Made by a program: the position numbers and the translations under genes
Origin: Lineus longissimus
Taxonomy: Eukaryota; Nemertea; Pilidiophora; Heteronemertea; Lineidae
NCBI RefSeq assembly: GCF_910592395.1
Contig: NC_088310.1
Span: 8,873,501 to 8,937,500, forward strand
DNA length: 64,000 nt
Direction: 5' to 3'
Notes under the pieces: generated by a model
The model's database searches: none
What the model saw: the letters and a program-made list of their open reading frames with translations, nothing else
Told to the model about the DNA's origin: nothing
In this document: positions 1-64,000 of the stretch, one piece after another
Layout of the letters: each line of letters opens with the position of its first letter
Position numbering within the stretch: the first letter of the stretch is position 1

Positions 1-1140
1 CTCTGCTTTATTATTGGTTATAGTCATGAGAGGCAGGGTTCTAAAATGCCAATCAACAGAAAAAAGCTGTCGTCTTAGCGTGGTCTCAGCCAATTAGCTC
101 AGTATCTATGCACATTTTGGCACATAATGATGCCTTCTTTCAGATGCAAGCGGTCTGATGGCTTGAAATTAAAATAGTTCTGAGAAATCTTCAAATAAAC
201 AGTGGCTTGATAGATGGGGTCAAACATGCTGAGAGACACATGTTGGGTGCCATGTTCTGTGAGGCTTAGAGTTCAAGACAGTTGATGTATGATATCCATG
301 GGTACATAATGTCCTAACGTATCAAAATATAGTCATCTTAAACTGAAATATACCACACATGATGTAAAATCAGTACTTTGTTGGTGCTCATTTTGCAAAT
401 CAGAGTTAAAAATCCAGGACATGACCTACTTCCTTGATGCACATTCTGTATACCCTGCACTAGTATGCATGTGTCAGTTAGGCGTTGGTGTAGTGGTTGC
501 TATGACTAGGGCATTTTCACCATGAGTGAAGTTAGTTCATTGTAGAGTTTGAAGTACATTTGTAACTAGTACATATACCTAATTGATAATATATCCCAAA
601 TGTCCACTTAGATTAGTTAGGTTTATAATATTCATGAAATTTTTTATCTTTCACCCATGGGTGGATGGAGCCCATGTGGTCAGCATGAGCTAGTAGCTAG
701 TTAGTTGTCCAACAGACAATTTGCTTGGGGTTGTTTCTTTTGGATTGCTATCCAGTCAATCACGGATGCCTCTCCATCACGGAATGGCTATATTGAGCGT
801 GTCCTAATTAGAGTCTGGCCTGCTTGCAGCAGATATGCCACTCAGCGGAAACCAAACCGAGGCCATCAGATAACGCGGGAACTGATATCAATTACATATT
901 CCTGGTCTGGATCGTAGACTGGGTTTCAACACCGAAGCCACCGCCCGTTTAGAACATGTCAAAAGACGTACGTTGGGACAGAGCGCTCTTGGGTCGATCA
1001 CGCGTTGACTATGACCAGACTGCTATAACCGACCCAGAATCTTTAATTCTCAAATACGAACCGCACTCCACAGCGAAAATGCACTTTGCGCTAACGAAGC
1101 CTCGTTTTCAATTCAGTGGCTATGGTCAGGCAACCATAAC
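1..1140. other. Non-coding stretch, nothing recognised
   Basis: The only open frames are short (under 71 codons) and show no recognisable domain, splice pattern or repeat. No RNA gene was recognised. The sequence is AT-rich and has no obvious tandem structure. Confidence 0.5.
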
Positions 1141-1141
1141 C

Positions 1142-1352
1142 ACTTGAGTTGGTGCAAAATGTGGAAGCCGTCAAAAAGCATTTAAAACCACATTTTTCGA
1201 TGCTTAATCTGGGATATTTTAAACAGAAATTGATACCACACTGTCGTCGGTATTTGTTATTTCACCAAAACCGCTGAAATGTCGGCAAAACCAAGGCTCT
1301 GCCTCGGTTTATCGCTGTTTTGGTGAGACTACCAATAAATAACAATAATCAT
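1142..1352 (+). repeat. Dispersed repeat, copy 1 (partner at 49505-49765)
   Basis: This block shares a recognisable order of words with 49505-49765: a stretch reading TTGGTGCAAAATGTGGAAG, then 'AAAGCATTT..AACCACATT.TTCGAT', then a 'CACTGTCGT' word, then a CCTCGG-rich palindromic part and 'GGTGAGAC.ACCAATA'. The two copies are in the same orientation and clearly diverged, with indels. The 'GGTGAGAC' and 'TCACC(A/C)AAACCG' words recur in inverted form inside the block, as expected of a small non-autonomous DNA element. No coding capacity was seen. Confidence 0.6.
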
Positions 1353-1607
1353 GAGACTAATATAGCGCTAAATCCAACATCGTGTTGGGCCTTGTTTGCA
1401 GAGGCATGTTTACTCTTGTTGCCAGTGTGGACGGGTCGAAAAACATGTGAAAACATCAGCAAACTTGTTGGCCAATGTTAGGCCATGCACCTTCTGAAAA
1501 ACATGTTGGTTGGTGTTAGGCAATCAGCAGCCAATCAGGGAACAGATTTGGCTCATGTGATGGAGCTACTTGGACAAAATGGCAGCCTCAATGAAAGACA
1601 GAGAGTG

Positions 1608-2059
1608 GAGACAAGACCACAATGGATTTTTTAAGCCTTTTAGCAGTTTAATTAAATTGTCAATGTTTGACCGCGACGCATCAAATACTGCGTTCGGTTG
1701 TGAATCTGAAATTTAGATTATGTTATTCCGGACAGTCGGGCAAGTAAATGGTGAAAAATAAACTGGTGATTGACCACGGAAATTTTTTGATAATCGACAA
1801 ATTAGACAGACTTTGATATTTCCACTCTTTTCAGCCAACTGGCAGAAAAAACTCAAAACACGCCCCCTATTACCAAATTAGCAAAATTCGAAATTAATTT
1901 TTTCATCAAATAATTTCTTTATATCTGTAGACTTGCCACAGCAAATATTTTTTCAATACCTCTCCAAATATGTACTTGAGAGTTAAAAACATGCACTCGT
2001 CTAATTGATAGGCCTCGACCGGCCTCCAACCTATGAATATTCATTAGTGGTCTTGTCTC
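1608..2059 (+). mobile_element. MITE family 1, copy A
   Basis: About 452 bp beginning GAGACAAGACCAC and ending with its reverse complement GTGGTCTTGTCTC. The second terminus reads on as AATGAATATTCAT, so perfect terminal identity is short. The body is shared with copies at 2609-3052 and 3058-3458. It has no open frame of note, which makes it a non-autonomous DNA element. No clear target-site duplication was seen. Confidence 0.75.
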
Positions 2060-2608
2060 AATGAAGGTAGATTTCAGGGGTTAACATTTTGAGATTTTTT
2101 TCAAACTAATGTAGATGACATCCCACAACTCTCCAACAAAGGAAAGTCATATCTGGACATTTTTGGAGAAATGAGAGACATTTCAAAGAGTGGTACAACT
2201 GTGCCAAAGCGACGAAAGAGGACAAAATCGACAAAAAGTCATGATTTTGCAGCCAACAGCACCAAATTCAAAGACCAGCCCTGGCCAGAATAAGCAAGCT
2301 ATGGAGCTGAAAATTTAGGATGTGATTTAGGAATATCTTTGCTGCTCAGGGAACAACTTTCAGAATCAAGGCCTAAGTAGTTTCAAAGAAATTACAAAAT
2401 GAATGGCAACACAACAAGACTTGTAAAAATGAAACCGAACTTAGACCGGGGCTAGGTTGACTCATATTTGGGTCAAATTAAGTTTTTTTCTCATTATTTT
2501 AGCTTGTTTTGACCTTAAATCATCAGCAATACAATATTCTAAACGAATTAGAGTGATTTGAGCACATTCAAATTTTTCACTAAATTGACCCAAAATGTAG
2601 TGTAAATG

Positions 2609-3052
2609 GAGACAAGACCACAATTGATTTTTTAAGCCTTTTAGCAGTTAAATTGTCAATGTTTGACCGTGACGCATCAAATACTGCGTTCGGTTGTGAA
2701 TCTGAAATTTAGATTATGTTATTCCGGACAGTCGGGCAAGTAAATGGTGAAAAATAAACTGGTGATTGACCACGGAAATTTTTTGATAATCGACAAATTA
2801 GACAGACTTTGATATTTCCACTCTTTTCAGCCAACTGGCAGAAAAAACTCAAAACACGCCCCCTATTACCAAATTAGCAAAATTCGAAATTAATTTTTTC
2901 ATCAAGTAATTTCTTTATATCTGTAGACTTGCCACAGCAAATATTTTTTCATTACCTCTCCAAAAATGTACTTGAGAGTTAAAAACATGCACTCGTCTAA
3001 TTGATAGGCCTCGACCCTCCAACCTATGAATATTCATTAGTGGTCTTGTCTC
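2609..3052 (+). mobile_element. MITE family 1, copy B
   Basis: Same termini (GAGACAAGACCAC...GTGGTCTTGTCTC) and the same internal order as copy A, at about 444 bp and with very few differences by eye. It is in the same orientation as copy A and lies five bases from copy C. It has no coding capacity: open frames overlapping it are chance readings of the element. Confidence 0.75.
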
Positions 3053-3057
3053 AGTGG

Positions 3058-3458
3058 GAGACAAGACCACTAATGAATATTCATAAAGTACATATTTGGA
3101 GAGGTATTGAAAAAATATTTGCTGTGGCAAGTGTACAGATATAAAGAAATTATTTGATGAAAAAATTAATTTCGAATTTTGCTAATTGGGTAATAGTTTT
3201 GAGTTTTTTGTGTTTTGAGTTTTTTCTGCCAGTTAGCTGAAAAGAGTGGAAATATCAAAGTTTGTCTAATTTGTCGATTATCAAAAAATTTCCGTGGTCA
3301 ACTACCAATTTTTTTTTTTCACCATTTACTTGCCCGACTGTCCGGAATATCATGTCAAAATTTCAGATTCACAACCCCACGCAGATTTGATGCGTCGCGG
3401 TCAAACATTGACAATTTAACTGCTAAAAGGCTTAAAAAATCATTTGTGGTCTTGTCTC
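3058..3458 (-). mobile_element. MITE family 1, copy C (inverted, internally shortened)
   Basis: About 401 bp with the same termini but in opposite orientation to copies A and B, so B and C face each other across five bases and could form a long hairpin. It lacks roughly 40-50 bp of the interior and carries several substitutions, which suggests it is an older or separately inserted copy. A 90-codon open frame inside it is an artefact of the repeat. Confidence 0.75.
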
Positions 3459-6400
3459 GTGGCAATTTCAAGAAATTGAACATTTAATTTCGGAATACGA
3501 AAAGCTTTATCCATCCGCAGGAAATTCTTGAGGCTTTTGGGGTCTGAGGCCCTTAATTCTTGAAGGAGGCAGTGATAGGCCCCACGCCTTTCCCTGAGGA
3601 GGATCCATGCCCTGGTCCACCAGCATTGCTTTTGTCAGTTGAAAGAATTGCTGCTGAAGCACCTAGGCATGCTTTCTTCCTGTGGTTCTCCATTGTTTTG
3701 AAGAAAAATGGAGAGAAATTACTGATTTTCCCTCCAAATTGCCCTCAAATTCATGCCAAACACGGCCAAACTTAGCCAACAACGTGCAAACTTGCCGTGA
3801 CCAGACTCTTTATTAAACGACTCTGGTTATTTATAGACATCAGTGTAGACATCTCAAAAGACTAAAAACCGGTTTCTCTTTTAGGCGTACATGTGTATAT
3901 TGTTTCCGAGGCGGGGTCCTGCCCCAGGCGACTATTAAAAAAAACGGGAAAAAGCACATTACCTTGCATATATTGCATAAATTGACCCGATAAGAAGGTG
4001 TCTACTTCGATCGTATGCTGATGGCGTTGATTTCACACACCGAGAACAAGTCCAGTATTCGATTTTTTGCCCTGGCTGCTCAAAAGTGGCCAGTGCTCCC
4101 ATCCACTTCGACATTCGGATAAAATGACTGTCCTGTAGGCTCGAATATATTCGAAGAAACCTCAATACTCTCGCAAGCAAACAGCCTATTATGATATGCG
4201 ACCGATAATCTCTACTCGGCAATCACTTAACCGAAAAGTCTATCCTTGCGATTACTGGGTAATGATGTTTATGTCCGCCGCGGTTGACGAAATGAGTTCA
4301 CGGACATTTACGTCAGCCCCCGCCGCCATTCCAGCGGTAAGTCAACCATGTCTACTGCGCAGAAGTCCCAGGTCTTTAGTGTACCTCCTTCCGCATGACC
4401 GGAAATATTTATATCGATGTTGTTCCGTCCCTGCTTGAATTGGCCGCCATTGCAATCTGAATGTTGTGAATTACCTCATCCACAAAACTACAAGACTTTT
4501 TGTTGCTATTTTTATTCCGAAAATTCAAAAAAGGTTGTCATATTGCATTTCAAGTCTTGGCCCGAAAAAAGCCCTTCTAAAACGAAGTAATTTTGAGGGG
4601 TTTTATGCGCACTAATTTGGAAGCGTATAAAAAATTGCTATGTAATAAGGTTTGTGCGTGCAGCCAATTATTTTAAGCGAGGTGAGTTTTGACCCTTCAA
4701 CAGTTAATCGGCACAAAATGGGAATCAATATTCCTTTAGTAATATTAAACAGGGTTACAATACAACAGACTCGAAGATCTTTAGTAAATCGCCATATACG
4801 TATACGGCATTTTGTTCGAGCATTCTTGCCGTGTACATTTGTGTACATTATACATGCAATAAACGTGCAAAGGAAGCCAATACACTGGCAGAGATGCTTG
4901 AATATTATCGCTGCTTTGGAGAGTGGTATAATACCCGTGCTTGGAGCTGTTTTATGATACGTGTCGCTTTTTGGAAGGTGACTTTGGCGTCACCAGCGCA
5001 ATTTTTAGCGATGACGTGGCGATGATCACGTGGATGCACTGTGTTATTTTCGAATCGACCAATCACCGAACCTATCATGGAAATAACCTGGTCACAAGAT
5101 ATTTCCGTCGAATTCAACTAAGCGATCATTCCTGTAGCGGAACGGGCGCGGTCGGGTCATATGATGTTTACGTCTCAATTTCGATTCGCTTGGTTAATGC
5201 GCAATTCATAATGTGCTACGAGTCTTTTTGAACTGGCTGCAGGAATAATAAGTGTCGAGTTCAAATGTTTACGCATGTCTTCGATTTGCCAGTCTAGGGT
5301 ACATGATGTGGATTGTAAAGGTAAGGCACACCAAGTATAACCTTGAATTCCACTTCTCTCGCCAGTGTCATCAGAAAAATGATCAGCCGATACAATCGTC
5401 GATAAAACCATTGTCGACATGATTTTCTTGGGGTGTACTCCTTCAGATGCATCCCTGCAAGTTGCAAGAGAGCTGCTATCTCCAACATGTCTGACCATTT
5501 CAAGTTTCAAGCTTATAGTCTGAAGCTACCTTGAAAATGCTAAGGATTTACTTCTTAGCATATATGCTTTATACCCCTGTCTTAATATAGAACGAAGCAA
5601 AAGATTAGCCAGCCAGCTACAACACTAAAAAGCAACCATTTTGCTTGTATTGTAGCACAAGCTGTGCATTAGGTTTTATGCTTGTAGATCAAAGTAAAAG
5701 TAAATGCTTGATTGTTATAAATATCGGCCATTACGGACCTTCTTAATTCTTGCGACATCATTATCAGCAGCCAAGAACGCGACCTAACCACCTAATTGAC
5801 TAGCTGTCAAAGAGTCCTTAAAAAGTGAATATAATTGTACCCCCAGTATTTTGTTAAAGGGGTACACCGTTGGTAATTACTTGTGGTCCAGTTAAATAGA
5901 AATTCTTATTATAAATACGAATATTTGTTTAAACTTGGTATTTATAGTATTTGTATATCAGTCTACACAATGGCAATGGTGAAATTATCACCCGATAGTA
6001 TGTATTGAAACAATTGACAGTTTTCCAATTCAATTCAATCGCAAATTATTTTTTTTCAACGAACGGCGTAAGCCTTTAAAAAAAGAAGGAATACTATCCA
6101 ACTTTCCTCAGATTTTTATAAGTTTATGTAAAATATGGCGTGTTTGTTAAGGATTCGATGAAAAATTGGATTTCTCCTCTGTGTCATTCTTCTTCTTTTG
6201 ATGCCGACTATTTAACGACATCGAACCCCGTTTGATAATTCAAGAAATTGGGACAAACATTTTGTTCACGGGGGATAACACGAAAGTGTTCCCAAACCTT
6301 TTGATAGCAGTGTACGTGTTTATAATCGAAAAGAAACAGCAGTTTCAGTATCAGTCAATCATCTTTTGGGGAAGTTAAAGAAATGGGCGGCTTTTTACAG

Positions 6401-8737
6401 CAGTATGTTTGCTTTTCTTCTAGTTCATCAGTAAAAAAAATTTCTGAACGTGTTTGATGCTTTTCCAATTTTATTTGAGCTCTTAGATAGTAGAAAAACG
6501 CGTTATTAGTTATTTTTGATACGCACAAGTCCTGATGCGAAAGACCTTTCCCGCCACGTGAGTGTCCGCCGAGATCCAAGTTCACATCAGCCCGCTATAA
6601 CGACGCAACGTCATTTCCATTATCGTCACAGTAGCCAAGTGCCATAAGCATGAAGTTGGAAAAATCGATAATCCACACCAATACGTCACAGGGTAGATCC
6701 ATGGTACCAGGAAGCCCCTAACTAGTGCATCGTTCCGCATGGAAATGATCGACGCATGGAGAGCTTACGCGGGTCAAATCGGAGGCAACATCGGAAAAGC
6801 GTGATAGTTCAGTCAGTTATCGAGTTTTTCCTTTTTTTGTGCAATTTGTTGATGGAAACTACTAATATGTAGAATGGAGGTGACTGGGCCGCCGACAGCT
6901 GGGTAATATTGCCCTTGATAATGCCAATGGTCTTTTAAGTTTAGTTGTAAAAACTGCAGTATACGCCCCTTTTCTTGTGGTCATCCCATGCATGGTAGGT
7001 GGGGAGGACATGAATCTACTTCCCGCATAAACCTTCCGAAAAAATAACTCCCGCAAAATCTATCGTAAATTCTCGCAAAAAATTTCTCTCTTACTAAGTG
7101 CTCTGACCCTAATAAGCTATCTGCGAGAAAAACTAGGAATGCCGCCATCTCAGATTGCGCATCCTGGCAATTAATTTGTAGTGTAAGTTGGCTATGAGCG
7201 ATTGTGTTATGTGTATGAACAGGAGGTATGCCTGGTAGTAGGTCTAGGCCTTCTATTGTGAATGCTCTGCCAGTTGGTACCAACCGTATACAGGGTTATC
7301 CATAAAGAAAGGCCTGACCTTTTCTTGACGGTGGAAGCATTGACTTGGCTGCCCTGTTTCGCTATAATGTTATCCATCTATGATCACATGGTCGAGCCTC
7401 TAAAGCTGGCAGCACACTGGACTCTGGCGTCCAGAGGAGTTCGACTGAATGCCGCTTGCCGCCACTCGCCTCCGAAGTTGGCGTCAGGAAGATCCCGGTG
7501 GGCGCACACCAGCGCAGACCTGGCGGTAGGAGGCATCTTTTGCCACCCTTTTAACCCATCCTTGTCCAAGTGTTCCAAATCATGTGACCCGAAGCTGCCG
7601 CTTGCGGCCAAAAAAACTCCACTGGACGCCGAAGTTGAAGTCAGGTGTACTGCGAGCTTTATATCTCTCCTCCCCGACGACAGATACGGCGCCACCGGCT
7701 CAGCTGAGAGGGGTCTGCATGGTAAGATTATCGGGTGCGTGCTCCTACCATTCCCGTGATAGTGTTTTTACTGTGAGGCCCACGTTATTGTGATGCGCTG
7801 CCAAACCAATACCAGAAAACTGACCTAGTTGCTATTACTGGGAATTCGTGTTTCCGTCTCGAATTTATAACTACTAGCATATACCCATGGAGCGGGCAAA
7901 GTTGAAATGTAATATACATTAGTTAAATGGGCACGATGATTGAGCTACATTAAATTTCTAACGTTACTGAAGTTTTATTAAAGGTTAAACACGAAATTAA
8001 CTGCATTTAGGGACTTATTGCTGCTATCTACATGCAACCCCTAATAGATTGATTGGAGTACGCTATTTTGCACAATGCATTGAGACCAGTGACAGCAGGT
8101 CCTGTTCCAAATAAGGCCCTCACATATTAGGCATATCACCTACCCACTCCCGTACCCAATGCCACTGTCGGCCCAAAGCCAGGCGCATGGAGAGATGCAG
8201 AACGCAATTCAAACTGACAACATCAATCATTAAAGAATAAATCAAAGAGCAAGCGCTGGCAACTGTACATATTTGTCCATCCTGGCATAACTGTTTATTG
8301 ATACCCTGACTGCATGTTCCGGTAGGCCACCCTGCAGAATTTGCCTCATCACTCCGGTCAGTGTTTCTCGAATAGAACTAAAATAGAATAGGCTAATCAT
8401 TAATCTCCCTGCTAATACCCTGCTCCATGGACCAGGTTGTATAGCACTACATACGTGCTGGAAGCTGATACTGATGTGGCAGGGAGAATATGCGTGAAGT
8501 TTGTGTATGCTTTTGAGAATGAGCGGAGCTCTCCAGTCGACGTGCTCTCCGAAAAGTTGTTATTTATTCTAAAACCACGAAGATATTCGACGTATGACAC
8601 CCTCAGTGACACTCTTACTTATGATCCACACCTACGAAGCCAAAAGTTGCAAGAATTCGACGCTTTTCCGAGGCCCAATTTTGAAACAAAAATCGCCTCC
8701 TTTTTAGCGGCCACAACGCGCATTATAGTATAGATTC
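3459..8737. other. Non-coding stretch; no gene supported
   Basis: Several open frames of 60-165 codons occur on both strands (for example 4652-4957, 5175-5510, 7262-7759 and 8437-8733). None has a domain I recognise, and opposite-strand frames of similar length overlap them. About 7400-7700 is GC-richer than its surroundings and has a weak, imperfect inverted repeat at its ends (GCAGCACACTGGAC against a diverged complement near 7650). It may be an old DNA-element remnant. Confidence 0.45.
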
Positions 8738-9709
8738 GCGCGTATGGCAAGCCAAAGCGGAATTTTTTCAAGACTTTAGAATTACCATTCAAGAAGTTAA
8801 ATATAAGTTCAAGAAGGAAATATATGTTCAAGACTAAAATATGTTCAACCTTGAATCAAATGTTTTCAGCCTTGAATAAAATATGTTCAACCTTGAATAA
8901 AATATGTTCAACCTTGAATAAAATATGTTCAACCTTGAATAAAATATGTCCAACCTTGAACAAAATATATTCAACCTTGAACAAAATATATTCAAGACTC
9001 ACGTGACCATATTCAAGACGCACGTGACCACAAAATTGATGACGTAGAGCGTAGAATCTGTGGTACTTCTGATGCGTTCTGTTTCACGACATGATTGATT
9101 GCCTGTATAGCCTAAACACTCAAACATGTCAAAAGACGAGAATCCGATACAGTGGTGTCGGCCTCAAGAATGAAAGGTGAGAGGCATTGCGCATTTTGAA
9201 CCTATTATTTGCCTGATATGTCTGTGAAACATGTATCGACTCTGACATTCAATCGGCATCCATGTCATGATGTGTAGGATTACAGTACATGTCAGGTGTA
9301 GGCGGCTAGGTACGTGTACAACCATGTGTCAAAACCTCGTGCGAACAATTCGAGCTCCGAAACGCAACACAAGTACCATGGGTTCGGGAAAGTCCGGACG
9401 CGGGTTCGGGAAAGTCCGTAAAGCATCAAAACATGAGCAACTACGTCATCAATTTTGTGGTCACGTGCGTCTTGAATATGGTCACGTGAGTCTTGAATAT
9501 ATTTTGTTCAAGGTTGAATATATTTTGTTCAAGGTTGGACATATTTTATTCAAGGTTGAACATATTTTATTCAAGGTTGAAAACATTTGATTCAAGGTTG
9601 AACATATTTTAGTCTTGAACATATATTTCCTTCTTGAACTCATATTTAACTTCTTGAATGGTAATTCTAAAGTCTTGAATAAATTCCGCTTTGGCTTGCC
9701 ATACGCGCG
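8738..9709. mobile_element. Long fold-back element with 21-bp tandem repeats in its arms
   Basis: The left arm (8738-9047) and right arm (9441-9709) are inverted copies. Both start from GCGCGTATGGCAAGCC, run through words such as TTCAAGAAGTTAAATAT and a tandem array of about 21 bp (core TTCAACCTTGAA), and end in CACGTGACCACAAAATTGATG ACGTAG. The arms differ mainly in the number of tandem units. The 393-bp middle is unique. Open frames across the arms are simply the 21-bp unit read as seven codons. No transposase was found. Confidence 0.8.
8838..8998 (+). repeat. 21-bp minisatellite (left arm)
   Basis: About seven to eight tandem units of roughly 21 bp with core AATATGTTCAACCTTGAATA. Early units read TGTTC, and the last ones read TATTC or TGTCC. 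The inverted counterpart occupies about 9495-9620 and has fewer units. Because 21 is a multiple of three, the array stays open in frame and mimics a repetitive protein. Confidence 0.8.
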
Positions 9710-10480
9710 CCCGCATCCATAAACTGACCTAGTGGCCTTTGCTGGGTGTTTACACGTCAGGTCTAGACTTATGCATTTCATCACTGAGTCTGTCTCGAAT
9801 TGGCCCATAGTGGCTACACAGTGGTCAACTATTGGGACTTTTAGAACAAAATACGTTGACGCAACGTACACACCAGAGTTGGACATAACATTCTTTAGTG
9901 AATAAATCTCCCGCTCGTGTAAAGTCGCGATCAAATTAGTGCGATTTGCGATTGACAGACAACTGATATAAAAAGTCAACAGTCTAACTGACTAACTTAC
10001 CACGTTATTCCAAGGCACCAGAACGTGTCACGACAGAATCCTGTCGCGGATTTTAAAACTAAAATGAAAACGTTTAGAATTGTTTCATCTATTCCATCAT
10101 TTTTGTGATTACATGTATATCATAAATATATCAATGTCTCTATGATACATATATTCACTTTCCATTATTTTTGTGCTTATTCATTTGCCACGGATTAAAT
10201 TTGTGAAATAACAAGGTTTTTGTACACGATCCCTAGAATATGTTTTGATATTTACATGTATGATTATTACTAATCTTTAAATTTCTTGTTGTTCAAATAA
10301 ACATATTCCATATTTAATAATTCTTTATAATTTATTCAATTCCCAACGATCATTCGAATTATAAAATTTAACGCATAGTTGGTCGAACTCGAAGTGGGTT
10401 TAAAGTATTGGTGAAAATGGACTTGTATGGGACATGGAAGAGTCTATTTTTGAAGGGGGTTATGGAGAAGATGACAAAAT
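9710..10480. other. Non-coding AT-rich stretch
   Basis: No open frame of significance and no repeat beyond A/T-rich low complexity. Nothing further was recognised. Confidence 0.5.
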
Positions 10481-10482
10481 GG

Positions 10483-10627
10483 GAACTGGCGGAATGGCAA
10501 ACTGGCGAAATGGGAAACTGGTGAATTGGGAAACTGGCGAAATGGGAATTGGCGAAATGGCAATTTTCAGTGGCGAAATGGGGATTTTCAGTGGCGAAAT
10601 GGGGATTTTCAGTGGCGAAATGGGGAT
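10483..10627 (+). repeat. Minisatellite of short GGCGAAATGGG units
   Basis: The array starts with short variable units built on (A)CTGGCGAAATGGGAA. It ends in three near-identical 21-bp units of the form CAGTGGCGAAATGGGGATTTT. The unit length again keeps frames open on both strands, so the two overlapping open frames (82 and 63 codons) are not taken as genes. Confidence 0.8.
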
Positions 10628-10689
10628 AAACCCTTGGGAATTTGAATTCATGTCACGTATTTACGAAAGCCCAGACGTATAATTCGAAA

Positions 10690-12319
10690 TACGTAGTATA
10701 GCCTACACGAATTTCGAAATACGAAATTCGAACTTTAATTCGAGATTCAATGTCCAAGTCAAATTACTGTGTCTATAAACAGCGATGATTTGCTGGTAAT
10801 TTGGTTCAGACTTTCCGAATAAAACATACTTCAAACATAATGATCATCATCTAAATAATTTCTCGATATTGCAGTTGTGACAACAGGTGCGTATATCGAA
10901 ATCACTCTTTTAGACGAATTTCGAAGTTCCAATATAATTTTAACTAACATTGGAACTTGTGCAACTTCTTTTATCAAATCATGTAGGAAATGCCATTATT
11001 CCTGAAAGTGAAATCATCAATGAAATATATTTTGGAAATAGTATATTGTACAATTCCAGAATTTTGATATAAAACCAAATTATCAGCATGCATGAAGGTA
11101 TTGGTCTAACTGTAAATACTGTAAATACTCCAGACTCACCAATCCGAGACCATTTTATGAATATGCAAGTCAAGCTTCCGTAAATACTCTAAAACCTCGA
11201 ATACAAGGTCTGAGGCTCCGCCCCCATTCATTACAATGATTGTGCATGGGGATGGGCCAACATAGATGAGTCAACATAAGTCTTTTATCTTTTTTCCCCT
11301 TTATTTGAGAAAGCCCTATTATTTTCACAGGTTTTCTAGAAATCTGACATTTCAAGATTAAGTCGGACTTTTGGTGCAAATATCGGGAAAAGTTACAATG
11401 GAAACCGTTCGGAGAAAGCCTTCTACTAACAAATAGTATAGTCCTTATTTGAAACAAGCAAATTCCCCCTCAAGCCTTTTAGGTTTTAAATGGTATTTTA
11501 TCGGTAATGAACAACTGTATCTTATCTCAATGACAATCAATTAATCAAGGCTCATATTTCGCATTTCGTATTTCGAATGATCCGTTTGGGCTTTCGTACA
11601 TTTCATTTGTATTTAAGAGACAACTGATTAGAGATAGGCTTCATGGAGAAGTTGTCACCGATTCCACCAGGAACAAGTGAATCTTATTTTGAATGATGTT
11701 ATTCACTGCAATTTTTTCAGCATAAATCCGAGTTCTACAGATTGAGGGCTTTGAATGACTCATCCAAGAAAAGTTATCAGACGATCTGGTAAGTATAAGA
11801 CTATAAGGCAACCACATTGCTTTTCAGTCTTAACGTCAACTAACATCACACGCTCATCAGATGAAACCGTCCACGTGAACGTTGCACATACAGGGTGACC
11901 CCTAAAAATAAAAACCAATGAAAAGGCTAATAAAATTAACTATCACGATAGTTAATTTTATTCAACGCCAGCTTTTTGCCCATCATCCTAAGTCATTGCA
12001 TTACCTACACACATAGATTCATGACTGGGATTCAAGCAGCCTTTTGTGGTACATGTATGCGAAGAAATTGTTAAAAAAATTTAAAACCAACCGTAAATGT
12101 CACAATGTCACCCAACAGTATGTAACCATATTCTGGTGAACAGAATGGCAAGTTGCCATTGAAATAATTCATCTGCCTTCCCTTCATTTACGCAGTAACA
12201 TATCATCCGTCGTAAGCGATTCTAAGGGCAGCTTTGATTTTGCGTTTCAAGTGCTGTAAGATTTTAGGCGAACATGGATTGTCCACTAACCCAATGTTCT
12301 GAAGCTTTGACAACATATG
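10690..12319. other. Non-coding stretch with one short perfect hairpin
   Basis: No gene recognised. At 11929-11962 a 15-bp arm (AATAAAATTAACTAT) is followed four bases later by its exact complement. It lies near a CAGGGTGACCCC word, a combination often seen at ends of small DNA elements. Open frames at 10979-11457 (minus) show no domain. Confidence 0.5.
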
Positions 12320-12321
12320 TA

Positions 12322-13114
12322 CAGTCCTACCAGGAAGTAAATGTCCACAGGTTTTTAAAAAAAAATATCACGGAGATAGAATAAGGTATTTGAATGCGGT
12401 TTTCAGCAGAGAATGGTATATCTAGTTGGCCATGTATCTGTTCTATTTGGACCCAGCTAATCCTGTCTCTTCATTATGTAACATGCAATTCTAAAAAATC
12501 CCAAAAGTAACTTTTTATTTTATTTTATTTTTGTTCTTTTTCACAACGTATGGGTGGACTATAATGCAACAAAGGCTTTTTTGCTTTCACAACTAGAAAA
12601 TTCCTGCTAAATTCTTCATTTTGAAGATTAGTTTTAGCTCGCTACAGGTGATAGTTTTTTCTGACATTTGATGACCTTTGAGAACACTCCTCTTGGTCAG
12701 CAATGCAGTCAGTCCGGGCCAACTCAGCTCATACATGAAGGATTGGGGATCTTTATCAAAGCTTATGAAAGAGAATAAAAAAATTACATAAAAATCATAA
12801 GCAAAATTGTGCATTTGTGCTGACAATCGAACACAATGTATGGAATTGCAATTGCAAAAAAATGTTGGTCGTAAAGCACAGTTCATGAGCTCATATGAAT
12901 CTTGAAAAGGCACATGAAATAAAAAAAGGTGATTTTGGGACCTTTTTAGAAATACTTGTTTCATAATGAAGGGATGGAATTATGTGCAACCAAATACAAC
13001 AAATATATGACCAACTAGATATACCATACTTTGCTGAAAACCGCATTCAAATATCTCATTTTATCTCTGTGATTTTTTTTAAAAACGGCGGACATTTACT
13101 TCCTGGTAGGACTG
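12322..13114. mobile_element. Tc1/mariner-like MITE with about 110-bp inverted ends and TA target site
   Basis: The left end at 12322 reads CAGTCCTACCAGGAAGTAAA and is preceded by TA. The right end at 13114 is its complement, followed by TA. The inverted similarity extends about 110 bp inward, through words such as GTATTTGAATGCGGTTTTCAGC and the complement of ATATCTAGTTGG, with scattered mismatches. The roughly 570-bp interior has no transposase-like frame. A TA target duplication with CAG-type termini points to the Tc1/mariner superfamily (knowledge of the superfamily, not a database match). Confidence 0.75.
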
Positions 13115-13558
13115 TACATGTACAACGGCTCAGGTACAGCAAATACTGAGCGCAAGAGCAATAATTTCATATTCACCATACTTCACATCAAAAACAAGTT
13201 ATAAAATTCTGATCGGACAAACGCTTCACACAAGTCTCAGTCAATTATCGGTACTATTGAGTCATCATTATCCTGCTACTATTGTGCGAGAATAGTTAGA
13301 ACAATTATGATCAAATTCCGTCTATAATCCCTAAAATTGACAATTTCGCTGGACTTCGAAAATTTCGAAATCACGATGGCGTTTACGGCGGGGTATACGC
13401 GAGTCTACTGTTTGTCACATATTGTTTGGACATGCTAGCAAATATTAGTAGAAGTCAAAAATCTACCAACGAAGTTGTGTACATGAGATGTTTTGCTTCT
13501 CAAAGAACTATAGAAATTATAGACATTATAAGCTGATCCGCTCTGTATTACCTTTTAG

Positions 13559-13587
13559 GTGACATCTTCAAAAGCCTACCACAATAG
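13559..13587 (+). other. Probable 5' UTR of the GTPase gene after a splice acceptor
   Basis: A pyrimidine-rich TTACCTTTTAG immediately precedes 13559, and an in-frame stop codon TAG sits directly before the ATG at 13588. This is what an intron-containing 5' UTR joined to one giant coding exon would look like, an arrangement common in this gene family. The upstream exon and promoter were not located. Confidence 0.4.
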
Positions 13588-16500
13588 ATGAGAATGGCGT
13601 CACCAAAGTCAACCTCAGATTCTTTGCATCAGAAGCTGGAGGAGTCGGGCTTGGACATCAAATACTGGTCCAAAGTCTTGAAGTCTGACCTCGAAATAAC
13701 GAAACTGCAGCAAGTTTGTCATCTTGATGCTAGTGAAATTGACATCCTCTCAAAGAGCAAGCGACACAACTGGGAAATTGGTGCACTGAAACAGCTTGTC
13801 CATTCGATTAAGCCTGGTGAGAATATCACGAATAAGCACCAGAGGGCTGAGTTACTTGTCAATCAATTGAAAGACCTGAACGATACTATCGGGGTTCGAT
13901 CAGACAATCTCATTAAGAATCAAGTAGACAGACTTTGTCTCGAATTAGAAGTCCCACCTGCTGAATGGTTGAAACAGTATGATTCTGAGACAATTAGCGA
14001 TGTGGTAACTAGCATGACTGTTGATCTAGCAAAGCTTGAACCACGATTGGTAAATGTGACTGTCGAAGCAAGCAGTGATCAGGTTTTGAACAATGCAAGT
14101 GATGGCTTGGCCCTGCGTGGTGTTCTACTGACTGATGATCTAAAGGAACGCATGGAAACTCGTGCGAAGGTTCTATCTGCACCCCCCTCTATCGAATTAC
14201 ATCCCCCTAAGTTGACTGAACGTACACTCCAGAGAGAGCTTTCCTCAAAACGTCAATGTGAAGAATACAAAGATATGCTGCAAACCCTGGGATACAACAT
14301 TGCATCAAAGCAGGGAACTGACACGAAAAATGTTGTTCCGGAGAATCATGGCAGAGACAATCTTTATTATTCAAGGACTTGTAGTGTCGTGGTTCCAACT
14401 GCATTGATAGATTTAAATGGGACCTCTTCATTGAGGCTGTCACCAAATGCTCTCGAAGAACTGCAGATCATTGACAAGCTGCTGACTACAGGCGGCGGCG
14501 AAGGCTTGGTAAAAAGTAAGTGTAAAGACTTTCTGAAAAAGTACGGTTCACATGTAAATATTGGAAACATTCATTTTGGTGGTGTCTATACATACACTGT
14601 TGCATATTCTGGCTGTGGTTCCTTAGGCCCATCGCAGCAGTCAATGGTAGACATGGTAAGTGATATTCTGAGTGCAGTTGTATCAGCCAGCTATACTACA
14701 TTGCTCCCTCTTTTAAAAGCTGATGGGTCTCTCAATTTCGAAAAGCTACGACAGCTCGGTCTTCTTTCAAATTCGTATGACTCGTCATTGCTGTTAAAAA
14801 CCAGTGTACATATCACGAGAACAGGTGGCATGGAAACGATTGCATCTGTTCCACTTTGGAAGGCAAGTCTGCAGCTTGGTAATGATATGTGTTCAGTTGT
14901 TGATAGAGGCTCTTCCTTCTCTGTTGATTTCTGTAGTATTTGGGACTTGCTCCACTACCACCAAGGAGATGTTGATGATGCTGGCAAACTGGCCGACAAA
15001 TTGCTCTGTGAATGGCAGAATCTCGGTGGGGAAATTTCCCCTGTCCCAACCACACCTACTACTAGTGACGAAAATCAATTGGTCGCCTTCGATGAGCTAA
15101 AGAAAGTGGTGGAGAAAATTGAGGACTGGGTCAAAGATCCAGAGTTGCTTCACAGTGTCATGGATTATTTGGAACAGCTTCAAAAGGCTGTTCATCGCAC
15201 AAAGAGCAAAACCCAATGGCAAAATATTCTTAGTAAGGTTCCTGTTGTTTCAGCGTTCTTTTACAAAATAATGAATCTAGAACTGGGCAGTAGCATCATT
15301 CACCATACAAAGATGATCATTGAAGACATGGCAATAGATTGGGCGGGGGCGGTAGACTTTGATTGCAAGGACGATATCAGAAGGTGGATTGCTGTGACAC
15401 CTCAACTAAATATCGACCGTTTGAAAGACTTTACGGCCAGAAATGTTGAAGGTCTGCTTAGCTTTATAGTTGAAACTTTATTGCCTTGTTTTGAAGCTGG
15501 TAGGGCAAATTCAGAAACAGTGACAAAAGATCTTGCTATCTGCATCAGTAAAGTAAGTAATTGCTTGAAAAGTAATGAAGAATTTCATCAGCACTCGTTC
15601 CTTATCACAATGTTACATTGGTTATCCTATGACAAGAAACTGATGTGCTTCGAGCAGAACCTGACCTACAATCAGATTAAATCATTCTCCGTTGTGTTAC
15701 AGCAACAACAGAAAAGGTATGAGGAATATGCAGCTGCTGGACAAATTCAGTTGGAGGCATATCTGCTATGGCTTGTTCTTGATACTGATAAAACTTGCCA
15801 TAGTACCGTCATGCCAATGGAGGTTGAAAACAAGCTCCATCAGGCTATCGAAGACTTTAAGGCTGTAATGACAAAAGATGTTAAAAATGTGACTGATCAG
15901 TACGTCGACACAAAGAATTGGGAAGGCTTTGAAAAAACGCTTACTACGTTTATGTGTCATGGAAAAAAAGCACTTGAAACTGAACCGTTAGTTCTTCCGA
16001 TAAGCCCATCACGTGAAGACGGCCCTGTTCAAGAAACCACTCCAGTTCAAACGAAGGAGCTTCGACTGGAGCAGGCCGATGCTCCATGTGAAAAACTACT
16101 GACGCAATTACATTTAGGCCACATGTACCCTCGCAAAATCACATTGAGGCACATCATTGCCATCAAGAAAGATCGCAATGAAAAACACAAATTAGATCTT
16201 GCAGATATACCGTGGGTAATTCTGCAGAGGATACTAATGATCGATTACAATGGTAGAAATACAGCGTGGGAGAGAAGGTTGGTCGATTGCAGTGACGCTC
16301 ATGACAATACTGATTCCGGTGATTTTCTAGAAAACCTTCTGGCGGGAATTGATAACTGCTCATCCAGTATCAATATCCCCAACCCAATGGACATCTTCAT
16401 CGCAACATTCAGTTGTTGTGATCTCATGCTACGTCAGGTGATCTTGGAGAAAATGAATATGTGTCGGCTGGCTGTTCCCCTTGTCATGCCCGATTTGTCT

Positions 16501-19500
16501 GAACCAGATCTGACATTGTGTTTCTGGGCTCTGAGGAGTGTTGTGGTGGAGTGTTTCGAAGTTGGACATGCCGTTGAGCGTTCTTTGGTTGAGTGTCAGA
16601 TGAAAATTGCTTCCTTTGTCAGACTTGGGGAATCATCACTCTCAAAGTCACAGCTCCTGAATGATATACTCAATGAGCAGAGTCATCATACTTTCTTCAG
16701 CAAACAATGTAGCAGTTTAGGGAATTCTGATAGATATGTATCTAATGGCTTGATTGAAGCGGCTTGGTATCTTCCAAGTGATCGAGATTGCAACGTATTT
16801 GATGATGTTACCATGTTTCTGAACCTTCGAGGCGATGCATTCAATTACTCAAGACAAACAAGACTGGTCGGTTTTATATCATCAGTTATAACGATAATTG
16901 TTGATATCAAAACACTTGCAGACGATTGCACTGTTGATGCCATCAGATCGTTTCAGCAAAATCAGGCTGGCATAATCATTGTCCTGATTGGTTCTGCTAA
17001 CACCGATGCCGTCAAGTCACTGATCGCAACCTTTCGAGAAAAATTTGGTACTGAGAACCTCTTAGCCTTGAAAGTAGTAAACGCAATGAAGAGCGGAAGG
17101 GATAAAACACTGATTGAGATCAGACACGAAGTCCGTGACAATATATGTTTGTTCCTTAAAGAAAGACCAAAAACGACATTCGAACATCTCAGACTGAAAG
17201 CATTAGAAGAACAAATCTGTGTAGACGAAAATGACGAAGTGTGTCAACAGGGTAAAGGATTTGCTGATAAAGTGGTAAACCACATCAAAGACATGTCGAT
17301 TGCAAGAGTTAAGAATGAGATGCTGCCAATACAGAAAGATCATTGGCCCGAGTGGAGCAGGTTACTGAAAGCTAAAAATCGCACAACTGGCAAGGAACGA
17401 AAGACAACATCTGTCCAGGAGAGCGATAGGTTTATTCAACAAATGGCATCAGTAAGAGAGGAACAGTTGAAAAAGTGCAAGACACTGTCACCAATGATGC
17501 AAGCATTTTCCTCAACGCTTGGTGAACTGATTGATACACCAAACAAAATGATGTTCTTCCTTCAATGGCTGAAGCTGTACTTTGATAAGCGATCACGAGA
17601 AAATTTGCCGAGTCTCAGACAAGAATACAACAAGCTATGGGCCCAATCAAAGGTAGCCAAAAGCAAGCCACCAGAAGATCCGACCTCTCTCAAGGATTTG
17701 GAAGAAGGAGTACAAAGTGCTGAGCTTCGTTTGGCTGAGGCGTCATGCGGCCTTGAACACCTTCTCCGAGAAGTTGGACAGCTTTACGAGGCCAGCAAGG
17801 AGAGCAATGTCCCCTTAGCTCAAAATACTCAGAGGGTGATAGATCAGCTCCCGATGATAGCTGCTAAACTGATTCTTCTTGGCCATCCAATAGAGTTAAT
17901 GGACGGAGATGCTGCAAACGTCCCTCAGACATGGGTTCAGGCAATATTAAAATGTCTTGCCTCCCTAACAGGAGACAAACGCGTGTTCGTGTTGTCAGTC
18001 CTTGGTATCCAAAGTTCAGGCAAATCAACTCTAATGAACACCATGTTTGGTCTCAGATTTGCAGTGAGTGCGGGTAGATGTACAAGAGGGATGTACGTGC
18101 AGCTTGTAGAAGTGGACAGGTCGGAGACAGGTTTGCCTTTTGACTATATCATGGTTGTGGACACGGAAGGTCTCAGGGCCCCTGAACTCTGTCACGATAA
18201 ACACGAGCATGACAATGAACTGGCGACCCTCGTGATTGGGCTAGGGGATGTCGTCATTTTGAACATCAAGGGGGAAAATGTGGCAGAAATGAAAGATGTC
18301 CTCCAGATTGCTGTGCATGCATTCCTGCGCATGAAAATTGTACAACTGCGGCAGACATGTGTGTTTATACACCAAAATGTCTCGGCAGCAAATGCAAACG
18401 AAAAGATGATGCACGGTAGACAAGCACTGTTGGACAAACTGGATGAAATGACAGAACAGGCTGCAGAACAAGAAGAGATGAAAGATATTCACACCTTCAG
18501 TCAAATCATTGATCTCGACCTGGAGAAATGCGTTTGGTATTTTTCGGATCTCTGGCGCGGTGACCCACCCATGGCTCCTATCAATCCTGGATACAGCGAA
18601 AGAGTGCAGAGTGTGAAGAAATGCTTGTTGTATAAGATTGCAAATGCGCAGCAGCAGAAGTGCCTTTCTATGACAAACCTGACGACTCGAATACAAGATC
18701 TTTGGCAGGGAATTCTTGCAGATGATTTTGTTTTCAGTTTTAGGAACAGCTTGGCAGTCAAGGCATACAGTGGGCTTGAGGACAAGTACCATGAAGTTGC
18801 ATGGGTCATCGAACGGAGTATCATGAAGTGGTCTTCAGAAACAGCACCAATCAAACTTGAACGGTGTGAAACAGAAGGTGCTCTTGAAACTACAGCAGGA
18901 GATTTACTCAACGAACTTAAGTCTAAAGTAGCCGACATCTTGAAGGTTGGAACCACGGAATTGGAGCAGTACTTTGAACAGAATTCCCTGCAGGACATTA
19001 TAATTCAATGGAAAGAGGAGAAGATGCACTCTTACCGTTGCTTGGCAGACGCCCTTGATACTCGAACACGCAAGGATATAATTCAAAAAAAGGAAGTTCT
19101 GAAGTTTGAACTGCGTAACACAACAAAACAGGAGGACCTTGATCAGAGAATCGTGTCGAAGGCATCCGAATTGGCAGAAAAGCTGAGAGGGCAACGTCTT
19201 CCTGAAAATGAGTTGCAGTCGAAGTTTGACTCAATGTGGGTAGGATGGGTGACGGAACTGGCACCGCCTCCAGAAAGGCATGACACTCCAGTTGCAGTAG
19301 AAGTAGAGCATGTTTTGTATAAGTGGCTAGACAGATACCGAGTTGATGTGAGAAAGGAATTAAAGCTGCATCCCCTCAGTTCTCCCTTTAAAGGGTCATC
19401 CCTCTTTGGAACATTCAGAATGGAAAGTGGTGACATTCGCCAAGTCAAGTGTCTTGCGGACAAAGTTAGATATGCCCTTTTCGATGCTGGTAGGGGAGAT

Positions 19501-20958
19501 GAAGCCTTTCGCAAGCAGGTAATTGACTTTACTGAGAAAATCTTTGAAAAAATGGAGCTTTATTTCAAAGACCTATTGTCAATGGACTCTAAATTTCAGC
19601 CTTTCTATGCTGCAGAAGTTGTGAAGACTGTGACGGAGCACGTTGAGTGTCACAATAAGCATGATTCCCAATCACGACGATTCACCTTCTTACCAAAATA
19701 CACAGTCCGGTTGACAGTGCATGTTTGTCGTCGAGCAGTTCAGGTGTTCTCGGAGTTGAGGGAGACGTATGAGAGCAAACACAGTCCAGCAGGAAAGCTT
19801 GAAATCATGAGGAATGCAGCATTCAACGTCTTTAAAAACAAGGTATTCAACAGTACCAATGAACGAGTGGCAGCCGACTTGTTTTGTGATCGTCTGGCAG
19901 AATTGATAAAGCGGAGAGTCAGTGAGAAAATGCCCATGATGGTATTTGAAGAGGTGTGCAATGACTTTTCGCAGAAGAAGTACCATCTCATCATTGCAGT
20001 TCTGGAAGATCTTGCTGATCGTGATATCTTTGACGAATGGGCAGAGTTTCTGGCAGACTCAAAGACCTACACGTTCAAATGGATGACGGCGGCAATCAAC
20101 AAGAAGTGTTTAAGTTCTAACTTAGAACAAGGCGGAAGCTATTATAGCTTTGCAAGTTCTTGCCTCAGTACCGTTCTCAGCGGCGTACTAAAATGTGTCC
20201 GTATGGCATCTGAGCATGTCCACCAGTACTCACTCCAAAATCCCTATTCAGCAGCAACTATTATCAATGAGTGGATGCGGATTTTTTGTGATCAGGCAGA
20301 GACCCATCTTGCTGTAAGAGAGGGACAGATAAAATATATTGCAGAACAGGGGGTAACCGACTTTGAGAACTTTGAAAAGTTAGCGACCGAGCGCCTTAGA
20401 CAAGTTAAAGAAGAAATGCTTTGTAGCTATCGAGAGATGAACACCATTGTATGGGAAGGATCTACACCTTCTCAAATGGTTATGGACAAACTGTGGGGAT
20501 GTAGCGCCCATTGCCCTTTCTGCAAAGCACCGTGCCAATGGACGGATTCCAGCCACTGTGAAGGCGCAAATAAGGTCAGTCACAGGTGTATCCAACACCG
20601 TCCGGAAGGCCTCGGAGGTTACAGATGGACTAATGGTGACCGCGCCGGACGCTTGACTGTTGAGTCGTGCAACTATTTAGTTCAGATGACAGGAGCTAGT
20701 TTTAGCTGTCGAAACGAGCCAAATACATGCACTGGAAACGTGGAGAATCACCCTTACACGAAATACAAAACATACTATCCACTGTGGGATATATCTCCAA
20801 GTGCGACCATGGAATCGTCAAAGTTTTGGATGTGGTTCATGGCTTCTCATCAAGAGCAGCTAAAAGACCACCATGAGGCCAAGTCACCAGATATACCAAA
20901 ATCGTGGTATCAAATCACAAAGGAGCAGGCCTTGAAGAGCCTGAGAGAATCCCTTTAA
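13588..20958 (+). CDS. Interferon-induced very large GTPase (GVIN/VLIG)-like protein
   Basis: A single 7.37-kb open exon encodes 2456 residues. It belongs to the GVIN/VLIG/URGCP family: giant cytosolic or nuclear GTPases that are interferon-induced in vertebrates and expanded in many invertebrates. The exact biochemical role here is unknown. Visible parts are: a helical, death-fold-like N terminus (about 10-75); a MACPF-reminiscent segment at 315-334 (KYGSH, then GNIHFGGVY), also present in vertebrate family members; a long helical region; and the G domain with P-loop GIQSSGKST (1473-1481), a CTRG switch segment, DTEG (1525-1528) and the family-typical HQNV. The C-terminal tail carries a CPFC (2309-2312) plus Cys/His cluster, probably zinc-binding. 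An in-frame stop directly precedes the ATG, so the start is secure. A second Met is at codon 3. No frameshift or premature stop was seen, and key nucleotide-binding residues are present. Confidence 0.93.
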   Translation: MRMASPKSTSDSLHQKLEESGLDIKYWSKVLKSDLEITKLQQVCHLDASEIDILSKSKRHNWEIGALKQLVHSIKPGENITNKHQRAELLVNQLKDLNDTIGVRSDNLIKNQVDRLCLELEVPPAEWLKQYDSETISDVVTSMTVDLAKLEPRLVNVTVEASSDQVLNNASDGLALRGVLLTDDLKERMETRAKVLSAPPSIELHPPKLTERTLQRELSSKRQCEEYKDMLQTLGYNIASKQGTDTKNVVPENHGRDNLYYSRTCSVVVPTALIDLNGTSSLRLSPNALEELQIIDKLLTTGGGEGLVKSKCKDFLKKYGSHVNIGNIHFGGVYTYTVAYSGCGSLGPSQQSMVDMVSDILSAVVSASYTTLLPLLKADGSLNFEKLRQLGLLSNSYDSSLLLKTSVHITRTGGMETIASVPLWKASLQLGNDMCSVVDRGSSFSVDFCSIWDLLHYHQGDVDDAGKLADKLLCEWQNLGGEISPVPTTPTTSDENQLVAFDELKKVVEKIEDWVKDPELLHSVMDYLEQLQKAVHRTKSKTQWQNILSKVPVVSAFFYKIMNLELGSSIIHHTKMIIEDMAIDWAGAVDFDCKDDIRRWIAVTPQLNIDRLKDFTARNVEGLLSFIVETLLPCFEAGRANSETVTKDLAICISKVSNCLKSNEEFHQHSFLITMLHWLSYDKKLMCFEQNLTYNQIKSFSVVLQQQQKRYEEYAAAGQIQLEAYLLWLVLDTDKTCHSTVMPMEVENKLHQAIEDFKAVMTKDVKNVTDQYVDTKNWEGFEKTLTTFMCHGKKALETEPLVLPISPSREDGPVQETTPVQTKELRLEQADAPCEKLLTQLHLGHMYPRKITLRHIIAIKKDRNEKHKLDLADIPWVILQRILMIDYNGRNTAWERRLVDCSDAHDNTDSGDFLENLLAGIDNCSSSINIPNPMDIFIATFSCCDLMLRQVILEKMNMCRLAVPLVMPDLSEPDLTLCFWALRSVVVECFEVGHAVERSLVECQMKIASFVRLGESSLSKSQLLNDILNEQSHHTFFSKQCSSLGNSDRYVSNGLIEAAWYLPSDRDCNVFDDVTMFLNLRGDAFNYSRQTRLVGFISSVITIIVDIKTLADDCTVDAIRSFQQNQAGIIIVLIGSANTDAVKSLIATFREKFGTENLLALKVVNAMKSGRDKTLIEIRHEVRDNICLFLKERPKTTFEHLRLKALEEQICVDENDEVCQQGKGFADKVVNHIKDMSIARVKNEMLPIQKDHWPEWSRLLKAKNRTTGKERKTTSVQESDRFIQQMASVREEQLKKCKTLSPMMQAFSSTLGELIDTPNKMMFFLQWLKLYFDKRSRENLPSLRQEYNKLWAQSKVAKSKPPEDPTSLKDLEEGVQSAELRLAEASCGLEHLLREVGQLYEASKESNVPLAQNTQRVIDQLPMIAAKLILLGHPIELMDGDAANVPQTWVQAILKCLASLTGDKRVFVLSVLGIQSSGKSTLMNTMFGLRFAVSAGRCTRGMYVQLVEVDRSETGLPFDYIMVVDTEGLRAPELCHDKHEHDNELATLVIGLGDVVILNIKGENVAEMKDVLQIAVHAFLRMKIVQLRQTCVFIHQNVSAANANEKMMHGRQALLDKLDEMTEQAAEQEEMKDIHTFSQIIDLDLEKCVWYFSDLWRGDPPMAPINPGYSERVQSVKKCLLYKIANAQQQKCLSMTNLTTRIQDLWQGILADDFVFSFRNSLAVKAYSGLEDKYHEVAWVIERSIMKWSSETAPIKLERCETEGALETTAGDLLNELKSKVADILKVGTTELEQYFEQNSLQDIIIQWKEEKMHSYRCLADALDTRTRKDIIQKKEVLKFELRNTTKQEDLDQRIVSKASELAEKLRGQRLPENELQSKFDSMWVGWVTELAPPPERHDTPVAVEVEHVLYKWLDRYRVDVRKELKLHPLSSPFKGSSLFGTFRMESGDIRQVKCLADKVRYALFDAGRGDEAFRKQVIDFTEKIFEKMELYFKDLLSMDSKFQPFYAAEVVKTVTEHVECHNKHDSQSRRFTFLPKYTVRLTVHVCRRAVQVFSELRETYESKHSPAGKLEIMRNAAFNVFKNKVFNSTNERVAADLFCDRLAELIKRRVSEKMPMMVFEEVCNDFSQKKYHLIIAVLEDLADRDIFDEWAEFLADSKTYTFKWMTAAINKKCLSSNLEQGGSYYSFASSCLSTVLSGVLKCVRMASEHVHQYSLQNPYSAATIINEWMRIFCDQAETHLAVREGQIKYIAEQGVTDFENFEKLATERLRQVKEEMLCSYREMNTIVWEGSTPSQMVMDKLWGCSAHCPFCKAPCQWTDSSHCEGANKVSHRCIQHRPEGLGGYRWTNGDRAGRLTVESCNYLVQMTGASFSCRNEPNTCTGNVENHPYTKYKTYYPLWDISPSATMESSKFWMWFMASHQEQLKDHHEAKSPDIPKSWYQITKEQALKSLRESL

Positions 20959-21297
20959 ATTTGGATGGACCACAGATCAGTCAAAGTTATAGGGTATAGA
21001 CATGGATTCTAGGGCATTTGCCCCCCGGACATCTGCCCCCCGGATCTTTCCCCCCGGATTTTTGCCTCCCGGACATTAGCCCCCCTAGGACTTCTGCCCC
21101 CCTAGGACGTCTGCCCCCCGGACATTTACCACCGGGGACAGTCAAAGAGAACTTGGATGAGTCGGTCAGTCCAAGAGTAGCAGGGTGATCAGCTTTGGCC
21201 TGTATTAATAGATTTAAGAGCATACTTATGTGCATTACTCCAGGGCAATCCATAGGTCAAATGTAAGAATGGTAAGGATTGCTGTATTTCTTTTAAA

Positions 21298-21366
21298 TGA
21301 AAATTACTGAAGGTAGCAGAATTACTGAAGGTAGCAGGTAGGCCACCCTTCAGTAATTTTCAGCAC
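21298..21366. repeat. 18-bp duplicate plus inverted copy
   Basis: Two direct copies of AATTACTGAAGGTAGCAG are followed within about 20 bases by an inverted CTTCAGTAATTTT. This can form a small hairpin inside the element that follows the GTPase gene. No function is assigned. Confidence 0.6.
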
Positions 21367-21953
21367 AAAATAATTTAAATAATGATTACCTTCTTTGACC
21401 TGTACTATAACTTCATTTCTTGATTGGTTGTGATGGTGGAAGGAGACGGAGGTGTCATGTGAAGTTTTCTATTTTAATCAAACAACAAACACGTTTCAAA
21501 ACATCAGATATACATGTACATGTATTAAAAATAGATTTAAAGAAACATTGTATGACAGAGGCATTTCTCAGAAAAGGAGTATCATTAGGCCACTTTAAAA
21601 AAAAGCTGGTTAGCGTCCTTGCTTCTGGGAGGAGGTGGGTAGGGGGAGGTGTTTTTGTTTTTTTTAATTCATTTTAAGGCTGAAAATATAGCTGCTGAGC
21701 AAATAAAAAAAAATCTGAATCATGATAAACCCGGGTAGGTGTACATTCTAGTGTAAAATGCACTATACATTTTTTTTGGCTCTCGAGCACTTTGTCGGGT
21801 AGGAAGGGGGACGCCAACTAACTTTTTTTTTATTCGGGCTTAGCTACGCAAGCCTATCCCTTCACAAGCATCGGAATAGCATTCCGCGACGTTACTATAT
21901 ATAGAATTATCGTTACTATAAATAGAAAAGATGTATTCAGAAATCCTATGGGG

Positions 21954-22195
21954 GCTAATGTCCGGGGGGCAAATGTCCGGGGGGCAAATGTCCGGGGGGC
22001 AGATGTCCTAGGGGGCAGAAGTCATAGGGGGGCTAATGTCCGGGGGGCAAAAATCCGGGGGGCAGATGTCCTAGGGAGGCAGAAGTCCTAGGGGGGCTAA
22101 TGTCCGGGGGGCAAAAATCCGGGGGGCAGATGTCCTAGGGGGGCAGAAGTCCGGGGGCAGAAGTCCGGGGGGCAAATGTCCAGGGGGGAAGTGTC
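21954..22195 (+). repeat. G-rich minisatellite (about 20-bp units), G-quadruplex-capable
   Basis: Around a dozen units of the type GGGGGGCAAATGTCC or GGGGGGCAGATGTCCTA, each with a run of five to seven G, spaced about 18-22 bp apart. A shorter array in the opposite orientation lies at 21016-21136. Such regularly spaced G-runs satisfy the usual pattern for intramolecular G-quadruplexes on the plus strand. Confidence 0.8.
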
Positions 22196-22212
22196 CTGAT
22201 ACCATAGACATG

Positions 22213-25200
22213 ATAGTACATACATATTCAGGGTGCCGACGGCAATTTTTTTTTCACTTGAATATCACATTTTCCCTATTTGTTTTGCGTACATGTACTG
22301 TATACATACATGTGGTATGTACTAAATGAACAGCCCTTTTGCAAACGTCTGCATAGCTACTGTTTCCAAGGTCTTCCCCGTTGGACATTTCGGACAACAA
22401 AAAAGACCGCTTTCGTTTGCGAGAAACTCGATCAGCAGATGAGGTAAATATTATATTTTATGGGAAAAGTTTATGTTAATATCAGTTGAGCCGATTGAGG
22501 TGTCCTTCGTTTTCTTCCGATCCTTGGTATTCACCCCAAAGTCTGAGTGGTTTATAGCGGCCGATTATTTAACAAGTCGGATTTTGATGCAGGTTATGTC
22601 ATACGTTATTACATTGTGAGCGGTAGATCTGGACTGGATTCAAATCTAGCTTCTCGGACCTTTGTGTTTTTAATTGTTATTTGGCACCCAAAGCCGTGAC
22701 TAGAACCCTTTAAGCAGACGTGATTACATGTCGTGGTCAGATCTTGTGTCGACGGCCCAAATTACTTGGGATTGTGGTGGTCTTGCATCGTATTGTACTG
22801 GTAGCTTATGTTCCATGAGGGACCCATCGAAGGGAAAGAGAGGGAAGCGTTTACTGTTTTAACAGAAAATGACAGCAATGACTTTACACATTAAAAGCAT
22901 CAGAATGCTGGCGACCGATGCGGATCGTAGAAATCTCGATAGTAGTCCGTAGGTATACTTGTATATATTTATGTAATTAGTTTAAGACATTTACAATGAA
23001 AAATTAATGTACATGTATTGTTTAAAGTGACTAGGAACATTAGTACAGATGTAGATTTAGAAAGTTTCTCCTGAAAAAGGTATCCGGCCCTATTGTACAT
23101 TCTGACGGATTATGGTATGGTTCTCATGAACAGCAATGCATTGATTAAACTGACTAGCAACATTACTACAGGTGTAGAAGATGTAGAAAATGTTCTCCTG
23201 GAAGAGATATCCGGCCCTATAATTGTACATTCTAACGGATTATGGTATGGTTCTGATGAACAGCAATAGTCAGAAAAAAGCGCATGATTGAATCCTTTGT
23301 TCCCCGGGCATTCTGTCCTTTAGGACATTTCAAACTCTTCTACAACTGTGGGAACTTTACACAATGTTTGCGTCCTGGTAAAAGATTTCCACCACTTTGT
23401 CAAGGTAGAATAATTGGCAGGTTTCGCAGTCCGTGCGAACGACGAAATACGAAGTACGAATGCCGCGGTGTCGTCAAGTCCTTTGCTAATTTGTTTACGC
23501 GGCCCTTGTAGATAATATATTTTCAAAAGCTTTTTAAGGAATCCGGAAAATCATCCAAAACAATCGTCGAGTAAATAAGTTAAACTCCTTCGTCATTCGT
23601 ATATCTCTTTCGTCGTATGGCTTGCCAAACCTGCCTTTTGACAAGATCGTAGAGACGAGGTCGTGGAGGAAGTACGAGATTACTATTTCCATTCAAACCC
23701 TGTTTGTCAGGTTTTAATGGCTTTTAAACAGCATGCACCTGGTATTCCGGTTAAGACCCATGCTTATACATTTCCATTAGAAAATGTATCTTTCATTCCG
23801 GTGTGGGGCTTCTGTCGTAAGTCCGGATTTTAGCTTGAATTTTGCACTCCTTTCGGTTGATTCAAACAAATTTTAAAAAGTATTCTAGAGGTTGCAGTGA
23901 ATGAAATGAAGACTTGGAACGGAAAGAATGGGGTCTTCGCTTAATTCCAGATCACCTTTTTGGTGTATTTTTAGATACTTTTTTTCAGGGATGAGGGGAG
24001 GGGGTATATAAGGGCAGTAGGGGTACATTAAATTTCTTTTTAATAGATATCTAAAATTGAGGTAACCCATGTCTATCCATCAAATATAATAGAATGTTTA
24101 AAAAAAGAAGTAGGCCAATTATAAGAGGTTGAAAACTTTGAATATTTTTTTTTTAATAACCCGACACAGGCAGCTAGTCTGCAGTCTGGAAAAATAGTCG
24201 ACATTGAAGGGTTGAATCCGCTGTACATGTACAATATTGTTGAGACCGATTAAGGTCATGCTAGCTTTTGAAATTGAAAGCCAGCAACGGTGCGTACCAG
24301 CGTATCAATGCCGCGTGCTTCCATAAACATACTGTTAGTATGCATGTATAAATACATCCTTTATTGGGGATGATTTCGAGTATTGTTTCGTATGGCAAAC
24401 ATGTCACTCAAATCATCAGAAGACTTGCAGGTTACGCGGAGTAATAACGGAATCGTGGGAACATATTACGGTATCACCCTTGCCACTAAATTTGGAGTAC
24501 CAAAGATTGGCCTTCTAGATAGTACACGAAGGTCAGAGTAAAATGCGTGAAGCCGCCGATAGGGGTCTCTCCAATTTCACAACGAACTATTCACAGGGGT
24601 ATATTATCATCTGTGCATCAGACACAGTCCTGGCCCCAAACTGTGCATAGTGGTTACCTGAAGGCTGTCAATTTGACCCTTGTAGCTTTAATATGGGATG
24701 GGATGGAGTAAGTAGAGGTAATCACCAAGGCATCATGGACTAGGATTAGAATATTAGTTGTCTTGGGGAGGGGATCGTAGAGGAAAAAGTAAATTTTTTG
24801 TTATGGTTTGAAATGGTCTTCTACTGCAAGACAAAGCCAGGCTGAACAATGTAGTTCTAAGGTCGGTGTTGACAATAATTTAATTCACTTTCGAATTTAG
24901 AAGGTGTGTATTTGTGTGTGCTTATCTTCCACAATCAATCGCTTTCCTCGCTTCTATTCAAATTGACAATTTGTTTTGCTCCTGGTGAGCAAAACTAGTA
25001 AAATAGAAGATAATAGTGAATTTACCTCTGACTAGATGTATGTGTGTTTAAACTGCAATGTAGCAGTGCCTTAACTTTTGATCTTAGATGTTATGTAAAT
25101 GTTTACCAACTTTGTAAGTGGTCATCTGTATGATTATCACAATTTTCAAAAGTCTCTGTACAGAACACACGCTTTTGGCAGACCCCATCCGTCTCCTTCT

Positions 25201-25768
25201 TAAAAACGTATTTAAAATTTTTACATTTTTGAGGTGGATTTGTTAGGACTGCTTGGCAAGTCATGTGGCTTATAATGAATGACAGATGCCGTACACTTTG
25301 TTTCATTAAATAACAATATTTGAATATACAATTTTGATTATTGTGGTGCGTTTAGTCTTAAGACTTGAGGTTGGGGCTTGTATGAAGACGACGGTATAAG
25401 CAGCCCGTTAACCCCTTAGCTTTATGCATGATAAATGTATTGATGAAACAATCTAAATGTCTTTAACATGTTTAAGGTGCTATGGAGACAGTTGAACAAT
25501 GTTTCACTGTGGAATAGGTAACTTAGAGAATGGTTAAACGGCAAAGACATTTTAAGCCACTTTCAATTCAAGACTATTTATAAATGACATCAGTGGCTGC
25601 TGACAGTGTCCCATCCTCGTGTGTTTTGACGGAAGACTTCTGAAAGATCTTGACAATAATGATATGGTGATATGACTCATACGCTGAATTCATAATTAGA
25701 AATATTCATTTGTACTACATGTATCAGCTGATAGCTGAACTAACAGTGGCTTTAGTGTATGCATTGTC
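22213..25768. other. Non-coding stretch with a tandem duplication at 23026-23267
   Basis: No gene recognised. About 23026-23143 and 23144-23267 are tandem copies of one ~120-bp segment. Shared words include TATCCGGCCCTAT, GGATTATGGTATGGTTCT and GATGAACAGCAAT. The remainder shows short AT-rich frames only. Confidence 0.5.
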
Positions 25769-26284
25769 ATTTTATAAAATAATTGTATATATCATGTATA
25801 GGGTGTACCAAAAAATGCCGGTTTCGCGGTTCATGCCCGATTGTAGTTTAGTGAGCTTAGAACAAGAATGATGAAAGAGAAAAGCAAGGACAGGACCTAA
25901 AGACCAATCGTTTTATTTTTAAACAATATTTGGTTTCCCGGTCATTTTATAAATTATATATATCATGTATAGGGTGTACCAAAAATGCCGGTTTCGCGGT
26001 TCATGCCCGATTGTAGTTTAGTGAGATTAGAACAAGAATGATGAAAGAGAAAAACAAGGACGGGACCTATAGACCAATCGTTTTATTTTTTTAAACAATA
26101 TTTGGTTACCCGGTCATTTTATGAATTATATATATCATGTATAGGGTGTACCAAAAATGCCGGTTTCGCGGTTCATGCCCGATTGTAGTTTAGTGAGCTT
26201 AGAACAAGAATGATGAAAGAGAAAAACAAGGACGGGACCTATAGACCAATCGTTTTATTTTTGAACAATATTTGGTTACCCGGT
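25769..26284 (+). repeat. Three tandem copies of a ~171-bp unit
   Basis: Three near-identical units in direct tandem start at about 25769, 25943 and 26115. Each contains TATAGGGTGTACCAAAAA, GCCGGTTTCGCGGTTCATGC and ACCAATCGTTTTATTTTT. The spacing of the GGGTGTACC word (25801, 25972, 26144) gives a period of 171-172 bp. The high identity indicates recent amplification. The leading word resembles ends of mariner-type MITEs, so the unit may have begun as one. It has no coding capacity. Confidence 0.85.
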
Positions 26285-27473
26285 TTCAACTTAAATGCAT
26301 GAATTACGAAAAATAAGTTTAATCTTTCTTTATCATGGCAGTTTTTTCCCACTCGAATAATCGTTCCGGAGATTTTGGGCCAAATATGTACAGTCATGTT
26401 GATATCTTAAAATATTATATGTTAAATTTGTGGCTATCAATCCACTTTAACGTGGTTAATATGATCGTAATAAATGATTTAAATGCATATTAGCACTCGG
26501 TCTGATAGATTAATTATTTGTATAAATTCAGTGTTAAGCATTGAATTTAATGGTTGCTGGGATATTTAAACCATTTAATACGATTGATATGATAAGAGAC
26601 GTGACAGTCTTAATTGATGGCCAGGTATTGTATCTTAGTAGGTCAACGACCTTAGTTCACAACTGGCCAGAACCTTTGTAACATCTATTAAAACTGCACA
26701 ATAACTGTTCGGCGAACTGGGTCATTTTTTATATGCAAGCAGTGTGTAAGACAGTAATGTATGGAGATTCTAGGAGTTGACAATAATGCTTCAATAGTAG
26801 CTTTTAGAATATGAAAAGTGTCAGAATAGTGAAGTTGTGTAGTCTCCACAAGTAAACAGAGATCCAGACTTAAATGGAATTTTGCACGTCAAACAATATG
26901 CCAGACATTAACGTTTGCAACGTACCCTTTAATTTCTTGTTGCGTAGAAGAATTCTCCTGATAGCTGGTTTTGGTCTGCTTATTTCGTCTCCCTTTGATA
27001 CCGACTGATGCCCGGGGAATATTAAGGGTAGAGTGATCCAAGATGCATTCTTACATGACGGCAGTTAATAATAAAAATTGTTTCATGTATCTTTTACTGT
27101 CTATCACTATATTGACTCTATTGGCTATCGTATCTTACTATCGTTCACATGTGTATATTATCACTTTGCACGGTTGATAGGGGGGAGGCGAGGAGTCCAA
27201 CAGTAAATCTTCCCAGTGACAATACATTTTGTTCTTTTGGCGTGATGCTGGGGCCAATTTTATTACATTAACCGTACTAGTAAATGTAGTATACATGTAT
27301 AATACACCTTCCTTCCGATGTTAATGAGTTTTTAGGGCACCTAGTTTTCAGTGTATATGTAGATGGTTTGGCGACTGTTAATTTGTTGGGTTAAAATTTT
27401 TTGCTGAATTTACATGTCGATACCGGTTTGAGGTGTGCAAAAGACTATTTTTACTGTGGTCTTGATAGTTTTT
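26285..27473. other. Non-coding AT-rich stretch
   Basis: No open frame, repeat or RNA gene was recognised. Confidence 0.5.
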
Positions 27474-27913
27474 GGCTCACCGTAGGGGAATCTATACAAC
27501 AACGCTGTGTCCGACGTCCGTCGTCCATCGTCGTCGTCGTCTGTATCCTGTTTCAGAAACAATGGCACGTTTCTTAACCGCTAGGGCTATGAATTTAAAA
27601 AAACTAACCACCAAGGTCAGGTGACCACTGACAATAAAATTCGGTCCGATCTGATTCTTGACTTGGCAACCAGGAGGCCAGAAGTGGAAACCTAAAAAGT
27701 GTGATATCTCTCGTATGAGTGACTCGTTTTCCTAGCAAGGATACATCACATATCCTACGGGTTTTTGATTTGACCTAATTTTCAAGGTCACAGACGTGAA
27801 ATGGTGTAAATTGATGGTTTGAGTGGTACTATGGCACGTTTCTTAACCGCTAAAATTCTTAACCACCAAATATCTATACGGTGAGCACAATGGCCCTTGG
27901 CCGTTTCATTTAG
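27474..27913 (+). mobile_element. Short copy of the GGCTCACCGTA element
   Basis: About 440 bp starting GGCTCACCGTAGGGGAATCT, followed by a CGTCGTC-rich stretch. It ends in TATCTATACGGTGAGC plus a tail CCTTGGCCGTTTCATTTAG, so GCTCACCGTA occurs at both ends in inverted orientation. Internal words (GGCACGTTTCTTAACCGCTA, 'CAAGGTCACAG') match the long copy at 34184-35888, which lies in the opposite orientation. This is a non-autonomous element with no coding capacity. Confidence 0.75.
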
Positions 27914-29502
27914 CTAAACCTTTCCAAATGCATTCTTTCAGATGCAGTTTCTTGCAATGAAACTTGTAGCGATTTGTTTTTGTTTGGTTAAATCGGTTGT
28001 GGTTTTCATTCAGTCAAGGTAAACATCATTTTCAACTGGAAACACGACTTCAGGAGAACAAAAGACTACCGGTATACATGTTTACACCTTGTAAGAATTT
28101 GAGATAATTGCAAGTATACATATATATACATGTACATGTATCCTTCATATCAAATTCATTATACCAGTTATCGTAGACCGACCACCGGGCAGAACAAATA
28201 CTACATATTATCTTAAAATTTATTTGCAAAAATAATTAACCTTGTTGTTAGTGTTGTGAAATTAATAAAGATAGTAGTGTAAATAACTATTGAAAAGTAA
28301 AAATAACCATTAAAATTATTAAAAATTACTTTCATTGTTAACAACTAATTTCACAGTTGGTGCGATAGGAACTATACCAGAGTAGTAAAATTCCTATAAA
28401 GTATGTATTTTCACCATTTGGTTTTTTGAGTGCAGTACATGTAGAGTGCTGGTCATCAGGAAGTTAAGTGTAATCCCAGCCAATCGAAAATCAAAGCTCA
28501 TTCTGCGCAGCAAGCTAAGGGATGTTTGTTCATGAGATTTTCAACCAATTACAGACTTGTTGCTTTTTGATTTCTGAATTGAACATCGACTAGCTTCCAC
28601 TATATAACTTCATTGTATTCCAAGCCGTTATAGTGCTCGGCGTAGTGATGCCTATTTTTTGCTTCGACCAGATGTAATTTGTCTGAAGATATGATATTAA
28701 TGTAGCGCTCATTCTCGTTTCTGAGTTCATATTTAATCAAATTTGATTCGATATTATGCAGCATGCACAAGTAATAAACATTCATCATATCGCACAAATA
28801 TTCAATCTTTCTTTGGTCATTTTCAAGGTTTCCTATATCACCACCTCCCTCTAAATGAGCTCAGCCTCCCCAGAAGTCACTAGAAAATGTGTTTTTGACC
28901 GAAATTTTCGAAACCTGCCATATTTTCTCCTCAATCGGGTTGTCTAATGCTTTGGTCATGGTTTCGATCTTGAGATTTACTCTTTGGTGTGGTGTGGTCT
29001 CGGCCCCCTGTTTACCCCAATATGTAACATACCTTCCACCTGCCGCACTCGCGCCACCTTTCTATCCCGGTGTCACAAGATTATAATCCCAGTGATTTTC
29101 ACTTTTAGCCGCTCTATTTACGACCATTGCGGCAAATATACGCTCAGTTAGATGCTGGCGCCACCTATCCATCCCATGAACTAGCCAAAATTGTATTCCA
29201 AACTAACCTCATGTTACAAGATAATAGTCCCTTTAACTGCCAGTGAATCACCTGTAACTCAAAATAGTATGCCATCATTTGCATACCATATAAGACCTTG
29301 TGTGTGCTGGAGTATGTGTGCTAGCTTGTTGACTCCTTTTTGCGTTTGGCCTACTTTTGCAATCATAACGCCCAACGTAACCACGGTCTGAGGATGACCA
29401 GGCTGTGTATTATAAATAAGAAAATACACCGTTGTTTGCGGAAAGTCCAGTAAACCTATTGCTCCGCCAGTTTCATTAGACATATACAAGGGGAAGGCCT
29501 AA
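27914..29502. other. Non-coding stretch
   Basis: Open frames of 65-76 codons show no domain. Nothing else was recognised before the duplicated segment begins at about 29503. Confidence 0.5.
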
Positions 29503-29989
29503 AATACTTGAAATCTATTGAAAACCACGCTCTTCCAACCAGTCAGTGCACATGTCCAAAAAGACCTTACAACATGTCTGGAATCTGCATCGTAAAACCC
29601 CCGGATAGGGATACTAATCGCGTGGGATTTCCTGTTTCAAAATGCGATCCTTATTCTTCTTGTACCAATCAAGGCGTCCCAATGTCACTCTGAAAGGCAA
29701 TGAAGAGGACAGAATTGAGAACAGCCATGTTTCTATTCTTTTCAAACTTTAAATAATTCTGCTTTGGCAGATCTATTGCATGCTGAGAAATGTTACAAAT
29801 AATCGAACCATGTCTTATGTTCTAGTCCATACAATAGAGGTTCTTCACTGACGTCACATGATGACGTTGCCAATATGTTTTGTACTGCCATATTGGCCGT
29901 CACATGTGGTCACGAGGTAAAGGAAATGCATCTGGCAGGTTGCCGTCAAAACGTCTCGTCGTGGCGTCACGTGAGGAATCTCTATAGGC

Positions 29990-30048
29990 ATCTCCTCCAT
30001 TTTTAATTTGTTTATTGTTTAAAAACAAATTAAAAATGGAGGAGATTC
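29990..30048. repeat. A1-specific hairpin
   Basis: TCTCCTCCATTTTTAATTTG is followed, after a short AT loop, by its exact complement. The A2 counterpart near 39581-39620 has only one arm, so the hairpin arose after or during the duplication. No function is assigned. Confidence 0.7.
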
Positions 30049-30571
30049 ATTGCGGGATTACTTCTGAATGTTACTCAATCATCGTATTTGGATCCACCTT
30101 GTCTAAAGAACCGACGAACTGGGGTATAAAGATTGCTGTGAAGAGGAAAATAACCTGGAAGAAAACATACATTTATATTAGGTTACTTCTATCAGAGTCT
30201 TTCAATATTAAACTTTTAAAGACTTGATTTTAAATTTCGATTTTTTTCAAAATAACTATTCGTCCTTGTTTATATTTACTTAAAGGTCATATATCAAGGT
30301 TTTTTGCCATTTTCTGCTGTAAGACGATTTCAAAAGTGTACCTAACACTTTATACAATACAGAAAACCAAATGCAATTAGCTCCATCCATTTTGAAGATA
30401 TAGCCAATTATGTGTTTGACAACTTGATTACCTGATCAGGCTAGCAACTGGCTTGTTAGAGCCAGGCGGCGGGTTCAGCAAAAGTTGTGATGTAGATCAT
30501 GTCATGCAATCATAAAAGCAGGAGGGCCTTAATTAGTTATGCACACCTGGAAGTAATGTGTTTCATTCACT

Positions 30572-31529
30572 ATGGTGTATTGTGTGGCTCCGAATTGTGT
30601 CAAGGCTAGCACAAAGAACAATCGAATGACGGATGGGACCCATTTTCATGAATTTCCAAAGCCAGTTGAACGAGAGAGGAGGAAGCTGTGGATTTGGAAG
30701 TGCAAACGTTTGGAGTGTTGGAAGCCTGGGCCTTCGGCCAAACTTTGCAGTGATCACTTTATCGATACGGATTATCACATGAAGCCGGATATCTGCATCC
30801 AACTGAATATTAAATGCCACTTGTTAAAAACAGCTGTTCCATCTGTATTCGATTTGACCAACCCCACTTACATGCGACAGCCTCCAAAGGAAAGTTCGTT
30901 AGCCAAAAAACGTAAACATCAAGAAGTGAGTTGAACACTATTTCATGATTTATACACTGCTGATGCACACAACACTCATACTACCCAAATGGCACATGTC
31001 ATCCACTGTACAGTGGCTACACAACCATGTCAATTGCATTTAATGCCCGAGGCTGCTGAGGTCGGTTGTTATACATAATGTGTTCACAGAGAGACTAACA
31101 CTGTTCTTCTATTTTGGCATCAGTCAATTTTGAGATGGTCCCTTTAGAGAGGTTCCACTTGACTGTGAACACCATTTCCATTTCCAGAGGTATTTCATGG
31201 AGATGATCTTGTGTCACCAAAAACAAACAGGACATCCTATAAATACAAAATATTTATTGTTCAAAAAAAATCAAAATATTCGTTCCTTTTCAGAATACAT
31301 TGAACTTCTACTGAATGAGGTATTGAGACTTCGAGAGAAAATGCCCTCGTACAGCACTGCATTGGCCAATAGAGAAGATCGCATCAAGTCTACCCCCAAG
31401 CCAGTCTGTACGAAATACACGAAACGTCAAACCAAACTTGAGGTCGTGGATAGCCGGAAGACTCGATTTAATCGGACGCTCAACTCTTTGGATAACGAAA
31501 GCCAGTGTACTCCTCTGAGGGCCAGGTAG
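30572..31529 (+). CDS. THAP domain protein (two exons)
   Basis: Exon 1 is 30572-30925 (donor GTGAGT) and exon 2 is 31188-31529 (acceptor TTTCCAG). Phase 0 on both sides gives 231 residues. Residues 1-85 form a THAP zinc-dependent DNA-binding domain: C4 and C9, then C59 and H62 (CSDH) complete the C2CH set, with the typical LWIWKCKR segment and a closing AVPSVF box. Downstream, exon 2 has a helical, coiled-coil-like EYIELLLNEVLRLREK and a basic tail. There is no recognisable nuclease domain. It lies inside the TTAA-flanked element and ends 50 bp past the start of the opposing gene's 3' end (tail-to-tail overlap). Exon 1 is secure. The exon 2 join is inferred from phase and consensus only. Confidence 0.8.
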
Positions 31530-32530
31530 AGCGAATCTTGTCACGAGCACAGACTGGAAGAGGAAGTCTTTGCTTTTTGCCCAAACGTTGCCAGCACCAG
31601 CGCACAAATCTGCGGTATGCAAGGTATCTCCATAACCTGAAAAGACAGTTTGAAAGAAAATTTGAGTTCAGATGAAACATAATGCATACAATGTAGTATG
31701 GTCATGAATCATTTGTGCTGAAAGCAGTTGTTTCTGTTTTGTAAATAAATAGGAAGTGTACATGTACAAGTTTCTGTTATTTTACTTATTTCAACTTACT
31801 TGTGCATTGGCTGATCATTTCCTATTGGCCCTTGATCTTGGATAAATTCATACATGGCACTTTCCAGGACATATCGGTCAAGGCAGTTGCTTGCGAATCC
31901 GGGATGCAGAGTTATGCAGGCAACTCCATCTGGCTCATAACTTTCCTTCTTGGCCAGAACTGGGGAATAGTCACTGCAGCACATCGACTCTGTTCCAGTG
32001 ATTTGAGCTGTGCAGTTTCCACAGTCACACCTGAAGTGATAAACGTTTACATATTTACAAAAAATGATGATTAACACTAGACCAGTTGCCAGTTGCCCTC
32101 CTTGGCTTCCCTCAGTCTCAGTGATGGATGATGAGGCCGAGTCCATGACATGGCAGATGGCAAATGTCCTTCAGAGACTGTTCAAATACATACAACCATT
32201 GAACCAATACAAAGCCATCCAAGAAGTGCCAGAGCATCAGATAAAGTCCAATTGTGTAAAGTAGTAGTGGATGCATGTCATGATGTAGTGCTGTGTGCAT
32301 AGAGAACAGAGTGAGAATGTAAACAAAACTTGCCATTTTCTGTTGCCTGCACGTTCAGGGCGTTCATCCTCCACTTCCTCATCACTTTCGTCCGAATGAT
32401 CACTCTCATTATGATCTAGTGATATCAATGGCTCGAACATGTATGGCTCAACGTTTAAATATCCTTCTGTATCGACCAAAACATCCTCAAATTCACTGCT
32501 CTCACTCTCTGAACTGTATGCGGAAGCCAT
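31480..32530 (-). CDS. Stand-alone P2X7 ballast (P2RX7 intracellular) domain protein, three exons
   Basis: Exons are 32530-32334, 32030-31800 and 31636-31480; phases 2 and 2 match and give 194 residues. Residues 1-60 are an acidic Ser/Glu/Asp-rich leader with a PYMFEP motif. From W66 the protein follows the cytoplasmic ballast domain of P2X7 receptors: WCDCGNC (66-72), ESMCC, then GVACITLHPGF, and WRYLAYRRFVRWCW with CARDKIR and EEYTGFR at the C terminus. Vertebrate ballast domains bind zinc and guanine nucleotides; the Cys framework is present here. There is no transmembrane P2X channel part, so it is not a receptor. The first intron appears to be GC-AG (donor GCAAGT), the only join giving the family's W-C order. 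It lies inside the TTAA element, convergent with the THAP gene. Confidence 0.85.
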
Positions 32531-33379
32531 CTTGCTTTGTTCTGACTGACACGACCTACGTCATCAAAAAATCCCTAGCGGCCACATGTGGAACTAATCT
32601 AAAGTTGTGTGTGGTGGGAAATTCAAATAGTTTCAAATTGAAAATTGAAATAACTAAATAATGACTTTATTATTAGAATTTTTTTAATGTCTGGGATCTT
32701 GTTTTTTTAACCCTCAACATATTTCATGAGTATCAAGCATGTTTTCAAACCTTGATATATGACCTTTAAATCAGTTATTACGATTAGTCGTATCAACCAT
32801 CTCAAAGTGCAAGGATACCCCTATCTTCAATAGACATGTACTATGCCATTCACATACTTAATTTATTACTGACTGACTGAAAATCTTGAAATCTCCTTAA
32901 AATGGATATGTGAATCATAAATTTCTAAAAAAAAGATTTCTGGGGAAAAAAGATTCGCCACGCGGTCTTACCAAAACGGCCGGCTCGATCAGTATGTTGT
33001 ATTTCTCTACCAGCTGATCAGTGACGGGACTAATGTCCCCGTTTAGTTTCTTCAGCTCTTCGAGATATGTCCTCACGAACGTCCTATTGTATTCAGGCAA
33101 GTGTTTCTTGAGGTCAACGTCACCCTCCATTATTGCCTGAAGTAAAACGGAACTTATCCGTCTCGAACTCGGAAAGGCAAGGTTACTAGTGCACAAAACT
33201 AACCAGTAGCCAACTCGCTTGCCTGTCATGAAGGGCATCCGTTGACTCTGAGATGCGGCTGAGCATATTATATCGGTCTGTATGACAGCAGATCCGACAA
33301 CAGATTGTAAATTTTGTTTTCAACTTAGTTGAAAGCTGAGTGTCAACTGGGACATTATTAGCTCTATAAATGATGTTGG

Positions 33380-33556
33380 GTGATTTGTACTGTAAAGTAG
33401 GAAGAAACCAGAGGAACCCTACGCTGTCGAAGAGAGTCGTCTTCTCCAGCTCTCACATCAGGACCAACCGGCAATCGAACCGGCTGAGATCTCGGAGTTG
33501 GCAGGCGCCGACGTTTCCATTGCGTTACTCAAGCCAATATCAAGTGTGTTATCATA
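33380..33556 (-). mobile_element. Candidate tRNA-derived SINE (shared by both duplication copies)
   Basis: On the minus strand, TGGCTTGAGT resembles a Pol III A box, and GGTTCGATTGCC about 50 bp later resembles a B box. It is followed by a tail shared with 40702-40879. Because both duplicates carry it at the same place, it predates the duplication. The box matches are imperfect, so this is a suggestion only. Confidence 0.35.
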
Positions 33557-34183
33557 GAGCCTATAGGTCTATCTAGACGATATATACGGGAAATAATCGG
33601 GGAAGGGGGACTAGACCTACTTTCACATCGGGAATATAGTTGTAGCGGCATTGATATCTTTAGTCTTTAATCATGCAGTGGCTCGTTTCATCCAACCTTA
33701 GATTAACGGAAGACAACAGGAACAAGCTTGATTTCTTTTCCCATCTATTCACCACGTAATAAACTGAAAGATACAATAATTGAACAACAACTAAGTACAT
33801 ATTCACAATAATTGAACAACAACTAAGTACAGATTCGTAACAACAAAGAGACAATCATGGAAGACAATAGTACATCCATCAGGAGGACTGAAAAACATGT
33901 TACAACACTGTCCTCAAGGAGGTAGAGACACCTGACGATTGAATATCGAACTAAAATATTCATAAAATGGACTGAGATTATGCTACTAAAGTCCCCATTG
34001 TTGCCCCAAAACTTGATGTTAACTACAAACAAAATTATTAAGATGAAGAGCTCCAATACCGAGCTACCACACAGAGACGATAGATTGAACACATCACGAT
34101 ATAATCAAGTACTAGCCATGTTGAGATGTCCGAAGTGGTGTAACGAAAGAAATGTCACCGGGAATATTAAATCTATACTTGAT

Positions 34184-35760
34184 CTAAATGAAACGGCCAG
34201 GGGCCATTGTGCTCACCGTATAGATATTTGGTGCTTTGTAATTCATCCAGATTAAGAAACATTGTACATGTATAGTATATAGGTCAAACCAAAGTCGGTA
34301 TGACATGTGATGTATCGTTGCTTGGAGTAAGTACCATAAGAATATCATCAAAAACAAGTCAATAATAAACGAGATATTGCACTTTTTACCTATTTTAGTT
34401 TTGGCCTCCTGGTGGCCGAGTTGAGTACCAGATCAGATCGAAATTCGGTGTCCGAGGTTACATGACGTAGGGAGTCATGTGTATCAAATTTCAAGTTCAA
34501 AGCTTTAGTGGTTAAGAAACGTGCCATAGTTACAATCAAACGACAAATTTACGCCATTTGACCTCTGTGACCTTGAAAAGCAGGTCAGATCAAAAACTCA
34601 TATGATATGTGATGTTTCCTTGCTAGGAGAACCTACCATAAAAATGTTATTGAAAACGAATCACTAAAAATAAGCAAGATATTGCACTTCTTACTTTTTC
34701 CATTATGGCCCCCTGGTGGCCGAATAAAGAATCAGATCGAGCCAAAATTTGGCATCAGAGGTTATCTGATGTAGGGGGTTATATGCACCAAGTTTCAAGT
34801 TCATAGCTTTACTGGTTAAGAAACGTGCCATAGTTTACACTCTAACGGCCAATTTACGCCATATGACCTCTGTGACCTTGAAAAGTAGGTCAAATTGAAA
34901 ACCCGTAAGATATGTGATGTATTCTTCCTAAGGGTACCTACCATAAAAATTTTATCGAAAACAAGTCACTTATAAGCGAGATATCACACTTTTTAGATTT
35001 CCACTTTTGGCCCCCTGGTGGCAAAGTTAAGAATCAGATCAAACTGAAATTCAGCACCAGAGGCTATGTGATATAGGGGGTTATATGTACCAAGTTTCAA
35101 GTTCATAGCTTTAGTGGTTAAGAAACGTGCCATAGTTTACACTCTAACGGCCAATTTACGCCATATGACCTCTGTGACCTTGAAAAGTAGGTCAAATTGA
35201 AAACCCGTAAGATATGTGATGTATTTTTCCTAAGGGTACCTACCATAAAAATTTTATCGAAAACAAGTCACTTATAAGCGAGATATCACACTTTTTAGAT
35301 ATCCACATTTGGCCCCCTGGTGGCAAAGTTGAGAATCAGATCAAACTGAAATTCAGCACCAGAGGCTATGTGATATAGGGGGTTATATGTACCAAGTTTC
35401 AAGTTCATAGCTTTAGTGGTTAAGAAACGTGCCATAGTTTACACTCGAACGGCCAATTTACGCCATATGACCTCTGTGACCTTGAAAAGTAGGTCAAATT
35501 AAAAACCCGTATGATATAAGATGTATATTTGCTATGAGTACCTACAACAAAAGTTTCATCGAAAACAAGTCACTAATAAGCGAGATATCACACTTTTTAG
35601 ATATCCACATTTGGCCCCCTGGTGGCCAAGTAGAGAATCAGATCGGAGAGAAATTTAGTGTCACGGGTCATCTGACCTAGGGGGTCATGTGTACAAAGTT
35701 TTAAGTTCATAGGCCTAGCGGTTAAGAAACGTGCCACTGTTTTTGAACTAGGATACGACG

Positions 35761-35829
<69 letters not shown>

Positions 35830-35888
35830 TACGGACGACGACGGACGACGGACACTGCGGTATTGTATAGACTCCCCTACGGTGAGCC
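34184..35888 (-). mobile_element. Long copy of the GGCTCACCGTA element with ~303-bp internal tandem repeats
   Basis: The termini match the short copy at 27474-27913 in opposite orientation: CTAAATGAAACGGCC on one side, TACGGTGAGCC on the other. Inside, a ~303-bp unit is repeated about five times. The word GTTAAGAAACGTGCCA recurs near 34511, 34814, 35116, 35419 and 35721. Each unit also carries TGACCTCTGTGACCTTGAAA and GGCCCCCTGGTGGC. The middle units are nearly identical, indicating recent amplification. It has no coding capacity. Confidence 0.8.
35755..35829. repeat. (ACG)n microsatellite
   Basis: About 25 uninterrupted GAC/ACG triplets, then impure triplets to 35850. A poly-arginine open frame on the minus strand is just this repeat. 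The short element copy has a matching but much shorter CGTCGTC stretch at about 27510-27540, so the triplet run is an inherent, expandable part of the element. Confidence 0.9.
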
Positions 35889-37686
35889 AAAAACAAGCCA
35901 CTAAGTTCTCCTAAGTTCTTGTCATCACAATAAAGGAAATTATTTCTATTCTAGACATATTAGTTACCTTTGTAAGGCCCTTAAATTCTCTATAAAACTT
36001 TCAGGGATGAGGCAAATTCACTCATTTGATGGACCAAAAATAGGGAAGATTCTGGATCTTAACAATGGCGGTAAAAGCGATAACACGAGGAGAAAATAGG
36101 TGGAGCCATCTACAAAGCTTAAAGGCTGGCTACAACCAATAAAAACAAGATTCACCCAGAAACAGACTGGCCACAGTCACAATAGTACTCGTATTGGTGA
36201 GGTGAACTTGGAATCATAAAACATTTGTCGTGATTAACAAAAAATGGGGTGGGACTTACAAAGTGCGGACATACAGATATAAGTCCCCAGGTCTCTTATC
36301 GGCGAGCCCAATCCAGACATCTCGCACCGTTCTACCTGCGATTAGACAAGAAGTGTTCGTGCAAAAAAAGAAGAAGGATTTAGCACGCTCCATTCTCGGT
36401 CATGGTATGCTCGACTGGACGGTTGACAAAAGCCTATCGCCTGACAGTATCATGAGGATGAGTATCGAAAAAGTACATCATGACCCTCAATTCAGCTTCC
36501 AGACGATGGGCGGAGGCTACGGAGGCAATAAGCCTACCGCTGAAAGTTCAGTGTGAAATAACACATGAATTTAAAACGTTGATGCAAGGTCCTGGTAACA
36601 TTGCTTCTGCAGCTACATCGGACATTTCAGACAACATAATCTTAGCCTAAATTCGATACTTAATTACAAATACAAGGCGGTCTTAGTGCTTTCAAAATTT
36701 CCCACCTTGGTCCTCCTGGTATATGATATTGGTCGCATTTGGATCGTTGTGACAGAGCGTGTCTTTTATTCCCTCAAAACCACCCTGCACGTCACCCGCG
36801 AATAATGCTATTTCCCTCCTGAATTCATCAGCGGTGCACATGTCTTTGTAGAATCTGAAATAACAAATATTTGTATTACATGTATCTGTGCCTCTTCCTC
36901 TGCCTGCCTGTAAGTACCTGTGACTAATTTGAATCTAGCGGTCAACTACATGTAATTCGAATTAGAGCGGTTGCATAATTTCTTATTTATAGCCCACGCA
37001 GTCTTCCAGTGGTGGGAGTCTTTATTTGTTCCCGCGCCAAAATGTACCTGCAGGCTTTGAATCGGCATCACGATTGAACCAAAATTTTAGATTTTCTATT
37101 CGATCGGAACTTTTTTCCGCACTTGCCTGACTTAACTACTAGTAAGATTGTGCTTGCAATGAGAGGATAAGGTTTTACTTACTTCTCGTGTAGTTCAGGA
37201 TTCGCAATCGGAATGAAAAAGAAAATCGATTCATGCACCAATTGCAATCAGATGACAGCGTGAGCATGCATTAGGACTGACCACTGCTGTTGCCTGGCGT
37301 TCAAAATTATGAAATACAAATGGTATCTGACTTGATTTTCCTGCCAAAGGCTGCTCTTCTGTTTGGTCTGCTCGGCTGGTCTTCATGTTGGATCTACTCT
37401 TCTCGTACTATATTTATGCTTTCAAGTCTCTGGTTTCTGTGTTTGACCCATTCTAATGGTTCTGCTCTCTGTTCTGTCATACCTACACTTCCCTGCCTGC
37501 GGCTGCTTCTCAATCCTCACGCTCAGTCTTGTGGTCTCTCTGGTGATCTTGCCGACTCCTCTGCCTACGTAACTACCAAACATTTTCTTCTGGATCTATG
37601 GGTTTCTTCTCTTCGCTTGGATGTACATGTTTTCTTGGTCGCGTTGTCAAGATCGGTGATCTGAATGAATTCATACTTTTTGCAGG

Positions 37687-37965
37687 TACGAGGTGGATGG
37701 AATCACCCCAGAAGATCACCCAATGTTCGGTGAGGGCTACACATACGAAATTCTCAGTAAAACAATTGCACAGCCTAAAAAAGTGGCAGCCCCGCCAGCC
37801 AATCAGGCCAATGGACTCACTGCATGTTGTGGTGGTTGTAGTAACCAACAGATAATCTCTACATCGCTGATGTCAATAACTATACTTGTGCGCATGCGTA
37901 ATAAAGCATTTGTCTCTCATCAAAGAATCCCGTGTTCCCGTGTTGTATTAGTGGTCATCATGTAA
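37687..37965 (+). CDS. Possible terminal exon of an unidentified gene
   Basis: A TTTTTGCAG acceptor (ending 37685) is followed by an open frame. It reads YEVDGITPEDHPMFGEG, then YTYEILSKTIAQPKK, an Ala/Pro-rich stretch, CCGGC, and a hydrophobic ISTSLMSITILV before a short tail. The composition looks protein-like, and the tail could be a membrane or GPI-type signal. I do not recognise the family, and no preceding exon on the plus strand was identified. It lies between the two duplication copies. An alternative is a chance frame. Confidence 0.3.
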   Translation, partial: YEVDGITPEDHPMFGEGYTYEILSKTIAQPKKVAAPPANQANGLTACCGGCSNQQIISTSLMSITILVRMRNKAFVSHQRIPCSRVVLVVIM

Positions 37966-38514
37966 ATGGACATTCATGATGAACTTCCTTTTATTTTTCC
38001 ATGAAATTGAATACCAGATACTGACTGTTTTGCATTTATGATCGGTGATTAGGGTTCCTTCTCAGAAATTGCACTTGACGAAATCGATAGAGTTTGCAGA
38101 ATGATAAAGTGAGACCCTCTATGGATGTGGCCTTTGCATGGCCCTGCTACTCTGTTGCCAAAAAAACCAGATAGAAATGCTCTTGAGAAAGTGAGCGGTG
38201 TTCTGTCTAGGCTATAAATGACATGACAAAGCAAGTCGGTCCAACTTTCTCATCAATTCCTCCAAACCTCGGGATTTGCTTCCTTATGTCAGTTCTAGAC
38301 AGATGAGTGCTTCAATGTGTTTTGAAAGTCAATGAAAATCATGTCTAGGTTAAGCGAGAGAGTGGGTGGACAGAGGGTTTAAGGGGAAAATAATTTTGTA
38401 CCTTGTTGTTTTCTTAGTATTCCTGATTCATGTTTGTGCAATATCATGAAATGCCTTAATTCCCTCGGTCACAGTTTACCAATGTTTGTAATGGAAATGA
38501 CGTTAGGACACATT

Positions 38515-38762
38515 ATGATCGTTATTATGCAACCAAGGACCGACAGGCTCAAATTTGATGACAGATATTGGCTAATATTTATAAAGACTAGTAAATGCTT
38601 TTACTACAGTTTTCTACTGACATGGCTAGTGTAAATGTACATGTAGTTTAAAGTAAAAGCACTTACTAGTCTTTTATAGATATCAGCCATTTACTGTGAG
38701 CCCTAAGAAATTAACATGATTAGTCAACACGCTGCTGGTCCTTGGTTGTTTAATCATGACCA
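38515..38762. mobile_element. Fold-back MITE, copy 1
   Basis: Inverted arms centred near 38640. The inner arms contain AAAGACTAGTAAATGCTTTTAC and its complement. The outer arms contain CAACCAAGGACC and its complement near 38740. A related element lies at 50145-50270. It has no coding capacity and no target duplication was resolved. Confidence 0.7.
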
Positions 38763-39645
38763 TTCTGCACCCCTGACAGCAAAGGGCTGCCTGCTCAATT
38801 CCTTAACTACAGACATGCATTGGCCTATTATGCGGTGTCTTTTTGAAGTCAAGGTTTGAAAATTACGTTTCCATTGCAAAGATTGAAAATAATCATGGAC
38901 TACGTACTACTTCTAAAAAGACAAAGCCGTGATCATATTTTGTGTTTTAAATTTTTGTATTCAATAAATTGGCACTGAAGAAAATGTTTCTTTTTTAGTT
39001 TCTACATTTTTCTCTTGATTGCAGTTATTGTATAATAAAATCAAAAGAGCCATACTTAAACTATGGGTCAAAATTGTTTGAACTTTTCAGGACCCCTCCC
39101 TCTACCCTGTAATTCTTGAAATCTATTAAAAACACACTCTTCCAACCAGCCAGTACGCAATTGACATTGAACGTGTCTTGAAGATGGCATCGTAAGACTC
39201 GTGGATAGGGGGACTAATCCCGTGGGATTTCCTGTTTCAAAATGCGATCCTTATTCTTCTTGTACCAATCAAGGCGTCCCAATGTCACTCTGAAAAGTAA
39301 TGAAAACCGATTGACGTGGAAAACAGAATTGAGAACGGCCATGTTTCTATTACTGCTTTGACCGATCTATTGCATGCTGAGAAATGTTACAAATAATCGA
39401 ACCATGTCTAATGTTCTAGTCCATACAATAGAGGTTCTTCACTGACGTCACATGATGACGTTGCCAATTGTTTTGCAATGTCATATTGGCCGTCACATGT
39501 GATCTCGAGGTAAAGGAAATGCATTGGCAGGTTGCCGTCAAAACGTCTCGTCGTGGCGTCACGTGAGGAATCTCTATAGGCAAGTTCATATGAGCCTAAA
39601 CAAATTAAAAATGGAGGGGATTCATTGCGGGATTACTTCTGAATC

Positions 39646-42600
39646 TTACTCAATCATCGTTTTTGGATCCACCTTGTCTGAAGAACCGACGAACTGGGGT
39701 ATAAAGATTGCTGTGAAGAGGAAAAAAACCTGGAAGAAAACATACATTTATATTTGGTTAATTCTATCAGAGTCTTTCAATATTAAACTTTTAAAGACTT
39801 GATTTTAAATTTCGATTTTTTTTTACCAAATAAATATTCGTCCTTGTTTATATTTGTGACCCGCTCTACCAAAACTAGGCGCTTGTCGCATCTGAACTTG
39901 ACAGGTTGATACGGACTTGTTGTTCATTTCCCTATTGTAGACCTTTTGTGAAATGTGACCAAATCAGTTTGTAATAGATTTCACAAAAGGTCTACAATAG
40001 GGAAATGAACAACAAGTCCGTATCAACCTGTCAAGTTCAGATGCGACAAGCGCCTAGTTTTGGTAGAGCGAGTCACATTTGCTTTAATCAGTCATTACGA
40101 TTAGTCGTATTAACCATCTCAAAGTGCAAGGATACCCCTATCTTCAATAGACATGTACTATACCATTCATATACTTAATTTATTACTGACCGACTGAAAA
40201 TCTTGAAATCTTCTTAAAATGGATATGCGAGTCATAAATTTCTAAAAAAGATTTCTGGGGAAAAAAGATTCGCGACGCGGTCTTACCAAAATGGACCGCT
40301 CGATCAGTATGTTGTATTTCTCTACCAGCTGATCAGTGACGGGACTATTGTCCCCGTTTAGTTTCTTCAGCTCTTCGAGATATGTCCTCGCGAACGTCCT
40401 TACGTATTCAGGCGAGTGTTTCTTGAGGTCAACGTCACCATCCTTTATTGCTGGAAGTAAAACGGAACTTATCCGTCTCGAACTCGGAAAGGCAAGGTTA
40501 CTAGTGCACAAAACTAACCAGTAGCCAACTCACTTGCCTGTCATGAAGGGCGAAAGACATCCGTTGACTCTGAGATGCGGCTGAGCATATCATATCGGTC
40601 TGTATGACAGCAGATCCGACAACAGATTGTAAATTTTGTTTTCAACTTAGTTGAAAGCTGAGTGTCAACTAGGACATTATTAACTCTATAAATGATGTTG
40701 GGTGATTTGTACTGTAAAGTAGGAAGAAACCAGAGGAACCCTACGCTGTCGAAGAGAGTCGTCTTCTCCAGCTCTCACATCAGGACCGACCGGCAATCGA
40801 ACCGGCTGAGATCTCGGAGGTGGCAGGCGCCGACGTTTCCATTGCGTCACTCAAGCCAATATCAAGTGTGTTATCATAGAGCCTATAGGTCTATCTAGAC
40901 TATAATTACGGGAAATAATCTGGGAAGGGGGACTTGACCTTCTTTCACATCGGGAATATAGTACTCTTATTGGTGAGGTGAACTTGGAATCATAAAACAT
41001 TTGTCGTGATTAACAAAAAATGGGGTGGGACTTACAAAGTGCGGACATACAGATATAAGTCCCCAGGTCTCTTATCGGCGAGCCCAATCCAGACATCTCG
41101 TAGTCAATCAGCACCGTTCTACCTGCGATTAGACAAGAAGTGTTCGTGCAAAAAAAGAAGAAGGATTTAGCACGCTCCATTCTCGGTCATGGTATGCTCG
41201 ACTGGACGATTGACAAAAGCCTATCGCCTGACAGTATCATGAGGATGAGTATTGAAAAAGTACATCGTGACCCTCAATTCAGCTTCCAGACGATGGGCGG
41301 AGGCTACGGAGGCAATAAGCCTACCGCTGAAAGTTCAGTATGAAATAACACATGGATTTAAAACATTGATGCGAGGTCCTGGTAACATTGCTTCTGCAGC
41401 TACATCGGACATTTTAGAGAACACAATCTAAGCCTAAATTCGATACTCAATTACAAATACAAGGCGGTCCTAGTGCTTTCAAAATTTCCCACCTTGGTCC
41501 TCCTGGTATATGAAATTGGTCGCATTTGGATCGTTGTGACAGAGCGTGTCTTTTATTCCCTCAAAACCACCCTGCACGTCACCCGCGAATAATGCCGTTT
41601 CCCTCCTGAATTCATCAGCGGTGTACATGTCTTTGTAGAATCTGAAATAACAAATATTTGTATAACATGTATATGTGCCTCTTCCTCTGCCAGCCTGTAA
41701 GTACCTGTGACTAATTTGAATCTAGCGGTCAACTACATGTAATTCGAATTAGAGCGGTTGCATAATTTCTGATTTATAGCCCATGCAGTCTTCCAGTGGT
41801 GAGAGTCTTTTTTGTTCCCGCGCCAAAATGTAACTGCAGGCTTTGAATCGGCATCACGACTGAACCAAAATTTTAGATTTTCTATTCGGTCGGAACTTTT
41901 TTCCGTACTTGCCTGACTGAACTACTAGTAAGATTGTGCTTGCAATGAGAGGATAAGGTTTTACTCACTTCTCGTGTAGTTCAGGATTCGCAATCGGAAT
42001 CGGCCAAGCTTCCAGCATCAGGCCGATCATTTCATTCGCATCCATCCCTTTACCTATATTGTACTTGCTCGACATCTTCAGCGTAGCGTCGCAGTGAATC
42101 TTGGCGAACTCCTTTGCTACAAGTCTGCAATATTCAAAATTACTTCCTAAAGGAATGGTGCCTGTCAACAAATTGCCCGTAAACGTCAATTTCATGTCAC
42201 CGTGAAGAATCAACCAAGTTTAAAATGTTTGAAACAAACATTACCAAAATCTTCCTCAATGGAATGAGACTCCTTGGGCAGTACATCCGTCATACTAAAC
42301 AATGTTTTTTTAGAAAAGGGACGTGACGGATCAACTGCGAGAGATTCTGATGTTAAACTTACTTTCCCACCTTGATGTCACGGAATGCTGAAATATCTTC
42401 CCAAGTGAAAAATGACCCGCTAACATAGGCAGAGCAGATACCATTTTTAAAGGTACAGTATACTTCGGGTCCAATTCCAAGTTCTGCAAAGCATTTGGTG
42501 CATCCGAACTCGTTCTCTCTCGACATCGTCACGCCTGCAAAGTTGGTCGCGAATATTCGGGCGACTACTGCTGTCTCGTCCACCTCTTCGCTCACGTAAC

Positions 42601-43425
42601 AGGTCAGCATAAGATTGATCATACCCTGCGCCAGAGGCTGAAAGAGCAACCTTAATTGATGTATACTTACTGCCTTTGAAATCTGCAAAATGTTACCCGA
42701 TGTAGCACTTATAGATGTTTCCCTTGTCAATCTGACCATACCATATTCATATAAAGCAGGTACATATTCAAAGCATGTTGAAGCATATTCTCTCTGCCAA
42801 TACAAGCTTTCATGTTTTATTTGTCAATTTATATCATCATTTGTGCCGAGTAATAGCTAGGGAGTCAAATCTTTCGCCTGTGTCTCATGTATAATGGTTT
42901 AGGAAGCAGAATGTTAGAATATAAACTCTTTTTTTAAATATCAAAGAAGAAGAAAAAACAGCAATTAGATTTATTCCTACAGAAAATATATACACTTTGC
43001 TCAATTTTACCCAGTCCCAGCTTAATTTTCCTTGAATCAAATCGTGAATGGATCCAGATGCTAGGTCGGGCGAGGCTCAGTTGTCAGCAGGGATATTCTA
43101 ATATTCTTTTACTTAATAAGTGGCAGAACTGATTTTATCATGTGTTCAAAAGAATAGCAGCCATCGGAAGACAGCCGTTAGCCTCATAGCCAATCGATCG
43201 ATGGTTTTTCTGGCACGATCACGCACTAGGTCTATATACTACTACATGGCAAAGACCATGCAGAACTGTGTTTGGGCTTACCTTAAATCTGACGGCATCC
43301 TTTTTCCATTTCGGTCTGATGACGGCCAGGATTTCCAAGAGAGCATCTTTGTAGTCCTGAGAGTCAACCTCGACATCTACATGAGGGGGTTGCTTCAGAG
43401 GGGACGAGTCTGCTGAGGATGTCAT
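39646..43425 (-). CDS. Divergent ethanolamine/choline kinase-like protein, seven exons
   Basis: Exons (minus) are 43425-43282, 42637-42363, 42124-41969, 41641-41493, 41122-41036, 40450-40287 and 39729-39646. All have GT-AG junctions and matching phases (0,2,2,1,1,0), giving 352 residues, the usual family length. Such kinases phosphorylate ethanolamine or choline in the cytosol, the first step of the CDP-ethanolamine/choline pathway. Exon 1 has LLEILAVIRPKWKKDAV, like the ETNK N terminus. The Brenner-type motif CHNDPNATN places H227, D229 and N234. IDYE (247-250) matches the metal-binding IDFE. HSPEYVRTFARTYLEE fits the C-lobe. Oddities are a degenerate early loop (GMINLM instead of GITNKL) and a C terminus lacking the usual SHxFWGLW. 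Substrate is uncertain. Exon 7 is the least certain, supported by phase and by conservation in the duplicate. Confidence 0.82.
39856..40076. mobile_element. Near-perfect 221-bp palindromic MITE in copy A2
   Basis: Arms of about 98 bp, starting GTGACCCGCTCTACC and ending GGTAGAGCGAGTCAC, are separated by about 22 bp and are almost identical. ATTT flanks both sides (39852-39855 and 40077-40080), and copy A1 lacks it. It is therefore an insertion after the duplication, with a 4-bp target duplication. It lies in intron 6 of the kinase-like gene. Transcribed, it would form a long hairpin RNA. Confidence 0.85.
40702..40879 (-). mobile_element. Candidate tRNA-derived SINE, second copy
   Basis: Counterpart of 33380-33556 with the same A-box-like TGGCTTGAGT and B-box-like GGTTCGATTGCC on the minus strand, in intron 5 of the kinase-like gene. 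The B box ends in G where C is usual. Confidence 0.35.
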
Positions 43426-46400
43426 GGTCTCGGGACTATGAAATGAGGACGAATTCTAAATTCATATGCCTGCTTGTCACTTATAAACCTAGTGGTTAGT
43501 ATATGTAAGTGTTGTGTACGGCCTGGATATTATTTGGCCTACTAACACGCTTTTGGCCTTGAAACCTTTAACTCACTAGTATCATGAATACGACCCCATA
43601 GTGTAGTATCGAGCTCAATCACGTCAATGATCACAATAAGATAATTATCATAACTGCTTTCATGGGAGAATTCCGATGCTTGAATACAGTTTAGCTGTAC
43701 ACCCTCCAATCTTTATTATTTGTAAACAACAAGTGGGCTAATTTGATTTGAAATGATATTTCAGGTTGATTTTGCATGAAGTAGGGACTCCTTTTCTAGA
43801 TTTTACAGGGGCGGAAAGACATTCGTCCCCTGTACAGGCAGTCATTGTTTCATATATATTCAGACATATATTTCATGAAGACGCTACCGGTAATAAGAGA
43901 GTTAAGAATCTTTAGAAATGTATACTTATAGTGTTGTCAAGACATAAGAATACGCTTCCGTAAAGTTTGATTTAAATCCCAGCTTTGGATTTGAATATCA
44001 CAAAAATGAATGTTCGTGTACAGAATGTACACAGAATAGCAGGACAGGTTTTATGTGTACTTTAGCCCCGCATACAGAAGGCGGATTCGCCCGCGGAAAT
44101 CAGTTCTGCACTATAGTTAGCCATGGCAATTAGCTAGCCTAAACATGCGAATACGTACCTACCTATACGAGTAAAAAGAGATAAGGCGAGCAAGCTATAA
44201 TGTCCAACGAATCTTCAGCAACTCGGCACGATAACAGGTAGCATCAACTGCGGCTACATGTAGCGTCATTCAGCTCCTTGCTCGGCAACCAATTGCAATT
44301 ATGCTGGCCTTGATCGTGTTCTACTTTATCGACCTTGGTGATCACCAAGTAACATCCTGAAATAGCGCATGATGATGCATCCACAACATCGACAAAAACT
44401 GGATCGATATTTTTTGCTGAGATGGTCATATTACTGTGTATAGCTATAGTCGAGGTTTATTGGGTGTGGCATGAGTGACAGGGGCTGTTGTTGAAACAGA
44501 ACGCTTAGATATTGGAAAGAGACCGTGGAATCCGCACTACTGGCAGTCGCGGGATCCGCAGATTTAGAACGGGAATGGGGCGCCCCTCCCCCTCGAAACG
44601 AAACTATTGAGACCGAGGGCCAAATCCAAAAAAGCTTTCATTCGTAACAACATCTCGGGGGGAGAGTGAAAGTGCTTTTATCATGATTAATTAGATAATC
44701 ACGTCGCATGATTGAAACCTTCTCACAAAAACAGTTGCACTTACCCGGATATACTGACTATAATCACGAGAATGTCCCATAAAAACTCCAGTTATTTTAG
44801 TTCACCAATAGCTACCAGGTGGCAAAATATATGCTCCATTCAGTGCTGCCACCTCGGATATAAGTTATGTACCAAAACTAGTATTCCCATAGACTCTGTT
44901 GACAGGACTTTCTGGTTACTAATGTGAATATATCTGGTTCAGAAGCAACTATTTGTGTGGGAACTTATATTTTAGGTGAAGTAAGCATCACGAGAATAGC
45001 ATTTTTATTCTGCCCCCGAAATATTGTCACGGATTCAAAAACTAATTAAGCCCCTTTTTGCTCAATGTCATTGGTCAGGTGTGACTTCCGGCCTTGTGGT
45101 ACTGGGTTGATGCTAGGGACGACCTGGTTTATAGTTTGATCAGTAGACCGATTGGCCTGTCTTACAATATGTGTGTATATAATTGTACATGTATAACCCG
45201 TACCTGATCATTCCAATACCTGTCACCAACGCCATTAATTAGCTCGATGGCAGTAATTGAACACTAATAATCAATCCATCAGCAGAAGATACGAACCGGT
45301 CAATGTCTCAACGCTAACCTCAGCAACCGTTTCTACGTCTGACGTGAGTTTGCTTTTGACTCTTGGTGGTTAAGTGCCACACATATCTTCTTACATTTTG
45401 AATTTGCTAGGTTTAATCTAAAAATTGAACGAGACTTACATGTACATGTACATGTAAGTTGAAGTTTGATTGAGATTCTGTCGAACCCGCAATCGAGAGT
45501 GGAGTATCATGATTTATACAAATGAAAATTACGTTCAGCAGTATATGCCGAAGACTTCTATCGCGAATTGCGAGACATAATCGGCCGAGATCCTAGCTTT
45601 TCAAAAGGCCTTTTCAAATAGCCAAAGTGTGGCCAAAATTATGTAACGTTGTTCACAATTTGAGGTCGCGGGTGATGTACTTTGAAACAAGCCTTTTAGT
45701 TTTATACCATTAATGTTTATCATATCATAATCAGTCATAAATTAAAATATTAAAGATATATCTTTGTATGCCTGTAACTTTCTTTAAATATAGTTTTTTT
45801 ATTTTGTAATTTTAATTGTAATTGACGTAACCCTGACATGACGTCAATATGTGTGTAGGTCAACATGACGCCATACGACGGTCAAAATGATGATCGCGGG
45901 TCGCTGCGACCGCCGATTTTTATCGCAAACGAGCAGGTCGCTGGCGCCAATTTTTCCCGGAAATGAGCGACCCATCCATGCCACTCGCACGTTGCAGCGA
46001 GCTGCGAAATCGATTCGATGGATGATCGCTGGTCATAGACTTCTTGTTACAGGTTTCTCGGCTGCACTTACCACCGCAATCGAGCTATATGGCGTTGCAT
46101 GCCGGGCGATTTGAATCGCATGTCGCAGCGATTTAAATCACTCGTTTGCAGAGCGCTAATCTGTCCAGGAACCAGGCTAGCTTTGATGTGACTGCCGATG
46201 ATCAAATGATCGATCTGTTGTACTTGGTAGTGGCAGCCGGACAAACGCCATTTTCGTCGCATTGGTTAATAGCTAACTGGCCGTAAAATATATCGGATTT
46301 GTTTTGATTACTAGATTTTTGACTCAACCATCACAGGCCGGTCAACCTTTTAGTGGAGCGGAAGTGTGAAGCGGAGCTGTGGCTACTTAGCAGGCCAGAC

Positions 46401-47934
46401 ATTACCGAGAGATGATCGAAGCGAATGCTTATTCTAGGATTTTCGACACCTCGTAGCTGGTGTCGGTAATTCGGACTACTGGATCTAAGCAATAAACGCT
46501 TTCTTAAGGGCGTTATTTATATATATGTTGAAATGTTTTAGTGATACGTTGAAAGAACATTTAATGGGCATTGTCATTGAACTACTTACGGTAGGTAATA
46601 TTCTTACGTTCTTTGCTCCCTTGGTTAGGAGTAAGAAAAATTCTTTATATCTTCCTTCAAAATCGTCCCTCCGAATACCCAAGCCAGGAAATTACCTAGA
46701 ATATTTCAATTGTAACTTATTCATAGCACCAATTTTTTCTATCGGCAATCACTTCATAAGTAAACCATTGCATGATTGACGAGATCTTTTTTTCCAATTA
46801 AAGCCGTAAAGAAAAAATCTAAAGAACAACTACAACTAGGCGTACCAAAGCAACTTCATAGTAAACACAAGAGGCCGACGCCTTTGAATTTTGTAAAATA
46901 CGTACTGGATACGAACTATCAAAACTGGTATACAGATTTCAGTAAATTTGTGTGCTTGATTATAAATGCACTGCCATGTTATTGTGTATTACTGCAGTTC
47001 TATATACTCTTGAGGCCCAAGTGAATAATATAAGAATGGTGTACCCCTTTTTAAAATATTTACGACGTACATTTACACGTACTACAAAAATTAACTAGTT
47101 GATACAAGGTGTCTCATTTTTGCTGTGATAATGTTTTACCAACAAAGTAATTGGACGTGCTGATATAGCTACCGAACTTTATTATCATAATCTGTTCCTG
47201 AAATTTCATGTTATTTGGAAAATTTGAGTAAGTGCCATTTTGACTTAAAAGTCGATAGTTGCCGATACGAATCAAACATCGGGAAGAACGCTGTGTTAAA
47301 GTGCAGTGTGACAGACCTGACAAAACTGACAGAATTACCGGATGCATGTACGCACTGAATAGATAATATCCCAGTACATGCTATGCCGAACGAAACAATT
47401 TCCTGTGACAAGGATTTCCTCTCTCAAAAGCGGGTAATAAGTAGCACTGAGGGTACGGAGCAGTTCACATTCTTATAACTTAGTGCATACGCTTTGTTTT
47501 GAAACCACTTCTATATTTGCATTGTTCTGGTTCCTGAGGTACTTACAAAATTAATGTCTTTGAGAAAAAAATATTTCCCTGAATGTAATTGGTCCGAAAC
47601 AATCATTACATTCTTCTGCCCCTTTACACCTTGCAGCTAAAAGAATTCTGACCTAGCCCAATACCCAGTCTAGTGTCTTAAAACAAAGCCCGCTCGTATC
47701 TAGGCTTAAATTCCCATTTTGCTACTGTATTTTGCCAGATATGATTGGGATTTTAGGGAGCTAGCCTTGCTGTGCATTTGATCACACTGTCCTGCAAGAG
47801 GTGAGATTTATGTCCTTGTGACTTGGGGGTGTAAGGGTTAACAGTGGCTGTTGATATGTGTTGTTGGTTATCTTTGTACTTTTTGTATCTTTGACTTTGT
47901 CTCGTGTGTTTTGACCTTCTTCAGGAGAAGCACA
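43426..47934. other. Intergenic; no gene recognised
   Basis: Between the kinase-like start codon (minus) and the PAN gene (plus). It presumably includes the kinase promoter just above 43425, but no TATA or other element was clear. About 45880-46200 is relatively GC-rich with GTCGCTGCGAC-type palindromes. Frames of 60-90 codons at 44244-47411 show no domain. Confidence 0.5.
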
Positions 47935-50900
47935 ATGAAACATTCAACACTTCCTTGGTCTATCTTCATCGGAGTTATCCTACAGCCTCCTCTTGTACTG
48001 TGTACAATCGGTAAGTCGTGTCCACTGACTCGCCAGGTTTCCTATACATGTAGTCGATACCCCGGTCAATACAACAGATCTTGGAGTGGGAATATCGGTT
48101 TCGAATAAACTGGACGGGACTCGCAAGTCCCCAATCATTTCAAGAGTGTTGATGCATAAGGTAAGATGTGATAAATGTAGCCCCTCTTCACCTTTACCTT
48201 CGGTTACGCTAGAGATTTCCCGGTGTGACAGCGGATATAGTCCCCCTGGAGTCATAGTCCGGTAGCATGGTATTTGATCAATTAAGCAGCATGATCTATT
48301 GTACCGCTAACCCTAACCAAAACATTTAGCAATGCGGGCTATTGTTACACGGACTATCAGCCCTAGGACTACTATCCCTTGCACACCGGCAGAGTCAGGC
48401 TGGAATCGGGCTGGATAATGTAATGTTACACCTCTTCCAATAATACGTCGATATTTTCACAAAGTGACCCATCTACAATTTTTCTGAAATTGAGATAACA
48501 GCGCCATCTGAGTTGTACTAGCCATGTCTCCTTACATACCAATTATCATGGTGATATTCAAAGCCAATGTCAATAATATACTGTTTCATATGTAATGCAC
48601 AGAGTCATTCAAACTATACGGAGTGTTTGAGTGGAGTTCCCTTAAAATGAAAAATTTTGCTGTGATTGGTTACTTGGTGAAATCATCGACGAATATTGCC
48701 TGCCTGTAATTCAGGACACTTTATCCAATGCCATGTTTCTGAGTGACCGTACAAGACGTGAGGCCAAAGGCTGCAATTACCCCGTGGCTTTTGTTTTTGG
48801 GTTATTGAACCCCCTGACTGCAATTTCAAATTGATTGTTTTTTATGTTTAAGAACATTTTGTTCATGGTAACTTTCAATATTATTCCAGTCCAGTTTTAC
48901 AGCGAGGTTTTGCTTGTATCAGTACACGCCCAGATGGTTTTGATTGATCTCATAAGAGATGTTCGACACAAACCCTCAAAAAATATTTGCTGAAAGAAAC
49001 CAAGTCCCCTTTACCCCTTCGCTATACGCTGCACATTGTGTCAGATAAGAGCTTGTGATATTCTGAATTGACCGACGGTCTTGTCGTGCGCCATTAAACT
49101 GCGTAGTTTCAGGTAGATTTCATGTATCATCCCCAATTATATGGCTGCCATCATTTAATGGTTATGAAATGCAACCTCTCGCATCTTTATGGTTTATAAC
49201 AGGTTATCTTGAGCCATTTCATATAGGGGATACAAATACCCTCAGGCAACGGGCTACAAATAGAAAAGTGTATCTGAAAAATTTCATGATCAAATGCTGC
49301 ATAAAGCTTTCTTTACACTAAGTATCGATCACCTGAACCATGTTACAAATATGACGACTATACTAGTGCACCGCCCCGGCATGTGTCTGACTTGTTAACT
49401 TCTTGTAGCCAAAGCTCTTAACAACAGGTAGCATATTCTAAAACACCCGAGTGAGAATATTTCACTTTCATAATGGGTAATGTTTATAGCCTCGTTTTTA
49501 CCACAGAGGTTTTGGTGAGACAACCTCAACCGCTTGGGTTGGTGCAAAATGTGGAAGTATTTCAAAAGCATTTCAAACCACATTATTCGATCTTTTATTT
49601 GATAAGTTTTAGAATTAAAATTGATAACTCACTGTCGTTATTGATTGTCTCACCCAAACCGATCGGGTGGAGCTAAAATATTAGCCAAAACCTCGGCTCC
49701 GCCTCGGTTTTGGTCTACATTTTAGGTCCGCCCTCGCGGTTTAGGTGAGACAACCAATACCTCCAATTCAGTATCACTTCCTCTAACCAAAAACTATGTA
49801 TGTCATGGTACTCAAAAGTTACGTCTTTTATATCCGTGTATAAGTTGGCTGAATAGTGTCATGGTTACCGGGATATCAATCAAAATCATAGCCAGGGGCT
49901 ACAATTAGACCGTTGCTACAATGTACAATTACCCCCATTTTACCATAATTACGAGTTTCGTATTTCATACTGATTATATTGTTCCAAATACCACGTTCAG
50001 TAAAAATGATATCGTAAGCTCACATCAGGTGGCCTACACTACTAAAAGTGTATTAAAAGCTGAAGAGGCATTTTATGCGTTCATGGTGGCCATTCGTCTT
50101 TCCCAAAACGAAATGTGGCCAGGGGTTACCCCGTGTTGAGACAATGGGTGATATGAATAAAGACTAGCAAATGCTTTTATCTAAAACTTTATGTACATTT
50201 ACACTAGGCCTTTCTGTACAGAATTGAAGTAAAAGCATTTGCTAGTCTTTATTCATATCGCCCAATATTAGGCCTATACATGTAGTAGCACCGCCATCCT
50301 GCTGAACATATAATCATTGCAGCCAGTGTAATATTCGGCATAATAAATTATCTCTGATTAGTTTTAAGCCGTGTAATCCGTGTTCTCCGCCTGTCTGTCA
50401 CTGAACTTTTTACACTGAATTTTATAACTGGTCTATGGACCTGTCACTGCATGAGACAGAGGTATATATAACAATGTTTCTAAAATATGACAGGCACAAA
50501 CATTTTAGTACATGTATATGTACAAGACATAATTATTTCCTTTTTACCGTACTCATTTTTGTCAGTGTGGCCCACCCCATATTGGACAAATGATAAATGG
50601 TCGAGAGTTGAGTCGGATAAACATGTAGACAAGTATCATTATATTCTCTTTAAAGGGAAGTATGTATACACTATAGACAGGAGCTAGGGGTTCAAACTGG
50701 TGGCCTCCAAGTGATAAATGTGCACAGTTTGGGAACGGCATGGCTCTCATTTTATTCAACTATTAATATATTCCTAGTACGCAAACTGGACCACGAATTT
50801 ACAAATGTCCTCATTACAGAATGAACGACCCCAGCCAATAATAGCTTTGATTTACTGCCTATATAGATGATATTGCGATATACATTCTGTTTGCTTCTCA

Positions 50901-53747
50901 TCCTACAGCCATTCCGCCCGGGTATACATGGAGACAGGGCGACTGTGGCGGAAACGACATCACATCCTTCTCCACCAAAGACGTGTATCTATGTAGTTAC
51001 TTATGTAACAAGTACCCAAGCTGTGTCTGCTTCCAGTTGAACACCCACTCTTCGAAATGCTTCTTAAAACGGAGGTCCTGCACGTCCACAGCATTTTACG
51101 GGTCCTCTGCTAATATGCTGGATAAAACGGGTAAATGCTGTCGTCCATCTTTTCATTTCTTGAGTGCATCAGGTTTGTCCGTCATTTCAGAGTTACGGGA
51201 GCTTATACGAGTTACAGGGGCAAATACAGCGGACATTCCCGCAAGCGGGAATTTCTTATCTGTTTCCTCCTGCTGTTTTCGGAGGGCCGGCGGGTGAATA
51301 AATAATTCCCAAACTGCTGCTGACGCAGATTCCTTGATTGTTGTTGGCTTTTGATGAGTACGTGATCTTTTGACGTATTCAACATGGATCCATCCATTCT
51401 CTGTCGATTCAAGAAAGATAAACACGAACAAAGTGATGCTTCGTGTAGTGTTGAAACGAGCCAAATGAAACAAAGACCAAACTAAACGAACCAAATACAC
51501 ATTCCAACATGAAATTGAAGCTCACGTTTAGATGTAATGTTTGCAAGGCGTTAGGTTGATAGCACTTTTATTCACTCGGGCCCACTAACTTCGGCTCGTT
51601 TAAGTTTTAAACAAGCCAAAATAAACGAGTGAATGAAACGTTCCATGATGCACCTAGCAAAACTTCAAATGAACCAATTTGAATGGGACTATGTGAATAA
51701 TATTATATTTTATGCCAGAAACATACCGAATCTTGCAATAATTATTACATGTAAACTTAATCTTTCAGTTCAGGTTTAAAACGTTTATTTGGACCGTTTA
51801 GTTTGGGCTTGTTTCATTTGGCTCGTTTCAACAGTCACATACTACCATTTTGTATATTTTTTATTCACCATTTACTGTTTCGCAGTATGTTGTAATATTG
51901 CTATCGTGTGGTGCTAGGACCCGAATTTATCTGAGCTCATGGAAGTGCACATTGGATGACTCACAACCAGTTACAATACATATTGCACCATATGTACAAA
52001 ACTCACGATCTATTCTAGCTATTCTATATACCAATTTCTACTTTCAATTTCAATTTATTCTGTATTAATACCATATGGTTATTACAGAGTTGAATAAGCA
52101 AGATAAGCAATGTACAGTGTGAGATGTATGTAAATAAACATAATGTTGATAAAAAGTACAGAGATGAAAGGAGATACATGTTTTAAACAACTGCCATCAG
52201 TTTAAATTAAAAATTTGTTTGCAGTCGATGACAAGAAAACGCACACGGTAGCTACATGTAAATGACCTACTTATAACATTTATAGCCTATCAGAACTACG
52301 GAATCTGTGTCTGTGGCAGTTCAGTTTGGAAATTATAGATTCGGGGCCGGCGGCAGGGGCTTGTGGTATTCGACTCGATGACTCGACGACGCGATGACTC
52401 GATGACGCGATCAAGTTGGAATCTTTTTAAAGAATATCACTGCTTGGACTGTAATTTATACATAGAATCATAAGTTGAGGAAAATAAAAAAGAACCGATC
52501 ATTACCAACCCCTTTCCAGCTGTTTTCACCGTATCTAATCCGACCATTTTTCGTTTCCTACAAGTTCGCATTTTTGATAAAACCATGCGCCATGTTGCTA
52601 TGCAAGCCACTGGTATCTTTACCGTCAATACAGCTAAATACACCTAAATATAGCTGGTTCAGATCAACCTCCTACCCAGGTTCTTTACGAGCAGAAGTTC
52701 CAATGTTAAAATGACACGCGAGTTCCTGGAGACAAGGTTGGCTCTGGATATCCGTTCAGCACGGCAATATTAAATGTCCTTTACACCTTTCCAGAAATGG
52801 GGCGCTGAGTGTCCGAAATAGTGATGTCATAAGGGGAAACCAGGCCTGTGGTGGAGGGACAAAGGAGATAGTCATGGTTGACCAACACACTTGAATGCCT
52901 TTAATGACGGACAAGGGGGAAAAAGTTAGGCTAGTTCCAATGCAAGCCAGCAATTTCGGAAAGCATGTAGAGGGGCTGATGTATGGGGGGGGGGGGGGGG
53001 GGGCAGATGTCAAGGGACGGAAGAGAGACTGAGTGACTGAGTCTAAAAAACTGCACATATGCGAAATTCCGATTGTTGACAGACTACCACATGACATCTG
53101 ACATTGGCCACTAGAAGCTTGTTTGTCAATTAAATCTCCGGTCATTTTGCATGCTATGAAACTTCCGCGAGTCCTTTAAATATCAAAATCAATCGCGGGG
53201 ACCAATCTTCAGTGGCCATGGCTGGGGGGGGGGGGGGGGGGGGAGGGGCACATCCTTCCACATACCGTAGCTGGGTATGGGAAAGGCCGAGCTAAAACCT
53301 CTGCTGTTGCAGCGGTAGCCCGGAGACCAGGATCATGGGATTCCGTATTTTAGCAAAATCCATAGCAACGATCGCGTCATCGAGTCATCGCGTCGTCGAG
53401 TCATCGAGTCGAATACCACAAGCCGGCGGCAGGTGCTCTGTTCTCATTTTCAGTATAGCCGGTTTAGTAAATATTTTCTGTTATTATTCGTCTGGTCCCT
53501 TTTTGCAGACTCTGCCATGAGGAATGTTCCATATAAAAAGTCGACGACAAGACCAAGCAAAGGAACACTGTTAAAGACAGTATCGACGAGGAGTTCTTTA
53601 TCTTGTAGTGTAGCTTGCGTAGATAACACGAGTTGTAATGCGTACGCCTACGATGATGCCACAAAGATGTGTTATCTAATCGACACCCTGAAAAGTACAT
53701 TGACGCTCCGGGCCACCGGTGACGCTGACGTTTTTATAATAGGATGA
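47935..53747 (+). CDS. Small secreted protein with two PAN/apple-like domains, three exons
   Basis: Exons are 47935-48010, 50909-51130 and 53509-53747; both introns are phase 1 with GT-AG borders (GTAAGT, GTAAAT donors), and the sum is 178 residues. Exon 1 encodes a signal peptide (MKHSTLPWSIFIGVILQPP, then LVLC). Exon 2 (residues 26-99) has seven cysteines in an apple-like order (GDC, YLCSYLC, SCVCF, KCF, SC). Exon 3 (residues 100-178) has the PAN signature SCSVAC, then TSCNAYAYDD and MCYLI, and stops at TGA. PAN/apple modules mediate protein or carbohydrate binding outside the cell; the ligand here is unknown. Phase-1 symmetric exons are typical of shuffled extracellular modules. An in-frame ATG upstream (47851) is less likely because TTCTTCAG lies just before the chosen start. 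Confidence 0.75.
49505..49765 (+). repeat. Dispersed repeat, copy 2 (partner at 1142-1352)
   Basis: Shares TTGGTGCAAAATGTGGAAG, AAACCACATT.TTCGAT, CACTGTCGT and the CCTCGG-rich palindromic half with the copy at 1142. GGTTTTGGTGAGACAACC at the left end and GGTTTAGGTGAGACAACC at the right end look like internal duplicates. It lies in intron 1 of the PAN gene. Confidence 0.6.
50145..50270. mobile_element. Fold-back MITE, copy 2
   Basis: About 126 bp with arms of roughly 40 bp containing GATATGAATAAAGACTAGCA and its complement. The spacer holds TACATTTACACTAG. It is the same family as the inner part of 38515-38762, and lies in intron 1 of the PAN gene. Confidence 0.75.
51449..51833. mobile_element. 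Fold-back element with ~50-bp arms
   Basis: The left arm, GTTGAAACGAGCCAAATGAA and on (51449-51497), is matched by its complement at 51785-51833 with few mismatches. Further words with AAACGAG/CTCGTTT lie between. It lies in intron 2 of the PAN gene and has no coding capacity. Confidence 0.65.
52361..53421. mobile_element. Fold-back element with ~55-bp arms and a ~15-bp flanking direct repeat
   Basis: The ends are TTGTGGTATTCGACTCGATG followed by (GACTCGAC/GACGCGAT)-type repeats, to 52412, and the complement from about 53368 to 53421. Outside, GCCGGCGGCAGGGGC (52346-52360) and GCCGGCGGCAGGTGC (53422-53436) form a near-perfect direct repeat. It ends 87 bp upstream of PAN exon 3. Two runs of 19-20 G lie inside. 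No transposase was recognised. Confidence 0.75.
52985..53243 (+). repeat. Two long G homopolymers
   Basis: Runs of 19 G (52985-53003) and 20 G (53224-53243). A further run of about 12 G lies at 53998-54009. Exact lengths are probably assembly- or PCR-sensitive. Confidence 0.9.
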
Positions 53748-56425
53748 CGGCAAGTCGGTGCAAATCTTGCCGACCATTATTATACTAGGATGATCCTGAA
53801 GAACGATCTTTTTGTATGTTGTTTTGTTGATGTATGCGAAAGGGTATCATCGTTTCAACGGCGACACCGACTAAGAGACTTTAGAATTTTGATTTCCGAG
53901 GTAAAATTTTTGAAGTCGAGTTTTGAATTTCGAATCTCGAATTAATGAGCCTTCTGGGCTACTTATGAGCTGGGCGAGCAGGCTGAAGTAGAGGGTTGGG
54001 GGGGGGGGGTGGTGGTCAAATACCTTTTTTACCTCTTAGAATAGCATAAGCTCTAAAAATTCAAAGAAATTGAATGAAAGCAGACGTTTCAGTGAGGGCC
54101 TGGGTTGGTGATTTGCCCCCCCCCCTCCTCACCACTAGTGGAACCACCATGGAGAAGTTGTGGCTGCGGAATTTTTCTCAAATTCTCCGAGCGATTTCTA
54201 TACCTTAAACGTGTCAAACTATTGCGCACTTGAAAAGTTTACTTTAATAAGTCAGTAACTTTATTCTAGATGATAATGTATTCTACAAACAGATGTCGAT
54301 AATGTATGGAGGCAGCGGATGGATCGATTTTCTCATCTGGGAGCCTACAGCATGCTGGGTACTCGCTTTGTAGTTCTAATTTAGGCCGTAATGAAAATGC
54401 TAAGCTGTGAGTGTGACGTAATAAACTGTTAAAGGCAGTTTCGACGGGGAAACAGTACCATTTAAATTGTACAGCGAAATTTCGGACAAAAGACAATGCC
54501 TAGTATATTGCGTAGTGTACGTAGATCATAACAGATACCGTACCTCTCGCAAAAAAGTGATATAGGCTTTGGTAGCCAAGTAGAATATTTAAATCTAATT
54601 GGCTAAAAGCTGAAATATAAAAATGATATATGATATGAAGTCTGTGGATCACTAACAATCGATTATAAATTCAAATTGTAATCAGCACTAAATGTCAATT
54701 TGAATATGATAGTATAATTTGCATCATTTGCTAGCAGACTCGGTCGAAATACATGTACTATCGATAAGAACAGCTGAATGGTCACGAAACTCCTCCCGTC
54801 ATGTTTGCGACACCTGGTCGTTGTTACACATGCGCTGTGTTATTCCATCTGGATTAGCAATATGACTTCACGAAACAACAGCCACTTTCACTCAAGGCAT
54901 TAATGATACAACAAAATAGTTGTTACACATGTATATTCAGCCAATCTATCTACATTTAGGAGATATAGGTTACTACGTGTAGTCGTCTGTGTTGTCATTT
55001 GCGTGTATATTTGCGAATTCTCAGGAACGCCGCGCGGGATTGGATTACTAGCTTTTTGAAAAATATCATAAACCAGACGTCACTTTCTCCAAATAACTAC
55101 ACACAATAGAACGAAATAATCGTCTTGTCGACCTCGTCATCACTGGTTTGGGTAGTCGGCTCAGTGTGGCGCCGCAGTCATATTCAACATTTTGGCTGTA
55201 CACCGTTAACTGTACTGCGGTTTTTCTGGATGTCTCTAGAAGTCAACGCGATGCGAAGGTACGTAAAACGCCCATCTGGCTTATTTTAATGGGGATATGT
55301 AGTCGGGCAAATGAACTTCTGACAAGCCTAAGAAAAAAACCAAAATCATGGCTTTATCTTGTGACAAACCATCCTAAACCGTTGCATATGGATTTTGACA
55401 AAAGGTCGGGATGGATGCAACAGGGTCCAATTTGAGCAACACCTTCAGGGCCCCACTAATTATTAAACGTCCCGTTTAGGAGCAAGAAGTTGTGTAACTC
55501 CATATCCCTTTTAAGAGGTTTGCGAGTGGATTAGCACAACTGACACGAGACAAATACGTGTTATCAACTGCAAAATGTTGCTGCTTTTTGCGATGCTTTT
55601 GGAACGAAATATAGATGCACTTGTGACAGTGGAGAACGTGATTATCTTTTCAGCCCCCCTTTAGCTGTTGCAAAGTCGTAGGCCTATTTTAATTCGTTTT
55701 ACATTCAATTTGCACACATGTACACTCGATCTAAAAAGGCAATATTTGAGGACATTTCGCGCCGATTCGCCCCCTAGATGCTTACAGCGAAAATACATTT
55801 TACACATCTGACTTTCTATCAGTGATCATGCAAAGCTGGACAGGTGTTTATCGATTAGAAATGTCGCCATCCATAAAACATCTGCACATTGTAGACATAG
55901 ATGCCGAGCATACTCGTAAAAACGACGTGAAGCCATAAGGCACAACTCAAATTTATGCTCCACTGAGACAATTATTGAGTGGTTCCACCATTGCAAACCT
56001 TATGGATATACAGTGGGTACTCAATTAACTGGTTTTGTGGCATGATTGACTGACACCAGGTTTTCCTGGGCTCCTTTCCTAGGCCTAGTCCACTTCTGGG
56101 CCCCACTAATCTTAACTTAGTAAATTCTAGCAAAGACCAGTTAATAGAGCAACCACTGTATGTCTGCCTGCGGATTGATAATTTCTATTAGGGTTCAGTC
56201 CCTCTACAGAAAATTAAAACCACCCGATGTATGTTAAAGCGATCATTCAAATCACGTTTTACAGCAAGATTCGTCAGGCAAACTTTGCATAACTGGCAAT
56301 GGTACATTTTCGACCCGAATTGCGAGTGGTTTATATGTATTTTAATCTCATCAACACATGCCACCGATGATCAGATGCAATTAGTGTGTAGATATCTCAA
56401 TTCCTTTTTTTCCTTCAGCTATGGC
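53748..56425. other. Intergenic; no gene recognised
   Basis: Short unassignable frames only, of which the longest is 55148-55435. A C/G-rich pair (G-run near 54000 and C-run near 54117) is noted. No RNA gene or promoter was clear. Confidence 0.5.
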
Positions 56426-57831
56426 ATGACACCTTCCTGCCTCAAGGCTGGCACGCTTGTGGTGCTTATCATTGCCGGAGTTCTGGTCGGTCTAGTGTGG
56501 TGGAAGCCATCTTGTCCTTCCCATACCCTCCTCACAACTGGGCGAGGTAAAACACTCATTGCACTCGCACGAATTAATCCAAGGCAATTAAGCTTACTTT
56601 TGTTTTTTACAATTATTGTGGTATACTTCTCAAATATGATCGCTGAGATCATTGTTAGCACTACCGACACAAATCTGTATTCATCTGTTGTATTTCGTGT
56701 TCGCCGACCCATCTTGACTCGTCCACAGATATATCATCATCATCTGGAGGGAAGGGAGTCTGTTGCATCGTATATCCCTTTAAAAATGTGTGGGCATTTT
56801 TGAAACAAACCTTGAAAGTATATAAATTTGCAATTATATAGCTTTACCCTCCCGAACATCCAGATCAAGTTTCGTTCCAGAATTTTCTCATGAAACTTGT
56901 TTGTCTTTCTCCCGCAGAGCGATTGCCGCACACCAAGCTGGCGACCAAACTCAAATATCCACGTGTCTTCCCAGTTCTGAGGTGCACCGCGCAACAGCGA
57001 CGTACGGACCATGATGGAATCTGTGACTTCTTAAGAGATTATCGCTTGCAGGAAAGTAATCGGCAAGCGCTTCTAGAACTGTTAGACTACTTTATGAAGC
57101 TAGCAACGAAGCATGGATGGAAGTACTATCTCAGTGAAGGGTCTTTGCTTGGCTCCTGGCGACACCATGGGATGATCCCATATGATATTGACATAGATCT
57201 GTATGTAGACATCCGCCATCGGGACGAGATCACTGCAGCCATTGATAAAGAAAACGACTACAAGCTCAAGACAGATGCGCGTGGTATTGCCCATGTTTAT
57301 TCCGAATCGAAAGCAGCCCAACATGTTCTGAAAGGAACGTCCGGCAGATGGAAATGGCCATTTATAGATCTGCTGTACTTCACAGATAATGGGACTCATG
57401 TTAATTCTCTCAGCTACCCGGACAGACAGAGACAGAAGACGGACGTGTTTCCTCTTCATAACAGACCGTTTGAAGCGTTTGACGTACCCTCGCCGCATGA
57501 CCCCGTTAAGTTCGTCATCTCCGAGTACATGTACGGCCATCCTAAGCTGTCCGACTGCCGCGCCATTGGAGGGGTATCTTACAAATGTGACCAACTGAAA
57601 AATGTCGTACCATTCGTTCATCGAGAATTTAAAAATGAACTCATGGTAGAAACATTAAAACTCGGCGATAAGGTCATTCAAGTGAAGGCTGTCAAAGAGG
57701 CTGAGTCCAATTTACCCAAGAGCCCGTATACTCTTGAGACTGTTAAGCCTAAAGAGGCTCCATTGTTCAAACCAGACATGATAGATGCAGCAATGACTAT
57801 ACGCATGCCTATTGTGAAAGGACAACTATAA
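56426..57831 (+). CDS. LicD/fukutin-type family protein, type II membrane, two exons
   Basis: Exon 1 is 56426-56546 (donor GTAAAA) and exon 2 is 56918-57831 (acceptor CTCCCGCAG), phase 1, giving 344 residues. The N terminus is short, then one hydrophobic segment (about residues 8-26, AGTLVVLIIAGVLVGLVWW), a signal-anchor for a Golgi-type luminal enzyme. The rest is a LicD-type nucleotidyltransferase fold: YYLSEGSLLGSWRHHGMIPY, followed by the acidic DIDID at 130-134 that should bind metal. Members such as fukutin, FKRP and bacterial LicD transfer phospho-ribitol or phosphocholine to glycans. The substrate here is unknown. The ATG at 56421 is out of frame and stops at once, so 56426 is preferred. 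Confidence 0.85.
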
Positions 57832-57898
57832 CAAACGCAGCTATGGCTATGGTGGGTTATTTATACCCGTAATGCACCGAACGTTAACATTGTTCGTA

Positions 57899-58077
57899 CA
57901 GTAGAACCTCTCTAATAAGGACACCCTCCGGGCTGTCAAGTGCTCTCTTTAATAGAGAGCTTTGTCCTGATTGGAGAGGTCAAATTGAATAAAAACAATC
58001 AATTTGGGACCAAACTAGTGTCCTTAACAGATAGGTTGTCCTCGTTAGAGCGGTTTCCGCTGAAAGAGGTTCCACTG
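57899..58077. mobile_element. pogo/Tigger-like MITE (179 bp)
   Basis: The termini CAGTAGAACCTCTCTAATAA and the complement of CAGTGGAACCTCTTTC are flanked by TA on both sides (57897-57898 and 58078-58079). The interior contains AAGGACACC and complement-like TGTCCTCGTTAGAG. TA duplication with CAGT(A/G)GAACCTCT ends is typical of pogo/Tigger-derived MITEs found across metazoans. Confidence 0.85.
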
Positions 58078-58419
58078 TATATATTTTAGAAAAAAACCAA
58101 CTTTGATGTTTGGGAAATTCGGGTATACTGGATCCACTCACCAATAAGATCCGAAGCACGACAATACCCGAGTTGTACCACCGCCTCGCTGGGTAGAGTC
58201 TAAACAGCCGAACACAATACAGGCCTTTCGCAGCCATAAAAGGGGTTTTGACTGACGAAGACGGGGACATATCTCATGCACCCCTGAAGGCAAACCTGCA
58301 CAAAAGGCCGTGATCATGAGCCGAGTGCCAAAAAGAAGCTTAGTGTTTTTATTCGGGAGAGCATCGGGGGCGCAGTAAAAAAGTTGAGTATTTTCGTGAA
58401 AGGTATTTTCGTGAAAGGT
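58078..58419. other. Intergenic; nothing recognised
   Basis: No domain-bearing frame. It ends with two tandem copies of GGTATTTTCGTGAAA at about 58388-58417, just before the tandem array begins. Confidence 0.5.
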
Positions 58420-58424
58420 AAGGT

Positions 58425-59465
58425 GGTTACTCTTCCAACATTCATCCTGGATACCGTGTATAAAGGGCACGAGCGAACTCACCTCCCACACGTTCTTTCA
58501 ATTTGACCTTTAACTTGGCGAACCTACTCACTTTGCTCTAACATCCATTCCCAGGGTTCGAGCGAATGGGTAGTGCCCAATATGGGGTCATCTGTGTGTA
58601 CCTGTAGTGCTGATGCGATGAACTACATGCACAACTAGGACTCCCTTCTCCGGCAAATGGATTTGTCTCTCTGGTGTTACGCCTAATCTTGGTTATGTAC
58701 GCGAAAGATGGCGGGCCGCAGTGTCGAAGTTGTTGTTCGCATTGCTATTGCGTTGATAGAAACACAGAAGGCAGATCGTTTCAAAGTCTTCGGCGTCCAC
58801 ATACGAAAAGGTCTTAGAAACAAGTTTGGCTGACTGCACAATTATCCTGACGGTACAAGCCGTATCATCCGTTTTTCTCCCTTGCTTACCGTTTCAATAG
58901 AATCTGTGTTTGGCAAGTTGCCGATTATGATCGAATACGATGTTTACGATGTGGCCTTGCGATTTTGTCGATGCCGTCTCCTATGTGACGTTAGTGTACC
59001 AACCAATCATAAGTCATGAAGGCACTCGTTTAGAACTCGTCAACTAAACACTTCCACCAACGCGTTTCTTGACTTCCATCTGTGATGAGTCTCAGAAACG
59101 GGCGATAATTGCACAGCGCGATTCGTTGATACTAAAAGTCTCAATGGCAAATCAATGCTAAATTTGGTCTTTTTCTTTAAGTTATATGAACCAATAGTTA
59201 CTTCGCGTGATCGGCAGTGTAATTCGAAACTGCCGAAATGACTGAGGAACACAAAAGCTGCCGCAAATAAGGATTTCAACGGTATCGATTAGTTGTTGGA
59301 TGTAAATGCATTATTTAACCCGTAGTATGTATATTTTATCGGTATATGGTCAATGGATACCGAGAACAAAATACTTCCTCTGTTTGAGGAACTAAATAAC
59401 CGGCCTCAGTGAGAGACAAACAAAACAAAGATTCTGTTGCTTCTCGTGCAGACGAAAACACATAC
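58425..59465. repeat. Tandem array unit 1 (receptor gene deleted)
   Basis: From 58430 the sequence matches 59460 onward and 62500 onward: TATA word, then TTCTTTCAATTTGACCTT, then ATGGATTTGTCTCTCTGGTG, and so on. At about 59347 the match jumps from the stretch equivalent to 60438 to the stretch equivalent to 62347. The part that would contain the receptor is missing. This unit is more diverged than units 2 and 3. Confidence 0.8.
58459..58464 (+). promoter_or_regulatory. Conserved TATAAA, unit 1
   Basis: GTATAAAGGGCACGAGC. The same position in units 2 (59485) and 3 (62518) also has TATAAA followed by a conserved TTCTTTCAATTTGACCTT about 50-60 bp on. Orientation is opposite to the receptor gene. 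Confidence 0.35.
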
Positions 59466-59484
59466 ATTCATCCCGGATACCGTA

Positions 59485-59490
59485 TATAAA
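59485..59490 (+). promoter_or_regulatory. Conserved TATAAA, unit 2
   Basis: CGTATATAAAGGGCACGAGC, in register with units 1 and 3. No transcript is known. Confidence 0.35.
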
Positions 59491-61038
59491 GGGCACGAGC
59501 AAACTCTCCTCCCACACGTTCTTTCAATTTGACCTTGAACTGGGCGAACCTACTCCTTTGTATCACCTTGCTCTAACAACCATTCCCATGGTTCGAGCGA
59601 ATGGGTACTGCCTAATATGGGTTCATCTGTATGTACATGTAGTGCTGATGCAATGAAGTACATGCACAACTAGGACTCCCTTGTCAGGCAAATGGATTTG
59701 TCTCTCTGGTGTTACGCCTAATCTTGGTTATATACGCGAAAGATGGCGGGCCAGTGTCGAAGCTGTTGTTCGCATTGCTTTTAAGTTGAGGAGACACAGA
59801 AGGCAGATCGTTTCGGAGACCACATACGAAAATGTCTTCGACACAAGTTTGGCTAACAGCTCAATTATCCTGATGGAACAAGCCGAATCGTTCGTTTGTC
59901 TTCCTAGCTTTCCGTATCAATATAATCTGTGTTTGGCAAGTTGCTGATTATGATCGAATACGATGTTTACGATGTGACTTTGCGATTTTGTCGATGCCCT
60001 CTTTTATATGACGTAGTTTACCAACCAATCTTAAGTCACGAAGTCACTCGTTTTGAACCCGTCAACTAAACACTTCCACCAACGCGTTTCTAGACTTCCA
60101 TAATATCTGTGATGATCGATTCTCATAAACGGGCGGTGCTTGTAAGGCCCTAACTCTCACCTCCTCTCATGATATGGACAATAGACGCTGTGGTCTTTCA
60201 ACAATTGTACAGCGAGATTCAGTGGAACTCAAGTTCAATGGCAAATCAATGCTAGCTTTTGTCTTTTTTAAAAAGTTATATGAACCATTAGTTACTCTGC
60301 GTGATCGGCGGTGTAATTCGAAACTGGTGAAATGACCAAGGAACACAAAAGCTGCCCCAAAAAAGGATTTCAACGGTATCGATTAGTTGTGGATGTAAGT
60401 GCATTATTTAATCCGTAGTATGTATATTTTATTGGTATATGCGTAATTCAAATTTTATAGGGCTATATTGTGAAAATCTTTCTATTTAAAAGGTTAAGGA
60501 AAAGGATGACGTACACCAAGAATGGCTACATCGTCGGGAAAGCTACATCATGGACAACGTCACTGTCAAGTTGATGACGGCACGACCACGAATATTGAAG
60601 AAGGAGCAGGAATTATAACCGTCCCATATTAAAGGCAGAAAGCACGGGATTATGCGTTCACTTCGGCGTTTCGTGGTAGGGTGTGAAAACACACTAGAGT
60701 CGGTGTATCCGGTTAACGTGCAACTATTTTTGTGAGAACTTTTTTTAATCACATGTTAGTATTTTCTGATTAGATCTAAAGGACACCTGGATTTGTGGTA
60801 AAGTCTTTGTAAATTTCTACAATATATTAGCTGCTATTAGAGGATTTCAGCATTTGCAGGCTGATGCCCTTATTGTCATATATGTCATAGTTGATATTAT
60901 AATATAAGTATAATTCCATCACATTATTGATTGTCGGTTTGGTATTTCGTTTTTACATTAATCTATCCAAACTAGCCTACTTCGTCACGTCTATGAATGA
61001 CGTCAATTTTTTATTCAAAAACATCTAATTCACCATGG

Positions 61039-62046
61039 TTAGGTCCCGCGTTCTTCATCATCTAACATGCGTCCGCAGTATAAAAAGTTAACGTCATCCC
61101 TAAAGTACTTCAATGTACACATGTAGATGATGAAATTTACTGCATAATTTGAAACGATGAAATTAGACATTGCGACGGCCAATTCGCGGAGGTATATGGG
61201 GGAACCTGCAATAAAAAAAACCCAGCGGAATATAGCATACGGGGCCATTGAAAGGAAATATATCAAAGAAACGATAAACAGATTTTTGACTAGTTTTCTC
61301 TGCAGTATTTCCGTCTTGGAGTCTTTAGCTAAGTGCTTAATATTATTGCCTGCTCGGAAAACTCCAGCTACAATCAGAGTGTTGATGATGAACACGATAC
61401 AGACTGGAGCAACCATATTGGTGTTGAATAGCCAGACATCAAAGGCCTCTAATAGCCAGGTTGGAAACATGCCCGGCCCTTTCAAACAAAACCGCCTGGT
61501 AATGCCTTGGATTTTCATCGTGGTCGACACATAAGTCAAAAACGCCGGACAGTAAAACGTAAAAGAGGTTAATAAAAGGACGACGAGAATGATATTCCGC
61601 CGTCGACTGGTGAAGAGGCCTGCCACCTTCAGAGGATACCAAACCGCTACACAGCGTTCTATACTGTAAGCGATGATGATGAATGCCGACATAAACACAA
61701 AACAATTCCAAATGAATATTCGGAGTTGACAACCAATATCTGTTGCGCCAGACGGGATGTTAATCTCTCCATTTGTGACGTAAAATAAACCATTATGAAG
61801 CCAGGTCTGAAAACTCATGACCAGGTTTCCGGTATCTGACACAGCCAACGACACTAGGTACACGCTTGCTGCGGTGTTCCTCCTTCTCTGCCTTACGAAG
61901 ATAATAATGGAGAACATGTTTCCAACGAACCCAAATATTATAACCACCAGCATTAAGTAGGCCCCAAAGAACTTGTTGAGGAGTCCTAGAAATGATGGTG
62001 CGTTTTCCGATCCCTCGACTTCGGTCGTGGTTTGAAAAAGAACCAT
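61039..62046 (-). CDS. Rhodopsin-class (class A) G protein-coupled receptor, peptide-receptor type
   Basis: A single exon encodes 335 residues with seven hydrophobic segments. TM1 has GFVGN (N43). TM2 has LAVSD. The extracellular Cys before TM3 (CQLRIF) is present. TM3 ends in ERC in place of DRY, followed by VAVWYPL. TM4 is ILVVLLLTSFTFYCP, TM5 has APVCIVFIINTLI, TM6 has YFLSMAPYAIFRW instead of the usual FxxCWxP, and TM7 ends NFIIY in place of NPxxY. A short tail follows. This pattern resembles invertebrate FMRFamide/TRH-like orphan receptors at the plasma membrane. The ligand is unknown. It sits within a tandem array, so paralogues are expected. The ATG chosen gives a normal short extracellular N terminus. 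Confidence 0.9.
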   Translation of the reverse strand: MVLFQTTTEVEGSENAPSFLGLLNKFFGAYLMLVVIIFGFVGNMFSIIIFVRQRRRNTAASVYLVSLAVSDTGNLVMSFQTWLHNGLFYVTNGEINIPSGATDIGCQLRIFIWNCFVFMSAFIIIAYSIERCVAVWYPLKVAGLFTSRRRNIILVVLLLTSFTFYCPAFLTYVSTTMKIQGITRRFCLKGPGMFPTWLLEAFDVWLFNTNMVAPVCIVFIINTLIVAGVFRAGNNIKHLAKDSKTEILQRKLVKNLFIVSLIYFLSMAPYAIFRWVFFIAGSPIYLRELAVAMSNFIVSNYAVNFIIYMCTLKYFRDDVNFLYCGRMLDDEERGT

Positions 62047-62505
62047 CGTACTTTTGCTGCTGTATCTGAATTATTTGTGAAGTTTGGACCAGGTTTATAT
62101 TTATCATTAGACTCTTGATCACGAGAACTGTTTATATGTAACACGTGTCAGAAAAGTATTTTTCTGATATCAGACACTACCCTTTACAAATTTCAATTTT
62201 TTGCCAACGTACATGTACCTACCTGCTCAATCATTGACTTGTTCTGAATCTGTCTTAAAACTCAAAGCTCTAATACTTGAATTGGTAAAAACGTGATATG
62301 TGCTTTTTAACAAATACTCGTGTGTGTTATACTTTAAAAACCTAAAGGTCGACAGATGCCGAGGACAACAAGACTTCCTCCTCTCGACGAACAAAATAAT
62401 CGGCCTTAGTGAGATACAAGGAAAAGATAGATTCTGAAGTACATACAGTTTTCAAAGGATAGAACGGTGCTCCTCATGACGGAGACGAAAACACACGCAC
62501 TCATC

Positions 62506-64000
62506 TTCGACACTGCATATAAAGAACGCTCTCAACACGGCCCGAGCGAACTCTGATCCAATACGTTCTTTCAATTTGACCTTTAACTGGGCGAGCCTAC
62601 TTCATATTATCACCTTGCTCTAACATTTGTTTCCAGTGAACGGGCGAATGGGTACTGCCTAATAATTGGGTCATCTGTATGTACCTGTAGTGCTGATGCA
62701 ATGAACTTCATGCACAACTAGGACTCCCTTGTCAGGCAAATGGATTTGTCTCTCTGGTGTTACGCCTAATCTTGGTTATATACGCGAAAGATGGCGGGCC
62801 AGTGTCGAAGCTGTTGTTCGCATTGCTTTTAAGTTGAGGAGACACAGAAGGCAGATCGTTTCGGAGACCACATACGAAAATGTCTTCGACACAAGTTTGG
62901 CAAACAGCTCAATTATCCTGACGGAACAAGCCGAATCGTTCGTTTGTCTTCCTAGCTTTCCGTATCAATAGAATATGTGTTTGGCAAGTTGCTGATTATG
63001 ATCGAATACGTTGTTTACGATGTGACTTTGCGATTTGTCGATGCCCTCTCTTATATGACGTAGTTTACCAACCAATCTTAAGTCACGAAGTCACTCGTTT
63101 TGAACCCGTCAACTAAACACTTCCACCAACGCGTTTCTAGACTTCCATATATCTGTGATGATCGATTCTCATAAACGGGCGGTGCTTGTAAGGCCCTAAC
63201 TCTCACCTCCTCTCATGATATGGACAATAGACGCCGTAGTCTTTCAACAATTGTACAGCGAGATTCAGTGGAACTCAAGTTCAATGGCAAATCAATGCTA
63301 GCTTTTGTCTTTTTTTAAAAGTTATATGAACCATTAGTTACTCTGCGTGATCGGCGGTGTAATTCGAAACTGGTGAAATGACCGAGGAACACAAGAGCTG
63401 CCCCAAAAAAGAATTTCAACGGTATCGATTAGTTGTGGATGTAAGTGCATTATTGAATCCGTAGTATGTATATTTTATTGGTATATGCGTAATTCAAATT
63501 TTATAGGGCTATATTGTGAAAATCTTTCTGTTTAAAAGGCTAAGGAAAAGGATGACGTACACCAAGAATGGCTACATCGTCGGGAAAGCTACATCATGGA
63601 CAACGTCACTGTCAAGTTGATGACGGCACGACCACGAATATTGAAGAAGGAGCAGGAATTATAACCGTCCCATATTAAATGCAGAAAGCACGGGATTATG
63701 CGTTCACTTCGGCGTTTCGTGGTAGGGTGTGAAAACACACTAGAGTCAGTGTATCCGGTTAACGTGCAACTATTTTTGTGGGAACGTTTTTTATCACATG
63801 TTAGTATTTTCTTATTAGATCTAAAGGACACCTGGATTTGTGGTAAAGTCTTTGTAAATTTCTACAATATATTAGCTGCTATTAGAGGATTTCAGCATAT
63901 GCAGGCTGATGCCCTTATTGTCATATATGTCATAGTTGATATTATAATATATAATTCCATCACATTATTGATTGTCGGTTTGGTATTTCGTTTTTACATT
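62506..64000. repeat. Tandem array unit 3 (cut by window end)
   Basis: Near-identical to 59466-60959. The last base (64000) corresponds to about 60959, that is 80 bp before the receptor stop codon in unit 2. The receptor of unit 3 would begin (at its 3' end) about 80 bp beyond the window. Confidence 0.88.
62518..62523 (+). promoter_or_regulatory. Conserved TATAAA, unit 3
   Basis: GCATATAAAGAACGC, followed by a 14-bp-longer spacer than in unit 2 before the conserved CGAGCGAACTC. It is in register with the other units. Confidence 0.35.

Follow-up and report, generated by a model that had tools for sequence, protein, structure and literature searches.

The DNA examined here, which we call the window, is a stretch of 64,000 nucleotides from the nemertean Lineus longissimus (assembly GCF_910592395.1, contig NC_088310.1, positions 8,873,501 to 8,937,500, forward strand). 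A TTAA-flanked element of 2482 bp lies at 30284-32765. It carries a THAP-encoding exon and, on the opposite strand, a gene for a free-standing ballast-domain protein that is best read as KolX, and a paralogous segment without the element sits 7-10 kb downstream. The features on which the argument depends are these:

30280 to 30283, no strand: left TTAA target-site duplication
30284 to 30302, plus strand: left terminal inverted repeat (TIR), 19 bp, starting AGG in keeping with the 5'-RR rule of Kolobok
30572 to 30925, plus strand: exon 1 of the THAP frame, 118 aa, C2CH, with an AVPSVF box (PF05485, E 3.6e-12 on the spliced model)
31294 to 31479, plus strand: remnant with coding character in the EYIELLLNEVLRLREK frame, which we take for a transposase exon; by eye it resembles a coiled coil, and it ends at the KolX stop codon
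31480 to 31636, minus strand: KolX exon 3, stop codon at 31480-31482
31800 to 32030, minus strand: KolX exon 2, with six of the seven zinc cysteines
32334 to 32530, minus strand: KolX exon 1, with start codon, acidic N-terminus and a GC donor
32747 to 32765, minus strand: right TIR, 19 bp
32766 to 32769, no strand: right TTAA target-site duplication
39111 to 40962, plus strand: paralogous segment lacking the element and carrying a foldback insert of its own (85% in the left part, 95% in the right)

The ends of the element read AGG...CCT. The inverted repeat (30280-30302 against 32747-32769) is perfect over 23 nucleotides with the TTAA and over 19 without it; the 19-bp sequence is AGGTCATATATCAAGGTTT. 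Both the perfect 19-bp repeat and the TTAA duplication described in an earlier note on this DNA are borne out. A 20-mer made of TTAA and the start of the repeat occurs at exactly two sites in the window when up to three mismatches are allowed (0 of 100 shuffles), and no match longer than the 19-bp one exists among 21,617 TTAA-TTAA pairs spaced by 100-12,000 bp once an unrelated inverted repeat at 1631-3435 is set aside, the runner-up then being 8 bp. Together, the terminus count with its shuffles and the survey of TTAA pairs lead us to reject a chance TIR. Inward matches within the 1631-3435 repeat range from 12 to 30, where 30 is the upper limit of the scan; repeats, both direct (97%) and inverted (91%), cluster at 1606-3458, and several of the inverted matches there are bounded by TTAA. 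The terminus search found no further Kolobok copies within the 64-kb window, and tblastn of the window with THAP or KolX gave, outside the element, matches of E 0.34 or worse.

The left flank of the element (29503-30277) aligns to 39111-39855 at 85% and the right flank (32766-33640) to 40083-40962 at 95%. Where the element's flanks predict ACTTAAATC, the paralogue reads GCTTTAATC, so that one base of the TTAA differs. Six base pairs to the left of this target position ends a near-palindromic foldback insert of 221 bp (39856-40076; 204 of 221 positions self-complementary) that has ATTT on both sides. Because the target is altered and the foldback insert adjoins it, we regard the site as empty of the element but not pristine. 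The empty site near 40081 that the earlier note had described is real in that the paralogue lacks the element, but it is not letter-perfect.

The ballast-domain gene is intact, with three exons and 585 nt encoding 194 aa. Its first intron (32031-32333) is of the GC-AG type, with donor GCAAGT, and the residues of the Lineus protein P0001 are identical across the junction; the second is GT-AG. The product matches P2RX7_C (PF20478) with E 4.4e-13. All seven zinc cysteines of P2X7 are aligned in it (C67, C69, C72, C83, C84, C104 and C172), and the C-terminal GF.YP motif is common to it and the P2X7 ballast. These cysteines and this motif are the points of likeness to the P2X7 ballast and nanor-like proteins (PMC7016195), the comparison having been made with P2X7, from which the Lineus protein differs in that the P2X channel part is absent and the gene lies inside a transposon. 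Three of 37 candidates proved to be relatives. P0001 (uncharacterized protein LOC135499789 [Lineus longissimus]) is identical at 193 of 194 residues; with a single difference it is most simply a second copy of KolX, and it could also be an allele of the window's own copy. P0002 is a second Lineus relative (53% by BLASTP, 57% in the multiple alignment), and P0003 comes from Tegillarca granosa. A profile built from these three proteins retrieved four distinct P2X7 sequences from the PDB (E 5.3e-11 to 2e-10) and, apart from P2X7, nothing at E up to 1. A pattern search of viral contigs for relatives gave 50 matching stretches, none of which was confirmed. An AlphaFold model of P0001 from the three-row alignment was of low quality, with a mean pLDDT of 50 and no helix before residue 109, and was kept out of the evidence. 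From its sequence, the protein is best read as KolX, which is known from Kol0 Kolobok elements as their second protein besides the transposase (Kojima and Bao 2022, PMC9587614). According to the same paper KolX has the ballast fold, and the seven ballast cysteines hold two zinc ions.

The frame of the THAP exon is open and runs to a strong donor, GAA|GTGAGT. We tried 11 acceptors with this donor, scoring sites with consensus weights. The best-scoring acceptor, 31293, leads to NTLNFY and a stop after six codons, for a product of 124 aa; the second best, 31187, gives the longest product, 231 aa in a frame open to 31529, the last 16 or so codons of which are antisense to the coding end of KolX. 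The remaining nine yield 120-169 aa, and from a site list checked by eye no in-frame small exons could be fitted that would phase THAP exon 1 with 31294. Coding bias is seen downstream. By a home-made score, trained on three host open reading frames of the window and set against single-base shuffles, the EYIELLLNEV frame at about 31293-31479 reaches +0.186 bits/codon over 62 codons, a value as high being seen in 0 of 500 shuffles; THAP exon 1 and KolX score +0.104 and +0.113 bits/codon for comparison. The DNA at 31188-31293 is A+T-rich and coding-neutral, and the bias stops at the KolX stop codon, the score from 31482 on being -0.094, with only 15 codons to judge by. No Pfam family matches in the remnant (31137-31526), and the longest stop-to-stop frame within the element is 131 aa. 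The picture of two intact spliced genes converging within the element therefore holds for KolX; on the THAP side, the best acceptor brings an early stop.

Versions of the THAP exon were found in two of 40 candidates: P0004 agrees with it at 113 of 118 residues (5 differences) and P0005 at 88 of 90, after which P0005 diverges. No full transposase with the element's THAP N-terminus was present among 265 candidates (about 354-1125 aa) at E<=0.01. That search needs shared five-residue words, so distant transposases would escape it, and with 0 of 265 no autonomous partner is known. Since a THAP domain is a usual part of Kolobok transposases (PMC6004289), the THAP frame is most likely the truncated N-terminus of such a transposase. 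The coding sequence of the remnant directly adjoins DNA that encodes KolX on the opposite strand, as a deletion junction would predict, and we infer an internal deletion with its junction, where the transposase remnant meets the KolX end, at about 31470-31490. If the THAP frame is a transposase remnant, KolX is the sole complete accessory protein. The suggestion that both proteins are cargo or machinery of the element would then stand for KolX, whereas the THAP frame is best taken as what is left of a transposase.

Kolobok elements duplicate their TTAA target and are told from piggyBac by ends of the form 5'-RR..YY-3' (PMC9587614), and their transposases usually have THAP, DDE and H2CH motifs (PMC6004289). 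The Lineus element has the 4-bp TTAA duplication and the termini AG...CT; it carries a THAP domain with an AVPTIF-type box (AVPSVF), the domain presumably belonging to a transposase, and a KolX whose sequence is of the ballast type, with the seven cysteines. We searched the element for a DDD/E catalytic core with H2CH/zinc finger and found none, so that it can be filed only as a non-autonomous derivative. We consider it very probable that this is a non-autonomous Kol0-type Kolobok of L. longissimus in which KolX is complete, the 5' part of the transposase has been kept, the catalytic DDE part has most likely been deleted, and mobilization would occur in trans. The ends, the THAP domain and the KolX sequence support what had been proposed of a mobile element with a TTAA target and Kolobok kinship; in the comparison with Kolobok and piggyBac that the earlier note had called for, ends and cysteines fit Kolobok, but the DDE core that would complete the likeness is missing.

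The TTAA target, the 5'-RR..YY-3' ends and the KolX/ballast protein are shared with the Kol0 group (Kolobok-1_XT type, PMC9587614), from which this copy differs in having no DDE domain; the THAP domain is as in Kolobok transposases generally (PMC6004289). Known Kol0 hosts include vertebrates, annelids, cnidarians and sponges, and another Kolobok lineage, KolobokP, has already been recorded in L. longissimus (PMC9587614). In Xenopus, XKol, with its THAP transposase, and the non-autonomous T2-MITE resemble the element in the TTAA target and AG/AGG ends, and the Kolobok transposases surveyed there exceed 600 aa (PMC6004289). The ten tabulated full-length Xenopus copies all have AG ends, and two of them have the left end AGGACATGTCAACCCC, not unlike AGGTCATATATCAAGG in the Lineus element; they measure 6.8-13.9 kb, however, as against 2.5 kb (PMC6004289). 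In the Lineus element both KolX and the transposase remnant are spliced, the two genes being convergent, and the KolX gene is kept; the name KolX does not occur in the main text of PMC6004289.

Other accounts of the locus deserve consideration. It is most improbable that we are looking at host genes of the ordinary kind, one for a THAP protein and one for a nanor-like ballast protein, enclosed by inverted repeats that arose by chance. Some ballast genes do show conserved linkage across animals (Rump et al. 2020, PMC7016195), which suits resident host genes better than transposons, but here the perfect TIR has TTAA on both sides, with a next best match of 8 outside one repeat, and the whole stretch is missing at the target position of the paralogue, where one TTAA base differs. 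Scarcely more credible is a piggyBac-type element that acquired THAP and ballast genes. Although such an element would also use TTAA, and a KolX-like protein is present in a few piggyBac families (PMC9587614), the ends expected of piggyBac, other than 5'-RR..YY-3', are not those found: the element's AG..CT is the stated difference from that superfamily, and the KolX-like proteins of piggyBac are without most of the seven cysteines (PMC9587614), all of which the Lineus protein has. Ends and cysteines together lead us to reject a piggyBac identity.

The remaining accounts concern the THAP frame. The element might be a stable two-gene unit of THAP and KolX that was never catalytic in this arrangement and spreads as a unit in trans. 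Both genes do lie between intact ends and the 265 candidates yielded no longer relative of the THAP protein, yet transposase-frame coding abuts DNA that codes for KolX on the other strand, as expected at a deletion junction, and Kolobok THAP domains are normally part of the transposase (PMC6004289); we think this unlikely. Somewhat better, if still doubtful, is the possibility that the element is regulatory, its truncated protein of THAP plus coil binding the ends of the family and repressing it while the element itself is moved in trans. Precedent comes from P elements, whose small non-autonomous copies often encode repressors such as KP, a protein of 207 aa (PMC7776569). The KP derivative is internally deleted with its THAP-coding 5' end kept, as in the Lineus element, which differs in belonging to another superfamily and in having a second gene aboard. 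The THAP exon has an open frame and varies little among its three versions, and the frame after it retains coding bias; the best-scoring acceptor, on the other hand, frameshifts to the 124-aa product, and only 31187 yields 231 aa with a coil-like part. A role of this kind would add to the explanation of the element as a non-autonomous Kol0-type Kolobok and is not its opposite.

P0004, one of the two carriers of the THAP exon, is the Lineus chromobox protein homolog 3-like isoform X2, a predicted isoform encoded outside the window. In it the THAP exon of the element family is followed by a complete HP1-type protein with chromo (2.1e-22) and chromo-shadow (5.5e-28) domains, and the shared part stops at the very residue of the splice donor of THAP exon 1. 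This looks like a transposon exon captured by an HP1 gene. Among the papers listed by a literature search, no title or start of an abstract described a THAP-HP1 fusion.

If the element is a non-autonomous Kol0-type Kolobok, its history might be as follows. An internal deletion would have removed the catalytic DDE part and brought what remained of the transposase gene up against the KolX end; with no catalytic domain in the element, mobilization in trans is the natural inference, a full-length relative supplying the transposase. That enzyme would bind the 19-bp ends, presumably via its own THAP domain, and cut at TTAA, so that the element would pass from one TTAA site to another. Any truncated THAP protein that is produced could repress transposition much as KP does, and KolX may persist because it is helpful to the shared reaction. 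We can also imagine, as an improbable extension, that the host has turned the family on itself, P0004 binding Kolobok ends and covering them with heterochromatin, with THAP-plus-KolX derivatives persisting as trans-mobilized regulators; KolX would then be under selection for its action on the shared transposition reaction. Retention of KolX in an element without a catalytic domain makes the role of this protein open to testing.

Free-standing ballast proteins had already been described by Rump et al. (2020, PMC7016195), including the Ixodes scapularis protein XP_029850348, whose two ends are formed by a THAP (printed TAHP) and a ballast domain; the string "nemerte" occurs 0 times in the main text of that survey. 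P2X7 has been proposed to have arisen by fusion with KolX, and nanor likewise to be KolX-derived (PMC9587614), the only paper found in the open PMC library to make the Kolobok-P2X7 link. The idea that a mobile element was the route by which the ballast domain reached P2X7 agrees with that proposal and, having been published in 2022, is not new. The Lineus element is accordingly no discovery but a good fresh example: a compact nemertean case of a transposon with an intact stand-alone ballast gene, which supports the published derivation of the P2X7 ballast domain from KolX. What is new is this Kolobok family and copy, and the predicted THAP-HP1/chromobox protein of Lineus.

Several other features of the window may be recorded. 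A single open frame of 2456 aa at 13588-20958 has the domains of a URGCP-type giant GTPase (3.4e-128). Tandem repeats of about 300 bp occupy 34280-35742, with a relative on the other strand at 27519-27854, and a frame matching choline/ethanolamine kinase (6.2e-11) lies beyond the paralogous segment at 42359-42823. A LicD-family reading frame is found at 56842-57831 (7.7e-10). In the region 59348-64000 a 1.6-kb stretch is present twice (92%), at 59348-60959 and 62347-64000, with a rhodopsin-type GPCR reading frame between the copies at 61039-62070.
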